Assembly (NCBI RefSeq): GCF_018687715.1
Contig: NC_056766.1
Location: 42,572,933 to 42,636,932, forward strand
Length of the DNA: 64,000 nt
DNA from: Carya illinoinensis
Lineage: Eukaryota > Streptophyta > Magnoliopsida > Fagales > Juglandaceae
Direction of reading: 5' to 3'
Of the stretch, positions 1-64,000 are shown piece after piece (position 1 is the stretch's first letter; each line of letters begins with the position of its first letter). The notes under the pieces were generated by a model that had not been told where the DNA came from, did not search any database, and saw nothing but the letters and a program-made list of their open reading frames with translations. Both the position numbers and the translations under genes were made by a program.

Positions 1-1771
1 TTTTCTCAAGTCTTTAGATGAACGTGTATGGCATTTGGTTGAACGAGGATGGACTAAACCCGAGACATCTATAGATGCTTGGACAAAAGATGAAATTAGC
101 AATTGCAATTTGAATAGCAAAGGACTTAACGCTATTTTCATGGCGGTATCCTCCGAAGAATTTTAAAGAATCTCCATGTGTGAGATTGCTAAAGAAGATT
201 GGGATATTTTGGAGGTTACACATGAAGGCACAAGAATAGTAAAAAATTCGAAATTGCAAATGCTAACCTCAAAATTTGAAGAGATTAAAATGTTGGAAGA
301 CGAAAATTTTAATGATTTTTATGCTAAACTGAATGATATTGTGAATTCCAGGTTTAATCTCGGCGAGAAGGTGGAGGATTCAAGGATCGTGAGGAAGATT
401 CTAAGATCTTTACCTGAAAGATTTCGACCCAAAGTTACCGCTATTGAAGAAAGTAAAGATCTTGATGCAATAAAGGTAGAAGAATTGGTGGGTTCTTTAC
501 AAACGTATGAATCTTCGCTTCCTCAAGCAAGAAAAGGTAAGTCTATTGCCTTAAAAACTATAGAAGAAAATCAAGATGATTTTTCTGATGAAGAAAATCT
601 TAACAATAAGGATATAGATCTCATAGTAAGAAAGTTCAGAAAATTCATGTTTAATAAAAAGTATAGTGGAAAGGAAAAAAGAGGTAGAGAATTTTCTGCA
701 AAGAAAAATTATTTTGAAAAATGGAATAAAGAAAAATCTGATAAAATAAAGTGTCATGAATGTTCTGGTTATGGTCATATAAGAATTGAATGTCCAAATT
801 TCAAGAAAAGTAAAGGAAAAGCATTGAATGTCACACTTAGTGATAGTCCAGAATCTGAAACTTCAAGTTCATCATCTGATTATGACAATACTTTTGTGGC
901 TTTTTCTACTGTTGTTAATGATTTTTCTGATATTGAGCTAACAAAATCTGAAAGTGATGATGGCAATAGTGATTCGGAGGTTGCTCTAGTTGTGGATGAT
1001 CATGAGTTGAGTTTACAAGAAGCTTACAATGATGTGTGTGAAGAAGTGATCAAATTAAAGAAACTCAACAAGAAGCTGTACAAGAAATTCACTAATATGG
1101 AGAGTGAGAAAAATAACTTGTTTGAGGCATTCAAAATTTCTGATATTGAAATAGCAAGATTAAGGGATCAAAAAATTGCATTAGAAAAAGAGTTGGAAAA
1201 GGTTCAAGAAAAAACAGCAACACAAAAATTAGAAGAGATGTTGAGTATTCAAAAATCTAGTTGTGATCGCACGGGTTTGGGGTATATGACTTCTCAAGGT
1301 ATGGAACTTAAAGACTCATCATCCGCTGCCACCTCATCAAAAGATATCATTTTTGTTAAAGGAAGTCAAGATGAGGAAACTCCAAAGAAGGCCGTGTCTA
1401 CAACTCATGTTCCAAGAGCCTCACATGATAGATCAATGACAAAGAAGCCCAAACAAGGTAAGTCCAAAGGTAAGTTTATTCCTATTTGTCATTATTGTGG
1501 TGTTGTTGGTCATATAAGACCAAATTGCTTTAACTTGAATAAAGTGAAGAAAAATGGATGTGAAAGAAATCCAAAAAGGAAAGGAAATAGTTTAGAGAAT
1601 CAAGTTTGTGATATGAGTCAACAAATCAATTTTCTAAATCTCAAAATTGGTGAAATAGCAGATTTTTGCTTTCAAAATAAAGAAAAGATCATACAAAGTG
1701 ATGTTGATAAAAAGAATAGGCCAAAATTTAAAGCAAAATGGGTGGTCAAAGAGGATGCCATGTCTCGTTAA
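1..1771 (+). pseudogene. gag: copia (Sirevirus-type) gag remnant, UBN2 family, two CCHC knuckles
   Basis: Capsid and nucleocapsid precursor of a copia retrotransposon. The frame is open from the window edge to an in-frame TAA at 164-166, then open again from the ATG at 176 to 1771 (531 codons). The upstream codons read as gag in the same frame, so the TAA is a nonsense change and 176 is not the native start. The UBN2-type region (residues about 1-130 of the downstream part) is followed by CHECSGYGHIRIEC at residue 193, an acidic Ser-rich stretch, a coiled-coil-like Lys/Glu/Leu segment (about 280-360), and a second knuckle CHYCGVVGHIRPNC at residue 438. The frame stops where a Sirevirus gag-pol would continue into protease. 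Confidence 0.85.
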
Positions 1772-3579
1772 TGGATAGGATTACTTGCATGTTCTTGCAT
1801 CCGTTATATTATTGCATTAGCCTAGGACATGCATTTTATTTTTCTGTTTTGTTTTATATTTCTATTTTTCAGTTTTAAATAAGAAAAATATAATATAAAA
1901 AAAAAATTCTGGTTTGGTTCAAAACTTTTCCTTAAGGAAAGTGCATGCTTGATATGTCAAAGTTTGAGCATTTGTGTTCTCACTTAATAAATTCCTGAAC
2001 CTATGCATCTCTCTACTTTGTGCAATTCACTTTGTGCATACTAACCCTATGGATTATCTTGGCAAAGTTCATTTTCAATGCACAGTGAGAAACTTATATG
2101 TATGTTTTTTTATAATTAAAGTTCACATCATTTAATGAGATGCTCATCAAAGAGAGAGTTCATACCTTGAATTGACTAATACTAGTTGAACCTAGTACAT
2201 CAATAAAGAGCTCTCTTCTTGCCAAACACAAAGAGTGATCCATATAGAAAAAGTCGGTGTTAATTCATTGTGGAAAAAGACAAACACCCTACACGGATCT
2301 ATCTCCTTAAGTCCTTATAGAAAGAATCGTTGCTCTAATCATTGTGGAAAAAGATGAGCAACAAAAATGGACTTAAAAAAGGGGATTGTGCAAACTAGTG
2401 TTTGGAGGAGATGCTCATGTATCTAGGCCCTAGCATAAAGTTTGACTTTTAAGGTGAAGCAACAAACTCTTGTGAGCATCTATAAGAAGCAATCTTTCAT
2501 GAATAAAGGTATTCAAAATATATATATATACATTGAAGAAAGGAGTTCATAAAAATGCTATGTTATAAGTATACTCACTCACACACTCACATGAACTTTG
2601 ACATTGATGATCTTATGAGGAGTGAATATCCATAGTGATTGTTGCAAATAAAAGGGTGTACTTTATTGAATTTGTTTTGTGAGTTACACTATGTTTGAAC
2701 TAAGATGCATTTAGGCATGTTACTTGCCCTATTGCTTTTTATAAAATAAAAAATTAAAAATAAAATTTTTTTTGTTGTTTTCATTTTTACTAATCTCTAT
2801 TTATTCTGGTTTCTATAAAATAAATACAGAAATAAAAATATGAAGTTTTTTTTTTTTGGTTTGTTTGAGATATGAGCCTAAATCTGTGTTTTTTGGTCAC
2901 TTATGCTAGTGTTGCAATAGTCCCAGTGGGACTCTTTTTCCTCGGGCACGTGCCTAGGCACACGGCACTTATGTGCCTTATGTTTTTCCTCCTTGTGTCT
3001 CATACATGCGCCGATCTCCCACCCCCTTTCTCTCTTATTTTGCACGGCGCCCAGCTCTCTCACACATTTCTTCCTCTTTTGAGACCCAACCGAATCCTTC
3101 ATTCACTCATATCACTAGTTAGACTTTTGAAATCCTGAAGATCATCCAGTTCTACTCATCTTTGCATCCTAATCAAGGTAAGGCTTATGTGTTTTTCGGT
3201 CTTCTGAAATTTCTAGGGTTGATATGTTTTTCAGCCGATTTATGAGGGGCTTTTCATTATATGTGATTGGGTTGCGTTGAAATCACTATGGTTGCTCAGT
3301 TGAGCATTTTGTTTGCATGTATTGAGGACGGTTTTTGAGTGGGTCCTTAGCCTTTGTCATTCGGTTTTCATGGAATGCCCACCAAGTGTTTGTTTTTTTG
3401 TCTCAACCAAGTTGTCTCAATCATTTGCTCATTGTTTAAACATGCATTCATGCTCACACATCATGTGCATTTAATCCATGAAAAATTGAGACACATGTGA
3501 GTTATTCATCATGTCTTTCTTAGTATCTTCATATTGACTCACATAAGATATTTATTCTATTTTGTGTCTTGTCAGATTA
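1772..3579 (+). other. non-coding interior of the copia derivative
   Basis: No convincing coding sequence. The stretch is AT-rich with homopolymer runs at about 2760 and 2845. It lies between gag and the polypurine-tract zone, where pol (and in some Sireviruses an env-like gene) would be. An open stretch at 2872-3138 has hydrophobic and Pro-rich composition but no recognisable motif, and I do not call it a gene. Confidence 0.5.
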
Positions 3580-4082
3580 GTGACAAAAAGGGGGAGATAA
3601 ACAAATTGGAATATCTTGATATTGTGAAATTTAGGGGGAGTTTGAGTAAGTGGGAGTTTAATGAATTTGCTGAAAATAAAAAGGGGAGCAGCAGAATATT
3701 GAGGGGGAGAACTAAGTATTGAACATGGTTATTGATGATGACTTTGCTGAAAATAAAAATGGGGAGCAGCAGAATATTGAGGGGGAGAACTAAGTATTGA
3801 ACATGGTTATTGATGATGACTAGAACACTTTCTTTTTGTCGGTTTACATTACATCTAACCTTTGATTATTCTTGGGACTAGTTTCAAGGAATGTTCTATG
3901 TCATTTCTTATCATAACTGTATTAAGATATTTTTCACGAGATCTTGGTCTGCTGGTTGTGTTTGTCTTAGGTACACACTACATTCATCAAGTTGGTTTTG
4001 TGACCGATCCACCAAAGGGAAGATTGTATATGCAAGACATTCATCAAGTTGGTTTTGTCACCAATCCGCCAAAGGGGGAGAT
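3580..4082 (+). repeat. multiple polypurine tract zone with two tandem duplications
   Basis: G-rich purine boxes recur: aaagggggagataaac near 3587, ttagggggagtttgag near 3632, aaaaggggagcagc near 3680 and 3760, gagggggagaac near 3700 and 3780, and aaagggggagattgt at the LTR boundary. A unit of about 77 bp is duplicated (3666-3742 and 3743-3822), and a shorter unit beginning cattcatcaagttggttttg is duplicated just upstream of the LTR. Polypurine tracts prime plus-strand DNA synthesis. Multiple copies upstream of the 3' LTR are a described Sirevirus feature. Confidence 0.7.
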
Positions 4083-5112
4083 TGTAAAGGCAAAAATTGG
4101 CTAGGATTAGATGACTAAATGATAAAGTTTATCTTATCATTATTTGATTAAATTTAGATGAATGATAAGGTTCATCTTATCATTATTTGATTAAATTTGG
4201 ATGAATGTAAAATAAGTATTGATTTGTATCTAAACAATATTGAGTCTATCTAGAAGTCTTAGGTGTTGTTTAGATAAGTCTTTGAGGTTAAAATCGAGTT
4301 CTGGAAGATTGGTTTTTATCAAGAAGAAAGCTGAACAGAGTTTAAGTCAAAACAGAAGATATTATCGCGAAATGTTAGCAGTCCGTCGGGAACACGTCTT
4401 CGTGTCTGTTGCTAACCGTCAGCAGAGTCCTACTACGACTAGAACTCTTTTGAATAGAGTTTAGTCAATAACAGAAGATATTATCGCGAAATGTTAGCAG
4501 TCCGTCGGAACACGTTTTCGCGTCTGTTGCTAACCGTCAGCAGAGTCCTACTGCGACTAGAACTCTTTCCAGACTTTCTATTTAAAGGGATTCAGTTTTG
4601 TATCTTTTCAAGGACTTCAAGCCACGAATTTTACAGAGGATATTCTGTGTGTTTATGAGAGAAAATTCACTTGAGAATTTTCATGGGATTTTTCATATCT
4701 TCTTGAGTGTGATCATGCTTTGAGTGCGAAGCAACATCGATTGGATTTCAGCCTCTGGAGTTCCAGAAGGGAGGTCAACATTTGAAGATCGCCAGATGTT
4801 CTGGCTGCTACTGCGGTAGAAGACAAACGAGTCGTTTGTCTAGGCAAGTAAGAGAGTCGAATTGCAAAGGTTTTGTAATTGATTATTGCTTGTAATTGTT
4901 CTTCAAATAATAAGATTGACTTTCCTGGGTTTGGCTGCCCCGTAGGGTTTTACCTTTAAAGAGTTCTTTAAAGGGTTTCCCTTCGTAACCAATCGTTGTG
5001 TTTTGCAAGTTTGATTATTTATTTTAAAGTATTTAATTCGTTTCATAATCTTGACAATTGAGATCTAACCTATTTGTTCAAGAAAATTGGTAGACAATTT
5101 TGTGGTTTTACA
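4083..5112 (+). repeat. 3' LTR of the Sirevirus-like element
   Basis: The LTR begins TGTAAAGGC immediately after the polypurine tract aaagggggagat and is taken to end at ...gtggttttaca, the form that usually precedes the met-tRNA primer site in 5' LTRs of this group. Length is about 1030 bp. It holds a 43-bp AT-rich tandem pair near 4120-4206, a pair of palindromic repeats at 4337-4570, and a TATA-like tatttaaag near 4578 followed by A/T-rich possible processing signals near 4905. The right boundary is inferred, because the second LTR is outside the window; an alternative end is near 5083. Confidence 0.65.
4337..4570 (+). repeat. tandem pair of CG-rich palindromic repeats in the LTR core
   Basis: Two nearly identical units of about 115-119 bp (4337-4455 and 4456-4570). 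Each contains an inverted repeat with arms gttagca and tgctaac, enclosing a smaller palindrome (acacg tctt cgtgt in the first unit). They are the most CpG-rich part of an otherwise AT-rich LTR and lie just upstream of the TATA-like box. This matches the CG-rich inverted repeats described in Sirevirus LTRs, presumably promoter-regulatory. Confidence 0.75.
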
Positions 5113-5604
5113 GGGGTACGTTGGGAATTTCAGATTTATTGCAGCCTTTTGCAGTAGTTTTGTAATCTGGAAAATCAACCTGTTACAACTTCCAATTTCA
5201 TTTCTATCCAAAGATTTAGCGATTTGCTACTTTTTCCACTCTCAGTTGCACAAGGCTTGTTATGATCGTGGCCATTCCGCCTCAGTAGTACTCTGTTTTA
5301 AACTAAAATAATAATAATAATAAAAACTAAAGTACCACTGCTTTATTTTGGGTGGTTGTGTCACTTGCAATAAAGAAATTGACATGCTGTTGCTGGAAGA
5401 TATTGACTTCAACATTCAACTCTCGTTTCCCCGTAGAAGTTGTTGGGAACCACGTCCTCAAGAATATGCCCACCACTTTTCTAGCTCAGCTAATTATTTG
5501 TATTTTTTTGTGATTAAGTTCTATCGGCATCCACCTCCCTACTTGATATAGACGTTGTTCTCCAATTTTTTCCCATAGATGGTAATCAGAACTTCTTCCA
5601 TTGG
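5113..5604. other. intergenic, no feature recognised
   Basis: Contains a short ataataataa run near 5308 and no coding sequence that I can support. Confidence 0.4.
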
Positions 5605-5855
5605 CCTTCCAAGGAGCCTCTTCCTCTTCTTTCTCAGCCCCACCATGGGCGTACCATGTATTCTTAAGCTTTAGAGGCTGTGAAGATATTCAAAATGGTT
5701 TTACTGCTAATCTATATGGCGCTTTGAATTGAAAGGAAATAACTTACATAGACAACAAGCTTAGAAGGGGAGATGAGATTTCACCTGAACCTCTTGAAGT
5801 CATTGAAAATTCAAGGACTTCAATCATTGTATTGTCCAAAAACTATGCAACATTC
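5605..5855 (+). pseudogene. degenerate TIR-domain fragment (TNL 5' exon relic)
   Basis: Read across frames, the sequence gives a Ser-rich leader, then YHVFLSFRG, EDI.NGFT, the segment IDNKLRRGDEISPE and finally SIIVLSKNYA. These are the TIR signature blocks seen in the exons at 47663 and 62289. An in-frame stop and at least one indel break it, and it ends just before the WCLDEL block. It is probably the 5' exon of the same gene whose LRR part lies at 9733-11622, separated by later retroelement insertions. Certain as TIR homology, certain as non-functional. Confidence 0.8.
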
Positions 5856-5928
5856 ACCTTGTTTAGTATAACTGATATGGAGTTTAAGATGTTTCTCATT
5901 GAGTAAGTGATAAAACTTGGAATGTCTC

Positions 5929-6259
5929 TGTTGAAGAATAATCCTATATTGCCTGTAGACAAAGTTTTGGGTATATTTATAAGGAATGAGCTATCTCTCG
6001 TGTAGAACCGGTTTAATGAGATGAGTTAGGCCCATGAATTTCTACATAGTATTAGAGCCTGCCATAGAATGAATAGGAGCCCACACTACTTACCTCGTGA
6101 CAAGGACCAGGAAAAATACTAACCTGCACATGAGGAATGGTGCTGAAGAATAATCCTACATTGCCTGTGGAAAAGATCTTAGACTTGTTTATAAGGAATG
6201 AACAATCATCTCCTGTAGAATAGGTTTAATGAGATGAATTGGGCCCATAAATTTCTTCA
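5929..6259 (+). mobile_element. TRIM (terminal-repeat retrotransposon in miniature), complete
   Basis: Two direct repeats of about 118 bp (5929-6046 and 6141-6259) begin TGtTGAAGAATAATCC or TGcTGAAGAATAATCC and end ...TTCTaCA or ...TTCTtCA. They enclose a 94-bp interior that opens with tagtattagagcc, a met-tRNA-type primer-binding site. A purine-rich stretch (tgaggaatgg) precedes the second repeat. A 5-bp target duplication gtctc flanks the element exactly (5924-5928 and 6260-6264). No coding capacity. These features define a TRIM. Confidence 0.88.
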
Positions 6260-6700
6260 GTCTCAACATAAAAAACAAAATTGAAGGTATATTGGGCTTG
6301 AACAAGACTTGATACATATATAAATGGGTTTATTTTCTCTTTTCCCTCTCTTTTTCCCGCCCTCCCCAACGGTTTCCTCTCCCTCTTCTTTTCCCCCAAC
6401 GTTTTCTCCCATTCTCACACCATCTCAAATCTATACCCCAAAGATTTCCTCAACAATTTTCTTATTCTGTTACCCACGTTCTTATTTTTTGAGAGAAATG
6501 ATATTTGCAGCCATAAAGTGCGCAAGCATAGTACAATCTCTTTGAAAAAAATGAGTAAATATGAGACTATTGAAGATGTGTCAAGTTTTTTTTTTTCTAA
6601 AGAGTGAATGGGTGTATATGAAGATGCCATTTATGGAGCCCAACATTGTCGTTTTCATTATATTTGTATTTCAGCAATGGCACTTTTGTAAATATTTGAT
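6260..6700. other. intergenic, pyrimidine-rich stretch
   Basis: A strongly C/T-biased stretch at about 6335-6420 is followed by AT-rich DNA with a T run near 6585. No gene supported. The 5' LTR of the copia at 7308 may begin somewhere near the right end. Confidence 0.35.
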
Positions 6701-7284
6701 TAATGACAAACTTCTAAATATGTATTTGTATGTAAGGCAAGTGTGCCTTTGTGAATCAATGAGTACAAGTCACTTTACCAAATTGAAGCCGCGATCTTGG
6801 AAAGAAACGGAAGGGGTTTTCAAACCCTAGTCTTACCAAGATCAAATTGGAGCTTGAGGAGATGATCAAATGTGTTTTATGGTGTGGTTTCGTTAGAGGA
6901 TAATACGAGGAAGCCAATCCATATTTTGTGCAGTGATCAACAGTTGTAAGTGATTGTAAACTCAATTTTTGATGCATTCTTCAATAATAAAGACTTCTAG
7001 ACTGTTCCTACCGTGGATGTAGACCATTAGAGTCGAACCACGTAATTTATTGTGCTGATTTCGCATTTCTTTTATTATTCTTGCTTTTATTTTGATCTTG
7101 CATGAGTATATACTATGATTTCGGGTTTCTTACTTGTTTAAAATAGAAAACTAAACCGATCATATTAATCATATATTTTCTTAGTGTTTTGGTTGTCTAT
7201 TGTTCAATATTAATTGCATATTACAACCAGTTACGTTAATTTGGTTTTTTCAGTATTTGTCTGTGAGAGGTCTGAAATTATAAT
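6701..7284 (+). repeat. putative 5' LTR (3' part) of a copia element
   Basis: The sequence immediately precedes a primer-binding site at 7288-7300 and shows LTR-like organisation: an aataataaag polyadenylation-like signal near 6985, the segment ccgtggatgtagacc and a downstream leader ending tctgaaattataata. The left end could not be placed, because no second LTR is present for comparison, so the start is only approximate. Confidence 0.45.
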
Positions 7285-7287
7285 AAG

Positions 7288-7300
7288 TGGTATTAGAGCC
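7288..7300 (+). other. primer-binding site (initiator Met-tRNA type)
   Basis: tggtattagagcc follows the putative LTR and lies 8 bp upstream of the gag ATG at 7308. It resembles the common plant copia primer site tggtatcagagcc. Confidence 0.75.
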
Positions 7301-7307
7301 AAGTTCG

Positions 7308-9390
7308 ATGGGGACTACGAGGTTCGACATCGAAAATTTTGATGGAAAAAATGACTTTGGGCTATGGAGGATCAAGATGAAAGCCCTCATCACTCAACAG
7401 GGTCTCCAATAAGCTCTACTTGGAGAAAAGAAAACGGAATCTGTTGAAGAGAATGATAAGAAAGCAATCTTGAGGACGGCTCACAGCGCACTCATTCTTT
7501 CTCTTGGAGACAAATTTCTGAGGGAGGTATCCAACAAAGACTCCGCTGCTAGAATCTGGCTGAAATTAAAAAGCGTCTACATGACAAAATCTCTGGCCAA
7601 CCGACTACACAAGAAAACAAAGCTCTACACATTCAAGATGTTCGCAGGTATATCGATTTCTGACCATCTCAATGTTTTTAATAAAATTATTTTAGATTTG
7701 GCTAATATTGATATTAAAATTGATGATGAAGATTAAGCAATTTTATTGTTGAGTTCTCTGGATAATTCTTATGCTAGTTTGAAAGAGTCCATAATGTATG
7801 GGAGGGAAACACTGACCTTAGATGAGGTTCAGGCCGTATTACACTCCAGAGAATTACAAGCCATGTCTGAAATAAAATCTGAAGCTTGGGAGGGCTTGAC
7901 TATGAGGGGGAGAGTTGAAAAAAAAAAGGTCAAAAGGGAAAGAACTTTTAAGAGGGGTAGGTCTAAGTCTGAAGGGAAGCAATTAAAATGCTTCCTTTGT
8001 CTCAAAAGGGGCATTTCAAAAGAGATTTCCCTAATAAGAGATCTAACACAGGAAATGGGTCTAAGGAGGAGGGGGATGCCTCGATTGTGAGTGATTGTAT
8101 GAGAGTGCTGAGGTTCTAAATATGTCCGAGGATGATTCAAGAAAAGAATGGATCCTTTATTCAGGATGTTCTTTTCACATGTGTCCTAATAAAACATGAT
8201 TTGAAACTTTCACCAGTTTAGATGGGGGTTTGTGATCCTTGGCAACAATAAGTCTTGTAAAATCCAAGGAATAGGGTTGGTGAGACTAAGGTTGCATCAT
8301 GGTATTGAAAGACTCTTAACTGAGGTTAGATATATACCTGAATTAAAAAGGAACCTAATCTCACTAGGTGTGTTAGACTAATCTGGGTACACTTTTAAAT
8401 CTGAATTTGGATCTTTGAGGGTTGCTAAGGGTTCACTTATCGTGATGAAAGGAGTTATTAAAAATGGCTTGTATATCCTCATTGGGAAAACTGTTATAGG
8501 TGAGGTTTCTTCTATCCTAGAGAAGGGTGAGGATAGGGTTATTCTATGGCACAAAAGGTTAGGTCACGTGAGTCACAAAGCACTTTTAGAACTCCATAAA
8601 CAGGGGTTGCTAGGTGAAAAAAAAAATTGAAAAATTTACCTTTTTGTGAGGATTGCATCCTTGGGAAAGCAATTAAGGTAAGCTTTAAAACAGCCACTCA
8701 CACTACAAAACAAACCCTGGACTATGTGCACTCGAACCTTTGGGGTCCAACTCGGGTCAACTCACATGAAGGGTGAAGTTATTTCCTCTCTATAATTGAT
8801 GACTATTCCAGAAAAGTGTGGTTATACATTCTTAAAAATAAGAGTGACACTTTTGAAAAATTCAAGGAATGGAAGAAATTGATAGAAACTCAAGTAGAAA
8901 TGAAGGTTAAGAAATTAAGAACTGACAATGGGCTTGAGTATCTCTCAAGTGAATTCAATCAGTTCTGTCAGAAGGAGGGAATGGCTAGGCATAAAATAGT
9001 AAACCCTCAACAGAATGGTCTAGCCAAAAGGATGAATATGACCATATTGGAGAGGGTTAGATGCTTACTATCAAACTCGGGACTTCCTAAGTCTTTTTGG
9101 GATAAAGCTGCCACAACTGCAACCTATTTAATTAATAGGAATCCTTCTTCAGCCATAGAGTTTAAGACTCCTCAAGAAATGTGGACTGAAAAACCTTCTA
9201 GCTATGACCACTTGAGGGTGTTTGGGTGTGTTGTGTATGCTCACACCCAAACTGACAAACTAGAACCAAGGGCTATGAAATGTATCTTTGTAGGATATCC
9301 TGTGGGAGTAAAAGGGTACAAGTTATGGATTGATGAGCCAAGGATACAAAAATGTATCATTAGTAGAGAGACAGACGTGGGTTGCCGAAT
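7308..9390 (+). pseudogene. Ty1/copia gag-integrase pseudogene, truncated before RT
   Basis: The frame starts MGTTRFDIENFDGKNDF, a copia gag start. It is broken by TAA at 7410-7412, TAA at 7734-7736, a frameshift within the zinc knuckle (about 7990-8030) and further shifts near 8110-8400. The GAG-pre-integrase segment WHKRLGHVSHKAL lies near 8550-8585. The integrase core follows (DDYSRKVW, LRTDNGLEY, NPQQNGLAKRMN, FGCVVYAH) to about 9380. Sequence identity ends abruptly near 9385, and RT and RNase H are absent. Gene order gag-integrase with this core defines copia. Confidence 0.85.
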
Positions 9391-9487
9391 GAACTTCCAT
9401 CCACATTTAACTTATATAGCTCCTAGTTTTTGGCCTAGTCTAACACACCTATTTTAAGACCAACTGCCTTGATCTTTTAATTGGCAA

Positions 9488-9700
9488 CTACAAGCACAAC
9501 ATGACCTCTTCATCATGTTGCGATAGAGTTTTTGAGTCCATGAGTCTAAGCCCCACCCATGAAACCCAATGTTTAATAGAGCACCACAATGAGTTCTCCG
9601 ATTCTAGCACCCCTTCCATCCTTGCCTTGCACCATCTCCACCAAAGCGTCCAAGTGATCATCGAAGGAAGTATGCCAATTAGCTGGCCACTTTGAGACAA
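9488..9700 (-). pseudogene. LINE ORF2 C-terminal fragment
   Basis: The minus strand reads QLIGILPSMITWTLWWRWCKARMEG, closely parallel to the LINE segment at 12783-13202. This is the stretch between the RT zinc-binding domain and the RNase H domain of plant non-LTR elements. It is short, isolated and sits between the truncated copia and the TNL relic, so it is a broken insertion remnant. Confidence 0.65.
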
Positions 9701-9732
9701 ACATCTAGCATGACAGTGCCAACATTCTACCC

Positions 9733-11622
9733 GATCTTTATAAATCGTAATGCAAGTTTTACTTGTGCACCCAATTATCTCTCCGACAAGTTAAATGTCC
9801 TTGATTAGTCTAAATATTTTTCACTGTCTTTGCTACGTGATTTTCAAGGGAAGAATCTCATTGTATTTAGGATGCGTGATAGCATCATAAAGGAGTTAGG
9901 GGACAGATTCAAGCTTAAGGTACGTACACTGATGATCATCAACAATGTTTTTTCTTTCAATTATGTAGTACACTCCATTCATTTTTTTTCCTTTTCTTTT
10001 ACAGAATTTGACAGCTATGACTTTATATGATTGTAAATTCTTAAAAAAGATTCCAGATCTTTCAAGCATCTCAAATTTGAAGGCATTGATTGTCATTTAT
10101 TGTACAAGACTAGTTGAGGTGCATGATTCCATTGGATGTTTGAAAAATCTTTCTAAGTTGAATTTTTGTAGATGCTATAAACTCCAAATCCTTCCAAGAA
10201 GCCTCAATTCGAGATCTTTAAGCTGTCTTGATTTTAGTGATTGCTTTAGCCTTCATTATCTTCCTGAAATCAAGTGTAAAATGGAATCTTTAATTGCATT
10301 GGATCTACATGGCACCACAATAGAAGAACTGCCTTTATCCATCGGGAACCTCGTTAGACTTGAGGATTCACATCTAAGGGATTGCAAAAACCTTATGCGT
10401 CTCCCAATTGCTTGCATTCGGTTGCAACATTTATGGCAACTTGACATTGGTGGTTGTCCAAAACTTGTAAAGAAGAAGAGGGATGATGGGCTATCCCTTC
10501 TGGCTATTGAGTCTACAAAAATGGAAGAGGAGATATCATTACGTGAAGAACGACTCTATGAATTGGCGCCTACAACGAATTCAAGCAATGGGAGCACTGC
10601 ATTACAATTGTTAAATCCTCAAAGTTGTTTTCGATCATAAACAAATTTCTTTCCAATATCTAGTTTCTTTACCATGTTTAACTCATCCGCCAGTTTGAAT
10701 CATTTAGATCTATCGAAGACAGAAATTGTTAGCCTTCCCACAAACACCAAAGAATTCATTACACTAGCTTGTCTTTTCTTGTGCGATTGTGAGAAAGTTG
10801 AAGAAATATTAGAGCTTTCCCCAAATATATGGTACGTAAATGTTAAGGGACGCAAGTCATTAGAAATATTTGGAGAAGTATTGGAATTCAATGGAAGCCA
10901 CATCAGCTAAAATTGATTCAAATGGATGGCTGGGAAAAAATGCATGTGAATATATGGAATGATAAAGTGCAAAACCCTTTAATGTGGAAGGTATGTATCT
11001 ATGTGTGATCTTATTTTTAATAGTATGCATGTATATATTGCTTAAATTAAATTGATAATGATGATGATGATATTGGTTTAACTGGGACTCTATGAAAATA
11101 ATGCTACTTTGTTTTCAGAAAATTAGATTCCAAATTGGTTAAGTTATGTTCATGAGTTTTTAAAAAATAATGAAATGGTAAAGGGGCCTGATGATGATGT
11201 CCGACCAAGGAAAAAAAAGAGTGGATAATAGATATTGATGGGTCGCACTATTTGGAGGAGATAAACAAAATTGTATTATATCTCGTAATATTTTGTAAAG
11301 ATGCTTCAGGCTGGCATAGAAATATTGGTGATGCTAAGATAACCAGTAACAGCTTAAATCATGTATGTTGTATTCAAGAAGGGGTACAATTGGTTAATAT
11401 GGGTTGGTACAGATCAGAGGAAAATACGATTGGTTATGCTGTCTAGGTTTTGAACTTAAAGTTTTGGACAATTTGCGAGTTCAATTTGATCTGCATTATG
11501 CTTATCTTGGGAATGAAGTGTTTTATAAAAGTTACAGAGCCAAAGTGGTATACAAGAATGAAAGGAAAGCAAATAAAGAAAGAAAAATGGATGAAGTAAG
11601 TAAGTCGCCCCTGTTCCTTTGA
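9733..11622 (+). pseudogene. TNL 3' half: LRR exons and C-terminal (C-JID/post-LRR) domain, decayed
   Basis: Paralogous to 48888-50759. The pre-LRR segment (9733-9918) ends with a splice donor at gtacgt. The LRR exon runs from 10005 (after ttttacag) to 10990 (donor gtatgt) with repeats such as LSSISNLKALIV, SLNSRSLSCLDFSDC and LPEIKCKMESLIALDL. A further exon (about 11120-11622) carries the post-LRR domain with ITSNSLNHVCCI. TAA stops at 10638-10640 and 10908-10910, frame breaks near 11220 and 11446, and a stop in the pre-LRR part show it is dead. TIR and NB-ARC are absent here; a TIR relic lies at 5605-5855. Confidence 0.85.
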
Positions 11623-12074
11623 TTTTCAAGTAATATTTAATTTTCTCCTCTTTACGTATTATATTTTTTTCCCTTTCTTTCTAAATACCAAACAAACTAT
11701 GTATGGAGAGACGCATGCACATGAGGAGATTGAATCAGAGCAATAAATGTATGGAATGAAGTTGGGACTATACTTTTGCCTTTTGACTGGTAATATTCTT
11801 TTGGGCTTTTTCCTGTTTGCAGCATTGGAGCCTTACCACCCACTATTGATGTTACAATAACACTGAGCTCCTCTAGCTTTTGGCTTTGGTTTTGCTCTGC
11901 GTTTTGCACTATTTGTGTAATCTTGCAAAGGCAAGTATTACCCTTAAAATCTCTTTATCATTATTTTTGCCAACGATATATATGGGCAATTTGTATAAGA
12001 AATTCTAACTACATACATGCATTTCTTTTCAAATCATTACCAACTCTACATGCAACTGTTACCTAAGACTATGA
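11623..12074. other. TNL 3' flanking sequence
   Basis: About 11697-11790 matches the sequence downstream of the second TNL (51214-51300, around gaggagattgaat), so it is the old 3' end of the duplicated gene. The remainder shows nothing I recognise. Confidence 0.5.
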
Positions 12075-13313
12075 TGATTCTTTCTATTTTCCAAGAAAGC
12101 AAACCAAGTATCGAGAATACGAATGTACTCAATTTGTATTAAAAGCTCTCACTTATGAAGGAGGAATACCGTGGTAACAAACTGAAAGCCAATGCCAACA
12201 ACCATAAAGAAAACCATTCTAAACATGCCTATAACCAAAACCAAATGAGAAAGAAACTCAAGTCAACAACGTAAGTAAGGTAAGCCCAGCTTATCTAATT
12301 TGATGATAGCCCTCAAATGCCTAGGCATAGAAACTTCCCCCTCTAAACTACATGTAAATCCTTCCTCATCTCGACACGCCAAAAAATCAGCAGCTTGGTT
12401 TGCTTCTTGAAACTAATGTTGAATCAAGTAATTAATACCTTGTAATGCCTCCAAAACGTCCTACCAAAAATCCCAAAGATACCAGACAGAACAACTCCCA
12501 ACAAGAACCCAATCCACCACTACTTGCGAATCACACTTGATTTCCAGAAAACGAAATCCCATAGCTTTACAAAGCACTACCCCCTCTCTAAGGGCTCTAA
12601 GTTCAGCCTCATTATTTGTTCCATTACCAAAATAGGCAGAAAAACCCTCCCAAAACAGAGCCACCACTATCCCAAATCACCGCTCCTCCACCACAAGTCC
12701 CCAGATTCCCTCGACAACTTCCGTCAACATTGAGCTTCAAATAACCAGATGATGGTTTGCACCATGAGACACACCTCACCCGTCAACCTTGGATGGGCAG
12801 CACGGGTAGGCCTAAATTTTGTAACAGCCTCTCATCCGAACATGAAAGAGAGTGCACTTTCATATAGTCCCTTGACAGAATGCCCAGCCATGTCTTGAGT
12901 GAGACCCAGGGGCCTTCAATAGACTCCACACCACCCTCCATCCTAGCTTTGCAATGTCTCTGCCAAAGCTTCCAAGTGATAAGACAAGGCAAAACACCAA
13001 TGAGCATACCAAGTTGAGATTTCTTCTTAGCAAGAGCAAACCATTGAGACACACATCCCCACCAAGTTCGCATCGACAAAACCATAATGCCAAACTCTCT
13101 AGCTGCCCTTTGCCATAACTGAGTCGCACACTCTCCTAACCATAAAACATGATCAAGGGTCTCTACCTCTTTAGAAACACAACAATCACAGCTTGATGCC
13201 ATGGAAATACCACAAGATTACACCCGAGAGTCCATTGGTAAGCACTGAAAATGTGCCTTTCATATACACAGGGAGATTTTCTTCGGCAACATTTTATGCC
13301 AGAACCACTGCAA
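12075..13313 (-). pseudogene. LINE (non-LTR retrotransposon) 3' fragment: RT zinc-binding plus RNase H
   Basis: Reading right to left, the segment starts WHKMLPKKISLC and continues with the RT zinc-binding motif CDCC...HVLWLGECA (to about 13202-13100). It passes through LIGVLPCLITWKLW into an RNase H domain (LNVDGSCRGN, NEAELRALREG, LEIKCDSQVVVDWV, ANQAADFLACRDEEG) to about 12310, then a 3' tail to about 12075. Visible lesions are a TGA joining the two domains (about 12780), an extra T near 12640 that shifts the RNase H frame, and a stop after the WDFW segment. The 5' two-thirds, with endonuclease and RT, are missing; the right end abuts a truncated copia LTR. Confidence 0.85.
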
Positions 13314-13317
13314 TTCC

Positions 13318-13433
13318 ACATCCGCTCGAGCTCACTGTCGAGCTAACATCGAGCGTTCGAATCTGTCTGACTTCGCTTGAGCGGCCAATGCCTCTGCTCG
13401 AGTGGTGTGGACCAAACTCTATAGTACTCAACA
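13318..13433 (-). repeat. truncated 3' LTR of the minus-strand copia
   Basis: About 116 bp matching the right part of the LTR at 17433-17845 (shared ctcactgtcgagctaacatc and the terminal ctcaaca). On the minus strand it begins TGTTGAG directly after the polypurine tract caagtgggagaat. The rest of the LTR is missing and LINE sequence follows. Confidence 0.85.
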
Positions 13434-16400
13434 ATTCTCCCACTTGGAGACTGGTACACTCGTTGTATCGCCGTCCTCAAACATAATATCCTCCACCTCT
13501 ACAACTCACTGCCCCTGTCTTCATGCTAGAAGACCAACTGAAGTTGCGCACAACTTCAGTTTCTCAAGTGTAACACCCTTTGTCAACATATCAGCAGGGT
13601 TCTTGCTTCCACAAATCTTCTCAAGTAACAACTATCCGTCATCTAACAATGATCGTATGAAGTGATACCTAATCTGAATGTGCTTGATCCTGTAATGAAA
13701 TGCTGGATTCTTGGCAAGGAATATGGCACACTAACTATCACTATAGAGAGTGCCTTTCTGATTCTTTTTACCCAATTCCTCCAAGAAGCCCTGTAGCCAT
13801 ATCATCTCCTTTGCAGTCTCTGACATTGCAATATACTCAGCTTCTATAGTAGACAAAGAAACTGTTTTCTGTAGATTAGAACCCCATGACACTGCAGTAC
13901 CACCAAGTGTATAAACAAAACCCGTGGTACTCTTTTTGCTATCAATATCTCTAGCTAGATCAGCATCAACATAGCCCTGCACCTCCAAGCTCTCTCCAGA
14001 GAAACACAAACAGGTTTCTGAGGAGCCCTTTATGTACCTCAAAATCCATTTCACTGCTTCCCAATGTTGCTTTCCTAGGTTACTCATGTATCTACTCACA
14101 ACTCCCACTGCATGAGCAATATCCGGTCTTGTGCAAACCATAACATACATAAGTGAACCAATAGCTAAGGCATAAGGAACCTTACTCATGTAATCTTGTT
14201 CCTCCTCTGACTCAGGTGACTGATTCTTGCTGAGTCTGAAGTGACTGCCCAAAGGTGTGCCAACTGGTTTGGCCTTGTCCATATTGAACCTGCTGAGTAC
14301 CTTTTTCACATACCCAGCCTGTGAGAGTCTCAACGTACCTCTAACTCTATCTATGACAATTCCCATGCCAAGGATTTGCTTTGCAACTCCCAAATCCTTC
14401 ATTGCAAAGTGCTTTGACATCTGCTTCTTCAGATTATTGATCTCATCAATACTAGCCCCTGCAATAAGCATGTCATCCACATACAATAGCAAAATAATAT
14501 AAGAATTGTCAAATTGCCTGACATAGCAACAGTGATCTGCCGAACATCTAATGTACCCTGCACTGTGCATGAAGTTATCAAATTTCTTGTACCACTGTCT
14601 AGGAGCTTGCTTCAGGCCATACAAGCTCTTCTTCAATCTGCAAACTGAACCTTCCTTTCCCTGTACCACAAACCCCTCAGGCCGGTGCATGTAGAAAAGC
14701 TGTCTTCACATCTAACTGCTCAAGAAATAAATCTTCAGTAGCAACCATAGCCAGTACCATCCTGATGGTTGTGATCTTCACCACAGGAGAAAAGATCTTA
14801 GAGTAATCAATACCCTGCTTCTACTGAAAGCCTTTTACAATAAGTCTGGCCTTGTACCTCTTACTGCCATCATGCTCAGTTTTCACCCGGTACACTCACT
14901 TATTGTGTAATGCCTTCTTCCCTGATAGAAGTTCTGTCAACTCCCATATCTGATTCCCTAACAGGGAATCCATCTCATCTTTCATGGCCAGCTCCCACTT
15001 GCTAGAATTTTCATCTTGCAAGGTTTCTTCGTAACTCTGTGGTTCTCCACCATCTGTCAACAGAATGTAATTCAAAGTAGGTGAGAAATGTTGTGGAGGA
15101 CGTATAGTCCTAACTGACCTGCAAACTGTGACTGTAGGAGTGGACGGTTCTGAAACTGCCTGCGGAATAATAGGAATGGGTGCACTGGACCCACTCTCCC
15201 TGTCACTCACATCTCTACACTGCACTGTAACCTCTAGTAGGTCATCCAATCTTACAAACTCGGACTCCTGAGGAGCTACTACAGAAGGTGTACTAGACTT
15301 ATCCTTGTACATAATTTTCTCATTGAAAATCATATTTCTACTTCTTATGATCTTCAGACCCTGATCATCCCATAAACGATAGCCAAATGCCTCGTCTCCA
15401 TAGCCAATGAAATAACATTTATTTGACTTAGCCTCAAGTTTACTACGAGCATCAGAATCAATAAGCATATAAGAAAGACAACCAAAAGTTTTAAGGTGAG
15501 AAAATTTGACCTCTTTCCCGCTCCAAACCTCCTCAGGCAATCCACAATCTAGTGGAACTGATGGCCCTTTGTTTATCAAGTAAATGGCAGTGCTGACTGC
15601 ATCTCCCCAGAAAGTGGGTGGTAGTCCAGCCTGCAACCTCATGCTTCTAGCATGCTCATTAATGGTTCTGTTCATACGCTCAGTAACTCCATTTTGCTGT
15701 GGTGTCCCAGGAATGGTCTTCTCCATTCTGATACCCAGAGCTGCACAATACTCCTTGAACCCACCATGAACATACTCACCACCATTGTCAGACCTCAAAC
15801 ATTTCAGTTTCAAGCCTGTCTCTGTCTCAACCATGGCTTTCCAAATTTTGAATACATTAAATACATCAGATTTATGCTTCAAAAAATAAACCCATACCTT
15901 CCTACTATGGTCATCAATGAACGTGACATAGTAGCAAGAACCTCCAAGAGATGCCACTGGGGAAGGACCCCACACATCTGTGTGCACAAGATCCAGTCTT
16001 CCTGTCTTAGGCGTCCTGCCACTTTTCAAGAAGCTGACATTCTTTTGTTTCCCCATAACACAACTCTCACACATACTGAGATCAATTGACTTCAGTTCTG
16101 GTAGCTTGCCTCTAGACAGAAGTTCTTTCATACCCTTCTGACTCATATGGCCAATGCCACAAATCTGCTGTGCTCTCTGCAACGGTAGTAGCAATAGTGT
16201 CAATCAAAATAGTAGTCATATATAGTGTACCAATTTTCTTACCTCGAGCCAGTACCAATGCCCCTTTTGTGACCTTCTAGGTGCTATCTGAGAATACCAC
16301 TGAATGACCACACTCATCTAGTTGCCCAACAGAAATGAGGTTCTTCTTCAACTCAGGAATGTGCCTGACCTTTTGCAAGGTCCATTTGTTCTTGCCAGAG

Positions 16401-17432
16401 AGTGCAATATCAATGTCTCCCATCCCCACTACGTTCAAAGCCTCTCCATCAGCCAAATACACCTTCCCAAAATCACCTGCAACATAGTTCCGCATTAGCT
16501 CCCGGTGGGAAGATGTATGGAAGGAAGCTCCTGAATCCAGTATCCAGTCATCAACTGGACTATGAACTACAAGCAATAGTGCATCCTGTACTTCTTCAGT
16601 TACCACATTAGCACTACCATTCTCGGTCTTCTTAGGGTTTTTGCAGTTCTTCTTTATGTGGCCAGCTTTGCCACTATTCCAGCAAGTTGCCTGCTGACTA
16701 GGCCTCGACTTGCTCTTGCCCCTGTACTTTGATTTTGATCTTCCTCTATTTGAGTTCATGTCGTATGATCTCCTTTGAGAATCAACATTTAGAGCTGAAC
16801 TCAAACCCGAGGTCTCGCCTGAATCTTTCATGCGCACCTCCTCAACCAAAATCAAATCACGAATATCATCATATTTCAATTTAGATTTACCAGCAGACTT
16901 ACTTACAGTCATTCTCATGGCTTCCCAACTATTTGGCAGTGAAGCCAATAGTATCAATGCACGTATCTCATCATCAAATTCAATTTCAACAAACGACAAT
17001 TGATTTGTGATAGTATTAAAATCATTCAGATGTTGTGCAACAGACGTGCCATCTGCTATCTTCAAATTGAATAACTTTTTCATCAAATGTACCTTGTTAT
17101 TTGCTGACGACTTTTCATGCATACTTGAAAAAGCCGCCATGAGATCCGCAGTCGTCTTCTCCTTGATGACGTTGTGTGCAATGGATCTCGACAGGGTTAA
17201 TTGAATAACCCCCAGAACCTGTCGATCTAACAGGTTCCAATTTGCATCATCCATCTTTTCCGGTTGTTGTCCCAATAGTGGAAGATGAAGTTTCTTCCCA
17301 TAGAGGTAGTCCTCTATCTGCATCTTCCAGTATCCAAAATCCGTGCCATCAAACTTCTCGATCCCCGAAGCCTTCAATTCATCTTCAGCCATCGTTTTTT
17401 CTCAGACCCGAACCTTGGCTCTTGATACCAAT
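13434..17432 (-). pseudogene. Ty1/copia gag-pol pseudogene
   Basis: Nearly complete copia interior on the minus strand. Gag spans 17392-16277 (start MAEDELKASGIEKFDGTDF, knuckle CWNSGKAGHIKKNC, protease motif ILDSGASFH). Integrase and connection span 16203-14896 (HTDVWGPS, LRSDNGGEY, PQQNGVTERMN). RT and RNase H span 14690-13731 (YVDDMLIAG at about 14471-14484, DSKKSTTGFVY). The RNase H tail continues after a stop at 13731 to about 13516 (NPADMLTKGVTL). Stops or frameshifts separate gag from integrase (about 16276), integrase from RT (about 14820-14896) and break RNase H (Q to stop at 13731). The knuckle has Ser in place of its second Cys. Confidence 0.92.
17418..17432 (-). other. copia primer-binding site
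   Basis: On the minus strand tggtatcaagagcc directly follows the LTR end, a met-tRNA-type primer site. It fixes the orientation of the element as minus. Confidence 0.8.
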
Positions 17433-17845
17433 TGTTGTGAAAAATGATTACAATAAATTGAAAAGAATATGGAACGAGAAAAACAATCACACACGACACA
17501 AGATTTACATGGTTCGGCAAATTGCCTACGTCCACGGGAGCTGCATAGGATTTTATTATTGAGGAATATCACACTACAATGATGGATCAATCACTGTACG
17601 TCCACAGTGTCTCTACGGTATGGCCATATGATATAATAATCATATATATAGTCAAACGGCGAAAAAACCCTAAAAATGCATGTTCGCTCGAGCGGCGTGT
17701 CGAGCGCGCGTTGAGCGAACTTCCTTCCCGCATCCACTCAAGCTCACTGTCGAGCTAACATCGAGCGTTCGAATCTGTCTGACTTCGCTCGAGCGGCCAA
17801 TGCCTCTGCTCGAGCGGTGTGGACCAGACTCCACTGTACTCAACA
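17433..17845 (-). repeat. 5' LTR of the minus-strand copia
   Basis: A 413-bp repeat bounded by TGTTGTG...CTCAACA. It includes a CpG-rich stretch around 17690-17720 (cgctcgagcgg...tcgagcgcgcgttgagcg), an AT-rich TATA-like region near 17630-17650, and the block shared with 13318-13433. Confidence 0.88.
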
Positions 17846-19440
17846 AGTAGAATGTGACTAATTTTGGAACCAAACAGTGAGTGACCCAGATGGGTTGGAC
17901 AAGGTACTAAAAGCAAGAATCTAATTAAACCCAAATGGGTTGATGAAGATTCTCAAGTCCAGAGAAATGAAACAACAAATAGTTCTACCAGTGTTTTACA
18001 AAATGGATCCATCGATAGTGCGGAAACAAAAGGAAAATTATGGAGAGGCATTGGCCAACTACAAAAGCATTTAATTTGCATTCTCATTTAATTATTAACC
18101 TTGCTGCATGGCTAGCATATGCTTGCAGGTTGTTGCCAAGAAGTCGCCGACAAGTTTCTCTTCTTTTTCTAACCCACTTCAAAGACATTTGTCGGGAAAT
18201 TAAATCAAGAGAAAGATCTAACATCCGGAAGATTGGTGACAAAGACCTAATTAGATGCCACTTTAAGGAAGTTGCCGATTAAGAAATTTTGTTCTATCTT
18301 TTCCTTTAACACATTTGGTTTATATACCAAAAATATATCCAAGTCATGCATGTCATCAACATATTTATAAACAATTATGATTTTAGTTCTTAGGAGATAT
18401 TTTATAAAAACTTCATGTTAAGTATATTTACGTTATGATGAGTTTTTTACTGAGTCTTCTACTCATTTTAGTTTATTTTATATTTTTAAATCATCTCAGG
18501 TTAAAATATTTATGAAGGTTGAGCTGCAGGACATGACTTGGTTTAGGGAGGCGTGATAGTGAACTAAATCATGTACAGAGATTTTAAGTTATTATTTTTA
18601 TAGCATAGATTTTGAGAAATGTTAATAAATGATTTTGTGCACTCTCTTATAATCTCAATATTTTTAAATAAAGAACACTTTTATAGGATCTTTGCATCTG
18701 GTGCTTCTTTAAGAAAGAGTCATTATTGGCACATGGTGACGATTCAGGCCTTAATCGGTATGGTTTGGAGTCCTCGATGGCAGTCTGGAGCGGTGGTGCG
18801 ATGCTCGTCCATATTTGTATAGATAGAGACAGAGATAGACATATTTGTATAGATAGAGACAGAGATAGACATAGCAGTGAATATAAAATAAATATAACAA
18901 ATATAGATAGAGGCAGAGATAGACATATTTGTATGGTTCGGCACAGTACTTATTTCCAATGGTCGTTTGGAGGGAAATCCACTATATAATATGAGTATTT
19001 TATATTCTCTTCTCATTTCTTTTAGTATAATGGAGGTCGGAGACCTCTTATCTAGAGAAAATATCCTAAAGCTCTTATTCTCAGATTGAAAATGACCTCT
19101 CTATGTTCTTGTCCTCCCCCTTGGTCGTCTAGAAGTGCCCTTTTCATTAAACCCTTGTCAGTGGTTGGTGAGGAACTCAACTTTATGTTGCTTCACCTAC
19201 CCTGTGTGTTTGACTCGCTTTCTCCCCTTTTTTCCTTTTTTTCTCTTTCCTGTCATCTTCTTTTTTTCCCTCTAACACTTGTTTTCCCTTTTCTCTTCTT
19301 CCTATCTCCTTCTATTATCTTTTCCTAGCCTTCTCCCTTTTCTATTCTCCCCCTTAGCTTCCTAATGATATTTGGCCTTAGTGAGTCTTGGGATGGGTCT
19401 AGAATATTTACCCCCGACGTAAATGAACTCGTATAATCGT
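17846..19440. other. intergenic with TNL-upstream-like sequence
   Basis: About 18100-18290 resembles sequence that precedes TIR exons elsewhere in the window (gttgttgccaagaagt, a pyrimidine-rich stretch, acccacttc..., aattaaat). The remainder is AT-rich to 18700 and pyrimidine-rich at 19085-19345. No coding sequence supported. Confidence 0.45.
18811..18934 (+). repeat. 30-bp tandem repeat
   Basis: Two perfect 30-bp units (18811-18840 and 18841-18870) beginning atatttgtatagatag are followed, after an AT-rich spacer, by a diverged third unit at about 18901-18934. Confidence 0.9.
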
Positions 19441-19443
19441 GTG

Positions 19444-19445
<2 letters not shown>

Positions 19446-19508
<63 letters not shown>
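19446..19508 (+). repeat. compound (AC)n(AT)n microsatellite at the pararetrovirus edge
   Basis: About 22 AC units are followed by about 9 AT units, directly adjoining the outer end of the minus-strand viral copy. The outer end of the plus-strand copy (about 29960-29982) also runs into a short atatatgtgtgtacacacac tract. Confidence 0.9.
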
Positions 19509-19819
19509 CAAACGATGCAGAATCAAGTGAAGATAGAGAGAAAATGAGCGCAAAGATAAATGACAACAATTAAACATGAACAGAGTATCTTTGGAGTCTC
19601 AGACTTCCAATGCATGAAATGCGAAATATGAAATAAGAAAATATTGAATCAAATATTATTAATTGAAAGTAAATATTTAAAGCAAAGACTTACAAGGTTG
19701 AAATAAAGAAAAAAGAAGAGAAGGAAGGTGAATTTGGGCTTGCAAGTAAGTAGGAAGCAGTTCTTGTTGAAGGTGAGTTCGACTAGAAAGTTTTGCATTC
19801 CCCTGAAAATGAAGCGTCC

Positions 19820-19826
19820 TTTTATA
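19820..19826 (-). promoter_or_regulatory. pararetroviral promoter TATA box, copy A
   Basis: tctataaaaggacgc on the minus strand, downstream of the second ORF, where the genomic-RNA promoter of pararetroviruses lies. Conserved in copy B at 29637-29643. Confidence 0.65.
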
Positions 19827-20098
19827 GATGAAGGAAGCGCTTTTACAAACAGTGAATCCCATAAATCACATAAGTGCTTTTACTATTCACTTGTCATAAG
19901 CATGCATCCGTCGAAAGTAGTTTTGTCTTCTTCCGCCGAAAGTGAAATATTCTTTCTGCACCCAAAGCACCGAAAGTAACTCTGTCTTTTTGTGCTTTCT
20001 TCTTGTGCCGCAAGTAAATTATAATGAGTAAACCATATTTCTGTCCCCAAAAAGTTGATACTCCGAGGTTGAGAAGAGGACAAATGGTCAGGCATGAT

Positions 20099-21475
20099 TC
20101 AATTATTTCTCAGTCGAGGGGGATAGTCTTTTGAGTCATGACCGAAAATCATGTAAGGATTAGAGGCTGCTGAGTCTGCTGACGAGGCTTCTGATTCCTT
20201 ATCCGAACCATCACTGTTGGAGTTGTCTTCCATGGACTTCTTCAATAGTTCAAGTAAATCTTTCTTCTTCAATCTGTCAAAGGGAGACTTTTGCTTTGAA
20301 GAAGAGGCTGAATCTTGAGAAGCTGTAGAATTCTTCTTCTTGGCTGAAGACGACTCTTTCTTCTGCTTTGATGAAGAACTCCTTGATTCCGAACCTGAAG
20401 CTTGATCACTTGATCCTGGGATGGTTGGATATGTAATCAAAGCCTGCTTTGGGGTAGGGGAAGGAAATTCTTGTTTATCCTTAAGGTCAGGAACAACAAG
20501 AGGAAAATCAGTTGAAATTATTGAAATAATGTCATTTGTGTGGGGAAATTTATCCCACCATTTGACAAAATATTGGCGAAGTAAGATGTCTTCTTTTTTG
20601 GTATACTGCCATCTACAAATCCAGGGGGTTTTGTATTTGGCACAGAAATGAAGTAAGGCAAGGAGTTTGGTCTCTCTTCCTTTCATCTTAGGTATACAAG
20701 AAATGGTAAAATGTTTGATAGCTTGCTGAAGACTATCAGGAAATAATTTAGTAATAGGGCCAAAGAAATGCCACCATTTCTGAAACTATAGAGGAAATGA
20801 ATGCTTGCACTTCTTGTCGAAGTTGAAGAACCAAGAGTGCTACATGTTGGGGGTTTGAACTAAAGGAAACTTTAACCAGGCTTCAATATAATCGTAATAA
20901 TTATATTGAGTTTCAGTTCTCTTAATGGTTTTGAAAGTAGAAGGGTGGGTTTCCCATTCTTCTTCGGTCATAACAGAAATAATGAAACAATTATGAAAAA
21001 TGATCTTTGAGGGATCAATTTTACAATGAATTGGTTTAATAAAGATGGAACCGGTGTTAACCAAGATTCTGAGATAAAATGAGAGGTTCTTTTTCAGATC
21101 ATCTGGGATCCGATGAAAACCTCAAGGGAAATAATCTTGAGCAATTTGGAAGGGATCTATGTTTACCGATTTCTCAATGTAAAACAAATTCTCAAACCAA
21201 GCTTTTTTGAAATATTCTGCCTTATTGGCAGAGGGAAATCTGGGTGTTGTCGAAGCCAAAGGGTTTGCATACGGATCATATGGCATGGCTAGGGTGGAAG
21301 CAAATGAACTAGGGGAAATAGGTCTAGGAACTTGTCCTAGACTGGTAAATCTGTTGGCTATCTCCAGTAGGGAAGAAGCCAAAGTAGATGCAAATCCCGG
21401 AGGCATAAGCATTGGATAAACAGATGTTGGTGATGGTGAAGTAACCGGTAGGACAGGTTTCTTCTTCTTACTCAT
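20099..21475 (-). pseudogene. pararetrovirus ORF2 (unknown function), copy A, three nonsense codons
   Basis: Starts MSKKKKPVLPVTSPSP at 21475 and ends ...YPPRLRNN at 20099, about 458 codons if read through. The N-terminal 60 residues are Pro/Ser-rich. A central part of about 230 residues is rich in aromatic residues, Trp and Lys. The C-terminal 150 residues are low-complexity Ser/Lys/Asp-Glu (SSKQKKESSSAKKK). Stops at 21122-21124, 20840-20842 and 20786-20788 interrupt it; copy B has sense codons at all three. It lies right after RNase H and ahead of the promoter region. I do not know its function; a second ORF after RNase H has been reported in some florendoviruses. Confidence 0.75.
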
Positions 21476-21479
21476 GTTT

Positions 21480-23450
21480 TCTGCAAGAATTCACGGGTAA
21501 GAAAATCAGGAATAGAATTATCAGATCCTTTGATAAATTCAATATCATAATCAAAAACACCTAAAATAGCTTGCCATCATGCGAAAATCTGTTTTGATGC
21601 AATGTTTTTTAACATCTTGTTCTAAAACAGTTTTAGCAGTTTTGTAATCAATGCGTAAAAGAAAGTGTTGGTTAAGTAAATCACTTTGAAATTTTGAAAT
21701 ACATAGTACTACAGATAAAATATCTTTTTTAATAGTATTATAGTTATGCTGTGCATGATTCTAGGTTCCAGAGTGGAAGCGAACAATCTGTTCAGAAGAA
21801 CCCGGTGAAACCACTTGTTTCAGGATGCCGCCATAGCCTATGTCTGAGGCGTCAGTTTCGACAATCTTGAAGCTGTTTGAAGTAGGAATGCCAAGACACG
21901 GAAGAGTTTTGACATGTGTCTTGATTTGTTTGACAACATTGGTGTGAACATCTGTCCATGGGGAAGGATTAGAACGCAATCTCGCAAAAAGAGGGCGACA
22001 TTGTTTTCTCATATCCTTGTAGAAATCTGAAATATAATTCAAAGAACCAAGAAATCTTTGAAGTTGATTTTTGTCAAGGATGACATCAGGAAATTTGTCA
22101 GCAAATTCAATGGCTCTCTGGATGGGCCTGATTTTGCCTTCAAAGATGTCATAACCAAGGAATCTGATCTTGGTTTGAAATAGTTTAATCTTTTTTGCAG
22201 AAACAACTAGTCCATTTCTTTTGACGATCTCAAGAAACGTTTTAAGATGTTTCCAGTGCTCATCAATAGATTTGGAGAATACAAGAACATCATCTATGTA
22301 GACGATGGTGAAATCAGTGAATGATAGAAAGATACCATTCATAATATTTTGAAATTCACTAGGAGCGTTCTTCAGTCCAAATGGCATGACGTTCTACTCA
22401 TAGTGACCGAATGGAGTAGTGAAAGCAGTCTTGTATCTGTCTGACTCCCTAATTTGGATCTGCCAAAATCCAGACTTAAGGTCAAACTTGGAGAAAATAA
22501 CTACATCACTTAACCTATGAACCAAGTCATTCTTGTTAGGGATGGGATACCTAATCCACTCTATCACCTTGTTCAATGGTTTGTAATTAATAACTAAACG
22601 GGGTGTAACTCGCTCAATCTCAGCATTTTTCTGGACATAAAAAGCAGCACATGACCAGGGTGACTTACTATGCCTGATGATATTCTTAGCAAGAAGATCC
22701 TAGATTTCATTTTTACAAAACTCCAGAGTTTCTCTATTCATTTGAATAGGTCTTGCTTTGGTTGGAATCAAATTTTCTGAGAAATCTTTGATATAAGGTA
22801 AAGAAACAACATGTTTCTTCCTATGCCAGAAAGCATTAGGAAGTTCCGAGCAGACTTCATAAATCAAAGTTTTTTGAAAATCTTCAATTTTTGATCTAAG
22901 CAAGGAATCATGCAAATTATCAGAAACACGTTTGAACTTGATTTCTTGTTTAAGAAAATCTAAATGTTTTCTTTTTGTGGAAAGCCAAAACACAGATCTT
23001 CTAGCAGTATCGCGTTCAAACTTAGAAGCAAACTTAAACTTAACTTTCTATGCAAAGGGGTCGGTAGTGATCCCATCGGCCTTAGAAAGGAATGGATAAA
23101 TCATGTTAAGAAAAGGCATACCAAGAATAACATCATGGGTCAAATTCTTAACAAGCACAGAAGGAATTTTAAAACAAACATTGTCCTGGCAGACATGAGC
23201 TGTGTTTAACTCATAACGAATCTTCATTTTAGATCAGTTTGCCGAGAATAAATTCTCTTCGGACTTTTCGAAATAGGAGGTAGGAACTAGGCCTTCTCGG
23301 ATACAATTAAGATCCGCTCCTGAATCGATTAATGCAATAGCAGAGAATTTGTATTCATGATTGACAATAATCTATACCAAACAAAACCATTTTTGCATAA
23401 TAGAACGGTGAATCAAGCAAATATCCTTAGTCAGACTGGAGGGTTCAACA
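21480..23450 (-). pseudogene. pararetrovirus protease-RT-RNase H region, copy A
   Basis: Minus strand. The aspartic protease motif DSGAD is at about 23312-23326. An RT segment begins near 22990 and runs through PIPNKNDLVHRLSD and FSKFDLKSGFWQI to the YIDD active site at 22289-22300. RNase H (IVETDASDIGYGG) is near 21830-21850, and its C-terminal part FIKGSDNSIPDF is near 21510. Nonsense codons at 22700-22702, 22394-22396 and 21761-21763 break it. An extra A in an A-run (plus-strand T6 at 21605-21610) shifts the RNase H tail out of frame. The protease-RT junction also lacks a continuous frame (about 22990-23250). Confidence 0.88.
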
Positions 23451-23455
23451 TGGTC

Positions 23456-25177
23456 TTACTGGTTTGATTCTTCACCAGAAGGACTGTCATGATCAAATTC
23501 TTTATCCAACTTTAAATATGCTAAATCCTGTTTAAAAGAAGCATTCTCAGATTTGAGAGTCTTGATCTCTTCTCTGAGTTCAGTAATCTCTTTTTTAACA
23601 AGAGTTACCTCATGCTGCAAACCCTTTAATGAAATATCTTTGGGTTTTTGTTTTTGAAAGCGTCCCAAAGTTTCTTCAAAAGAAATCTTGCCCTTAGAGA
23701 ACGATGGCTCTTTACGAGTCATTGTCTCTTTAAGCTTCTTGAGATATTTCTCTTTTAGCTCAGGGTCTTGAATCTGTGAGATGATAGAGAGGAGCATGTT
23801 TTCATGTTCCTGCTCTTTACTCAAAACAGGTTCTTGTTCTCTTCTACCGTCTAAAACATTGATTGTTTTGACTTTAGAAATACAACAAGAATCATTACAA
23901 CCAAGCTTAATATTTGGTGAGTTAGAATGATCAGAGTCCGAGTGGTAATCTGAGCCACTAGAACTAAATTCATCCTCATCCGAAGATGTAGGAGATCTAT
24001 GTTCAAGTAATTGAAACAGATCTTCTTGATCAACGGCATTGATATTTAACTCATTAAGCTTTTTCTTAAAACTTTGTGGCTTCTTTGTACACTTATTCGC
24101 ATAGTGTCCAGGTTGGCCACAATTAAAACACGTTCCCTTTGCAAGGGCTTTTAAAACCTTTTTCTGAAATGGTTTCTTTCTTGAAACCGGTTTTGAAACA
24201 GGTTTTTTATAAAACTCCTCATGAGATCTGTTATAGTTCTTGCGAGATTTTGAAAACTTTTTAGAACTCTTTCTATGCTGCACGGATGGAGCAATAGGAG
24301 GAAGGCCAAATTGTTCGCAAAAGTTTCCCATCTCGTATTTGGCTTTCTTTCTATCCTTCATCTGTTGAGCAATCATCCTTTGATCATTGCACATACTAAT
24401 ACCAAGTTTCTGAATAATACTTACAATGTCACCATAAGTATAATTATCATAATTCAGATAACCCGTAATATCAGTAAGTGAGTCCTTTACCTTAATGGCG
24501 AATAAACGAGGCAATCCATCAATGAACTTCTCTTTCCAGTAAGGTTTTTGGGAATCATCCCTAAGCATAACACGAGACATAAAAACATCTTTATACCAAC
24601 GATAATCAGACATTTTATTGCATCGTAAATTATTCAAATAATTAGAAATTCTATTTGTGATGTTGGAAGGGGTTCCAACAAAATGTTTAACTATGGTATA
24701 AATCAGGGTATTGACACTATCAGGGGTTCCTTGGGTCCCTTCCCTTTGGTTCCCTTCAGTATCTATAACGGGTAAACCATCTTCATCCTTTTTTATGGCT
24801 GAATGAATGGTTTCCCTTACTTCAGCAGTGAGATGTTTATCCCACCAAACACGAAGCATCCCTGAAAATCCACTGGTCAGGATATCAACAATCTCAGTCT
24901 GGCTAAGTTTGTTGTTATAATAAGCAACGGCAACCATAGACATACGATTCAGAGTATTGAGGATTTCTTGCTCAGAGAATCCATCAATATTCCATTCATA
25001 CATTTGGTCAGCAGATACGGAAAATTGAGATTGAAAACCTCTTTCTTCGTACTGTAAATCAGGAGTGGGTCTAGAATACCAGTTTTTCGTGAGACCTATT
25101 GGTTTTATGTCTCTCGAATATATCCTGGCAAGGTTTTTCAACTTGAAGACCCTGAAATTTATTTTCAAGTAAATCAA
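23456..25177 (-). pseudogene. pararetrovirus coat protein region with CCHC zinc finger, copy A
   Basis: 573 codons open. The N-terminal third reads as a structural protein (SADQMYEWNIDGFSEQEIL, then LIYTIVKHFVGTPSNI). A basic Lys/Arg stretch leads to the CCHC finger CFNCGQPGHYANKC at about 24090-24131, typical of caulimovirid coat proteins. An acidic Ser/Asp segment (about 23930-23990) and a C-terminal coiled coil (LKGLQHEVTLVKKEITELREE) follow. The N-terminal junction with the upstream frame is shifted near 25180, so this was part of a longer ORF1. It remains the longest uninterrupted viral frame in the window. Confidence 0.8.
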
Positions 25178-25181
25178 TTTT

Positions 25182-26365
25182 CTAAACTAAGGAATTATCA
25201 AACAAAGAAACATCATCATCAGAATCATTCCTAGTATGCACAGAAAAGGAATCATTGAAATTAACCCCTGGGTTGTTTCTGTCTATAGTTGAAACAAAGG
25301 GTTTTTCTTGCTTAACTATAGCAAGCATTTGATCAATTTTAGCCAAAGTACTGGTCTCTCCAAAATGGATCTTTGACCTGTCTTCTGGCAGAATAATTAA
25401 AGGTTTTTCAACCATTTTCAAACTTGTTGAAGTAGGTTTTTCAAAAACAAGTTTTTCAACTTTATCCTCTATACGGTCGAGTTGTTGACCTATTATATGG
25501 AGGGTCTGGTTGACGAAGTTGTTTTGTTCTATGATCTTTTTTGTTTCAGCTAAAACATTTTCATTCAGACCTGGATCCGAGATTTTAAAAGGTGAAGCTT
25601 TTACTTTTTTCCCTTTGACTGAAACAAGGATGATTTCTAAAGGAGAGTGGCTGGTTTTCACAACTTTCCTGCCTTCTTCTTTAGTAAAGCTTGATTTTAA
25701 AACATTTAAATACTGTTTTGAATTATCCTTCTTTGAAACATAATGATTTTCAAGAAAATTAAAGAATAAGATGTGCTTGTTATCCTTATACATCTTTTCT
25801 TCCATTCTTTTCGAATATTCTGTTTCTAAGAAATTGAGTAAATCCTATGATAAGTTTTTCACTTATCATGGTTTTCTTTAGACATAAAATCAGCATGTAA
25901 ATTAATCATATCAATAATGAGTAAATCAGAATCTAAATCATCAAGTGCTTTATCCAATACCATTAAACTGGAATGGATAGGAGCAACCATATCCGAAGCT
26001 GTAGGAGATGTTGACTCGGCATCATCTTCTACTTGTACTTCTTCCTTTACGGATTTACCATTGGATTTAAGATCATCTCTGGTTGAATAATAAGCAGAAG
26101 TAATCTGGGACTTAGTTGAAATTCCTTCCAACTTTATGTCTTGGTCTGAGGGTCCTCCTTTTGAGTGAAGTTCCCTGATCATAATTGGACGAGCAGGATT
26201 ATCACGATCCTTCAAGTATCTTTCGAGATTTTTATCTCGTAGATCTTGGTCCGAGCTAAATGACGACCTAGATCCAGCAAAAGAATTTCTTCTTTCTTTG
26301 ATCGAAGGTTGGTCAAAAGCAATCTTTACAGTACCATCAAGATACTGTTGGATATACTTAAGGTT
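25182..26365 (-). pseudogene. pararetrovirus ORF1 region between movement and coat proteins, copy A
   Basis: Two open segments, 26215-25859 and 25805-25182, linked across a frameshift near 25815-25860 and separated from the movement protein by a TGA near 26364. The second segment contains a coiled-coil-like stretch (KKIIEQNNFVNQTLHIIGQQ) and an acidic tail. No enzymatic motif. The position corresponds to the poorly conserved linker of the viral polyprotein. Confidence 0.6.
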
Positions 26366-26932
26366 TCAGTTTTGGGCTGGTACTTCCATGAAAGGAAGTT
26401 CCTGCTTGAGTACCCATTCATCCGGAAGACTTACATCTTTCCAGAATAGCATCTTGGGTGTCATGATGTTGGAGTTCATTGTTGAACTATACATCAAAAG
26501 AGTTTCATTTTTTGGAGACTTAATCTTAGCCTTTGGCTCAAGGCTAGTGCTTAAGACTCTGTAATAGATGCGGTAAACTAAGGACATTGGTCTGCTACCT
26601 TCAACCATATCAAAACCAGATGTTTGGACATTTAAAGTTAAAATAGACAAAACATTTTTATCAAATAAATCAACAGTTAAATCTGGATAGCAGTTAAAAT
26701 GAACAGGTCCATCAATCAGAGAAGTTTGAACTACTACTAGAACACTATCATTGAATTGCTTAAATCTGCCATCACGTAAACATAAAAGAACACAAGCATC
26801 AATACCTTTTCTTACTAAAGGTACAATGGCTACTTGAACAGAAGCAATATGCATAAATTTAAAACCTTTCTCTTGAAAAGATTTTATCATTTTCTTTTGA
26901 AAGAGAACACATTGTTCATATTTTAAGTCCAA
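26366..26932 (-). pseudogene. pararetrovirus movement protein (30K superfamily), truncated, copy A
   Basis: 189 open codons carrying the 30K-type movement-protein core: HIASVQVAIVPLVRKGIDA, VLLCLRDGRFK, then DGPVHFNCYPDLTVDL. Movement proteins of this family modify plasmodesmata for cell-to-cell spread. The first part of the protein is missing: the frame begins at the junction with copy B (about 26940), and the apparent Met is an internal residue. No functional product is expected. Confidence 0.75.
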
Positions 26933-26967
26933 ATTAGGTCCAAATTACTAAAGATTTTACCCCACAC

Positions 26968-28020
26968 ATGGTTCATAGGTTAAGTGATGCAGTTATTTTC
27001 TCCAAGTTTGACCTTAAGTCCAGATTTTGGCAGATCCAAATTAGGGAGTCAGACAGATACAAGACTGTTGTCACTACTCCATTCGGTCACTATGAGTGGA
27101 ACGTCATGCCATTTGGACTGAAGAACGCTCCTAGTGAATTTCAAAATATTATGAATGATATCTTTCTATCATTCACTGATTTCACCATCGTCTACATAGA
27201 TGATGTTCTTGTATTCTCCAAATCTATTGATGAGCACTGGAAACATCTTAAAACGTTTCTTGAGATCATCAAAAGAAATGGACTAGTTGTTTCTGCAAAA
27301 AAGATTAAACTATTTCAAACCAAGATCAGATTCCTTGGTTATGACATCTTTGAAGGCAAAATCAAGCCCATCCAGAGAGCCATTGAATTTGCTGACAAAT
27401 TTCCTGATGTCATCCTTGACAAAAATCTACTTCAAATATTTCTTGGTTCTTTGAATTATATTTCAGATTTCTACAAGGATATGAGAAAACAATGTCGCCC
27501 TCTTTTTGCGAGATTGCGCTCTAATCCTTCCCCGTGGACAGATGTTCACACCAATGTTGTCAAACAAATCAAGACACATGTCAAAACTCTTCCGTGTCTT
27601 GGCATTCCTACTTCAAACAACTTCAAGATTGTTGAAACTGACGCCTCAGACACAGGCTATGGCGGCATCCTGAAACAAGTCGTTTCACCGAGTTCTTCTG
27701 AACAGATTGTTCGCTTCCACTCCGGAACCTGGAATCATGCACAGCATAACTATAGTACTATTAAAAAAGATATTTTATCTGTAGTACTATGTATTTCAAA
27801 ATTTCAAAGTAATTTACTTAACCAACACTTTCTTTTACGCATTGATTGCAAAACTGCTAAAACTGTTTTAGAACAAGATGTTAAAAAACATTGCATCAAA
27901 ACAGATTTTCGCACGATGGCAAGCTATTTTAGGTGTTTTTGATTATGATATTGAATTTATCAAAGGATCTGATAATTCTATTCCTGATTTTCTTACCCAT
28001 GAATTCTTGCAGAAAACATG
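26968..28020 (+). pseudogene. pararetrovirus RT-RNase H, copy B
   Basis: Open from 26968 to 27942: RT with YEWNVMPFGLKNAPSEF, the YIDD active site at 27193-27204, and RNase H with IVETDASDTGYGG and SGTWNHAQHNYSTIKKDIL. The RT N-terminal part is absent. An A6 run at 27883-27888 puts the last RNase H segment (about 27890-28020) in another frame, the same indel as in copy A. All the RT and RNase H nonsense codons of copy A in the shared region are sense here. Confidence 0.88.
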
Positions 28021-29395
28021 AGTAAGAAGAAGAAACCTGTCCTACCGGTTACTTCACCATCACCAACATCTGTTTATCCAATGCTTATGCCTCCGGCATC
28101 TGCATCTACTTTGGCTTCTTCCCCACTGGAGATAGCCAACAGATTTACCATTCTAGGACAAGTTCCTAGACCTATTCCCCCCAGTTCATTTGCTTCCACC
28201 CTAGCCATGCCATGCGATCCGTATGCAAACCCTTTGGCTTCGGCAGCACCCAGATTTCCCTCTGCCAATAAGACAGAATATTTCAAAAAAGCTTGGTTCG
28301 AGAATTTGTTTTACATTGAGAAATCGGTAAAAACAGATCCCTTCCAAATTGCTCAAGATTATTTCCCTCGAGGTTTTCATTGGATCCCAGATGATCTGAA
28401 AAAGAACCTCTCATTTTATCTCGGAATCTTGGTTAACACGAGTTCCATCTTTATTAAACCAATTCATTGTAAAATCGATCCCTCAAAGCTCATTTTTTAT
28501 AATTGTTTCATTATTTCTGTTATGACCGAAGAAGAATGGGAAACCCACCCTTCTACTTTAAAAACCATTAAGGGAACTGAAACTCAATATAATTATTACG
28601 ATTATATTGAAGCCTGGTTAAAGTTTCCTTTAGTTCGAACCCCCAACATGCAGCACTCTTGGTTCTTCAACTTCGACAAGAAGTGCAAGCATTCATTTCC
28701 TCTGTGGTTTCAGAATTGGTGGCATTTCTTTGGCCCCATTACTGAATTATTTCCTGATAGTCTTCAGCAAGCTATCAAACATTTTATCATTTCCAGTATA
28801 CCTAAGATGAAAGGAAGAGAGACCAAACTCCCTCCCTTACTTCATTTTTGTGCCAAATACAAAACCCCCTGGATTTTTAGATGGCAGTATACCAAAAAAG
28901 AAGACATCTTACTTCGCCAATATTTTTGTCAAATGGTGGGATAAATTTCCCCACACAAATGACATTATTTCAAGAATTTCAACTGATTTTCCTCTTGTTG
29001 TTCCTCACCTTAAGGATAAACAAGAATTTCCTTCCCCTACCCCAAAGCAGGCTTTGATTACATATCCAACCATTCCAGGATCAAGTGATCAAGCTTCAGG
29101 TTCGGAATCAAGGAGTTCTTCATCAAAGCAGAAGAAAGAGTCATCTTCAGCCAAGAAGAAGAATTCTACAGCTTCTCAAGATTCAGCCTCTTCTTCAAAG
29201 CAAAAGTCTCCCTTTGACAGATTGAAGAAGAAAGATTTACTTGAACTGTTGAAGAAGTCCATGGAAGACAACTCCAACAGTGATTGTTCGGATAAGGAAT
29301 CAGAAGCCTCGTCAGCAGACTCAGTAGCCTCTGATCCTTACATGATTTTCGGTCATGACTCCGAAGACTATCCCCCTCGACTGAGAAATAATTGA
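28018..29395 (+). pseudogene. pararetrovirus ORF2 (unknown function), copy B, one frameshift
   Basis: Starts MSKKKKPVLPVTSPSP at 28018, overlapping the end of the RNase H frame (aaaacatgag). It is open for 308 codons to 28944, then continues in another frame to 29395 because of one extra T in the run near 28921-28928 relative to copy A. Same architecture as copy A: Pro/Ser-rich N-terminus, aromatic- and Trp-rich middle, Ser/Lys/acidic C-terminus. Function unknown. Apart from that indel it is the best-preserved ORF2 in the window. Confidence 0.8.
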
Positions 29396-29636
29396 ATCAT
29401 GCCCGACCATTTGTCCTCTTCTCAACCTCGGAGTATCAACTTTTTGGGGACGAAAAGATGGTTTACTCATTATAATTTACTTTCGGCACAAGAAGACAGC
29501 ACAAAAAGACAGAGTTACTTTCGGTGCTTTGGGTGCAGAAAGAATATTTCACTTTCGGCGGAAGAAGACAAAACCACTTTCACTGTTCATCCCGTGATTT
29601 ATGGGATTCATTGTTTGTAAAAGTGCTTCCTTCATC

Positions 29637-29643
29637 TATAAAA
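29637..29643 (+). promoter_or_regulatory. pararetroviral promoter TATA box, copy B
   Basis: catctataaaaggacgc, followed by the conserved leader. Relative to copy A, about 45 bp just upstream (near 29580) are missing. Confidence 0.65.
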
Positions 29644-29960
29644 GGACGCTTCATTTTCAGGGGAAGGTAGAACTTTCTAGCCGAACTCACCTTCTGCAAG
29701 AACTGCTTTCTACTTACTTGCAAGCCCAAATTCACCTTCCTTCTCTTCTTTTTTCTTTATTTCAACCTTGTAAGTCTTTGCTTTAAATATTTACTTTCAA
29801 TTAATAATATTTGAAAGTTTTGATTCAATATTTTCTTATTTCATATTTCGCATTTCATGCATTGGAAGTCTGAGACTCCAAAGATACTCTGTTTATGTTC
29901 TATTGTTGTCATTTATCTTTGCGCACATTTTCTCTCTATCTTCACTTGATTCCGCATTAT

Positions 29961-30875
29961 ATATGTGTGTACACACACATAAATGAACTCTTTTAAATTC
30001 AATTAATAGTACTAAGAATTAGATATAAAAAGGAAATAATTAAATATCAAACTTTCAATTGGATTTGACACAATACCCACTCATTTCAATTGCATCAATC
30101 CACTCAGGCCCCACGCCAATAATATTGATGGATCGAGGATGGATTGGCTTAATAAGAGAATATATATATATATATATAGTAATTAAATAATAAAGTTGCA
30201 TGGAATTAGTTTATGTCCAAAGTAAAATGCACCCATCTACACGGTTTTGAACTTTAATTAAATTCTAGTATCAACTTTAGACTTTTGAGTTTTTCTGACG
30301 TGGGAGCATTGAAAATTCATTCCATTAACTACGCCTGCTCCAACATCTTTCGTTCTCCTCACAGCAATAATGACGAATCGAGGATGGATTATTAGCTTAA
30401 GAAGCGAATATATAGTAATTAAATAAATTTGCATGGAATTAGTTGGTTTAGTAAGTCAATTGCTGTGGCACCAATTAATTGATCATTTTAAACAATTTTG
30501 AAAGTTTTAAAGTTGTATCTTTATGGGATATTCTTCTGTCCTTTTACAACAAAGTCATCATCTAATGAAAATCAATGGACCAATTTGAACATCTTTTTTT
30601 TTTTTTTTTTTTTTTGAAAAAGTATCAACTTGCTTTGAGACCAAATTGATCACTTTAAGGATAGTAATGGGCCAACTAAATCAATCTTTCAATTGGATTT
30701 GATACAATATTCCCATTTCAAGCAGGTAAGCTGCATCAATCCAGGCCCAGGGAATAATTAATGCTCCCATTGTATTTACAATACCTCTTTTCCATGACCT
30801 GCTGTCTCACTAGATTTCCATGACATTTCATACTCAACCTTAGATTTCCATGACATTTCATACACAACCTGCTCA
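29961..30875. other. host flank between pararetrovirus and CACTA
   Basis: AT-rich host DNA with an (AT)n tract at 30161-30178 and a poly-T at 30594-30615. It contains pieces recurring elsewhere in the cluster: acttttgagtttttctgacgtgggag near 30285, the module ending ttgatcatttta near 30480, ctttgagaccaaattgatca near 30635, and a segment around 30665-30710 repeated at 46930-47015. A duplicated atttccatgacatttcatac lies at 30812-30862. No gene. Confidence 0.55.
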
Positions 30876-30939
30876 CACTACAACAGATTGGCCTTTTCCC
30901 GGCGTTGTAACATCGCCGGCAAATAGACATAAATCCCCG

Positions 30940-31835
30940 CTATAGTTATATTCCAGCGATTACCTAATCGCCGCCTATTCGCCGGTATTATTCTTCCACT
31001 TTACATATAGCACGGCGAATAAAGAAAATCGCCGTGAAAAAATGAATATTTAGCAGCGATTTTGTATCGCTGGCATATACTTTCAATACCGTCAAATTCT
31101 ATTCCAGCGATTCGTAAATCGCTGCAAAATTAATTAGCAGCGCTTCCATAGTCGCTGCCATATACTGTCCATGGTTACAAAACATATGGCAGCGATACAT
31201 ACATCGCTGGAAATTGGGTTTGCAGCGCTTTTGTAATCGCTGCCAAATACGTAACCATTTCCAAAATCATATGGCAGCGATAGAAAAATCGCTGCCAAAG
31301 AGTAAGGCAGCGGTTTTTTAATCGCTGCTATATAGTTTTCCTGTTTCAAAAATATATGGCAGCGATTATAAAATGGATGCCATATGATTTTGCAGCGCTG
31401 ACGTAATCGCTGCCATATGCGTTTCAATTTCCAAAATCATATGGCAGCGATAGGAAAATCGCTGCCAAATTATATAGCAGCGGTTCTTTAATCGCTGTTA
31501 TATACATTGCCTGGTTCAAAACTATATCCCAGCGATCCCAAAATCGCTGCTATATGATATGACAGCGCTGTCTTAATCGCTGCTAAATCCATTTTTACTT
31601 TTCAAATTATATGGCAGCGATAAAAAATTCGCTGCTATATGATATGGCAACGGTTTGTTAATCACTGCTATATAGTTTTCTATTTCAATAGCATATGGCA
31701 GCGAGATAAAACTCGCTGCCATATGATTTGCCAGCGACTAAAAATCACTGCAATAGGATTTTCTGAAATGGGAATCTATCGTATTAAATGGTTTTTTAAA
31801 ATTATTGACGGCGATTAAAAAATCGCTGGAGAAAC
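30940..31835 (+). repeat. CACTA subterminal palindromic repeat array
   Basis: About 20 copies of an imperfect palindrome, gcagcgat, a 5-8 bp AT-rich spacer, atcgctgc, often within atatggcagcgat...atcgctgccatat, spaced about 35-60 bp. Examples start near 31050, 31100, 31136, 31190, 31227, 31275, 31306, 31395 and 31445. In En/Spm such subterminal repeats are bound by the TNPA protein during transposition. Only a few related units are near the other end (about 46527-46680). Confidence 0.9.
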
Positions 31836-34800
31836 CTGAAAATTGAATTTTATATAACCTAGTAACCCAATATTCTTAATGGGTTACTAGGTCTCATTTA
31901 TACTTTCTCCATTCATCCAATAGCACCTGATATACATGATCATTTAATTTTCCATACTTAAACAAAAATTTCGCTAACCATTTCTATTCAATTCAAAATT
32001 TACTCATATGCATCAAATGAATTGACCAACAATCATATAATATCTTGTTACATTGGGTGGTGCATTATACGAGTCATATCAATTACAAACTGAGCTACTA
32101 ATTACTCAAAAGATAAATATCACTAGTATAAGTTATTTCTAGATGACTCTACTCTCACTAAAACCAACAACTACCAGTAAAACATCTCATATTAGTTCAG
32201 GACTTTTCACCAACAGTCCCATCCAATTTTCACAATATGACTTTTACAAAGAAAGGTGGTGAACACCAAGATAACGCCGCTCCCACAGCTGTCAGCCCAT
32301 AAAGGTGGTTGGCCATATCACCTGAAAATAACATGAGATATCCACAAGGGTTCAGAAATTGACAACAGTCCCATCAGAAATTGAGATAGTTTAAGAAAAT
32401 ATAAATGCAGTGGATTTAGTATTAATCATAGAGGCACAAGGTAAACTAACTAATTATGGCATGCTGTTGAAAGTGTATTAATTCTTGTATTTAATGAGAT
32501 TTATTTGTTGTTAATGGTGAGACTAATAACTTACTAACATTTGTACATATAAATCTTACTGTCGTGGCGATTCAAGACTTGGACAGAAAGTGGCAAAAAA
32601 GTCAGAAGCCATAGAGTGCCCTTCATCTCATCCTATAATAAGCGGTTTGAGGAAGAATCTCGGCCAAATAAGAAAATGATCCTAGCATTTGGATGACCAA
32701 GAAAAACCCTATTTTCATGTTGTTCTTTCCGATAGCTCGCTGCAGCATGCAATTACTAATTGATATGGGGGTTTCTATTGTATGCTAATATATATATTTA
32801 CTCGGTTGTAATGTCGTAATTGCATGTACACTACAAGTTTCTCTAGTTTTTGTTTTGGATCACATTAAGGAAAAAGCAAAAATCCTTAAATCATGTACCT
32901 TAGCCAACTATTTTTTCCAAAACTTTTTATTCCCATCAATTCACCATCTTGCATGTGCCAGGTACAAAATGGGCGCAGCCGTACCACGAGTTGCTTAATA
33001 TTCAAGCAGCCATGGATGGATGGATCTATGGTGCATGTGCAATATGCTCGAAGAAGCATGAGAATTTTAGCTACAACTACGTCCTGGGGACTCAATTTAT
33101 ACAATCTCGACCAAAAAATGATGAAACAAGACTCAATTTAAACAATCTCGGCCAAAAATCTGATGAAACAAGACTCAATTTAAATAAGCAAAATGTGTAT
33201 TTATTTTGTTAACTCACTCAAGGGCAGAATCGTTGAAGAAAGGCATGAGCATGGAGATAGCAATGGTTGTCAAAATAACCCTGATTGTGTCCTGCTTAGG
33301 CAAACCATTTCCGTAAATTATTCCATACATGATGAATTAATTGAGTGAGTTAAATGACCAATCAGTTTGAAATCTGAACCAAATATTTAAGCAAAACTGT
33401 GGGCAAAGTTCAGGCCTTATATCTAACCTAGAGTATCTGCCAACCTTGATGGGTCGATTCCCAACATCCCATGACAATCTGGAAAATCACAATCCAGCTA
33501 TTTTAGATTGGTTCTTAGAATAAATTAACCATTTTATGGAGGAGTCTCATATTGTGTATCAAGTAAAGCTTCAATATGCATGCAGCAGTTATACTAACTT
33601 TGGCTGGGGGGGAAAAACATTCGCAAGATGACTCACATACCAATATGTTAAGTCAGCAGCAAAATCAGCACTCAGCAATTAAGTTGAGATATTGGCATGA
33701 CCATCTTTTTGTCCCATTCCATTATGACAGGTGCACCACAACCAAAACTTAAGTTATACTACTGTAGTGAGGGTACTGTAACAGAACTTATTCACTTCTT
33801 GTATGCAATCAGTGTTAATGAAGCTTACCATCATTATTTGGGACATGTCGAAGAGCTTCATCATTCAGTCCCAATGCCCAGACTTTAAAACTGTAAAACA
33901 CCAACAAAGTAAGTATTCATTGCCTAAATAGTTGATACATGAGACTCATCCAACGATCATTATCTGAAAGAACTAAACACTTGGCACGATACAACCTACA
34001 GCACACGCTTGAAACCTAAGGAAAAGTGTATAACCTGCTATGATTATAAATCTGATTCCACGGGGCTTCCTTAAATACTCTGCCACATTCTCATATTCTA
34101 GATAAGCATTAACTGTACTTAAATATAAACACACGTTTTTTGCAGCCACATATTTAAAAAAGTTGTTCCAAGGCAACCTCTTGCCCCTATTTTGAATGAA
34201 GCCATTCAGATCCATAAACATGTTTTAGTAGTAAAACATACAATGATAAATAACAATAAAAGCGACATTAGAATTGGTTATAATGATTACCTTCACTCCA
34301 TTCCCCATGTGCATAATGCATGGTAATTCAAACCAAATAAACAAGTTAGTCTAGTATCTAAAATATAGGGCGCTCATAACTAATTTTCAGGTCTGGTTTC
34401 TGTTAATATGTGGATATGTCCGAAGGAGACGGGATTAAGTTGACAAGTGACTTTAATGAGTACCATCTTAGCGATGGTGCTAGTAAATCTCTAACTGTCG
34501 TGGAATAGGTTTATTTTACTTTAAATAAACCTACAGCACTTGTTGGGTTTCTTCAGTCCTAAGATGGAGAAAGAAGCAAGATATTTGTGAAATAATAGAG
34601 GGGAAAAGACCTAAAACCTCTCTAATGCACAAATGGTTGATCTCTGTTGAATATCATTAACAGAGAGTATGGGAAAACCAGTGGCAACCTCAAGACATAT
34701 AAATGCATACTTCCCTTCTTGTACATAATTTTGAATTTCAATTCTCTTTCATCTTGCAATGCCTTGTTGTTGCAAATGAAACATCCTCCTTTTGACCAAA

Positions 34801-35670
34801 ACCCTATGGAAGCTACTAGTTCTGTTATTTAAGATAATATCTAATATAACTTACATTTATATATAACTGTATGATATACTTGAAGACAATAAATGAGATC
34901 TAGAAACATAATAGTATCAGCTGGGAGCTAAAAATGCAAATACAGAAATACCATTCCAGCTTATCTGATTCATTTGGAACTCTCTCCTCCAAACTCTGTT
35001 CAGTTTTGATTAAGTCTGAAATGGAAGATTGTACGCGTCCTCCTTGCTTCTCATCTCAACCTCTACGTGAATAGAACTGGGTCTCATTACAAAACAGGTA
35101 GAGATCAATGAACAACTCCAAAATGCACATAAACTTTATGGTAACAAGCCCAACGAACTTAGAAAAAGTAACTTTTCGTTTTCCCCCATTTACATGAAGA
35201 AACATACAACCAAACCCACTTACCATGCAGCATTTCCAACAGCTTCCCTCACACTTTCAAGCTTTTACAAAAGTGTTACTCCCTTTTTTTCATCATTTTG
35301 TTGGAACCATATGATGCAAGGTGTCAGCCTCGTAAAAAACAGATCTAATTTGTTCCAATTTCCCCTGCGAAATGTAGCAATAAAACACCACCACTTCAAA
35401 CCTCAAAAGTTGAAACCCACAAACTGCACTAAGCAAAAATTAGGTGTTAAAAATTCAGAGGACAGAAATCATACCTCCATAACTCAAACTGTCAATTCCT
35501 TTCAGGTTATATTTATATAGATATAGTAATATCTATATATATTGAGATGGATATATTTATATAGATATATATATATATCTATATATATATATATATATGT
35601 ATTGCCCAGTTGTGATATTGTCTAACAAAAAACCACCCAATCCAGTACAAAAAACCAAGGAGCATGTCAC
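31836..35670. other. CACTA interior, no gene recognised
   Basis: AT-rich, no supported gene. A short stretch at 32950-33085 reads protein-like on the plus strand (TKWAQPYHELLNIQAAMDGW) and could be a captured host exon, but I do not recognise it. AT microsatellites lie at 35520-35598. Confidence 0.4.
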
Positions 35671-35675
35671 CCCCC

Positions 35676-37713
35676 TTATGGGTCAGGGGAATCGTTACAC
35701 TGAGTCTGTCGATACGACTCAGTGAATGAAGGATGATCCTTAAAGAACTCCTGAAGCAATCTATCAGTCTGCATCTGATGCGCCCTAAGAGCCCGCATCT
35801 CTGATCTCATTTCATCCAGCTGACTCTTATACGCTTCAGCATCTTTCTTATGTTGTTCAGAGTCTTTCTTGTGTCTTTCAATCTCAGACAGGTAGCATTG
35901 CATCTTAAGTTGGTCACGTTGTCTACTTGACTCGGGAATGACCATCTCCCCGAGTCCTCGCGCATATCCAGGTCGATGGCCAAGGACCTCCCTGAAGACA
36001 GTCGCAGCTGCCTCATCATTACGTTGCTCTGGTTCTAGGCCATCCAACCTACCTGTCATCTCCTTCTGCACATGCACAGAACAACGATTATTAACATAAG
36101 TTCTTCCTAACATATTACTCATTTATTATTGTCAAAAATAAACATTGTAGGGAGATGGACTGTATGTAATCTACTCACGTATGTTTCTTCTGTAGCATCT
36201 GTCACAAACTTGTTCTTCTTCTTCGACCAGCACGTCTCTTTATAGAAGTCAACCAAATTTCCATTCTCAGCGCGCTACAGAAGATGAGCAACACGTATAA
36301 GAAGTTTTTCGAGGTAGAAACATAAGTTTATTGTTTAACAATGTGCATGGAATTACAAATAGCACATCGTGTTAATCAACCAGTACCCAACTTTGTGGTA
36401 ATTATATCACAAAAATGCAAAGGAAAATGGATTCACATGTAGAGGAACGTTTTTATAGAAAATATGGGTTTGGAATGCGATCAAGATTATTAAAATGAAC
36501 ATGGTCAGTTGGGAGGCATTCTCATACCTTTTGCTCAAGGATTCGGACGAATGATTTACGTCCTGATGTGTGATTAATTGCCTGCTTCTTCCTGTTCTCC
36601 CGATTTTGAGATGAAATTTTCTGCAATGCACACGTTTTTTGGTTAGCTATGTTGAACAGCCACTATATTTGCCTCTTTAGACATACTAATGGAAGGATTT
36701 ATTACAGAAATTTGAGTTGGTTAATATATACCTTAAATGCATCACTGCCCCACCTTCCACACAACTTGACCCATACAAGAGGGTCCACCAAGCTTGTCCC
36801 ACTAGCTAACACCTCTTCATGGCTTTCAAATGATTGGTAAATCTTGTGCAAATCGTGATGGAAGGAGTTGAAGCGCTTACGAAGTGCCTTTGTCACCGTC
36901 AATCTGTGGTTTTCCCGTTCCCAGTCGAGCACGAAGTCAGACTACAATTCAGAGCAAACTAGTATTAATATTACGATTATGAGACATATAAACCACTTCA
37001 AACTCATCATATGATATCGAATTGATATCACTTACCCGAACACGATCAATGAGCTCCTCTTTCATGGCTTCTGGGACATCGGTCCAGCGCGCATAACTCA
37101 TGTCACAATATTGTTTAACAATCCAGGATACTCGTGTCGTGAACATAGAAGCATGCTCACACCACGGGGCAGTCTCACCATCATTTATCTTTAAAAGTAT
37201 TTTCCCGTACTTTCTCACCTTCTCAAACTTGATGCATCTAGCGGGCCCGCGAAATCGTTTTCTTTGTTGCTGCGTTACTTCAGGTTCTGTGGGGGCATCC
37301 GCAACTGTATTGAAAAACTCACTAGATTAGTATATGTAATGTCAAAGAAACATAATTATAACAATCACCTGCTATTTTGTCAATGCATTCAATATATATC
37401 GAAAAAGTCAATATACCAGTTTGTGGTATACTGGCGTCCTCCAATCTCGCGTCTTCTCTAGGAGGTGATTGTTCGCGCACTGGTGAGGCTTCCCGAGTAG
37501 GCGCTGGTGTGGGAATTGGGTTGGTAGATGGTGGGGGACTTGGGGGCTGTGTGGAGTCATCCGACGAGGATTGATTACACTCCTCCTGGCTGTGATATGA
37601 GGCAATTTTCGTTCCCCTTGGTCGGTTGTGGCGAGCCGAGTACGGTACATGGCGCCTAGCCCGAATACCTCGCAGCCTCCCTCCGCCTCTAGAACTGGGT
37701 CCGGCTCGGTCAC
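35676..37713 (-). CDS. CACTA TNPA-like / plant transposase (Ptta/En/Spm family) gene, spliced
   Basis: Six exons inferred from reading frames and GT-AG borders on the minus strand: about 37713-37417, 37304-37036, 36941-36732, 36620-36528, 36274-36179 and 36067-35679. The first is Arg/Gly- and Pro/Ser-rich. The second and third hold the core (YCDMSYARWTDVPEAMKEEL, DPLVWVKLCGRWGSDAFK). The fourth has NRKKQAINHTSGRKSFVRIL, typical of Ptta/En/Spm proteins. The fifth reads VDFYKETCWSKKKNKFV. The last carries EVLGHRPGYARGLGEMVIP and a C-terminal coiled coil rich in Lys and Glu. I see no stop within these exons. In En/Spm the TNPA product binds the subterminal repeats. The first exon border is least certain, and a start codon or further upstream exon was not fixed. 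Confidence 0.75.
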
Positions 37714-37803
37714 CTGCGTGTGTATTATTACAAAATAATTTTAACAAACGTTAGGTCCATTCCGTGAAAAAATCTGAAAGTAATACGAGAGTGGTTCGAA
37801 ATA

Positions 37804-37851
37804 AGATCAATTATCTACACTAACCCTTGCGTTAGTGTAGATAATTGATCT
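37804..37851. repeat. perfect 21-bp inverted repeat with 6-nt loop
   Basis: Arms 37804-37824 and 37831-37851 are exact reverse complements around the loop ccttgc. The arm-loop part ctaacccttgcgtta recurs at 37878-37892, and atctgaaagtaat occurs on both sides (37769 and 37849). It lies just upstream of the TNPA-like gene inside the CACTA. Confidence 0.95.
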
Positions 37852-37859
37852 GAAAGTAA

Positions 37860-38318
37860 TCAAGTATGTTAGTAGACTAACCCTTGCGTTATGATACACA
37901 TATAATTACAAAGGCCATGAAGAGAAAGGTATAAATTATATACCTTGATAATTAATAGCGCTCCTCATGCCGCCAGCTTGAAGATGGGATTGCATGATAA
38001 ATTGGTCTAGTAGGAGAAAGCAATTCCGACCAAAACTTGTCTGTGCAGTGGTTTTCCCTTAATGCAACGTAGTATTATTTTCCCCTCACCTGAATAAGCA
38101 TAATCATAGAAACACACATCATAAGTCAAACAATTTTAGAGCAAATAAGAATATAAAAACATCGAAGTGATATTCTACATATTAGTTCAGTCAAAGAAAT
38201 CAAAAAGTATACTTAATGTGGATAAAAAAAAACGACTAATCACAAAAGGTATTGAATACTTAATGTCACAGAATCTGTGGTACCAACCTTAATGCAAAGA
38301 AGTTCCTGGCATATTTTA
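37860..38318. other. CACTA spacer between the two transposon genes
   Basis: No coding sequence seen; AT-rich. It separates the 3' end of the TNPD-type gene from the first recognised TNPA-like exon. Confidence 0.4.
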
Positions 38319-41300
38319 TTAATCTGACCCAACATCATCGTCTGTGGATAGGTCCTCCTCATCTGAATATTCCCCCTCACTACACGCATCTTCAGAGCCA
38401 GAATTCATCATGTCATCATTAATAAAGTCTGATGAATCTATGCATTTACCATCCACATGCATGACTTCCCGTGCATCAATATGGCTAGGTGGTATATCAA
38501 GCCGATCCAGTGGAGTTGACACTGGATCAGAGTTATCACACTGCACTGGTTCATAATAATATGATGACTCATTTTCTTGATCGGCCTCATGGGTACTTGA
38601 TTCGCCATCATTAATATCTGTGTTACTCCTCGACATGGACGGAATGTTGTATACATTCCTATTTGTATAGTTCTGCACAACACCCCAATTCCCTTTCACC
38701 CTTAAATCTCTTATGTAGAAACATTGATCAGCCTGACTTGCCAACACGAACGGTTCATCCTTATACCAAATTCTGCTCAAGTTGACACTAATCATATGGT
38801 CGTCCACCCGTACCCCTCGTTTTCGATCACCAACGTCATACCAATCACATTCAAATAGGTACACCTGACGCACTCCATGTAGCGTAACTCTATGATATTT
38901 TTAAGACAACCGTAAAAGTCTGCATTATTTGTGGCCTCGTCCCCAGTTACCAAAACCCCAGAATTTTGTGTACGCCGGCGAAGTTCACGACCCTTCGTAT
39001 GAAACCGCTTTCCATTTATTATGCATGCATCATATGATGCAACCCAACGGTCAGGCCCCGCAAGCCAACGCATACAGATCAGCTGACACATCAAGTGGGT
39101 TCTTGGTACGATGTTCCTGGATCTATAGCAATATTGTTGAAGATTTACAAGTTTTTATTATTTTTCATAATTCCAAAACATGTCAAATAAATTTATGATG
39201 TCAACATAGATAAGTATGGAGGAGAACTTACACAGTGCTTGAACCAAGTTGCAAACTTGGTTTGATGCGTGCTCACGATGCTGTTTGGGTGTTGCACCCT
39301 ACATTTCTCATAGTGTTCCCTGAATTTGGAGCACATAATCGCAACACAGTTTCAACAAGCGTTATGGGCATGCATATATAAAAACTTGTTAAGTTTGAGA
39401 TGGAAGTAGATTTTGATCTAAAAGAGATTGATGCTTACTGTATATAGGGTCCAATCTCCGGACAATTGTTGAGCACATACCATATGGCTGCCTTAAAGAG
39501 TTTATCTTCTAATTGCACATTGGAAGCTATACCCAAAGGACGAACTTTCTTGTTAAAAACTCGGAATCCATCTATAGTTTCCTCTTCATCAGCATCAATG
39601 TTGCGGTCTGCTCGATTGAACTTCGTCTCAACATCTTGGAGGTATATGGAGCAAAATGTCAGGCATTCAGTGTGAATGTAGGCCTCGGCTATTGAACCTT
39701 CTGGTCGGGCCTTATTCTTAACATACCGCTTGAATTTGCCTAGATATCTCTCAAATGGGTACATCCACCTATATTGTACTGGACCTCCAAGTATAGCCTC
39801 ATGGGGCAAATGGACAGCTAGATGGACCATGACATCGAAAAAGGAGGGAGGGAATATCATCTCCAGTTTGCATAAAATGGTGACTATATCAGTTTGGAGC
39901 TGGGATAGGCGATTCACATCCAGTGTGCGAGCGCACAACTCTTTGAAGAAAGTGCTAAGTTCAGTCAAAGTCAAGGCAATGTCACTTCTTAAAAACCCCC
40001 CTGCAGCAATTGGGAGTAGTCTTTGAAGGAAAACATGACAGTCGTGGCTTTTCAACCCAGTGATTTTGCTATCACGTGTAGAAACACAGTTCGAGATATT
40101 GGAAGAGAACCCGTCTGGAAATTTGATATCGCGTAGCCACTCACATAACTTCTTCCTTTCATCTCCATGTAATGTGTACAGTGCATGCGGCATTGTTACA
40201 TGATCACCTTCACGCCTCAAATGTAATTCTTTTCTATAGCCCAATAACTCCAGGTCACGCCTTGAATTGATATTATCCTTAGTTTTTCCTGAACTGTTCA
40301 TTAAAGTGAAAAAGACATTCTCGGCAATATTCTTCTCAATATGCATAACATCTAAATTATGCCGAAGTCGAAGTGTTGACCAGTAAGGTAACGTGTAGAA
40401 TATGCTGCACTTTGTCCAATTCAGCTCTTCGGCAGTACGTTTTCTCTTCCTAAGAGATTTGCCAAACGTCACGTCCCCAATCATCTGCAATTGAGTTAGA
40501 ATATCGTATCCTCCCAAATCCCTTAGTGGCATGCGATGATCTTCTTTACTGTTGAACAACCCTTTCCTCCTTCTCCACATGTGATCTGGCTGTAAGAAAC
40601 GTCGGTGTCCCATATAACAATGTTTTCGGCCATATTTCAACCAATTGGAGTCCGTGTCAGCATTACAAGATGGACAAGCTAATTTTCCCTTTGTTGACCA
40701 GCCAGAGAGATTCCCGTAGGCAGGAAAGTCATTGATTGTCCACAACAATGCAGCATGCAGCGTAAACGTCTCCTTACTTGAGGCATCATATGTGGGTACC
40801 CCATATTCCCAGAGTTCAAGCAACTCATCCAGCAACGGTTGCAAGTAAACATCGATCTCATTCCCTGGTGACCTTGGCCCTGGAATAATCAGAGATGTTA
40901 TAAAGAATTGGTCTTTCATGCATGACCATGGCGGCAAGTTATACGGGACAAGGATCACAGGCCAAATGCTATGAGGTTTAGCCAAGTTGTTGAAGGGAGT
41001 GAAGCCGTCACTTGCTAGTCCGAGCCTAACATTACGAGGATCCGCAGCGAACCAACTATGATGTTCATCAAATTTCTTCCAAGACTCAGAGTCAGCCGGA
41101 TGTCTCATACTACTATCTTCTATTGCCCGATGCTCTTTATGCCATCTCATATCACCTGCTATCTTCGCAGACATAAAAAGACGCTGCAATCTCGGTTTCA
41201 ACGGAAAATGGCGCAACACTTTTTGAGGTATGACGCGTGATCCGTGTGTATTTGGCATCCACCTCGAAGCCTTACATACAGGGCATTCATTAAGCATGGC

Positions 41301-41996
41301 ATAATCCTTCTAGAATAAGATGCAGTCGTTGGGGCACGCATGGATTTTATGGTAATTGAAACCCAACCCGCGCTCCAAAGACTTTGACTCCTCATATGAT
41401 TGTGGTAAGAGCGTATCAGGAAAGGAAGACCGCAACAGATCAAGGAGCATGTCAAATGATCTAATTGACCATCCACCGATTGATTTGATGTGTAATAACT
41501 TCACAATGAAAGACAACTTTGTAAATGTTGTACACCCGTCGAAAAGAGGACGTCGGGCATCCTCCAGTAGCTTGTCAAAAGACGTTGCTGGTGAATCTTC
41601 AGGAATTGGTGGCCTATTTGATGATCCAGTGTTCTCTTGTGGCACATCAACAAAGGTGCCTGCACGCATGTCATCCAACATCTGCTGCATGTCATCAATG
41701 TAATCATCTTCGGGTATATCCTCATTCGAGATATCGTCGTCACTGACGTATTGTGTTGTATCCTCCTCCCCATGAAATATCCATTGTGTGTAATTTGGAT
41801 TGATCCCTTTCATGAACAAATGGGTTTCCACCTCAAATATAGGAAGCCACAGATTGTTAAGGCATGTACGGCAAGGACACCGAATGCGATCCCGTCCACT
41901 TGCATGAATTTGGGCTTGTGTCAGGAAATTTTTAACCTCTTCGGCGTATGCAGGTGATAATAGTCTATCGGGCTCATTCATCCAACTTTTGTCCAT
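38319..41996 (-). pseudogene. CACTA TNPD-type transposase (transposase-associated, Transposase_21, DUF4218, DUF4216)
   Basis: Start MDKSWMNEPDRLLSPAYAEE at 41996, a transposase-associated domain with CPCRTCLNN. The main body spans 41297-39435: LHAALLWTINDFPAYGNLSG (Transposase_21), then MIFPPSFFDVMVHLAVHLPH (DUF4218). A splice donor near 39437 leads to a small exon at about 39345-39232 and a last exon at about 39122-38319 with the DUF4216 block RQVYLFECDWYDVGDRKRG and an acidic tail. Lesions are an in-frame TAG at 41310-41312 where family members have Trp, and single-base frameshifts near 39060 and 38880. The transposase is therefore probably dead unless these are sequence errors. Domain order is normal for plant CACTA elements. 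Confidence 0.88.
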
Positions 41997-44090
41997 CTAA
42001 AAAAAGTGGGTGAGGAATAGAGTTAGACAAACAGAGCCCATGATTACCAGGTAGTTGATGAAGTCACGTTTGACAAACATGGAAAAATGAAGGCAAAATA
42101 TATGACCTTTGGGAACATCATGCAATTGCATGACGGGTATAGTACATGAAATTTGTGAATGAAGAAATGTAGAATTCATCCTTCATATGTCTAGTTTGTG
42201 GTATCTGTTGAAAGCCTTGCTCATATGAGAAAGGTGTGTATGTTACAAGTATCATAGAGTCCACAGTTGAGTTAGTGGAATGAGTGAGGAAATTTGAGTT
42301 GTACATTAGACATCAAGTAATAAGAGAAGCCTCTGATCACATGGTATCACAATCTTGATTGAGTGATTATATTTAGTTACCAATTGGATCCCTAAACGAA
42401 CAGCATTTCCAAATCCCTATATCTATTCACATCAGTTCACTCAAGGTCTTAAGTAATTACTGCCACTAATGCTGCAACTTTCCTTCTGTTTTTAATGGAA
42501 ATTAATTAATGAATGATCAAGTTGACAACCCTTTAATTAATTTCATCTAAAATTAATTTAAAGTGGATTATTATTAGAACCAAAATGATTATAAAAATAA
42601 ATTTATAATCATATTAATATATGTTAAATGTCACAAATTATTTTTAAGACCACAAATTTATAGCAATTTGTAAATTTATTTATTTAGAATTATAACATTT
42701 TTATAATTATATGCTCAAATTATAGTTGACGTTTTAACAAAAAAAAAAAAAAACCCCCAATCTGGTCAACCCTTTAATTTCTTCTTGAGTTAGCTGGTCA
42801 ATAACTCTTCCTTAAATGCAAATGTCAAACTGCTCATGTGGCCCTTGGCCTGCCTCTCTTATCGGCACTAAAGGAAGGCTAGAGCCTAATGGTAGAGGCA
42901 AAACCCAAAGATTTGAAGTATTGGCAGAGAGAGATCCAGAGGCCTGTACAAAAAGGGACATGACTCTTGCTTAAGGGTGACCTTCCTTAAAATCTAGATT
43001 TGTTGGGTTTCTCGTATAGGGTCGGTGGCCATCGATCCTTAAATCATCAATTTATTTATTTTTCTAATTCAGTTTAACTAATCTATTTCATATAGATAAA
43101 CAAAAGTATATTGAGTCTTTTGTTTATTAATATAAATAAATAAAATAAAATCTATATTTCCATTCAATTAAATTTTTATAACAAAAGACTCAATTTTGTT
43201 ATCTGAGATCCCAAAACGAGTAAAAAGATAAATTAACTTTAAACAATCTAAAATACTAGGATATGATGTTCTATTCTTTTAATTTTTAAAAGTAAATTTG
43301 AATAATTCTATATAAAACACACACTAGTTATAACATATATATAACTAATATGTGATATTATAATCAACATATAAATAATCAGATCCCACATTGTACAAAG
43401 AATTCATAGGAGAAAAACAAGCTGTTTTAAACAGGCCATATATATAAGTGTAAACATAGAATTGGTCGTTAATGTTTTAGCTCTATATGTAAGAGTCAAA
43501 ATACTGTTTTAAACATGGAAGACAAACAATACAAAAATAGTATTGAAATTTTGGATTATTCGCTTTATACATGGTAGTCTTTAAAACCAAAAAGTCCATA
43601 CCAAGTCCACTGGTTTATGCATCTAGGAATTCAGCGATCTAAGTTCTTGTACTTTTCTGCCACTCACAGCAAATCAAGACAGAAAGTAGGCCAAAAATAC
43701 AAAATCATAGTTACCTATTTAGCAACAACAGTCGCGGCAGGATGTGCGTGATGTTAGACAGGCTATTGCTGCACAATGGCAATCTGCTGCAAATTCAAAC
43801 CAAATGCAAATTGAAACACACAATTATTTCCAAGAAAGAGACAGGGCCTAAGCAACCAATTATTAAAACAATATTAGTAGTAAAACATATTATACTGCAG
43901 GTGTTTCGCAGTTGTTAAAAGTTAAGAAGTGTTATGACAGGTGATCCCTAATCTCAGAAAAAACTGATGTGGGAAGTTTTACATTAAGTTCATTGCCTGC
44001 TTAATATTCTCAAAGAATTAAAAACAGATGATTATATAAGTACAAAAGAAATCAGGACAGAATTTATGGTCACCACACCCCCCCCCCCAG

Positions 44091-44122
<32 letters not shown>

Positions 44123-46171
44123 AAACCATAAAAATAACATGCTTGTACTCACTGTTTGTAAATTAGCAATCTTTTTGACAAATCTTTTTTTTTTTTTTTT
44201 TTTGATAAGAGGAAACATATTAAGGATCTGAAAGAATCTTTTTGTGACCTTCAAAGACATATCATCCTTCCTATGGCAACAAAACTAGTTTTCTTGACTA
44301 GTTTGCAGGCAATGGTTGCTCATGGAGACCTTGGAGCGGAACTGCCAATCGAGGAAGTTCCTTTATTACAGGTGAATTGATGTTAGCGATATGCATCACA
44401 TCTTTTTTCTCTAAACTTATTCATAAAGTTGCTCGACATAAATAGCTTTGATGTATGATCTATTTTTTTGGTGTGGGTATAAAATGTTTGGGAAGAATAG
44501 ATTTAACAATCATATGCATGTTCAATTAAACAAGTTAAAGGAAGAACCCCCATACATCTTGATCCAAAAATGGAGTTGTCAGATTTGCACTTTTACTTTA
44601 GTTTATAATAAGTATATAAGAGAATAAAAATTAACTTTTTTTTATACTTTATTTAATACATATTTAATACATGTGCACTAAATTTTAGCAAAGAGATTTA
44701 CTTTAGCCCGGTAGTTTTTTACTCAAAACTCGTGAAATGTTGATACTGTAACTATTTACAGTATTACAAACTGCCATAGAGTACTTAAAGCAAGCGATAT
44801 CTGCAAGTAATAAATGTGTAACCTACTCTTAACAAAAAAACACAAAAAATGCTATGCCATATTCGCCTATTTGATAAAAACTAAACTGTGGCTTCTAAAT
44901 GCATGATGCAAAAGTGAGTACTCTTTTGCTGATCTAAGTTCTTATAAATGATTCAAAGACTCTTCTACATCATATTAGTGATCATGAACATAGAGCAATC
45001 AAAAGGGTAATTTGTCATCCGTTTTCCAAAACTCATATGGCATCCAAAAATGTCTAGCTGGAAAAAACTCTGTTGAACATTTTCTAGCTAACTAACACAT
45101 AGGTCTTTTATGTTTTTTGATAGATATTATGGATTTTATTCATAGTAAATAGGCATAGCCCAAGTACACGGGTAGTATACAAGAGAATAAACCTAAGTAC
45201 AATCTAAAGCAGAAACAGAACTAAAGAAAAACATTACAAATGTTGATATCCCTTAAAAGATAACTCGCCCAAAAGTTTAAAGTGTTGAGGGAAGAGATAA
45301 CCCTGATTTGTATGGAATATGCACACTAAAATCATGTAGAGGAGTTCTCTTATACTATCTCTTTTATACTTCAAAAATTAAAATCACATACCTATTTAAG
45401 TGAAAAAAAGAATACTTAACACAATACAAATTAAAAACTGTCTGAAGGCTAGGGAAAATGATCACCACAAACCAACAACATCAAACCAGCCCCACAGGGT
45501 ACTATAACAGAAACAAACCAATAAAACACAAATCATCCATGCAACAAATAAAGTATAAACCATACAAAGGAACAGATGAGAACTCAGAAATGTCAGGGAC
45601 CGAAAAGTAAGAAACTGGAGAAGCACAGATTTCAAATAAAAACCCTAAGCAACTCGCTGCATAGGCCAAAAACTAAGAAACAGTTCAATTTAGTAATTTT
45701 CCATAGTGATAAAATCAGATAAACTAAATACCAGAGAACAGCCCAGCAGCATTTAATTTAAAATCACTAAAGCCAGTTATATCTATCTTGGCAGGTCGGC
45801 TACCATTTGCATCATTATTGAACTGCAATTGGGGGTTTCAGAATGGAATATTGTTTCCATTTTACATTCAAGTCCAAATTTTAAAACTATAGTTCAATTA
45901 GGAAGCAAAAAATCAGTTGTCTAATACCGAACGAAAAGGATGGGGCTAAAAAATTATAACTTGAAGACAACGTGGGTGTGTGGTGAGAAGCAGAGAAGGA
46001 GAAGGTGCTTACCAGTGGTCGGCAACTCAGAACTCCAACAACTTCACAAGCCGTGCAGCACCAACTTTCCCATTCAATCTTCGGTGGAGATAGAGAAGGG
46101 GAAACAACTGAATGCCCTAGGATTACAAAATCAGAGGGTTTTCACGAGTGAGAGAGAGAGAGATAGTGTGT

Positions 46172-46203
<32 letters not shown>

Positions 46204-46500
46204 CGAAGAATGGAACCTGAAGCTTTCAGCCGTATGGACTCTGGTTCAACCTCCGTGGGAAGAAAATGGCGTGGGGGTGGTGTGGCTAAATCGCTGGAGA
46301 TTTCCTTCGGCTGAAATAGGTAAGCATATGGCGTCGGTGGTCTTTTGGAGAAGGACAGAACGTATAGAGGCTGTGGAGAACGAAGGAGCAGGCCGTAGGG
46401 AATCGGGGGGTGGGTTTTGGTGGTTGCAGGGGGGGACGCGGGATGAGGATGAAAAATAAGACTTCGTGCCCAAAGATAAAGGTAAAGTGACGTAGTTTAG
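41997..46500. other. CACTA 5' non-coding region
   Basis: About 4.5 kb upstream of the transposase ATG with no supported gene. It includes a C run then A run at 44079-44120, a T run at 44186-44203, and AT-rich DNA at 42550-43400. A GC-rich block with a (GA)n tract at 46148-46460 lies close to the transposon 5' end, as the GC-rich untranslated first exon does in En/Spm. A long 5' UTR intron is plausible. Confidence 0.4.
46148..46203 (+). repeat. (GA)n microsatellite
   Basis: Two GA/AG-rich runs (gagagagagagatag, then a run of about 13 AG units) near the CACTA 5' end. A Glu/Arg-repeat reading frame here is an artefact of the repeat. Confidence 0.85.
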
Positions 46501-46702
46501 GCGATGGGAAAAGTATATTGTAATATAGCAGCGATTTTATAATCGTTGCAATAGTTATTATAAGCCCCGGCTAGTAAATGGTTTTATTAGATCATGAATT
46601 TCGCGGGGATTTTTAACTCGCCGGCAAAACATACTTTTGCCAACGAAATATTTTTCAGCGATTATTAAATCGCCGGAATATCCCCGATTTCTTGTAGTGT
46701 CA

Positions 46703-46897
46703 TGGAAATCCTGTGAGATTGAATTGAAAGTTCATCCATGTGTGCTCCCTAAGAATGTTGATGTCGAGATTGAAGATTCAATAGCCTCAATAAATGCGAT
46801 TCAAGTTTCTAAGAGACACCGTGATGGTGATGATTACGTACAGCTTGGAATCCAATTCGAACCCACAACAAAAGAGGCCTTCTTCAACTTGCTTTGA
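46703..46897 (+). other. host coding-like sequence disrupted by the CACTA insertion
   Basis: 65 open codons following the target duplication (KVHPCVLPKNVDVEIEDS ... DGDDYVQLGIQFEP) to a TGA at 46897. A paralogous, more decayed copy without the transposon is at 52004-52170. The codon content and an acidic, protein-like composition suggest a former exon, possibly from the TNL cluster, but I do not recognise the family. The frame runs back into the last 60 bp of the CACTA. Confidence 0.45.
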
Positions 46898-46901
46898 GAC
46901 C

Positions 46902-46989
46902 AAATAGATCACTTTAATTAAGGATATCAATGGGCCAACTAAATCAAATAGATCACTTTAATTAAGGATATCAATGGGCCAACTAAATC
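46902..46989 (+). repeat. 44-bp tandem duplication
   Basis: The unit starting aaatagatcactttaattaa and ending caactaaatc occurs twice head-to-tail (46902-46945 and 46946-46989). A single related copy is at about 30640-30685. Confidence 0.9.
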
Positions 46990-47662
46990 AATCTTTCAAT
47001 TGGATTTGACACAATGTTACCTACTCGTTGCAATTAATTGAGTACTGACACTCATGACCTTTCCTTCGTTCTTTTTAATCACATCGATGACCGTGACTAC
47101 AACCACTCAACTTTGGTCGGTATTGGATATGGGAAATGTATTGGAAAGGAAAGAGATTCATGGATTTTGACATTGAACCGCATTATATATTTTCTGATTT
47201 GATTGGTGGATTCATAAGATTATGATAATTCTTTTCTATTTGAGAAATGATAATTCCATCAAAATCTTGTACACCTTTTTATTGAATTTTTTAAAAAAAA
47301 TTGTACTTAATAGTTAAGAAAATATTTTTTTAATAATGTTTAAAAATATTTAAAGTGGTTTATAAAATATTTGAAAATAAAAAATTTACTATTCAATATC
47401 AAATTTTCTATGAAATTAGCACCACTCTTTCTATTAAAACATAATAAAGTCGATTGCGGTGGAACCAAATTGATCATTTTATACAACTTTGAAGGTTGAA
47501 AGTTCTGCAGTGGTGCGGTATGATGATTAATTAGCTGGCATGCTTAGTTGACGTTGTTGCTGAGAAGTTTCTCCTTTCTTTGACCCACCGTATCTCTATA
47601 TAATTGGACCTCTTGTTAAATTGTAATCGTGCATACGTACTGAGAGCGTGACTTCTTCTTCT
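46990..47662 (+). promoter_or_regulatory. upstream region of TNL copy 2
   Basis: Contains the module ggaaaggaaagagattc (near 47147), the module ccaaattgatcattttatac (47464-47483), gcttagttgacgttgttgctgagaag, and a TATA box at 47597-47603 (ctatataattgg) about 60 bp before the first Met. The same elements in the same order precede the TIR exon at 62289. Activity is inferred from conservation only. Confidence 0.6.
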
Positions 47663-50600
47663 ATGGCCTTTCAATCAGGAGCTTCTTACTTTTCTTCATC
47701 CTCTTTGTCTTCTTCCTCCTGTCTATGGAATCACGATGTATTCTTGAGCTTTAGAGGTGAAGATGTTCGCTATGGCTTTGTTTCTCATCTACACCAAGCT
47801 TTGGATCAAAGGGGAATCAATACTTGCATCGACAACAGTCTTGAAAGGGGAGAGGAAATCTCGCCAGCACTTTTTAAAGCTATTGAAGGGTCAATGATAT
47901 CTATCATTGTACTCTCTAAAAACTATGGTGAATCCTTGATATTGCATTTTTCTTCAAGGGAGAATCTTTGGAAAATGTCATGAAATTATTTGATTCTGGT
48001 GGTTTTTATCCAAATCATGGAATCGAGAGGCTTAAAGACAAGTGTCTTATTACTATTGAAGGGCATAATAAAGGTGTTGGGATGCATGATTTGCTACAAG
48101 CTATGTGATAAGAAATTGTTCGATGAGAATCACCCAAAAAACCTAGCAACCGTAGTAGACTATGGAATCACGAGGATCTCCGTAAAGTGTTGCAACACAA
48201 TACGGTGAGAGTAAAAGATAATATCTTTAGTTTTACATTTATTTCCTTTTCCAAAAGTGAAACCTAGTGGATTTTTTTCTTTTTGGATAAAATATAAATC
48301 GTATGAATTTATACCTAAATGAATATATATACACAAAAGTAGTCATACAAACTGACATAATTTAATATGGTTCATCAAATGGATATGGTAGTACTCATAT
48401 ACATATATATATATAGCCTTTAAATTATCAATATGAATTTGTATATATATATATATGTAGAATTCTTTTCTTAATAATTACAATGAATCATTAAAAGTAC
48501 CAAATTTTGTTGTCCTTTTTGTGTTCCAAATTTCTTATATTTTCTAATTTCATGTCTACTGTCTCCTCAAGCTAGTTTGTTTTATTGAAAGTTATAAGAG
48601 AGTATGTAAGTTGGTAAAAAGACAAATCTTTTATATTTTAGCATGCGTCTATTTAGTATTGGAGATTTCAGCAATCGATAAATAATACTTATTTTTAAAA
48701 TATCTTAAAGAAAAATAGTGTAATATTAATTGATAAGTAAAGAGTACTAACTTCGTGCACTTATATCAGGGGCTAAACAAAATTGAAGGCATACTATTAG
48801 ATTTACCTGAAGGCGATAAATCTAAGGCATACTATGAGGTGATAAGCTTGCATTCGGTAGCATTTCAAAATATGGAAAGCCTTAGAGTCTTTATAAATCG
48901 TACTGCACGTTTTTCTTGTGCACCCAATTATCTCTCCACAAATTAAGAGTCCTTGATTGGAATAACGATCCTTCACCATACTTACCACCTAATTTTCAAG
49001 GGATGAATCTCATTATTTTGAGAATGCGGCATAGCCTCATAAAGGAGTTAGGGGATAGATTCAAGCCCAAGGTACGTACACAATTATAATCATCAACAAC
49101 TTTTTTTTCTTTGAATTATGTAGTAAAGTCTGTTAAAATTTTCCTCTTTTTCTTTTACAGAATTTGACAATTATGAAATTGGAAAATTGTGAATTCTTAG
49201 AAAAGATTCCGGATCTTTCAAGCCTCTCAAATTTGAAGGAATTGGCTGTCCTATTTTGTACAAGATTAGTTGAGGTGCATGATTCCGTTGGATGTTTGGA
49301 AAATCTTTCTATGTTGGATTTTTTTCATTGCTCTAAACTCCGAATCTTTCCAAGAAGCCTCAATTTGAGATCTTTATGCTATCTTGGTCTTCAGGATTGC
49401 CCAAGCATTCGTTATCTTCCTGAAATCGAGTGTAAAATGGAATCTTTAATTGAATTGAATCTATGTGACACCGCAATAGAAGAGCTACTTTTATCCATCA
49501 GGAACCTCATACGACTCGAGTCTTTATATTTAAGAGGCTGCAAAAACCTTATGCATCTCCCAATTGCTTGCATTGGGCTGCAACATTTACGTTGGCTAGA
49601 GATTGGTGGTAATTGTCCAGATTTTGTACAGAAGATGATAGATGATGGGCTATCCCTTGTGGCTATTGAGTATACAAAAATGGAAGAGGAGATATCATTA
49701 CTTGAAGAACGACTCCATAAATTGGTGTCTCCAACAAATTCAAGCAATGGGAGCACTGGATTACAATTGTTGAATCTTCAAAATTGTTTCCAATTAGAAA
49801 CAAATTTCTTTCCAATATCTAGTTTATTTACCATATTTAACTCCTCCGCCAGTTTGCGTCATTTATATCTATCTTCCACTTATCTTGTTTGCCGTCTCAC
49901 GAGCATCAAAGATATTATGAGCCTCGAATCTCTTTCCTTGAGCTATTGTTGTAAACTTGAAGAAATACCAGAGCTTCCACCAAATATAAGAGAAGTATAT
50001 GTTAGGGGATGCAAGTTATTAGAAATATTTTGGGAAGTATTAAAAATATTGGAACTCAATGGAAGCCACATCAAATCGCTACGAAGAACTGATTTGGACC
50101 GCTGCTACAAAATGCTTGAAAATATATGGAATGATAGAGTGCAAATTCCTTTATTGTGGAAGGTATGTATGTATGTGTGATCTCATTTTTTAGTAGTATG
50201 TATGGCTTAAATTAAATTGATGATGATATTTGAGATTTAACAGGGAGTCTATGAATATGATGTTACTTTGTCTCCGAAAAATCAAATTCAAGAGTGGTTG
50301 AGTAATATTAACGAGTTTTTAAAAGATAATGGAATGGTGAAGGGGCCAAATGATTATGTTAGACCAAGGGGAGAAGAAGAGTGGGTAATAGATATCGAGG
50401 GGCTACACAATTTGGGGGAGATAAACGGAATTATACTATATATCGTAATACTTTTTAAAGATGCTTCAGTGGATGGTACAATTGATCATACTAATGCTAA
50501 GATAACCAGTAAGAGGTCAGATCATGTATGCTGTATTGAAGGGGTACAATTGGTTGATAAAGGTTGGTACCACAAGGGAAATAGGATTGGATATGCTGTA

Positions 50601-50759
50601 TGGGTGGGGTACTCCAATTTACAATCTTTTAAACTACCGATTTTGAAAAATTTGCTAGTTCAATTTGATCTTCGGTGTAAAGGGATGGTGCGGTTTTATA
50701 AAAGTTGCAAAGCCAAAGTGGTATACAAGAATGAAAGTAAGTCGCCCTTTTTCCTTTGA
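47663..50759 (+). pseudogene. TNL copy 2: TIR exon fused to a post-NB-ARC segment, then LRR and C-terminal exons
   Basis: The TIR exon starts at the ATG 47663, because the position equivalent to the start at 62289 is GTG here (47648). It reads NHDVFLSFRGEDVR, EISPALFKAIEGS and IVLSKNYGES. It then jumps near 47925-47945 into KLFDSGGFYPNHGIERLKDK and VGMHDLLQAM, the end of NB-ARC. The WCLDEL half of TIR and the whole P-loop-to-ARC2 region are deleted. Stops follow at MHDLLQAM. After an intron, the pre-LRR exon (about 48770-49071) has a frameshift near 48945. The LRR exon 49161-50162 and the post-LRR exon 50244-50759 (C-JID type, SDHVCCIEGVQLVDKGWY) are uninterrupted with good GT-AG borders. A last small exon may lie near 51200-51260 (DGETDEHEEIELEQ). 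Confidence 0.85.
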
Positions 50760-52430
50760 TTTTCAAGTAATATTTTTTGACTCTCTACCTATTATAATTT
50801 CCTCCTCTCTATGTATTATATTTTTTTCCCTTTCACTTTGTACATTTAATTTTGTTTCTGGGATGATGATTTTGTTTCACTTACAGGCATTTCATAGTCG
50901 ATGCCATGGTGCTTCTTCGAAGATTCACAATGTATTGCTACGAAAAACATAGCTTCATTTGGTATGTACATTTAATTTTACTTGAATCTCTGTGTTGTTT
51001 TTGAGACATTGCCCTGTTTTAGGCCCCAATAAAAACATAGCTTCACTTGGTATTCTTTTTTGCACTTCAAATTTGGTATTCTTCAAAGCCAGATAATAGA
51101 AGAGCATGAAGAGAGAGTGAAAAATCATCCACGTGTGCTGCATGAAGATGGATGTTTCGGTGGAATCTTCAAATTTTGTTTTCTATTCCCTAGTTTTATC
51201 AACAACCAAACTGTGGATGGGGAGACGGATGAACATGAGGAGATTGAATTAGAGCAATGAATGCATTGGATGAATAAAGTTAGAACTATACGTTTGCCTT
51301 TTGTTCCAAAGGTTGAACTGTACTAGTTTTTAGGTAAATATTGCTATGCTATCATGGTCTTGTTCCATTTTATAGTTTTTCTGCGTTTTAGCATTCTAGG
51401 CACAAATTCATCACCAATGATAAATGATTTTGATGTTCGAAGTTCGTAGTAGGCATATTCCAAGGTTTCATTTTGTCTTTGGATTGTGTATTTTGTAGAC
51501 TTTGTGTGATTTGGAAATTCAAAAGGCTGCAACTTCCACTTTGAACACCATTGAGTTTCAAGGTTTATAGGGAATTTGAAATTAATGGGATCCTGTGTTA
51601 GAGTGACATTAGAAGAATTGCCATATGTGTGGTTAGTCATGTTCTTTGGAAAAAATAACCACACTGGTACTGGAAAGAAAAGAGATTCATGGATTTCAAC
51701 ATTGAACAACATAAACTTGCACGGTTTTGGAATACAAAGTTACCGATTATCATATTTAACAGGACGACGAATATTTTTGTTCTTTTTAATTAAATAAACT
51801 TGCATCGTATTGGAATTTTAGACTTTGGGTACTTCTTTATCAATTTCCAGACATGGGAAGAGCATAGAATGATTTTCATAATCATCTGTTTCAACAAGCA
51901 TGTGTGCTAAAACAGAGTAAAGTCAATTGTTGTGGATCAAATTGATCATTTTAAACAAATTGTCTAACTGGATTTCTAGGAGATTTCTTACACAACCTGC
52001 TCATGGAAATCCTGTGAGATTGAAAGTTCCCTAAGAATGTTGATGTTGAGATTGACGATTCAGTGGCCTCAATCGATGGTATTCAAGTTTCTAAGAGGCA
52101 CCGTGACGGTGATGATTACAACTTGGAATCCAATTGGTACCCACAAAAGAGGAGGCCTTTTCCAAGTTTGAGCATCAAGAATTCAGATTTAGATGATACA
52201 CTACTCGATTAATCACAACTAAATGGATCAAAATCACTCCCAGTACTAAAATCTGCTGGGTTAGCTACGAGTACTCAAATCTCTCAGCACCAAGAATGAC
52301 ACACTGATTTTGTGATAGAATTGCTGGTGCTGCGTGTGATTTTATTCCATTTAGTTTTCTTTGGAAGGAAGTTGCTCATTTTTCGTTTACTAGCTAGTGT
52401 GACCAAGTTGTTCCACGAGGACTTCTTCAA
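50760..52430. other. TNL copy 2 3' flank and duplicated upstream segment
   Basis: Up to about 51300 it parallels the 3' flank of the first TNL relic. Next come copies of TNL-upstream modules (ggaaaagaaaagagattc-like near 51673; tcaaattgatcatttta near 51938), then an unoccupied paralogue of the CACTA target (TCA at 52001-52003) with the decayed coding-like sequence to about 52170. No intact gene. Confidence 0.55.
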
Positions 52431-52431
52431 T

Positions 52432-52545
52432 GGCTTTCCATGGTGGCTCTCTCTCTTTTTCTTCCCCTACTTCTGTTCTTTAGGTCCTTAGTGGACTTAA
52501 CGATGTATTCTTAAGTTATGTTCACAATTGGGGGATAAAATAACA
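52432..52545 (+). pseudogene. TIR exon N-terminal scrap
   Basis: Reads MAFHGGSLSFSSPTSVL, a stop, then NDVFLSYVH, resembling the Ser-rich leader and first beta-strand of the TIR exons at 47663 and 62289. It decays after about 40 codons. Confidence 0.5.
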
Positions 52546-52559
52546 GTTTTGACAGTCCA

Positions 52560-52745
52560 AAACTACATATATATGTATAACATGCATCAGATTGTAAAAA
52601 AATAAAAATAAAATAAATTTAATACAACGTACACTGTTCTATGTGGACAGTCTAGTTATGACTTCGAGTACTGCATGTGCAACATGTTATACGGCCATAA
52701 TATATTTTCAACTGTAAGGTTGGGGTACAAAATGGTACTGAGTGA
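52560..52745 (+). repeat. direct repeat, left copy
   Basis: Matches 54045-54210 over about 150 bp (shared ctatgtggacagtctagtta, aacatgttata, tcaactgtaaggttgg, aaaatggtactgag). The two copies bracket the LINE fragment. Confidence 0.85.
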
Positions 52746-53009
52746 AGATAACCTGATGCAAGGCTAGCAATATTTATTGCTTGACTAATAATGGAGAAGA
52801 TCTCGTCATAGATAAGCTGTGATCACATAGCTCCATCTGAACTTCCATCATAACTATGAATCTTCTTTGTTCCAAACAATCATGATTTATCTTCTTCGAA
52901 TTCGTTACTTTTAAAAATAAAAGCTTTGAAGTTTACATGTTCATTTTTAAATTTTTCTACATGTCATTACAAATACAAAATTGTGGCCCAGAAAACAAAA
53001 TATAAAACT

Positions 53010-53844
53010 GTGAGAAGCTATGTTGTTTGAATGAAATGAAAAACAGAATATACATACAATTTGTACACATTACAAAGGGATATAGGCCTAAATTCAGACA
53101 CTTTTGAGGGGGATTTTTTTTTTGGAATGAGGGAAATAAGAGTATTATTAATTTCAGCAAGGTCACCCTTGGAATTAAGCACAAACAAAACAAATTTGCA
53201 AACTTGTGATCCAACTGTTGACCAGTGTGTTTGGTAGAAGGCAGCAGGGTAACCATCTGGTCCAGGTGAGCTTAAGCCTTTCATCTGAAAAAGGGCCTTC
53301 TCCACCTCCTTATATGTATAAGGTTTGGTCAGCATAGAATTCATTTCACCAGTAACACGAGGAGCCAAATCAACAAGACAGGCCTCAATGTTTGATGGCT
53401 GAGAGCATGTAAAAGCTGCTTGAAGTATGTTTGGAAGAGAGAGCTAATGCCTTCCCTCGAATCCACCTCCTGGTTCTGATCATCCAGCAGTCTTTTGATA
53501 GTGTTGGTGTTTTAACTTTGATTTTCACATTGGTGAAAGAATTTTGTGTTCCTATCCCCTTCTTTGAACCACATTTGTTTAGTTCTTTGCTGCCATTTCA
53601 GATTCTCTGCTTCCAAAAGTCCATCCAACTCTCTTTCCAATTGCTTAATGTTCTCAGTCAAGAGGCCTATGTTTCTAGTTTGCAATGCATCTAGGTGAGA
53701 CAACTTGGCATTAATCTCTCTTTTAGAGATCCCCATCTTCCTTCTGCTCCATTGTATTAGCTTTTCCTTGCAATGCTTCAGTCCTTCTGTAGTAAGATTG
53801 TTTGTTGCTAGCCAACCTAGGCTTATTCCATACCTCCTCCACAA
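53010..53844 (-). pseudogene. LINE ORF2 fragment (pre-RT linker and RT start)
   Basis: Minus strand. 53844-53512 reads as the linker between endonuclease and RT (LKWQQRTKQMWFKEGDRNTK, FFHQ). 53368-53018 carries the RT start (MKGLSSPGPDGYPAAFYQTH, then NNTLISLIPKKKSPSKVSEF, RPISLCNVYK), characteristic of plant L1-type elements. A frame interruption between 53368 and 53512 and the absence of the YxDD region and the C-terminal domains show it is a short dead fragment. Confidence 0.82.
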
Positions 53845-54044
53845 TCTAATTTACTGGCAAAAGCAGGATTGTAATTTGTATATATTTAAAGAAAAGTATA
53901 AAAGAGTTGACATAGGAGCATTCAATCATATCTACTGATATATGTTTTATAGGGTAAAAGACAGGAAAGATATAGCAGTAGACGTATCTTCTCAGTCATA
54001 TTCTTCAAAAAGCATCTAAATTAGTGGTCCATAATCATGTTCCT

Positions 54045-54210
54045 TTTGCAAAAAATAAAAAATAAAATTAATACAAAGTACACTGCTCTATGTGGACAGT
54101 CTAGTTATGACTTCAGGTACTGCATGTGCAACATGTTATATGGCCATAATATATTTTCAACTGTAAGGTTGGCGTACAAAATGGTACTGAGAGAAGATAA
54201 CCTGAATATA
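54045..54210 (+). repeat. direct repeat, right copy
   Basis: Second copy of 52560-52745. After the shared part both continue into related text (atagctccat). Confidence 0.85.
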
Positions 54211-55098
54211 TAGCTCCATTTGAATATATAGAGTTGCTCATTTTGAAACCAAGAAGTATCCAACTATATATATTTTCATGAGACCCTACAAAGGTAAGAT
54301 GGTGAAACTAATTATGAATCTTCCATCATAATTTAGTAACATGTGTACAATTGTAGAAAAACAAAGTGAAAAATAAAGAAAATAAAAGACATGTAGAAAA
54401 ACTGAAACAGAGAAAGCCAAAAGACTGTTCTGAATCTGATGCAAGACGATGTCGTTTGGTGCAAACCATTTTAACCCTTAGTATGCAACGCGGCAGCAAC
54501 AACATATTGGACTGCACCGTTTCAATTGAAGTGGATTGAAGCACAACGTTTTTACTTTTTTCTTCTAGAATTATTGTTATTCACATTAGGGGTTTTATAA
54601 GTGAAGGGGAGGGAAGAGAATAGCATCTGGAAAATGGTAAGCCTTTGAATATTGTTCTTTTGGGAGGTCTGGGTTCCTCGAATACCCAGTTTATCTGTAG
54701 CAATCGCTGAATGAATGAAGTTATTTCCATTTTCATTTCATAGATCTGCTCTTACCATTTTCATTATCATGTATTACAGGTTCCATTTACAAAAGGGAAT
54801 CTAACAAAGACAGAGCTTGAAACAAAGCGGTGGAACAGAGGTCTGGAAACTTGGAGCCAGCAGTCGGCACAATGTAACGCGGCATGACACAACGACAGAG
54901 ACAAGGAGTTTTCAAGCTTGAGAGTTGAGGGTGGCTCCAGGTTGGAGAGAAGAAGAGAGAAATAGAGCAGGACATCGAACAGTATTGGGGGCTAGATCTC
55001 ATGGCGGATCTTCCTGTGTTGGTGACGCCAGCACTATTTGCAGTAATCTGAAGTGGAATTGGAAACTGGATCTGTTGTAGACGGTGGTTGGTAGCTTG
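54211..55098. other. intergenic, nothing recognised
   Basis: No gene supported. Open frames here lack recognisable motifs. Confidence 0.35.
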
Positions 55099-55473
55099 AT
55101 GTATGAACCCAATCAACTTGGACCGGACTTGAGACGCCTCAAGCTAAATTGTTTTCTCTTTTTCTATTGAGTCATTAAGTTGTCCTAGTGGGCCAGGCTT
55201 CTTTTGTTGGTTATAAAAACTGGCCATGGCCTTCTTTTGTTGTTGGCATGTTGTTAGTCTCTATTCTAGACTGAGTAATATATGTATGGGGAGGAGGGTC
55301 TGGAAGTGATTATCTAAAGGCTTATTAAGAATTCACTTGTATTCTTGGAGGTTAAGTCTCTTAGAAATGCCCTGTTATCCTTTTACAGTAATTGAATTAA
55401 AATCAATTTATACATTTCTGTTACACTTTCTGAATCCACAAGGGTTACTTCTCCATTCATCATTAGAACCATA
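55099..55473 (+). repeat. putative LTR of an unclassified retrotransposon
   Basis: Precedes a primer-binding-site-like agtggtatctagagccacc (about 55475-55493). It contains a TATA box (gttataaaaactgg, about 55209-55222), a long leader and the ending agaaccataata. A start at tgtatgaaccc (55099) is assumed from TG. No second LTR was found, so boundaries are tentative. Confidence 0.45.
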
Positions 55474-55493
55474 ATAAGTGGTATCTAGAGCCA

Positions 55494-56649
55494 CCGATTT
55501 TTATGACTGAGTTGAGTAATGCAGAACTAGAAATTTGTTTCAAGAATTATTATCAAGCACTCTATGATCAAACATTTAGAGAGCCTGGAGAACTCTTCTA
55601 GTAGTGAAGTCTATGTATGGTAAAAACTTAAAGATCTTGGTGGAACCCTCCTACACCATTTACTACAAGAAGCTAAATATTGAATACGCATATCGAAGAA
55701 ATATATATCCATTGGAGCAACAAAAATTGAGGCACGGAGAGGTTACCTTGACATAGATGAAGATAATTGAAGATGGGTATCTCTTTCTTGATACGAGGAG
55801 TGAAGAGTTCGGCTCAAAAAAATTAAACGAAGAGGAGGAAGTAGCTACGGATTCAATAGAAGAAACAAGCGAAATTCCATAACCTCTTCTTCAAACTACA
55901 TAGGACTTCAATGAAATTTTCAACAAAAATGAAGTGGAGGATGTAAAAATGCAATCGAGGTGGAAGAGATTGTTTTGATACCCATAGGATTTTACCCCAA
56001 CAAAATTTCCCTTTTTCCTCCCCATGCCAAATCCCTAATTCCTAACCCTAGAATAATCCTTCCCAAGAGTAAGAAACATACCTGCCACAATCACATTCAC
56101 AAACCTCATCAAATCCTCAAATCCCATATTTATAATCATTTTCTCCTTTATCACAAAATAAGTCACAAAGATTTGATCCCATTCATCCCATTATATGCAC
56201 CATTTTCTCTCGCTGAGAACCTCCTTGGTCACCAAGCCCTCATCTTGCTCAACGACCTCACACTCGCTCTGGGTCAAATCAGTTATTGGGTGGTGGATTT
56301 TTTACCCAAGCATTCGCACTCCTTCTCAAACCCGCAGAGCATGGAATGACGTAGCGGAAGCCTCCTCTCACTCTCTACTCAAGGTTGATTGAAGAGCTTT
56401 TATTGTGTGAAATTTGCCACCTTGGATGTATGGTGTGTGGCACTAGCCGAGGCTTGAGAGTTTGCTTTCTTAGCATCAAGACACCTGTGTTGTGGTGTTC
56501 TTAGAGACAATAAGGATTAAGGACACTACAATAAGTGGCCATTCGATAATCCATATATGTCTATCCTTCTATGCGACTCTCCCAGATCTGGAAGATCTAC
56601 ATTTTCATTCTGCTTTTTGTTTCAGGAAGTTTCTATAGATCTATCGATC
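55494..56649 (+). other. decayed interior sequence downstream of the primer site
   Basis: Begins atgactgagttgag, possibly a gag start (MTELSNAELEICFKNYY), then stops within about 35 codons. The rest, including a basic frame at 55960-56349, shows no motif I recognise. Confidence 0.35.
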
Positions 56650-57340
56650 ATGGATTTCATGAAGGTTTTTTATCAAACTATTCAAGAAACAAAGAGAGAG
56701 GTTAACTTGAAGGAATTCAAGGTTCCTAAGATGGAACAAAAGGTACTAGATGCGACGGATAATGAACCTTGGGGTCCTCGTGGCACCGTGTTAGTAGAGA
56801 TAGCACAAGCTACAAAGAAATTTATTGAATTTTATATGGTTATGTGTATTTTGCGAACAAGATTGGCCGAGTCTGGCAAGGATTGGCACCATGTGTAGAA
56901 GGCATTGGTTGTCATAGAGTATTTGGTAGCACATGGATCTGATCGTGCAGTTGATGACATTATAAAGCATACTTTCCAAATCTAATCACTCTCAAGTTTT
57001 GAATATGTTGAGCCAAACGGGAAGGATATGGGAATAAATGTGAGGAAGAAGGTGGAAAACGTTGTGGCCCTTTTGAATAATAAGGAAAAAAATACAAGAA
57101 GTTAGAAATAAAGCCGCTACAAACTGTGATAAGTACTTTGGACTCTCTTCCATTGGAATTACATATAAGTCAAGTTCAGCCACATCTAGTAGTGGCGGCT
57201 GTGGAAGTGCTGCCAAAGATAGTGATAGGGGGACGCCATTCAAGTTCACTCTCGGACAAGGAAAATTTATTAAAGATAGGGGAACCATAGCAGACTGCAT
57301 GACGACTACGGCAAAATCAAGAAAGAGCTGATGTTGGTTG
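56650..57340 (+). pseudogene. epsin (ENTH-domain) processed pseudogene
   Basis: Reads as a plant epsin/clathrin-interactor ENTH domain: [39 protein letters not shown], then VVIEYLVAHGSDRAVDDI and [17 protein letters not shown]. Epsins bind phosphoinositides and clathrin adaptors in vesicle budding. Lesions are a TAG at 56896-56898 in place of Tyr, a stop near 56983, and a one-base insertion near 57090. The remaining frame continues ([11 protein letters not shown] ...) to about 57330, and the sequence becomes A/T-rich near 57360-57405. The domain is contiguous with no intron, so it looks like a retrocopy truncated at the 3' side. Confidence 0.82.
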
Positions 57341-57344
57341 AAGA

Positions 57345-58522
57345 AGGACAAAAATGAAAAATGAGAAAGTAAAATATAAATTATTATTTTTTTTAAAAAA
57401 AAAAGAGACAATCATCAAACCAAAATAAACCAGAGGCCTTTAGGTTCTCCAATCGATGGATTTCTGGCCAAAGCTTTGATACTGAGTAGCAAAGTTGGTG
57501 GGTAGGAATTTACCAAGAAGATTCTCATCATCGTGTTTTGAATCCTTTTTATAATGCTAGGGGCCAGTCTTTCTATCCTTTTCTAGAAAATTTGACCAAT
57601 TGGGGGTCGAGTAAAAATTTGAAAATCTGACTTGGAATCAGGCTCCGCTTCAACTGTGCTCTGGCTTCCCTTCAACTTTGACAAAATGGAGTCGGAGTTG
57701 GATTTCTTCTTTAATTTTTTTAGTCAGGGTCGGAGTCAGAGCTGTCGCTGGACCGACTCCGACTTTATGCCCTGCACCATACATAATTAAGTATAGGAAT
57801 AAGTTAGATACTAGTATTTAAACAAGTATAGTATAATAAGTTTATAAAAAATAAACTTATTAATGTAATATATTAAATCTATTTTATAATAGATATAATT
57901 TTATAATATAACTTTATAATTTATAAATTTAGTTTTATATAAGTTTTTGGTAAGTAAAGCATTTCTTATACTTTCAATCAATCATCTATGTACCGTTCAT
58001 TTTATTTGTGTATATCCATTTCCAATAATAATAGTCTTATTGTGTATTCTCTTACTACATTTTTATTACTTTTTTTTAATATATTTTTTTATATTTTTAT
58101 TTACTTAATAGTTTAGGAAGTGACTATTAATAAAATTTTATATATTTTTTAGTTTTTTTAATGATTCAAAATGTTAAAAAAATAATTAAAAAAATAAAAA
58201 TTTTAAATATACTAAAATAATAAAAAAATAATAAGAAGGAAGTAAATTATCATCATCCGCTTCGAATATCACCGTAAAGGTCAAAAGAATTAAAAAAAAA
58301 AAAACGAATATAATTGGATGGTTAAAAATATTTTTTAATAATTTTGTGATATTGTTATTTTTAAAAATATTTAAAACGGTTTACAAAATATTTTTTTTTT
58401 TAAAATTACTATTCTACTTTGGTTAATTATTTATCAATTTTCAGATGTGAAAGAGCATCTGTATTAAAATACAATAAAATCGATTACTGTGTGACCAAAT
58501 TGATCATTTTATACAAATGTAT
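57345..58522. other. AT-rich intergenic with duplicated block
   Basis: 57575-57775 holds repeats of gactccgac/ggagtcgg type, perhaps a dispersed repeat. 57898-58290 is repeated at 60530-60900 (shared gtaagtaaagcatttcttat). The TNL-upstream module is at about 58475-58515 and is interrupted by the MITE that follows. Confidence 0.5.
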
Positions 58523-58719
58523 GGTTTGGTAAGTGAGAATTTTGAGATGAGAATTTTGAGTTTTAAGATGAAATATTAAAATATTATATTTTAATATTAT
58601 TATTTTTTAGGATTTGAAAAAGTTGAATTATTTATTATATTTTTGTATGAGAATTTAAAAAAATAATAATGATGAGATGAGGATTTTGAGTTTGAGATAG
58701 AATTCTTGAGGGCCAAACC
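58523..58719 (+). mobile_element. MITE (AT-rich, terminal ggtttgg/ccaaacc)
   Basis: About 197 bp ending in inverted GGTTTGG...CCAAACC, with an interior of gagaattttgagatgag, ggatttgaaaaagttgaat and atgatgagatgagg. The empty sequence is visible in paralogous modules at 47475-47510 and 62108-62140. No coding capacity; probably a hAT-type MITE (inference). The target duplication was not resolved. Confidence 0.7.
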
Positions 58720-60183
58720 GAAAAAAGTTCTACAGTGATACGGTATGCTGATTAATAATTAGCTGGCATGCTAATTAATAAAATTTTCCTTCTTTTATTT
58801 GGTATTTGCAATGAAATTAAGAGGTATCATATGTTTAATGTGTAATGTTAAAATTGTTCATATATGAGCAACTCACTGTATTCATCTCAACTTTTGAGTT
58901 TAAGAACGCTTTGTATGCAAATATAATGTTTTAATTTTGGAGGTGATTGAGATAAACTTATTCCGACATTCTGTGATTTAAAGATAAAGGGTAACGTACG
59001 TCCAACCCCAGAAGCCATTTTCAGATGGCGATGGAATAAAAAGAATTATTAAAATTATGGATGCAAACTAAACCATAACTTGTGATCTTAGTCACGACTA
59101 CGAAGTCACCATTCGTTCAAAAATTTTAAGTTGATAAGTAGATTTTATAATTTATATTTATTTAACACTCTTACTCACTTGTAGGCTGTCAAACTCTGTC
59201 TCAATGAATGAGTCTAACACGAAAAAATTTAATTAAATAGGTAAAATGTAAAGTCAGAATTTAAACTCAAAATCTTTACTCTGATACCATATGAAAGTAC
59301 CACTAGTCTAAAAAATTTTAACTTAACAAAAGTGGTAGATTAATCATTTATATTTGTCTGAAAAATACTTGCATCTTTTTACACGGTTTCAAATTCAAGT
59401 CTTATTGTGTAAAACAAACGTCCAAATCTCACACCTATTATTTTTCTGTATGAACTCAAGACTTTTGAGATTTTTTTAGCGTGGGAGAATAGAAGTTGTC
59501 AAGAAAAAATTATCAGTAAAGATCATTGAGAAGACTTTTGAACTCATAATAGTTAGCATGGTTGTTGGCAAAGAAGTTGCCAGAGACGAATATGTGATAA
59601 TGGGAAAATTGGTGAAAGTCCAACCAATTTATACTGGTTGGTCCTATGGTTTCATAATTCAATTGTGTACGCTCCATATTACACGGTTTCAAATTCAAGT
59701 CTTACTGCGTAAACAAAATGTCCAGATCTCACACGTATTAGGATTAATCTAATTAATTTTTTTTGTATGAACTCAAGTAGTAAACTGTTTATGAAAAATA
59801 GTGAATTAATTTGAGATGATTTAAGTAGCCAAACACAGTTTTAATCTCAAATGTCATATATCCATATGAATATTGATCGACATGCATGCATATAAATCAA
59901 CCGAGCAGCTACTTTTTTTTAAATTTATACTAGTCGATACCGAATTTACACTCTTTCTATTTGGGGTACTTTTCATCAATTTCCCGACGTGGGAATAGCA
60001 TCAGTGTTAAAATAGAGTAAAGTCAATTTCTGTGAGACCAAATTGATCATTTTATTCAACTTTGAAGGTTGAAAGTTCTGCAATAGTATGCTGGGATGTA
60101 TGGTCGATGTTGTTGCCAAGAACTTAATTGCAAAGAAGTTTCTACTTAATTTCTATCTTTGACCTGCATGATCTCTATAATTA
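58720..60183. other. AT-rich TNL-upstream repeats
   Basis: Contains two copies of a block around acacggtttcaaattcaagt (59380 and 59681). One is followed by aactcaagacttttgagat...gcgtgggag (59452-59487), agaagacttttgaactca (59530) and a gttgttggcaaagaagttgcc stretch (59560). Another ccaaattgatcattttattc module lies at 60041-60060. No gene. Confidence 0.55.
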
Positions 60184-60408
60184 GTTAGGCCCTTTGTTTT
60201 CACAACTTCTCTTAATTCAATGCATTTTATCTTATCTAATCATTATAATTTTTTAAAATTTTTATACAAAATAAAATAAACAATTTAATTTTTTCAAATT
60301 TTAAAATAAAAATAATATTAAAAAATATTCTAATAATCTTTTATTCAATTTTTAATTTTAATTTCAATTCAACTCATCTCATCTCATTTAAAACAAACGA
60401 GTCCTAAC
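60184..60408 (-). mobile_element. MITE, second copy of the same family, inverted
   Basis: About 225 bp between gttaggccctttgtttt and aaaacaaacgagtcctaac, forming an imperfect terminal inverted repeat. On the minus strand the interior shows gagatgagatgagttgaat and aaatttgaaaaaattaaat, as in the copy at 58523. Confidence 0.65.
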
Positions 60409-62288
60409 AGTAATAGTGGGCTAATGACGGCTTCTTTATGGGTTTTGATAGCGTGGCTTCCATTTTCTTTTAATTATTGACCTGCTGGCTAGTGGCTAGC
60501 AACCATGGTTGTTGCCATTTTGAATATAATTTTATAATATAACTTTAAATTTAGTTTTATATAAGTTTTTGGTAAGTAAAGCATTTCTTATACTTTCAAT
60601 CGATCATCTATGTAATGTACCGTTCATTTTATTTGAGTATATCCATGATTTTGAATAATAACAGGCTTATTACGTACTCTCTTAGTACTTTTTTAATATT
60701 TTTTTATTTTTTTATTTATTTAATAGTTAAGAAATTGATTATTAATGAAATTTTATATTTTTTTATTTTTTCTTAATGATTCAAAATGTTAAAAAATAAT
60801 TTAAAAAATTAAAAATTAAAAATTTTAAATACACTAAAATAATAAAAAAATAATAAGAAGGAAGTAAATTGTCATCATCCACTTCGAATATCACCGTATA
60901 ATCTAGTTTGGTTAATTATTTATCAATTTTCAGATGTGAAAGAGCATCTGTATCATCCACGTTGTTGCCAATTTTCAGATGTGAAAGAGCATCCGTTGGT
61001 TATTTTTTTTTAACTTAATAATTAAAAAAGTGATTTTAAATATATTAATGTCTTTATAATAGAATTAAATTGAGACGAAGATATGACACCCGAAAATTGG
61101 TGGAGACCACTTATCCATGTGCATCGGTGTGTCCTATATATGGTTGAGTAATTCAATTGCGTTCCATATTTTCTCCCTCCTTAATTGAGACCAAATTGAT
61201 CAAGTTAATTAGGACCTACTCAAACATCTTTTTGGGCAAGCCAATAATGATTTTTCAAGAACATAGTGCCCATAAAACTTCTTATACCCTGTAATTTTAC
61301 TGACATGAATTCCAACTCAAAGCAATTTTGGATGTTAAGATTGGTATTTCAGATTATCTGTAAATAATAATGAAATAGTTTATGAATAGTTTGTGGATAG
61401 AAGTCTACTGTTTGCATTCCTTCACACGATTTCAAATTCAAGTCTTACTGCGTAAAACAAACGTCCAGATCTCACACCTATTAATTTTGTGTATGAATTC
61501 AAGACTTTTGAGATTTTCAAAAAATTGTCGAGATGAAGTTGTCAATACGGAGTGAGAAGACTTTTGAACTCAATATAGCTAGCATGTGGTTGTTGTCAAA
61601 GAAGTTGTCAAGAAGCTTCTCTTCATCTTTCTTTGACCCACTTCTGAGATATTTATAGGGGAATTAAATTGAGACGAAGATGTGTTCCATGTTAATTTTC
61701 TTGGTCCTTAATTCAGACCAAATTGATCAAGTTAATTAAGACCTACTCAAATTAATGTTGTTTCAAGAACATAAACCCACAGCTTCTTATCCCTTGTAAA
61801 AATAAATAAGAATTTAGTTTTTTGTGTTTATTAGCTAAATAGATTAAAAGTACTAGTGGGCGAGTGTCGGCTTATTTTGAATCGAATGGGTGAATTTTAT
61901 AAATATATATATTTATATATAATTCCTTCAAATGGCCATAGATGTTCATAAAATTAGTCACGTTCTTCGAGCAATTATAAGCGAAATAACCACACACACT
62001 TGTATTGGAAAGGAAAGAGATTCTTGGATTTTGACATTGAACCGCATAATTTAGCACTACTCTTTCTATTAAAAAAGAGTAAAGTCAATTACTATGGGAC
62101 CAAATTGATCATTTTATAAACTTTGAAGGTTGAAAATTCTGCAGTCGTATGTTGATTAATTAGCCGGCATGCAGGGTCCACGTTGTTGCCAAGAAGTAGT
62201 TGCCAACAATTAAGTTCCTCCTTTCTCTTACCCAATCTCTATAATTGGATCTCTTGCTAAACTGTAATCGCGCATACGTACTGAGAGC
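60409..62288 (+). promoter_or_regulatory. upstream region of TNL copy 3 with repeated modules
   Basis: Includes the second copy of the 57898 block (60530-60900), the gatttcaaattcaagtctta block with its downstream parts (61430-61640), ggaaaggaaagagattc (62008), accaaattgatcattttata (62100), and a TATA-like tctctataattgg at 62237-62249, about 40-50 bp before the ATG. Similar in order to the region ahead of 47663. Function inferred. Confidence 0.6.
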
Positions 62289-64000
62289 ATGACTTCTTCT
62301 ATGGCCTTTCAATTAGGAGCTTCTTCCTCTTCTTCATTCTCTTCGTCTTCTTCCAACCGTCCATGGAATCATGATGTATTTTTGAGCTTTAGAGGTGAAG
62401 ATGTTCGCTGTGGCTTTATTTCCCATCTAAATCATGCTTTGCGTCAAGATGGAATCAATACTTATATGGACAACACTGATCTTGAAATGGGAGAGGAAAT
62501 TTCACCAGCACTTTTCAAAGCTATTGAAGGGTCAATGATTTCTGTCATTGTACTATCTAAAAACTATACAGAATCTAGATGGTGCTTAGACGAGCTATTG
62601 AAGATTCTTGATTGCAAGGAAATAATTGTTCTACCAATTTTTTACTACGTAGATCCATCGGAAGTACGACATCAAAAAGGGATTTTTGGAGAATCCTTTG
62701 ATAAACTTGGAGATAAGCTCAAGGATAAAGCAAAGATGTTAAAATGGAAGGTAGCTTTGAAAAAAGTAGCCGATTTATCTGGTTTCTCATTAGCGAACTT
62801 CAGGTAAGCTTTGCCTATATGTACTTTCTCATCATGTGTATGCGTATATGATGCTATATATATTTGAGATATTTACGGGAAAAATTGAGACACCCAGGAT
62901 CTGACATGGCGGTGAAGATAAATTAAAATACAATAAGAAAAGTATTTTATATTTGTGATTATTTTTAGCATTGAATAAATATATGCAAAACATGGTCAAA
63001 TTTTAGAAATCATTTCTATTTTGGGATTTATTATCTACTACCAGTACTACCACATGATTAGTTTCACATAAGGTTATTGGAGAAAAAGAAGAGCAAGAAA
63101 TAAATAAAAATACATCTTTTTTTATTTCTTTTTGCCGTTTGTGTCTTTTGATGAATATATGAAATAAATATATAGAGGAAAATATGAAATTTCATCCATC
63201 AAATAACTGATGAATGATAGTTGGAAAAAAAAAATAATCAAGAAAAAGGGTGGGAATTGTTTATTATTTGGGTTATATAAAGAATAAGATTTGGCAATCC
63301 TTTAAATAAGTAGTGGTTTTTAGTTTCAATTTGTTTCTAGATATAAAGACTCATAAATACTCTTTAAGTAATTATAAGTTCCAGATTCAAGAATGGAAAA
63401 AGAAAAAAAAAAAAAAAGAGTTAACAGTTTGTTAATACATACAAAAGAATGAAAATGTAAGTCTAAAATGACAGAAGGGCACGGTAAATTAATTCACAAT
63501 CTAATATTGAAACATTTAGATTTAAGGAAGGAGAATGGCTACTCTTTGACATCGATCGTAACCTACTGCATGCTATCACTCTGTCATGCAGAAAAAAAGG
63601 AAAAAGAATATATACTTTAACTCAATCATATTCATGAGATGTCATTTACCTGTGCAAAATCTAAATTTTTCTTCTATTTTTTATTGATAGGGATTAGTTA
63701 GAATTGATCCAAAATATCATTCAGTGGGTGAACAAAAGAAAAGTACTAAACCAAACAACTTCAAGCGTTGCTGTGTATCCAATTGGGATAGAGTCTCGTA
63801 TACGAGACATTGATCAACATTTACGTATCGAAATGAATGATATTATACTCATGGTAGGGATATTTGGAACCGGTGGAATTGGTAAGACAACTATTGCAAA
63901 CGATATTTATAACAAGATTCGTTTTGAATTTGAAGGAAGTTGTTTTTTGAGAAATATTAGAGAAACTTCAAAACAAGTGGGAGGTCGGGTTCAGCTGCAA
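62289..64000 (+). CDS. TIR-NBS-LRR disease-resistance gene, 5' part (TIR exon, intron, start of NB-ARC)
   Basis: Exon 1 (62289-62803) encodes a complete TIR domain: Ser-rich leader, NHDVFLSFRGEDVR, EISPALFKAIEGS, SRWCLDELLKI (with the Glu expected for TIR NADase activity), VLPIFYYVDPSEVRHQKG and WKVALKKVADLSGF. The donor is GT at 62804 and the acceptor AG at 63689-63690. Exon 2 gives IQNIIQWVNKR, GIESRIRDI and the P-loop GIFGTGGIGKTT (63857-63892) and continues past the window. With this splice, exon 2 begins GAT then TAG (63695-63697), an in-frame stop; moving the acceptor to the next two AGs does not restore the frame. Readthrough of intron 1 also stops at once, giving a 172-residue TIR-only protein. 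Plant TNLs are intracellular immune receptors that act through NAD-derived signals. Whether this locus is functional is uncertain. Confidence 0.85.

Follow-up and report, generated by a model that had tools for sequence, protein, structure and literature searches.

A head-to-head pair of truncated florendovirus-like pararetrovirus copies forms a 3 kb inverted repeat in the pecan genome

A 3 kb inverted repeat found in Carya illinoinensis is made of a single florendovirus-like endogenous caulimovirid of the Carya genome, present as two truncated copies set head-to-head around a 4.4 kb spacer. The window, i.e. the whole stretch of DNA analysed, is 64 kb long. The pair has probably been generated by the joining of two viral molecules, captured as one composite at or near integration, and has decayed neutrally afterwards.

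Four co-linear inverted blocks of 1961, 658, 221 and 139 nt, 96-97% complementary, span 19515-22527 (arm A) and 26966-29957 (arm B); the inner ends of the arms are 4438 nt apart. The same arrangement resulted from comparing the window with itself by BLASTN (E up to 1e-10; identities 2534/2616 and 341/364), and neither arm had another copy in the window at this threshold. Similarly, no further viral copy was detected in the window by tblastn with four viral pieces (E up to 1e-3). Inverted blocks and self-comparison both bear out the preliminary description, which had proposed a 3 kb head-to-head pararetrovirus inverted repeat with a 4.4 kb loop and had placed the arms at 19515-22530 and 26964-29960, correctly within 3 bases. 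The arms share about 97% identity along 3 kb, and in their alignment 105 columns are mismatched and three gaps, of 1, 31 and 9 nt, are present. In the promoter region, the stretch 19870-19912 and its counterpart 29582-29593, bounded by the ends of the BLASTN blocks, are replaced rather than substituted. Since some of the 20 mismatches counted in the surrounding 200-column bin fall in this stretch, the true substitution divergence is about 3.1-3.6%.

Arm A, on the minus strand, is the 3' part of viral copy A, and includes the RT, RNase H and ORF2 sequences and an intergenic region with a TATA box. Arm B, on the plus strand, is a second, shorter copy, which starts within the RT domain and similarly encompasses RNase H, ORF2 and an intergenic region with a TATA box. 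Movement and coat protein sequences are found in the middle only, and a TATA box lies near each outer end, as had been anticipated. Domain matches in copy A follow the order movement protein, coat protein with CCHC motif, RT, RNase H, in a frame that is interrupted. The movement protein (PF01107, profile positions 65-177 of 191; 26366-26932, minus strand) has its N-terminus cut at the junction between the copies, and the coat protein region (23456-25177, minus strand) matches the DUF7746, Caulimovir_coat_dom and zf-CCHC profiles. The RT-RNase H frame of arm B (26968-27942, plus strand) is open across 324 codons, and the homologous codons of arm A are interrupted by two in-frame stops. ORF2 is split in arm B into a first piece of 308 codons (28018-28944, plus strand), the homologous codons of which include three in-frame stops in arm A, and an end piece set in another frame (28850-29395, plus strand). 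A one-base length difference between the arms is located near 28923, at the ORF2 frame change. ORF2 has no Pfam match, hence no viroplasmin domain. Its 19 matches, in a comparison that included no named florendovirus ORF2, comprise 13 Carya illinoinensis proteins, which are the nearest relatives with a name, and six jgi proteins with uninformative names. No match to an aspartic protease was found among the frames scanned, and none to Rfam at gathering scores. DNA relatives of RT or ORF2 were not found in viral_contigs, nor DNA relatives of RT in genome_contigs.

The spacer (22528-26944, minus strand) is the remainder of copy A, and carries the movement protein lacking its N-terminus, the coat protein with its zinc knuckle and the start of RT; its coding sequence is split among several stop-to-stop frames. 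Past the movement frame, and ahead of the point where homology of arm B to arm A starts, about 21 bases (26945-26965) have no clear source within the window. They look like end-joining filler. The junction adjoins a doubled TCCAAATTA, the 11-base form of which is found also inside both arms (27035 and 22458).

Both arms end at the same viral base (..GATTCYGCAT), and are followed by TA/TG/CA simple repeats. An (AC)n(AT)n repeat (19447-19508) stops 6 bases short of arm A's outer end, and a (TA)n(TG)n..(CA)n repeat (29958-29979) touches the outer end of arm B; both have been taken as host DNA. Of the seven tracts of (TA)6 or longer in the 64 kb, one is separated from arm A by 6 bases and another from arm B by 0.2 kb. 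Flanking TA dinucleotide repeats, a frequent though not universal trait of florendoviruses, are thus present at the locus. A preference for TA(n) sites has been reported for florendoviruses, which may act as filler DNA in break repair (PMC4241990). A tRNA-Met primer site was found neither at the two ends nor anywhere within 19400-30100, and the copies may be cut at or before that point; the primer consensus had six loose matches in the window, with 3.6 expected by chance. The viral end is consequently no more than the putative genome terminus. Three contigs (L001-L003) in which the arm end is followed by a primer site were taken as chance matches; the four viral pieces gave 14 tblastn rows against them, with a best E of 0.31. 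The virus and the simple repeats lie between two direct copies of an 11-bp sequence, TAAATGAACTC (19420-19430 and 29980-29990). This repeat was spotted post hoc and does not adjoin the virus itself; when the 71-base flanks were compared with random segments of the window, 40 of 20000 segment-pair draws matched or beat it, draws less than 3 kb apart being skipped yet counted within the 20000.

The differences between the arms look neutral. The 63 coding changes include 15 synonymous, 43 nonsynonymous and 5 stop changes, to be compared with a neutral expectation of 28, 68 and 4%, respectively (P 0.49 for the synonymous share), and reject dN/dS values of both 0.2 (P 7e-12) and 0.5 (P 7e-4). For the ORF2 end piece dN/dS is lower (0.43, calculated on 4 synonymous and 6 other changes). 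Along the 632 codons compared, five in-frame stops were found in arm A and none in arm B, so that no stop is common to both. When 48 replacements were polarised by comparison to relatives, 20 were assigned to arm A and 13 to arm B; 14 were mixed and 1 was uninformative. At the 235 sites of the two genes conserved in at least 90% of relatives, 8 changes are found in arm A only, 7 in arm B only and 4 in both, i.e. 15 private vs 4 shared. Being neutral and mostly private, the changes indicate that the two copies hardly differed when they were brought together, at or near integration, and that each has decayed on its own since. Transitions read as C-to-T or G-to-A loss are more numerous on arm A (47 vs 28 on arm B, P 0.037), and the stop imbalance points the same way (5 vs 0, P 0.06). 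Arm A has perhaps decayed faster; an older arm A would fit as well. The reading of arm B as a younger, working copy, being free of stops, was rejected, since the private changes at conserved sites are about equal in the two arms (7 in B vs 8 in A).

The sequence of events that we favour would start with two 5'-truncated linear DNAs of the same florendovirus-like pararetrovirus, sharing one viral end position. Most simply, this end would be the genome terminus at the reverse-transcription primer discontinuity. The two molecules would have been united head-to-head by end joining, with the addition of little filler, and the composite inserted, in what we infer to be a single event, into a palindromic (CA)n(TA)n(TG)n repeat of the host where the DNA had broken, at the moment of integration or close to it. 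Both copies would then have decayed as neutral DNA.

Other origins have been weighed against this joining of viral molecules. Copy A might have been inserted first, and its 3' part copied inversely to its other side soon afterwards, by a replication or repair error. Such an inverted duplication within the chromosome would account for the common outer end and for the simple repeats found on both sides, and neutral, mostly private divergence fits it too, since much the same pattern is expected if the duplication soon followed a single insertion. We nevertheless regard it as unlikely: host DNA past the simple repeats is not inverted, TAAATGAACTC is repeated in direct and not in inverted orientation, and no inverted block of at least 60 bases is found at the locus outside the arms. 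Still less credit is given to a scenario in which two related viral strains were inserted separately, copy A first, into a shared TA-rich hot spot. TA-rich sites are frequent targets (PMC4241990), and arm A is, as detailed above, somewhat more decayed in both transitions and stops. However, divergence between strains should carry the mark of purifying selection, which is not seen in the inter-arm changes, and private lesions at conserved sites are similarly numerous in the two arms.

A foldback artefact of assembly or library is very improbable. Inverted repeats are a known artefact type, but an artefactual foldback is expected to be near identical. The arms, in contrast, diverge by about 3%, differ by mismatches far more than by gaps, have stops confined to one of them, and carry changes that relatives polarise to both. 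Near-identity at the time of pairing and independent decay thereafter likewise argue against an artefact.

The locus is most likely a passive fossil. The TATAAAA motifs of the putative pregenomic promoters (29637-29643, plus strand, for arm B; 19820-19826, minus strand, for arm A) are set back from the outer ends by about 0.3 kb and are directed away from the repeat, in agreement with the outward promoters of the preliminary description. RNAs begun at these boxes would have sense polarity whichever arm they came from, and would therefore lack complementarity. The accompanying claim that transcription through either arm would give a foldback RNA is wrong, because a foldback requires a single transcript of about 10.4 kb, running through one arm, the spacer and the other arm. 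The locus could yield hairpin-derived 21-24-nt siRNAs only if transcribed across its whole length, over about 10 kb, from another promoter. Such a promoter might be neighbouring or cryptic, and the siRNAs might act against related viruses and sibling copies. This functional claim, compatible with any of the origins discussed, is plausible but rather unlikely. The 3 kb stem would include 2877 Watson-Crick positions, with 34 or 41 wobble pairs, according to the strand, among the 105 differences; perfect runs reach 109 nt, and 1449 of the 2992 arm A 22-mers are perfectly matched in arm B. There is precedent in tomato and soybean (PMC10377300), and targets may exist, since ORF2 relatives are found in the pecan genome. 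Against a silencing role stand the outward orientation of both viral TATA boxes, the failure to identify an inward promoter, as judged from gene orientation alone, and the neutral divergence, which bears no sign of upkeep. More speculative still is the idea that a woody tree carries heritable RNA immunity at this locus, where a viral dimer captured as one unit would form a 3 kb hairpin driven from outside, and siRNAs would restrain sibling pararetroviruses of Carya.

Should siRNAs map to the arms, the observations made in tomato and soybean would be extended to a tree lineage, and a well-bounded locus would be available for asking whether plants retain viral inverted repeats as immune memory. 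Even if devoid of function, the locus clearly records, in its coincident viral ends and its junction, the entry of caulimovirid DNA into chromosomes.

In the open-licence PMC literature, no paper was found featuring both Carya illinoinensis and Caulimoviridae, or combining Carya with endogenous viral and pararetrovirus terms; the main text of PMC9794742 includes neither Carya, Juglans or Fagales nor the word "inverted". The pecan locus may be compared to three known systems. Banana eBSV loci are reported as recent and replication-competent (PMC10377300), unlike the pecan locus, decayed in both copies. Endogenous florendoviruses (Geering et al. 2014, PMC4241990) appear similar in the order of movement protein, coat protein, RT and RNase H, followed by an ORF2 without Pfam relatives, and share the TA-rich simple repeats at the ends. 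The pecan copies differ from them in having decayed frames, no protease match among the frames scanned and no primer site at the ends, and are laid out head-to-head, the terms "inverted" and "head-to-head" being absent from the main text of PMC4241990. In tomato, rearranged caulimovirids in inverted-repeat form, called TSAs, are reported to give 22-nt siRNAs (Valli et al. 2023, via PMC10377300 and PMC12904150). A locus of this kind is expected to be transcribed across both arms and to show a high density of 22-nt siRNAs able to silence matching transcripts; in pecan these traits are hypothetical, and the viral TATA boxes are directed outward. Like the tomato TSAs, the pecan locus is a rearranged caulimovirid in inverted-repeat form, capable of folding back.

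Comparison of the window with itself (BLASTN) detects an inverted repeat of 3 kb, made of arm A (19515-22527, minus strand) and arm B (26966-29957, plus strand) and enclosing a spacer of 4438 bases, which confirms the geometry proposed in the preliminary description. Identities between the arms are 2534/2616 and 341/364. In the global alignment 105 columns are mismatched, by 75 transitions and 30 transversions, and three gaps occur; the noncoding end contributes 31 mismatches in 553 columns. A promoter segment (19870-19912 versus 29582-29593) has been replaced and accounts for some of the mismatches; substitution divergence is therefore put at 3.1-3.6%, the upper figure being the Jukes-Cantor value (0.036).

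The viral gene content read from the sequence also holds in Pfam searches. Reverse transcriptase (RT) and RNase H are present in both arms; the spacer hosts, on the strand of copy A, a movement protein missing the initial third of its Pfam profile, along with a zinc-knuckle coat protein. No Pfam match was obtained for ORF2, which follows RNase H; its 19 database relatives are 13 Carya illinoinensis proteins and 6 jgi entries without a telling name. Gene order, ORF2 and TA-rich flanks are in line with the endogenous florendoviruses, as these are portrayed in the accessible text of PMC4241990, and the pecan pair would on these features be florendovirus-like. The label is kept at this level because scanning of the reading frames with Pfam gave no protease match, and the tRNA-Met primer site expected after the shared arm end is absent. 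An RT 69% identical to that of arm B (P0027), deposited in a metagenome assembly assigned to a Nitrosopumilaceae archaeon, is probably plant contamination.

Divergence of the arms during viral replication would leave mostly synonymous changes. Across 324 codons of RT-RNase H and the first 308 of ORF2, the 63 coding changes (a subset of the 105) comprise 15 synonymous changes, 43 replacements and 5 stops, all five in arm A. The neutral prediction, given the observed transition bias, is 28/68/4% (P 0.49), and the same changes reject dN/dS values of 0.2 (7e-12) and 0.5 (7e-4). In the ORF2 end piece, kept apart, 4 changes are synonymous and 6 are not (ratio 0.43). Changes outside this piece (28942-29392) and the noncoding end were polarised by all 19 relatives for ORF2 and, for RT, by 40 of the 120 listed (1368 found), one agreeing relative being enough to assign a change. 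The 48 replacement differences fell 20 on A and 13 on B (not significant, P 0.30), with 14 mixed and 1 uninformative; at 235 conserved sites, 8 changes were on A, 7 on B and 4 shared. From the neutral-like mix and the presence of changes on both arms, it follows that the copies were all but identical, with the compared frames open, when paired, and have decayed apart since. Transitions (47 on A versus 28 on B, P 0.037) suggest that arm A decayed somewhat more. Taking 2-7e-9 substitutions per site and year for plants, the pairing would date back roughly 3-9 million years.

In viral sense, both arms finish ..CTTGATTC(T/C)GCAT. Six bases separate the end of arm A from (TA)9(TG)n, and arm B directly adjoins (TA)3(TG)3..(CA)n. 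In a 7-8 kb genome, two random truncations would rarely coincide to the base, so the common end is probably a natural terminus; the missing primer site keeps this at a probable reading. An 11-bp direct repeat, TAAATGAACTC, spotted post hoc, is found at 19420-19430 and 29980-29990, beyond the flanking simple repeats. Among 20000 random draws of paired 71-bp segments, 40 had a non-repeat 11-mer in common, so the repeat is suggestive of one insertion at a staggered break. Simple repeats separate it from the virus on each side, and it may be the target-site duplication of an inserted unit comprising virus and simple repeats together. At the inner junction, the truncated movement gene is followed by about 21 bases and then by the middle of RT. 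These bases have no clear source in the window, the best matches (12 bases, or 16/18) being at chance level; a doubled TCCAAATTA adjoins them, and its 11-base form occurs also within both arms. We infer that the junction resembles end joining with filler.

The pair is located among resistance-gene-like fragments. Disease-resistance LRR fragments are duplicated at 9735-11442 and 48888-50599 (81% alike), and a TIR domain lies at 62268-62804. A 99% match between a disease-resistance-like fragment (49137-50177) and a pecan protein points to a Carya host, probably pecan. An 85-bp unit containing short CAGCGAT..ATCGCTG inverted motifs is repeated eight times in tandem at 31047-31736, the copies being about 70% alike; this array starts 1.1 kb outward of arm B. 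A Ty1-copia element (13316-17846, minus; gag, integrase, RVT_2) is bracketed by 119-bp repeats that are 92% alike; as LTRs of the element these would be unusually short. A tnp2-type, CACTA-like transposase (38322-41996, minus) carries DUF4218, DUF4216 and Transpos_assoc domains.

A transcript spanning both arms would have 2877 Watson-Crick positions plus 34 or 41 wobbles available, as counted from the alignment, with perfect runs of up to 109 nt. The promoter ends do face outward, as described earlier, with TATA boxes near the outer ends at 29637 (plus) and 19826 (minus). Pregenome-type transcripts would therefore run out of the repeat within about 0.3 kb, and those from one arm could not pair with those from the other. 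The earlier interpretation is half right: the outward-facing pair stands, but a foldback RNA would need one transcript through both arms and the spacer. The copia element at 13-18 kb (minus) is oriented away from the repeat. Facing the repeat, at least 10 kb off, are plus-strand copia pieces at 167-1768 and 8777-9454 and, about 8.4 kb off, the minus-strand tnp2-type genes at 38.3-42.0 kb. An antiviral siRNA role of the pecan repeat seems unlikely. That such a repeat may be a source of siRNAs is plausible for the pecan pair and already known from other plants: inverted-repeat caulimovirids in tomato yield dense 22-nt siRNAs silencing matching transcripts, and like cases occur in soybean, according to the accessible text of PMC10377300 (citing Valli et al. 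for tomato).
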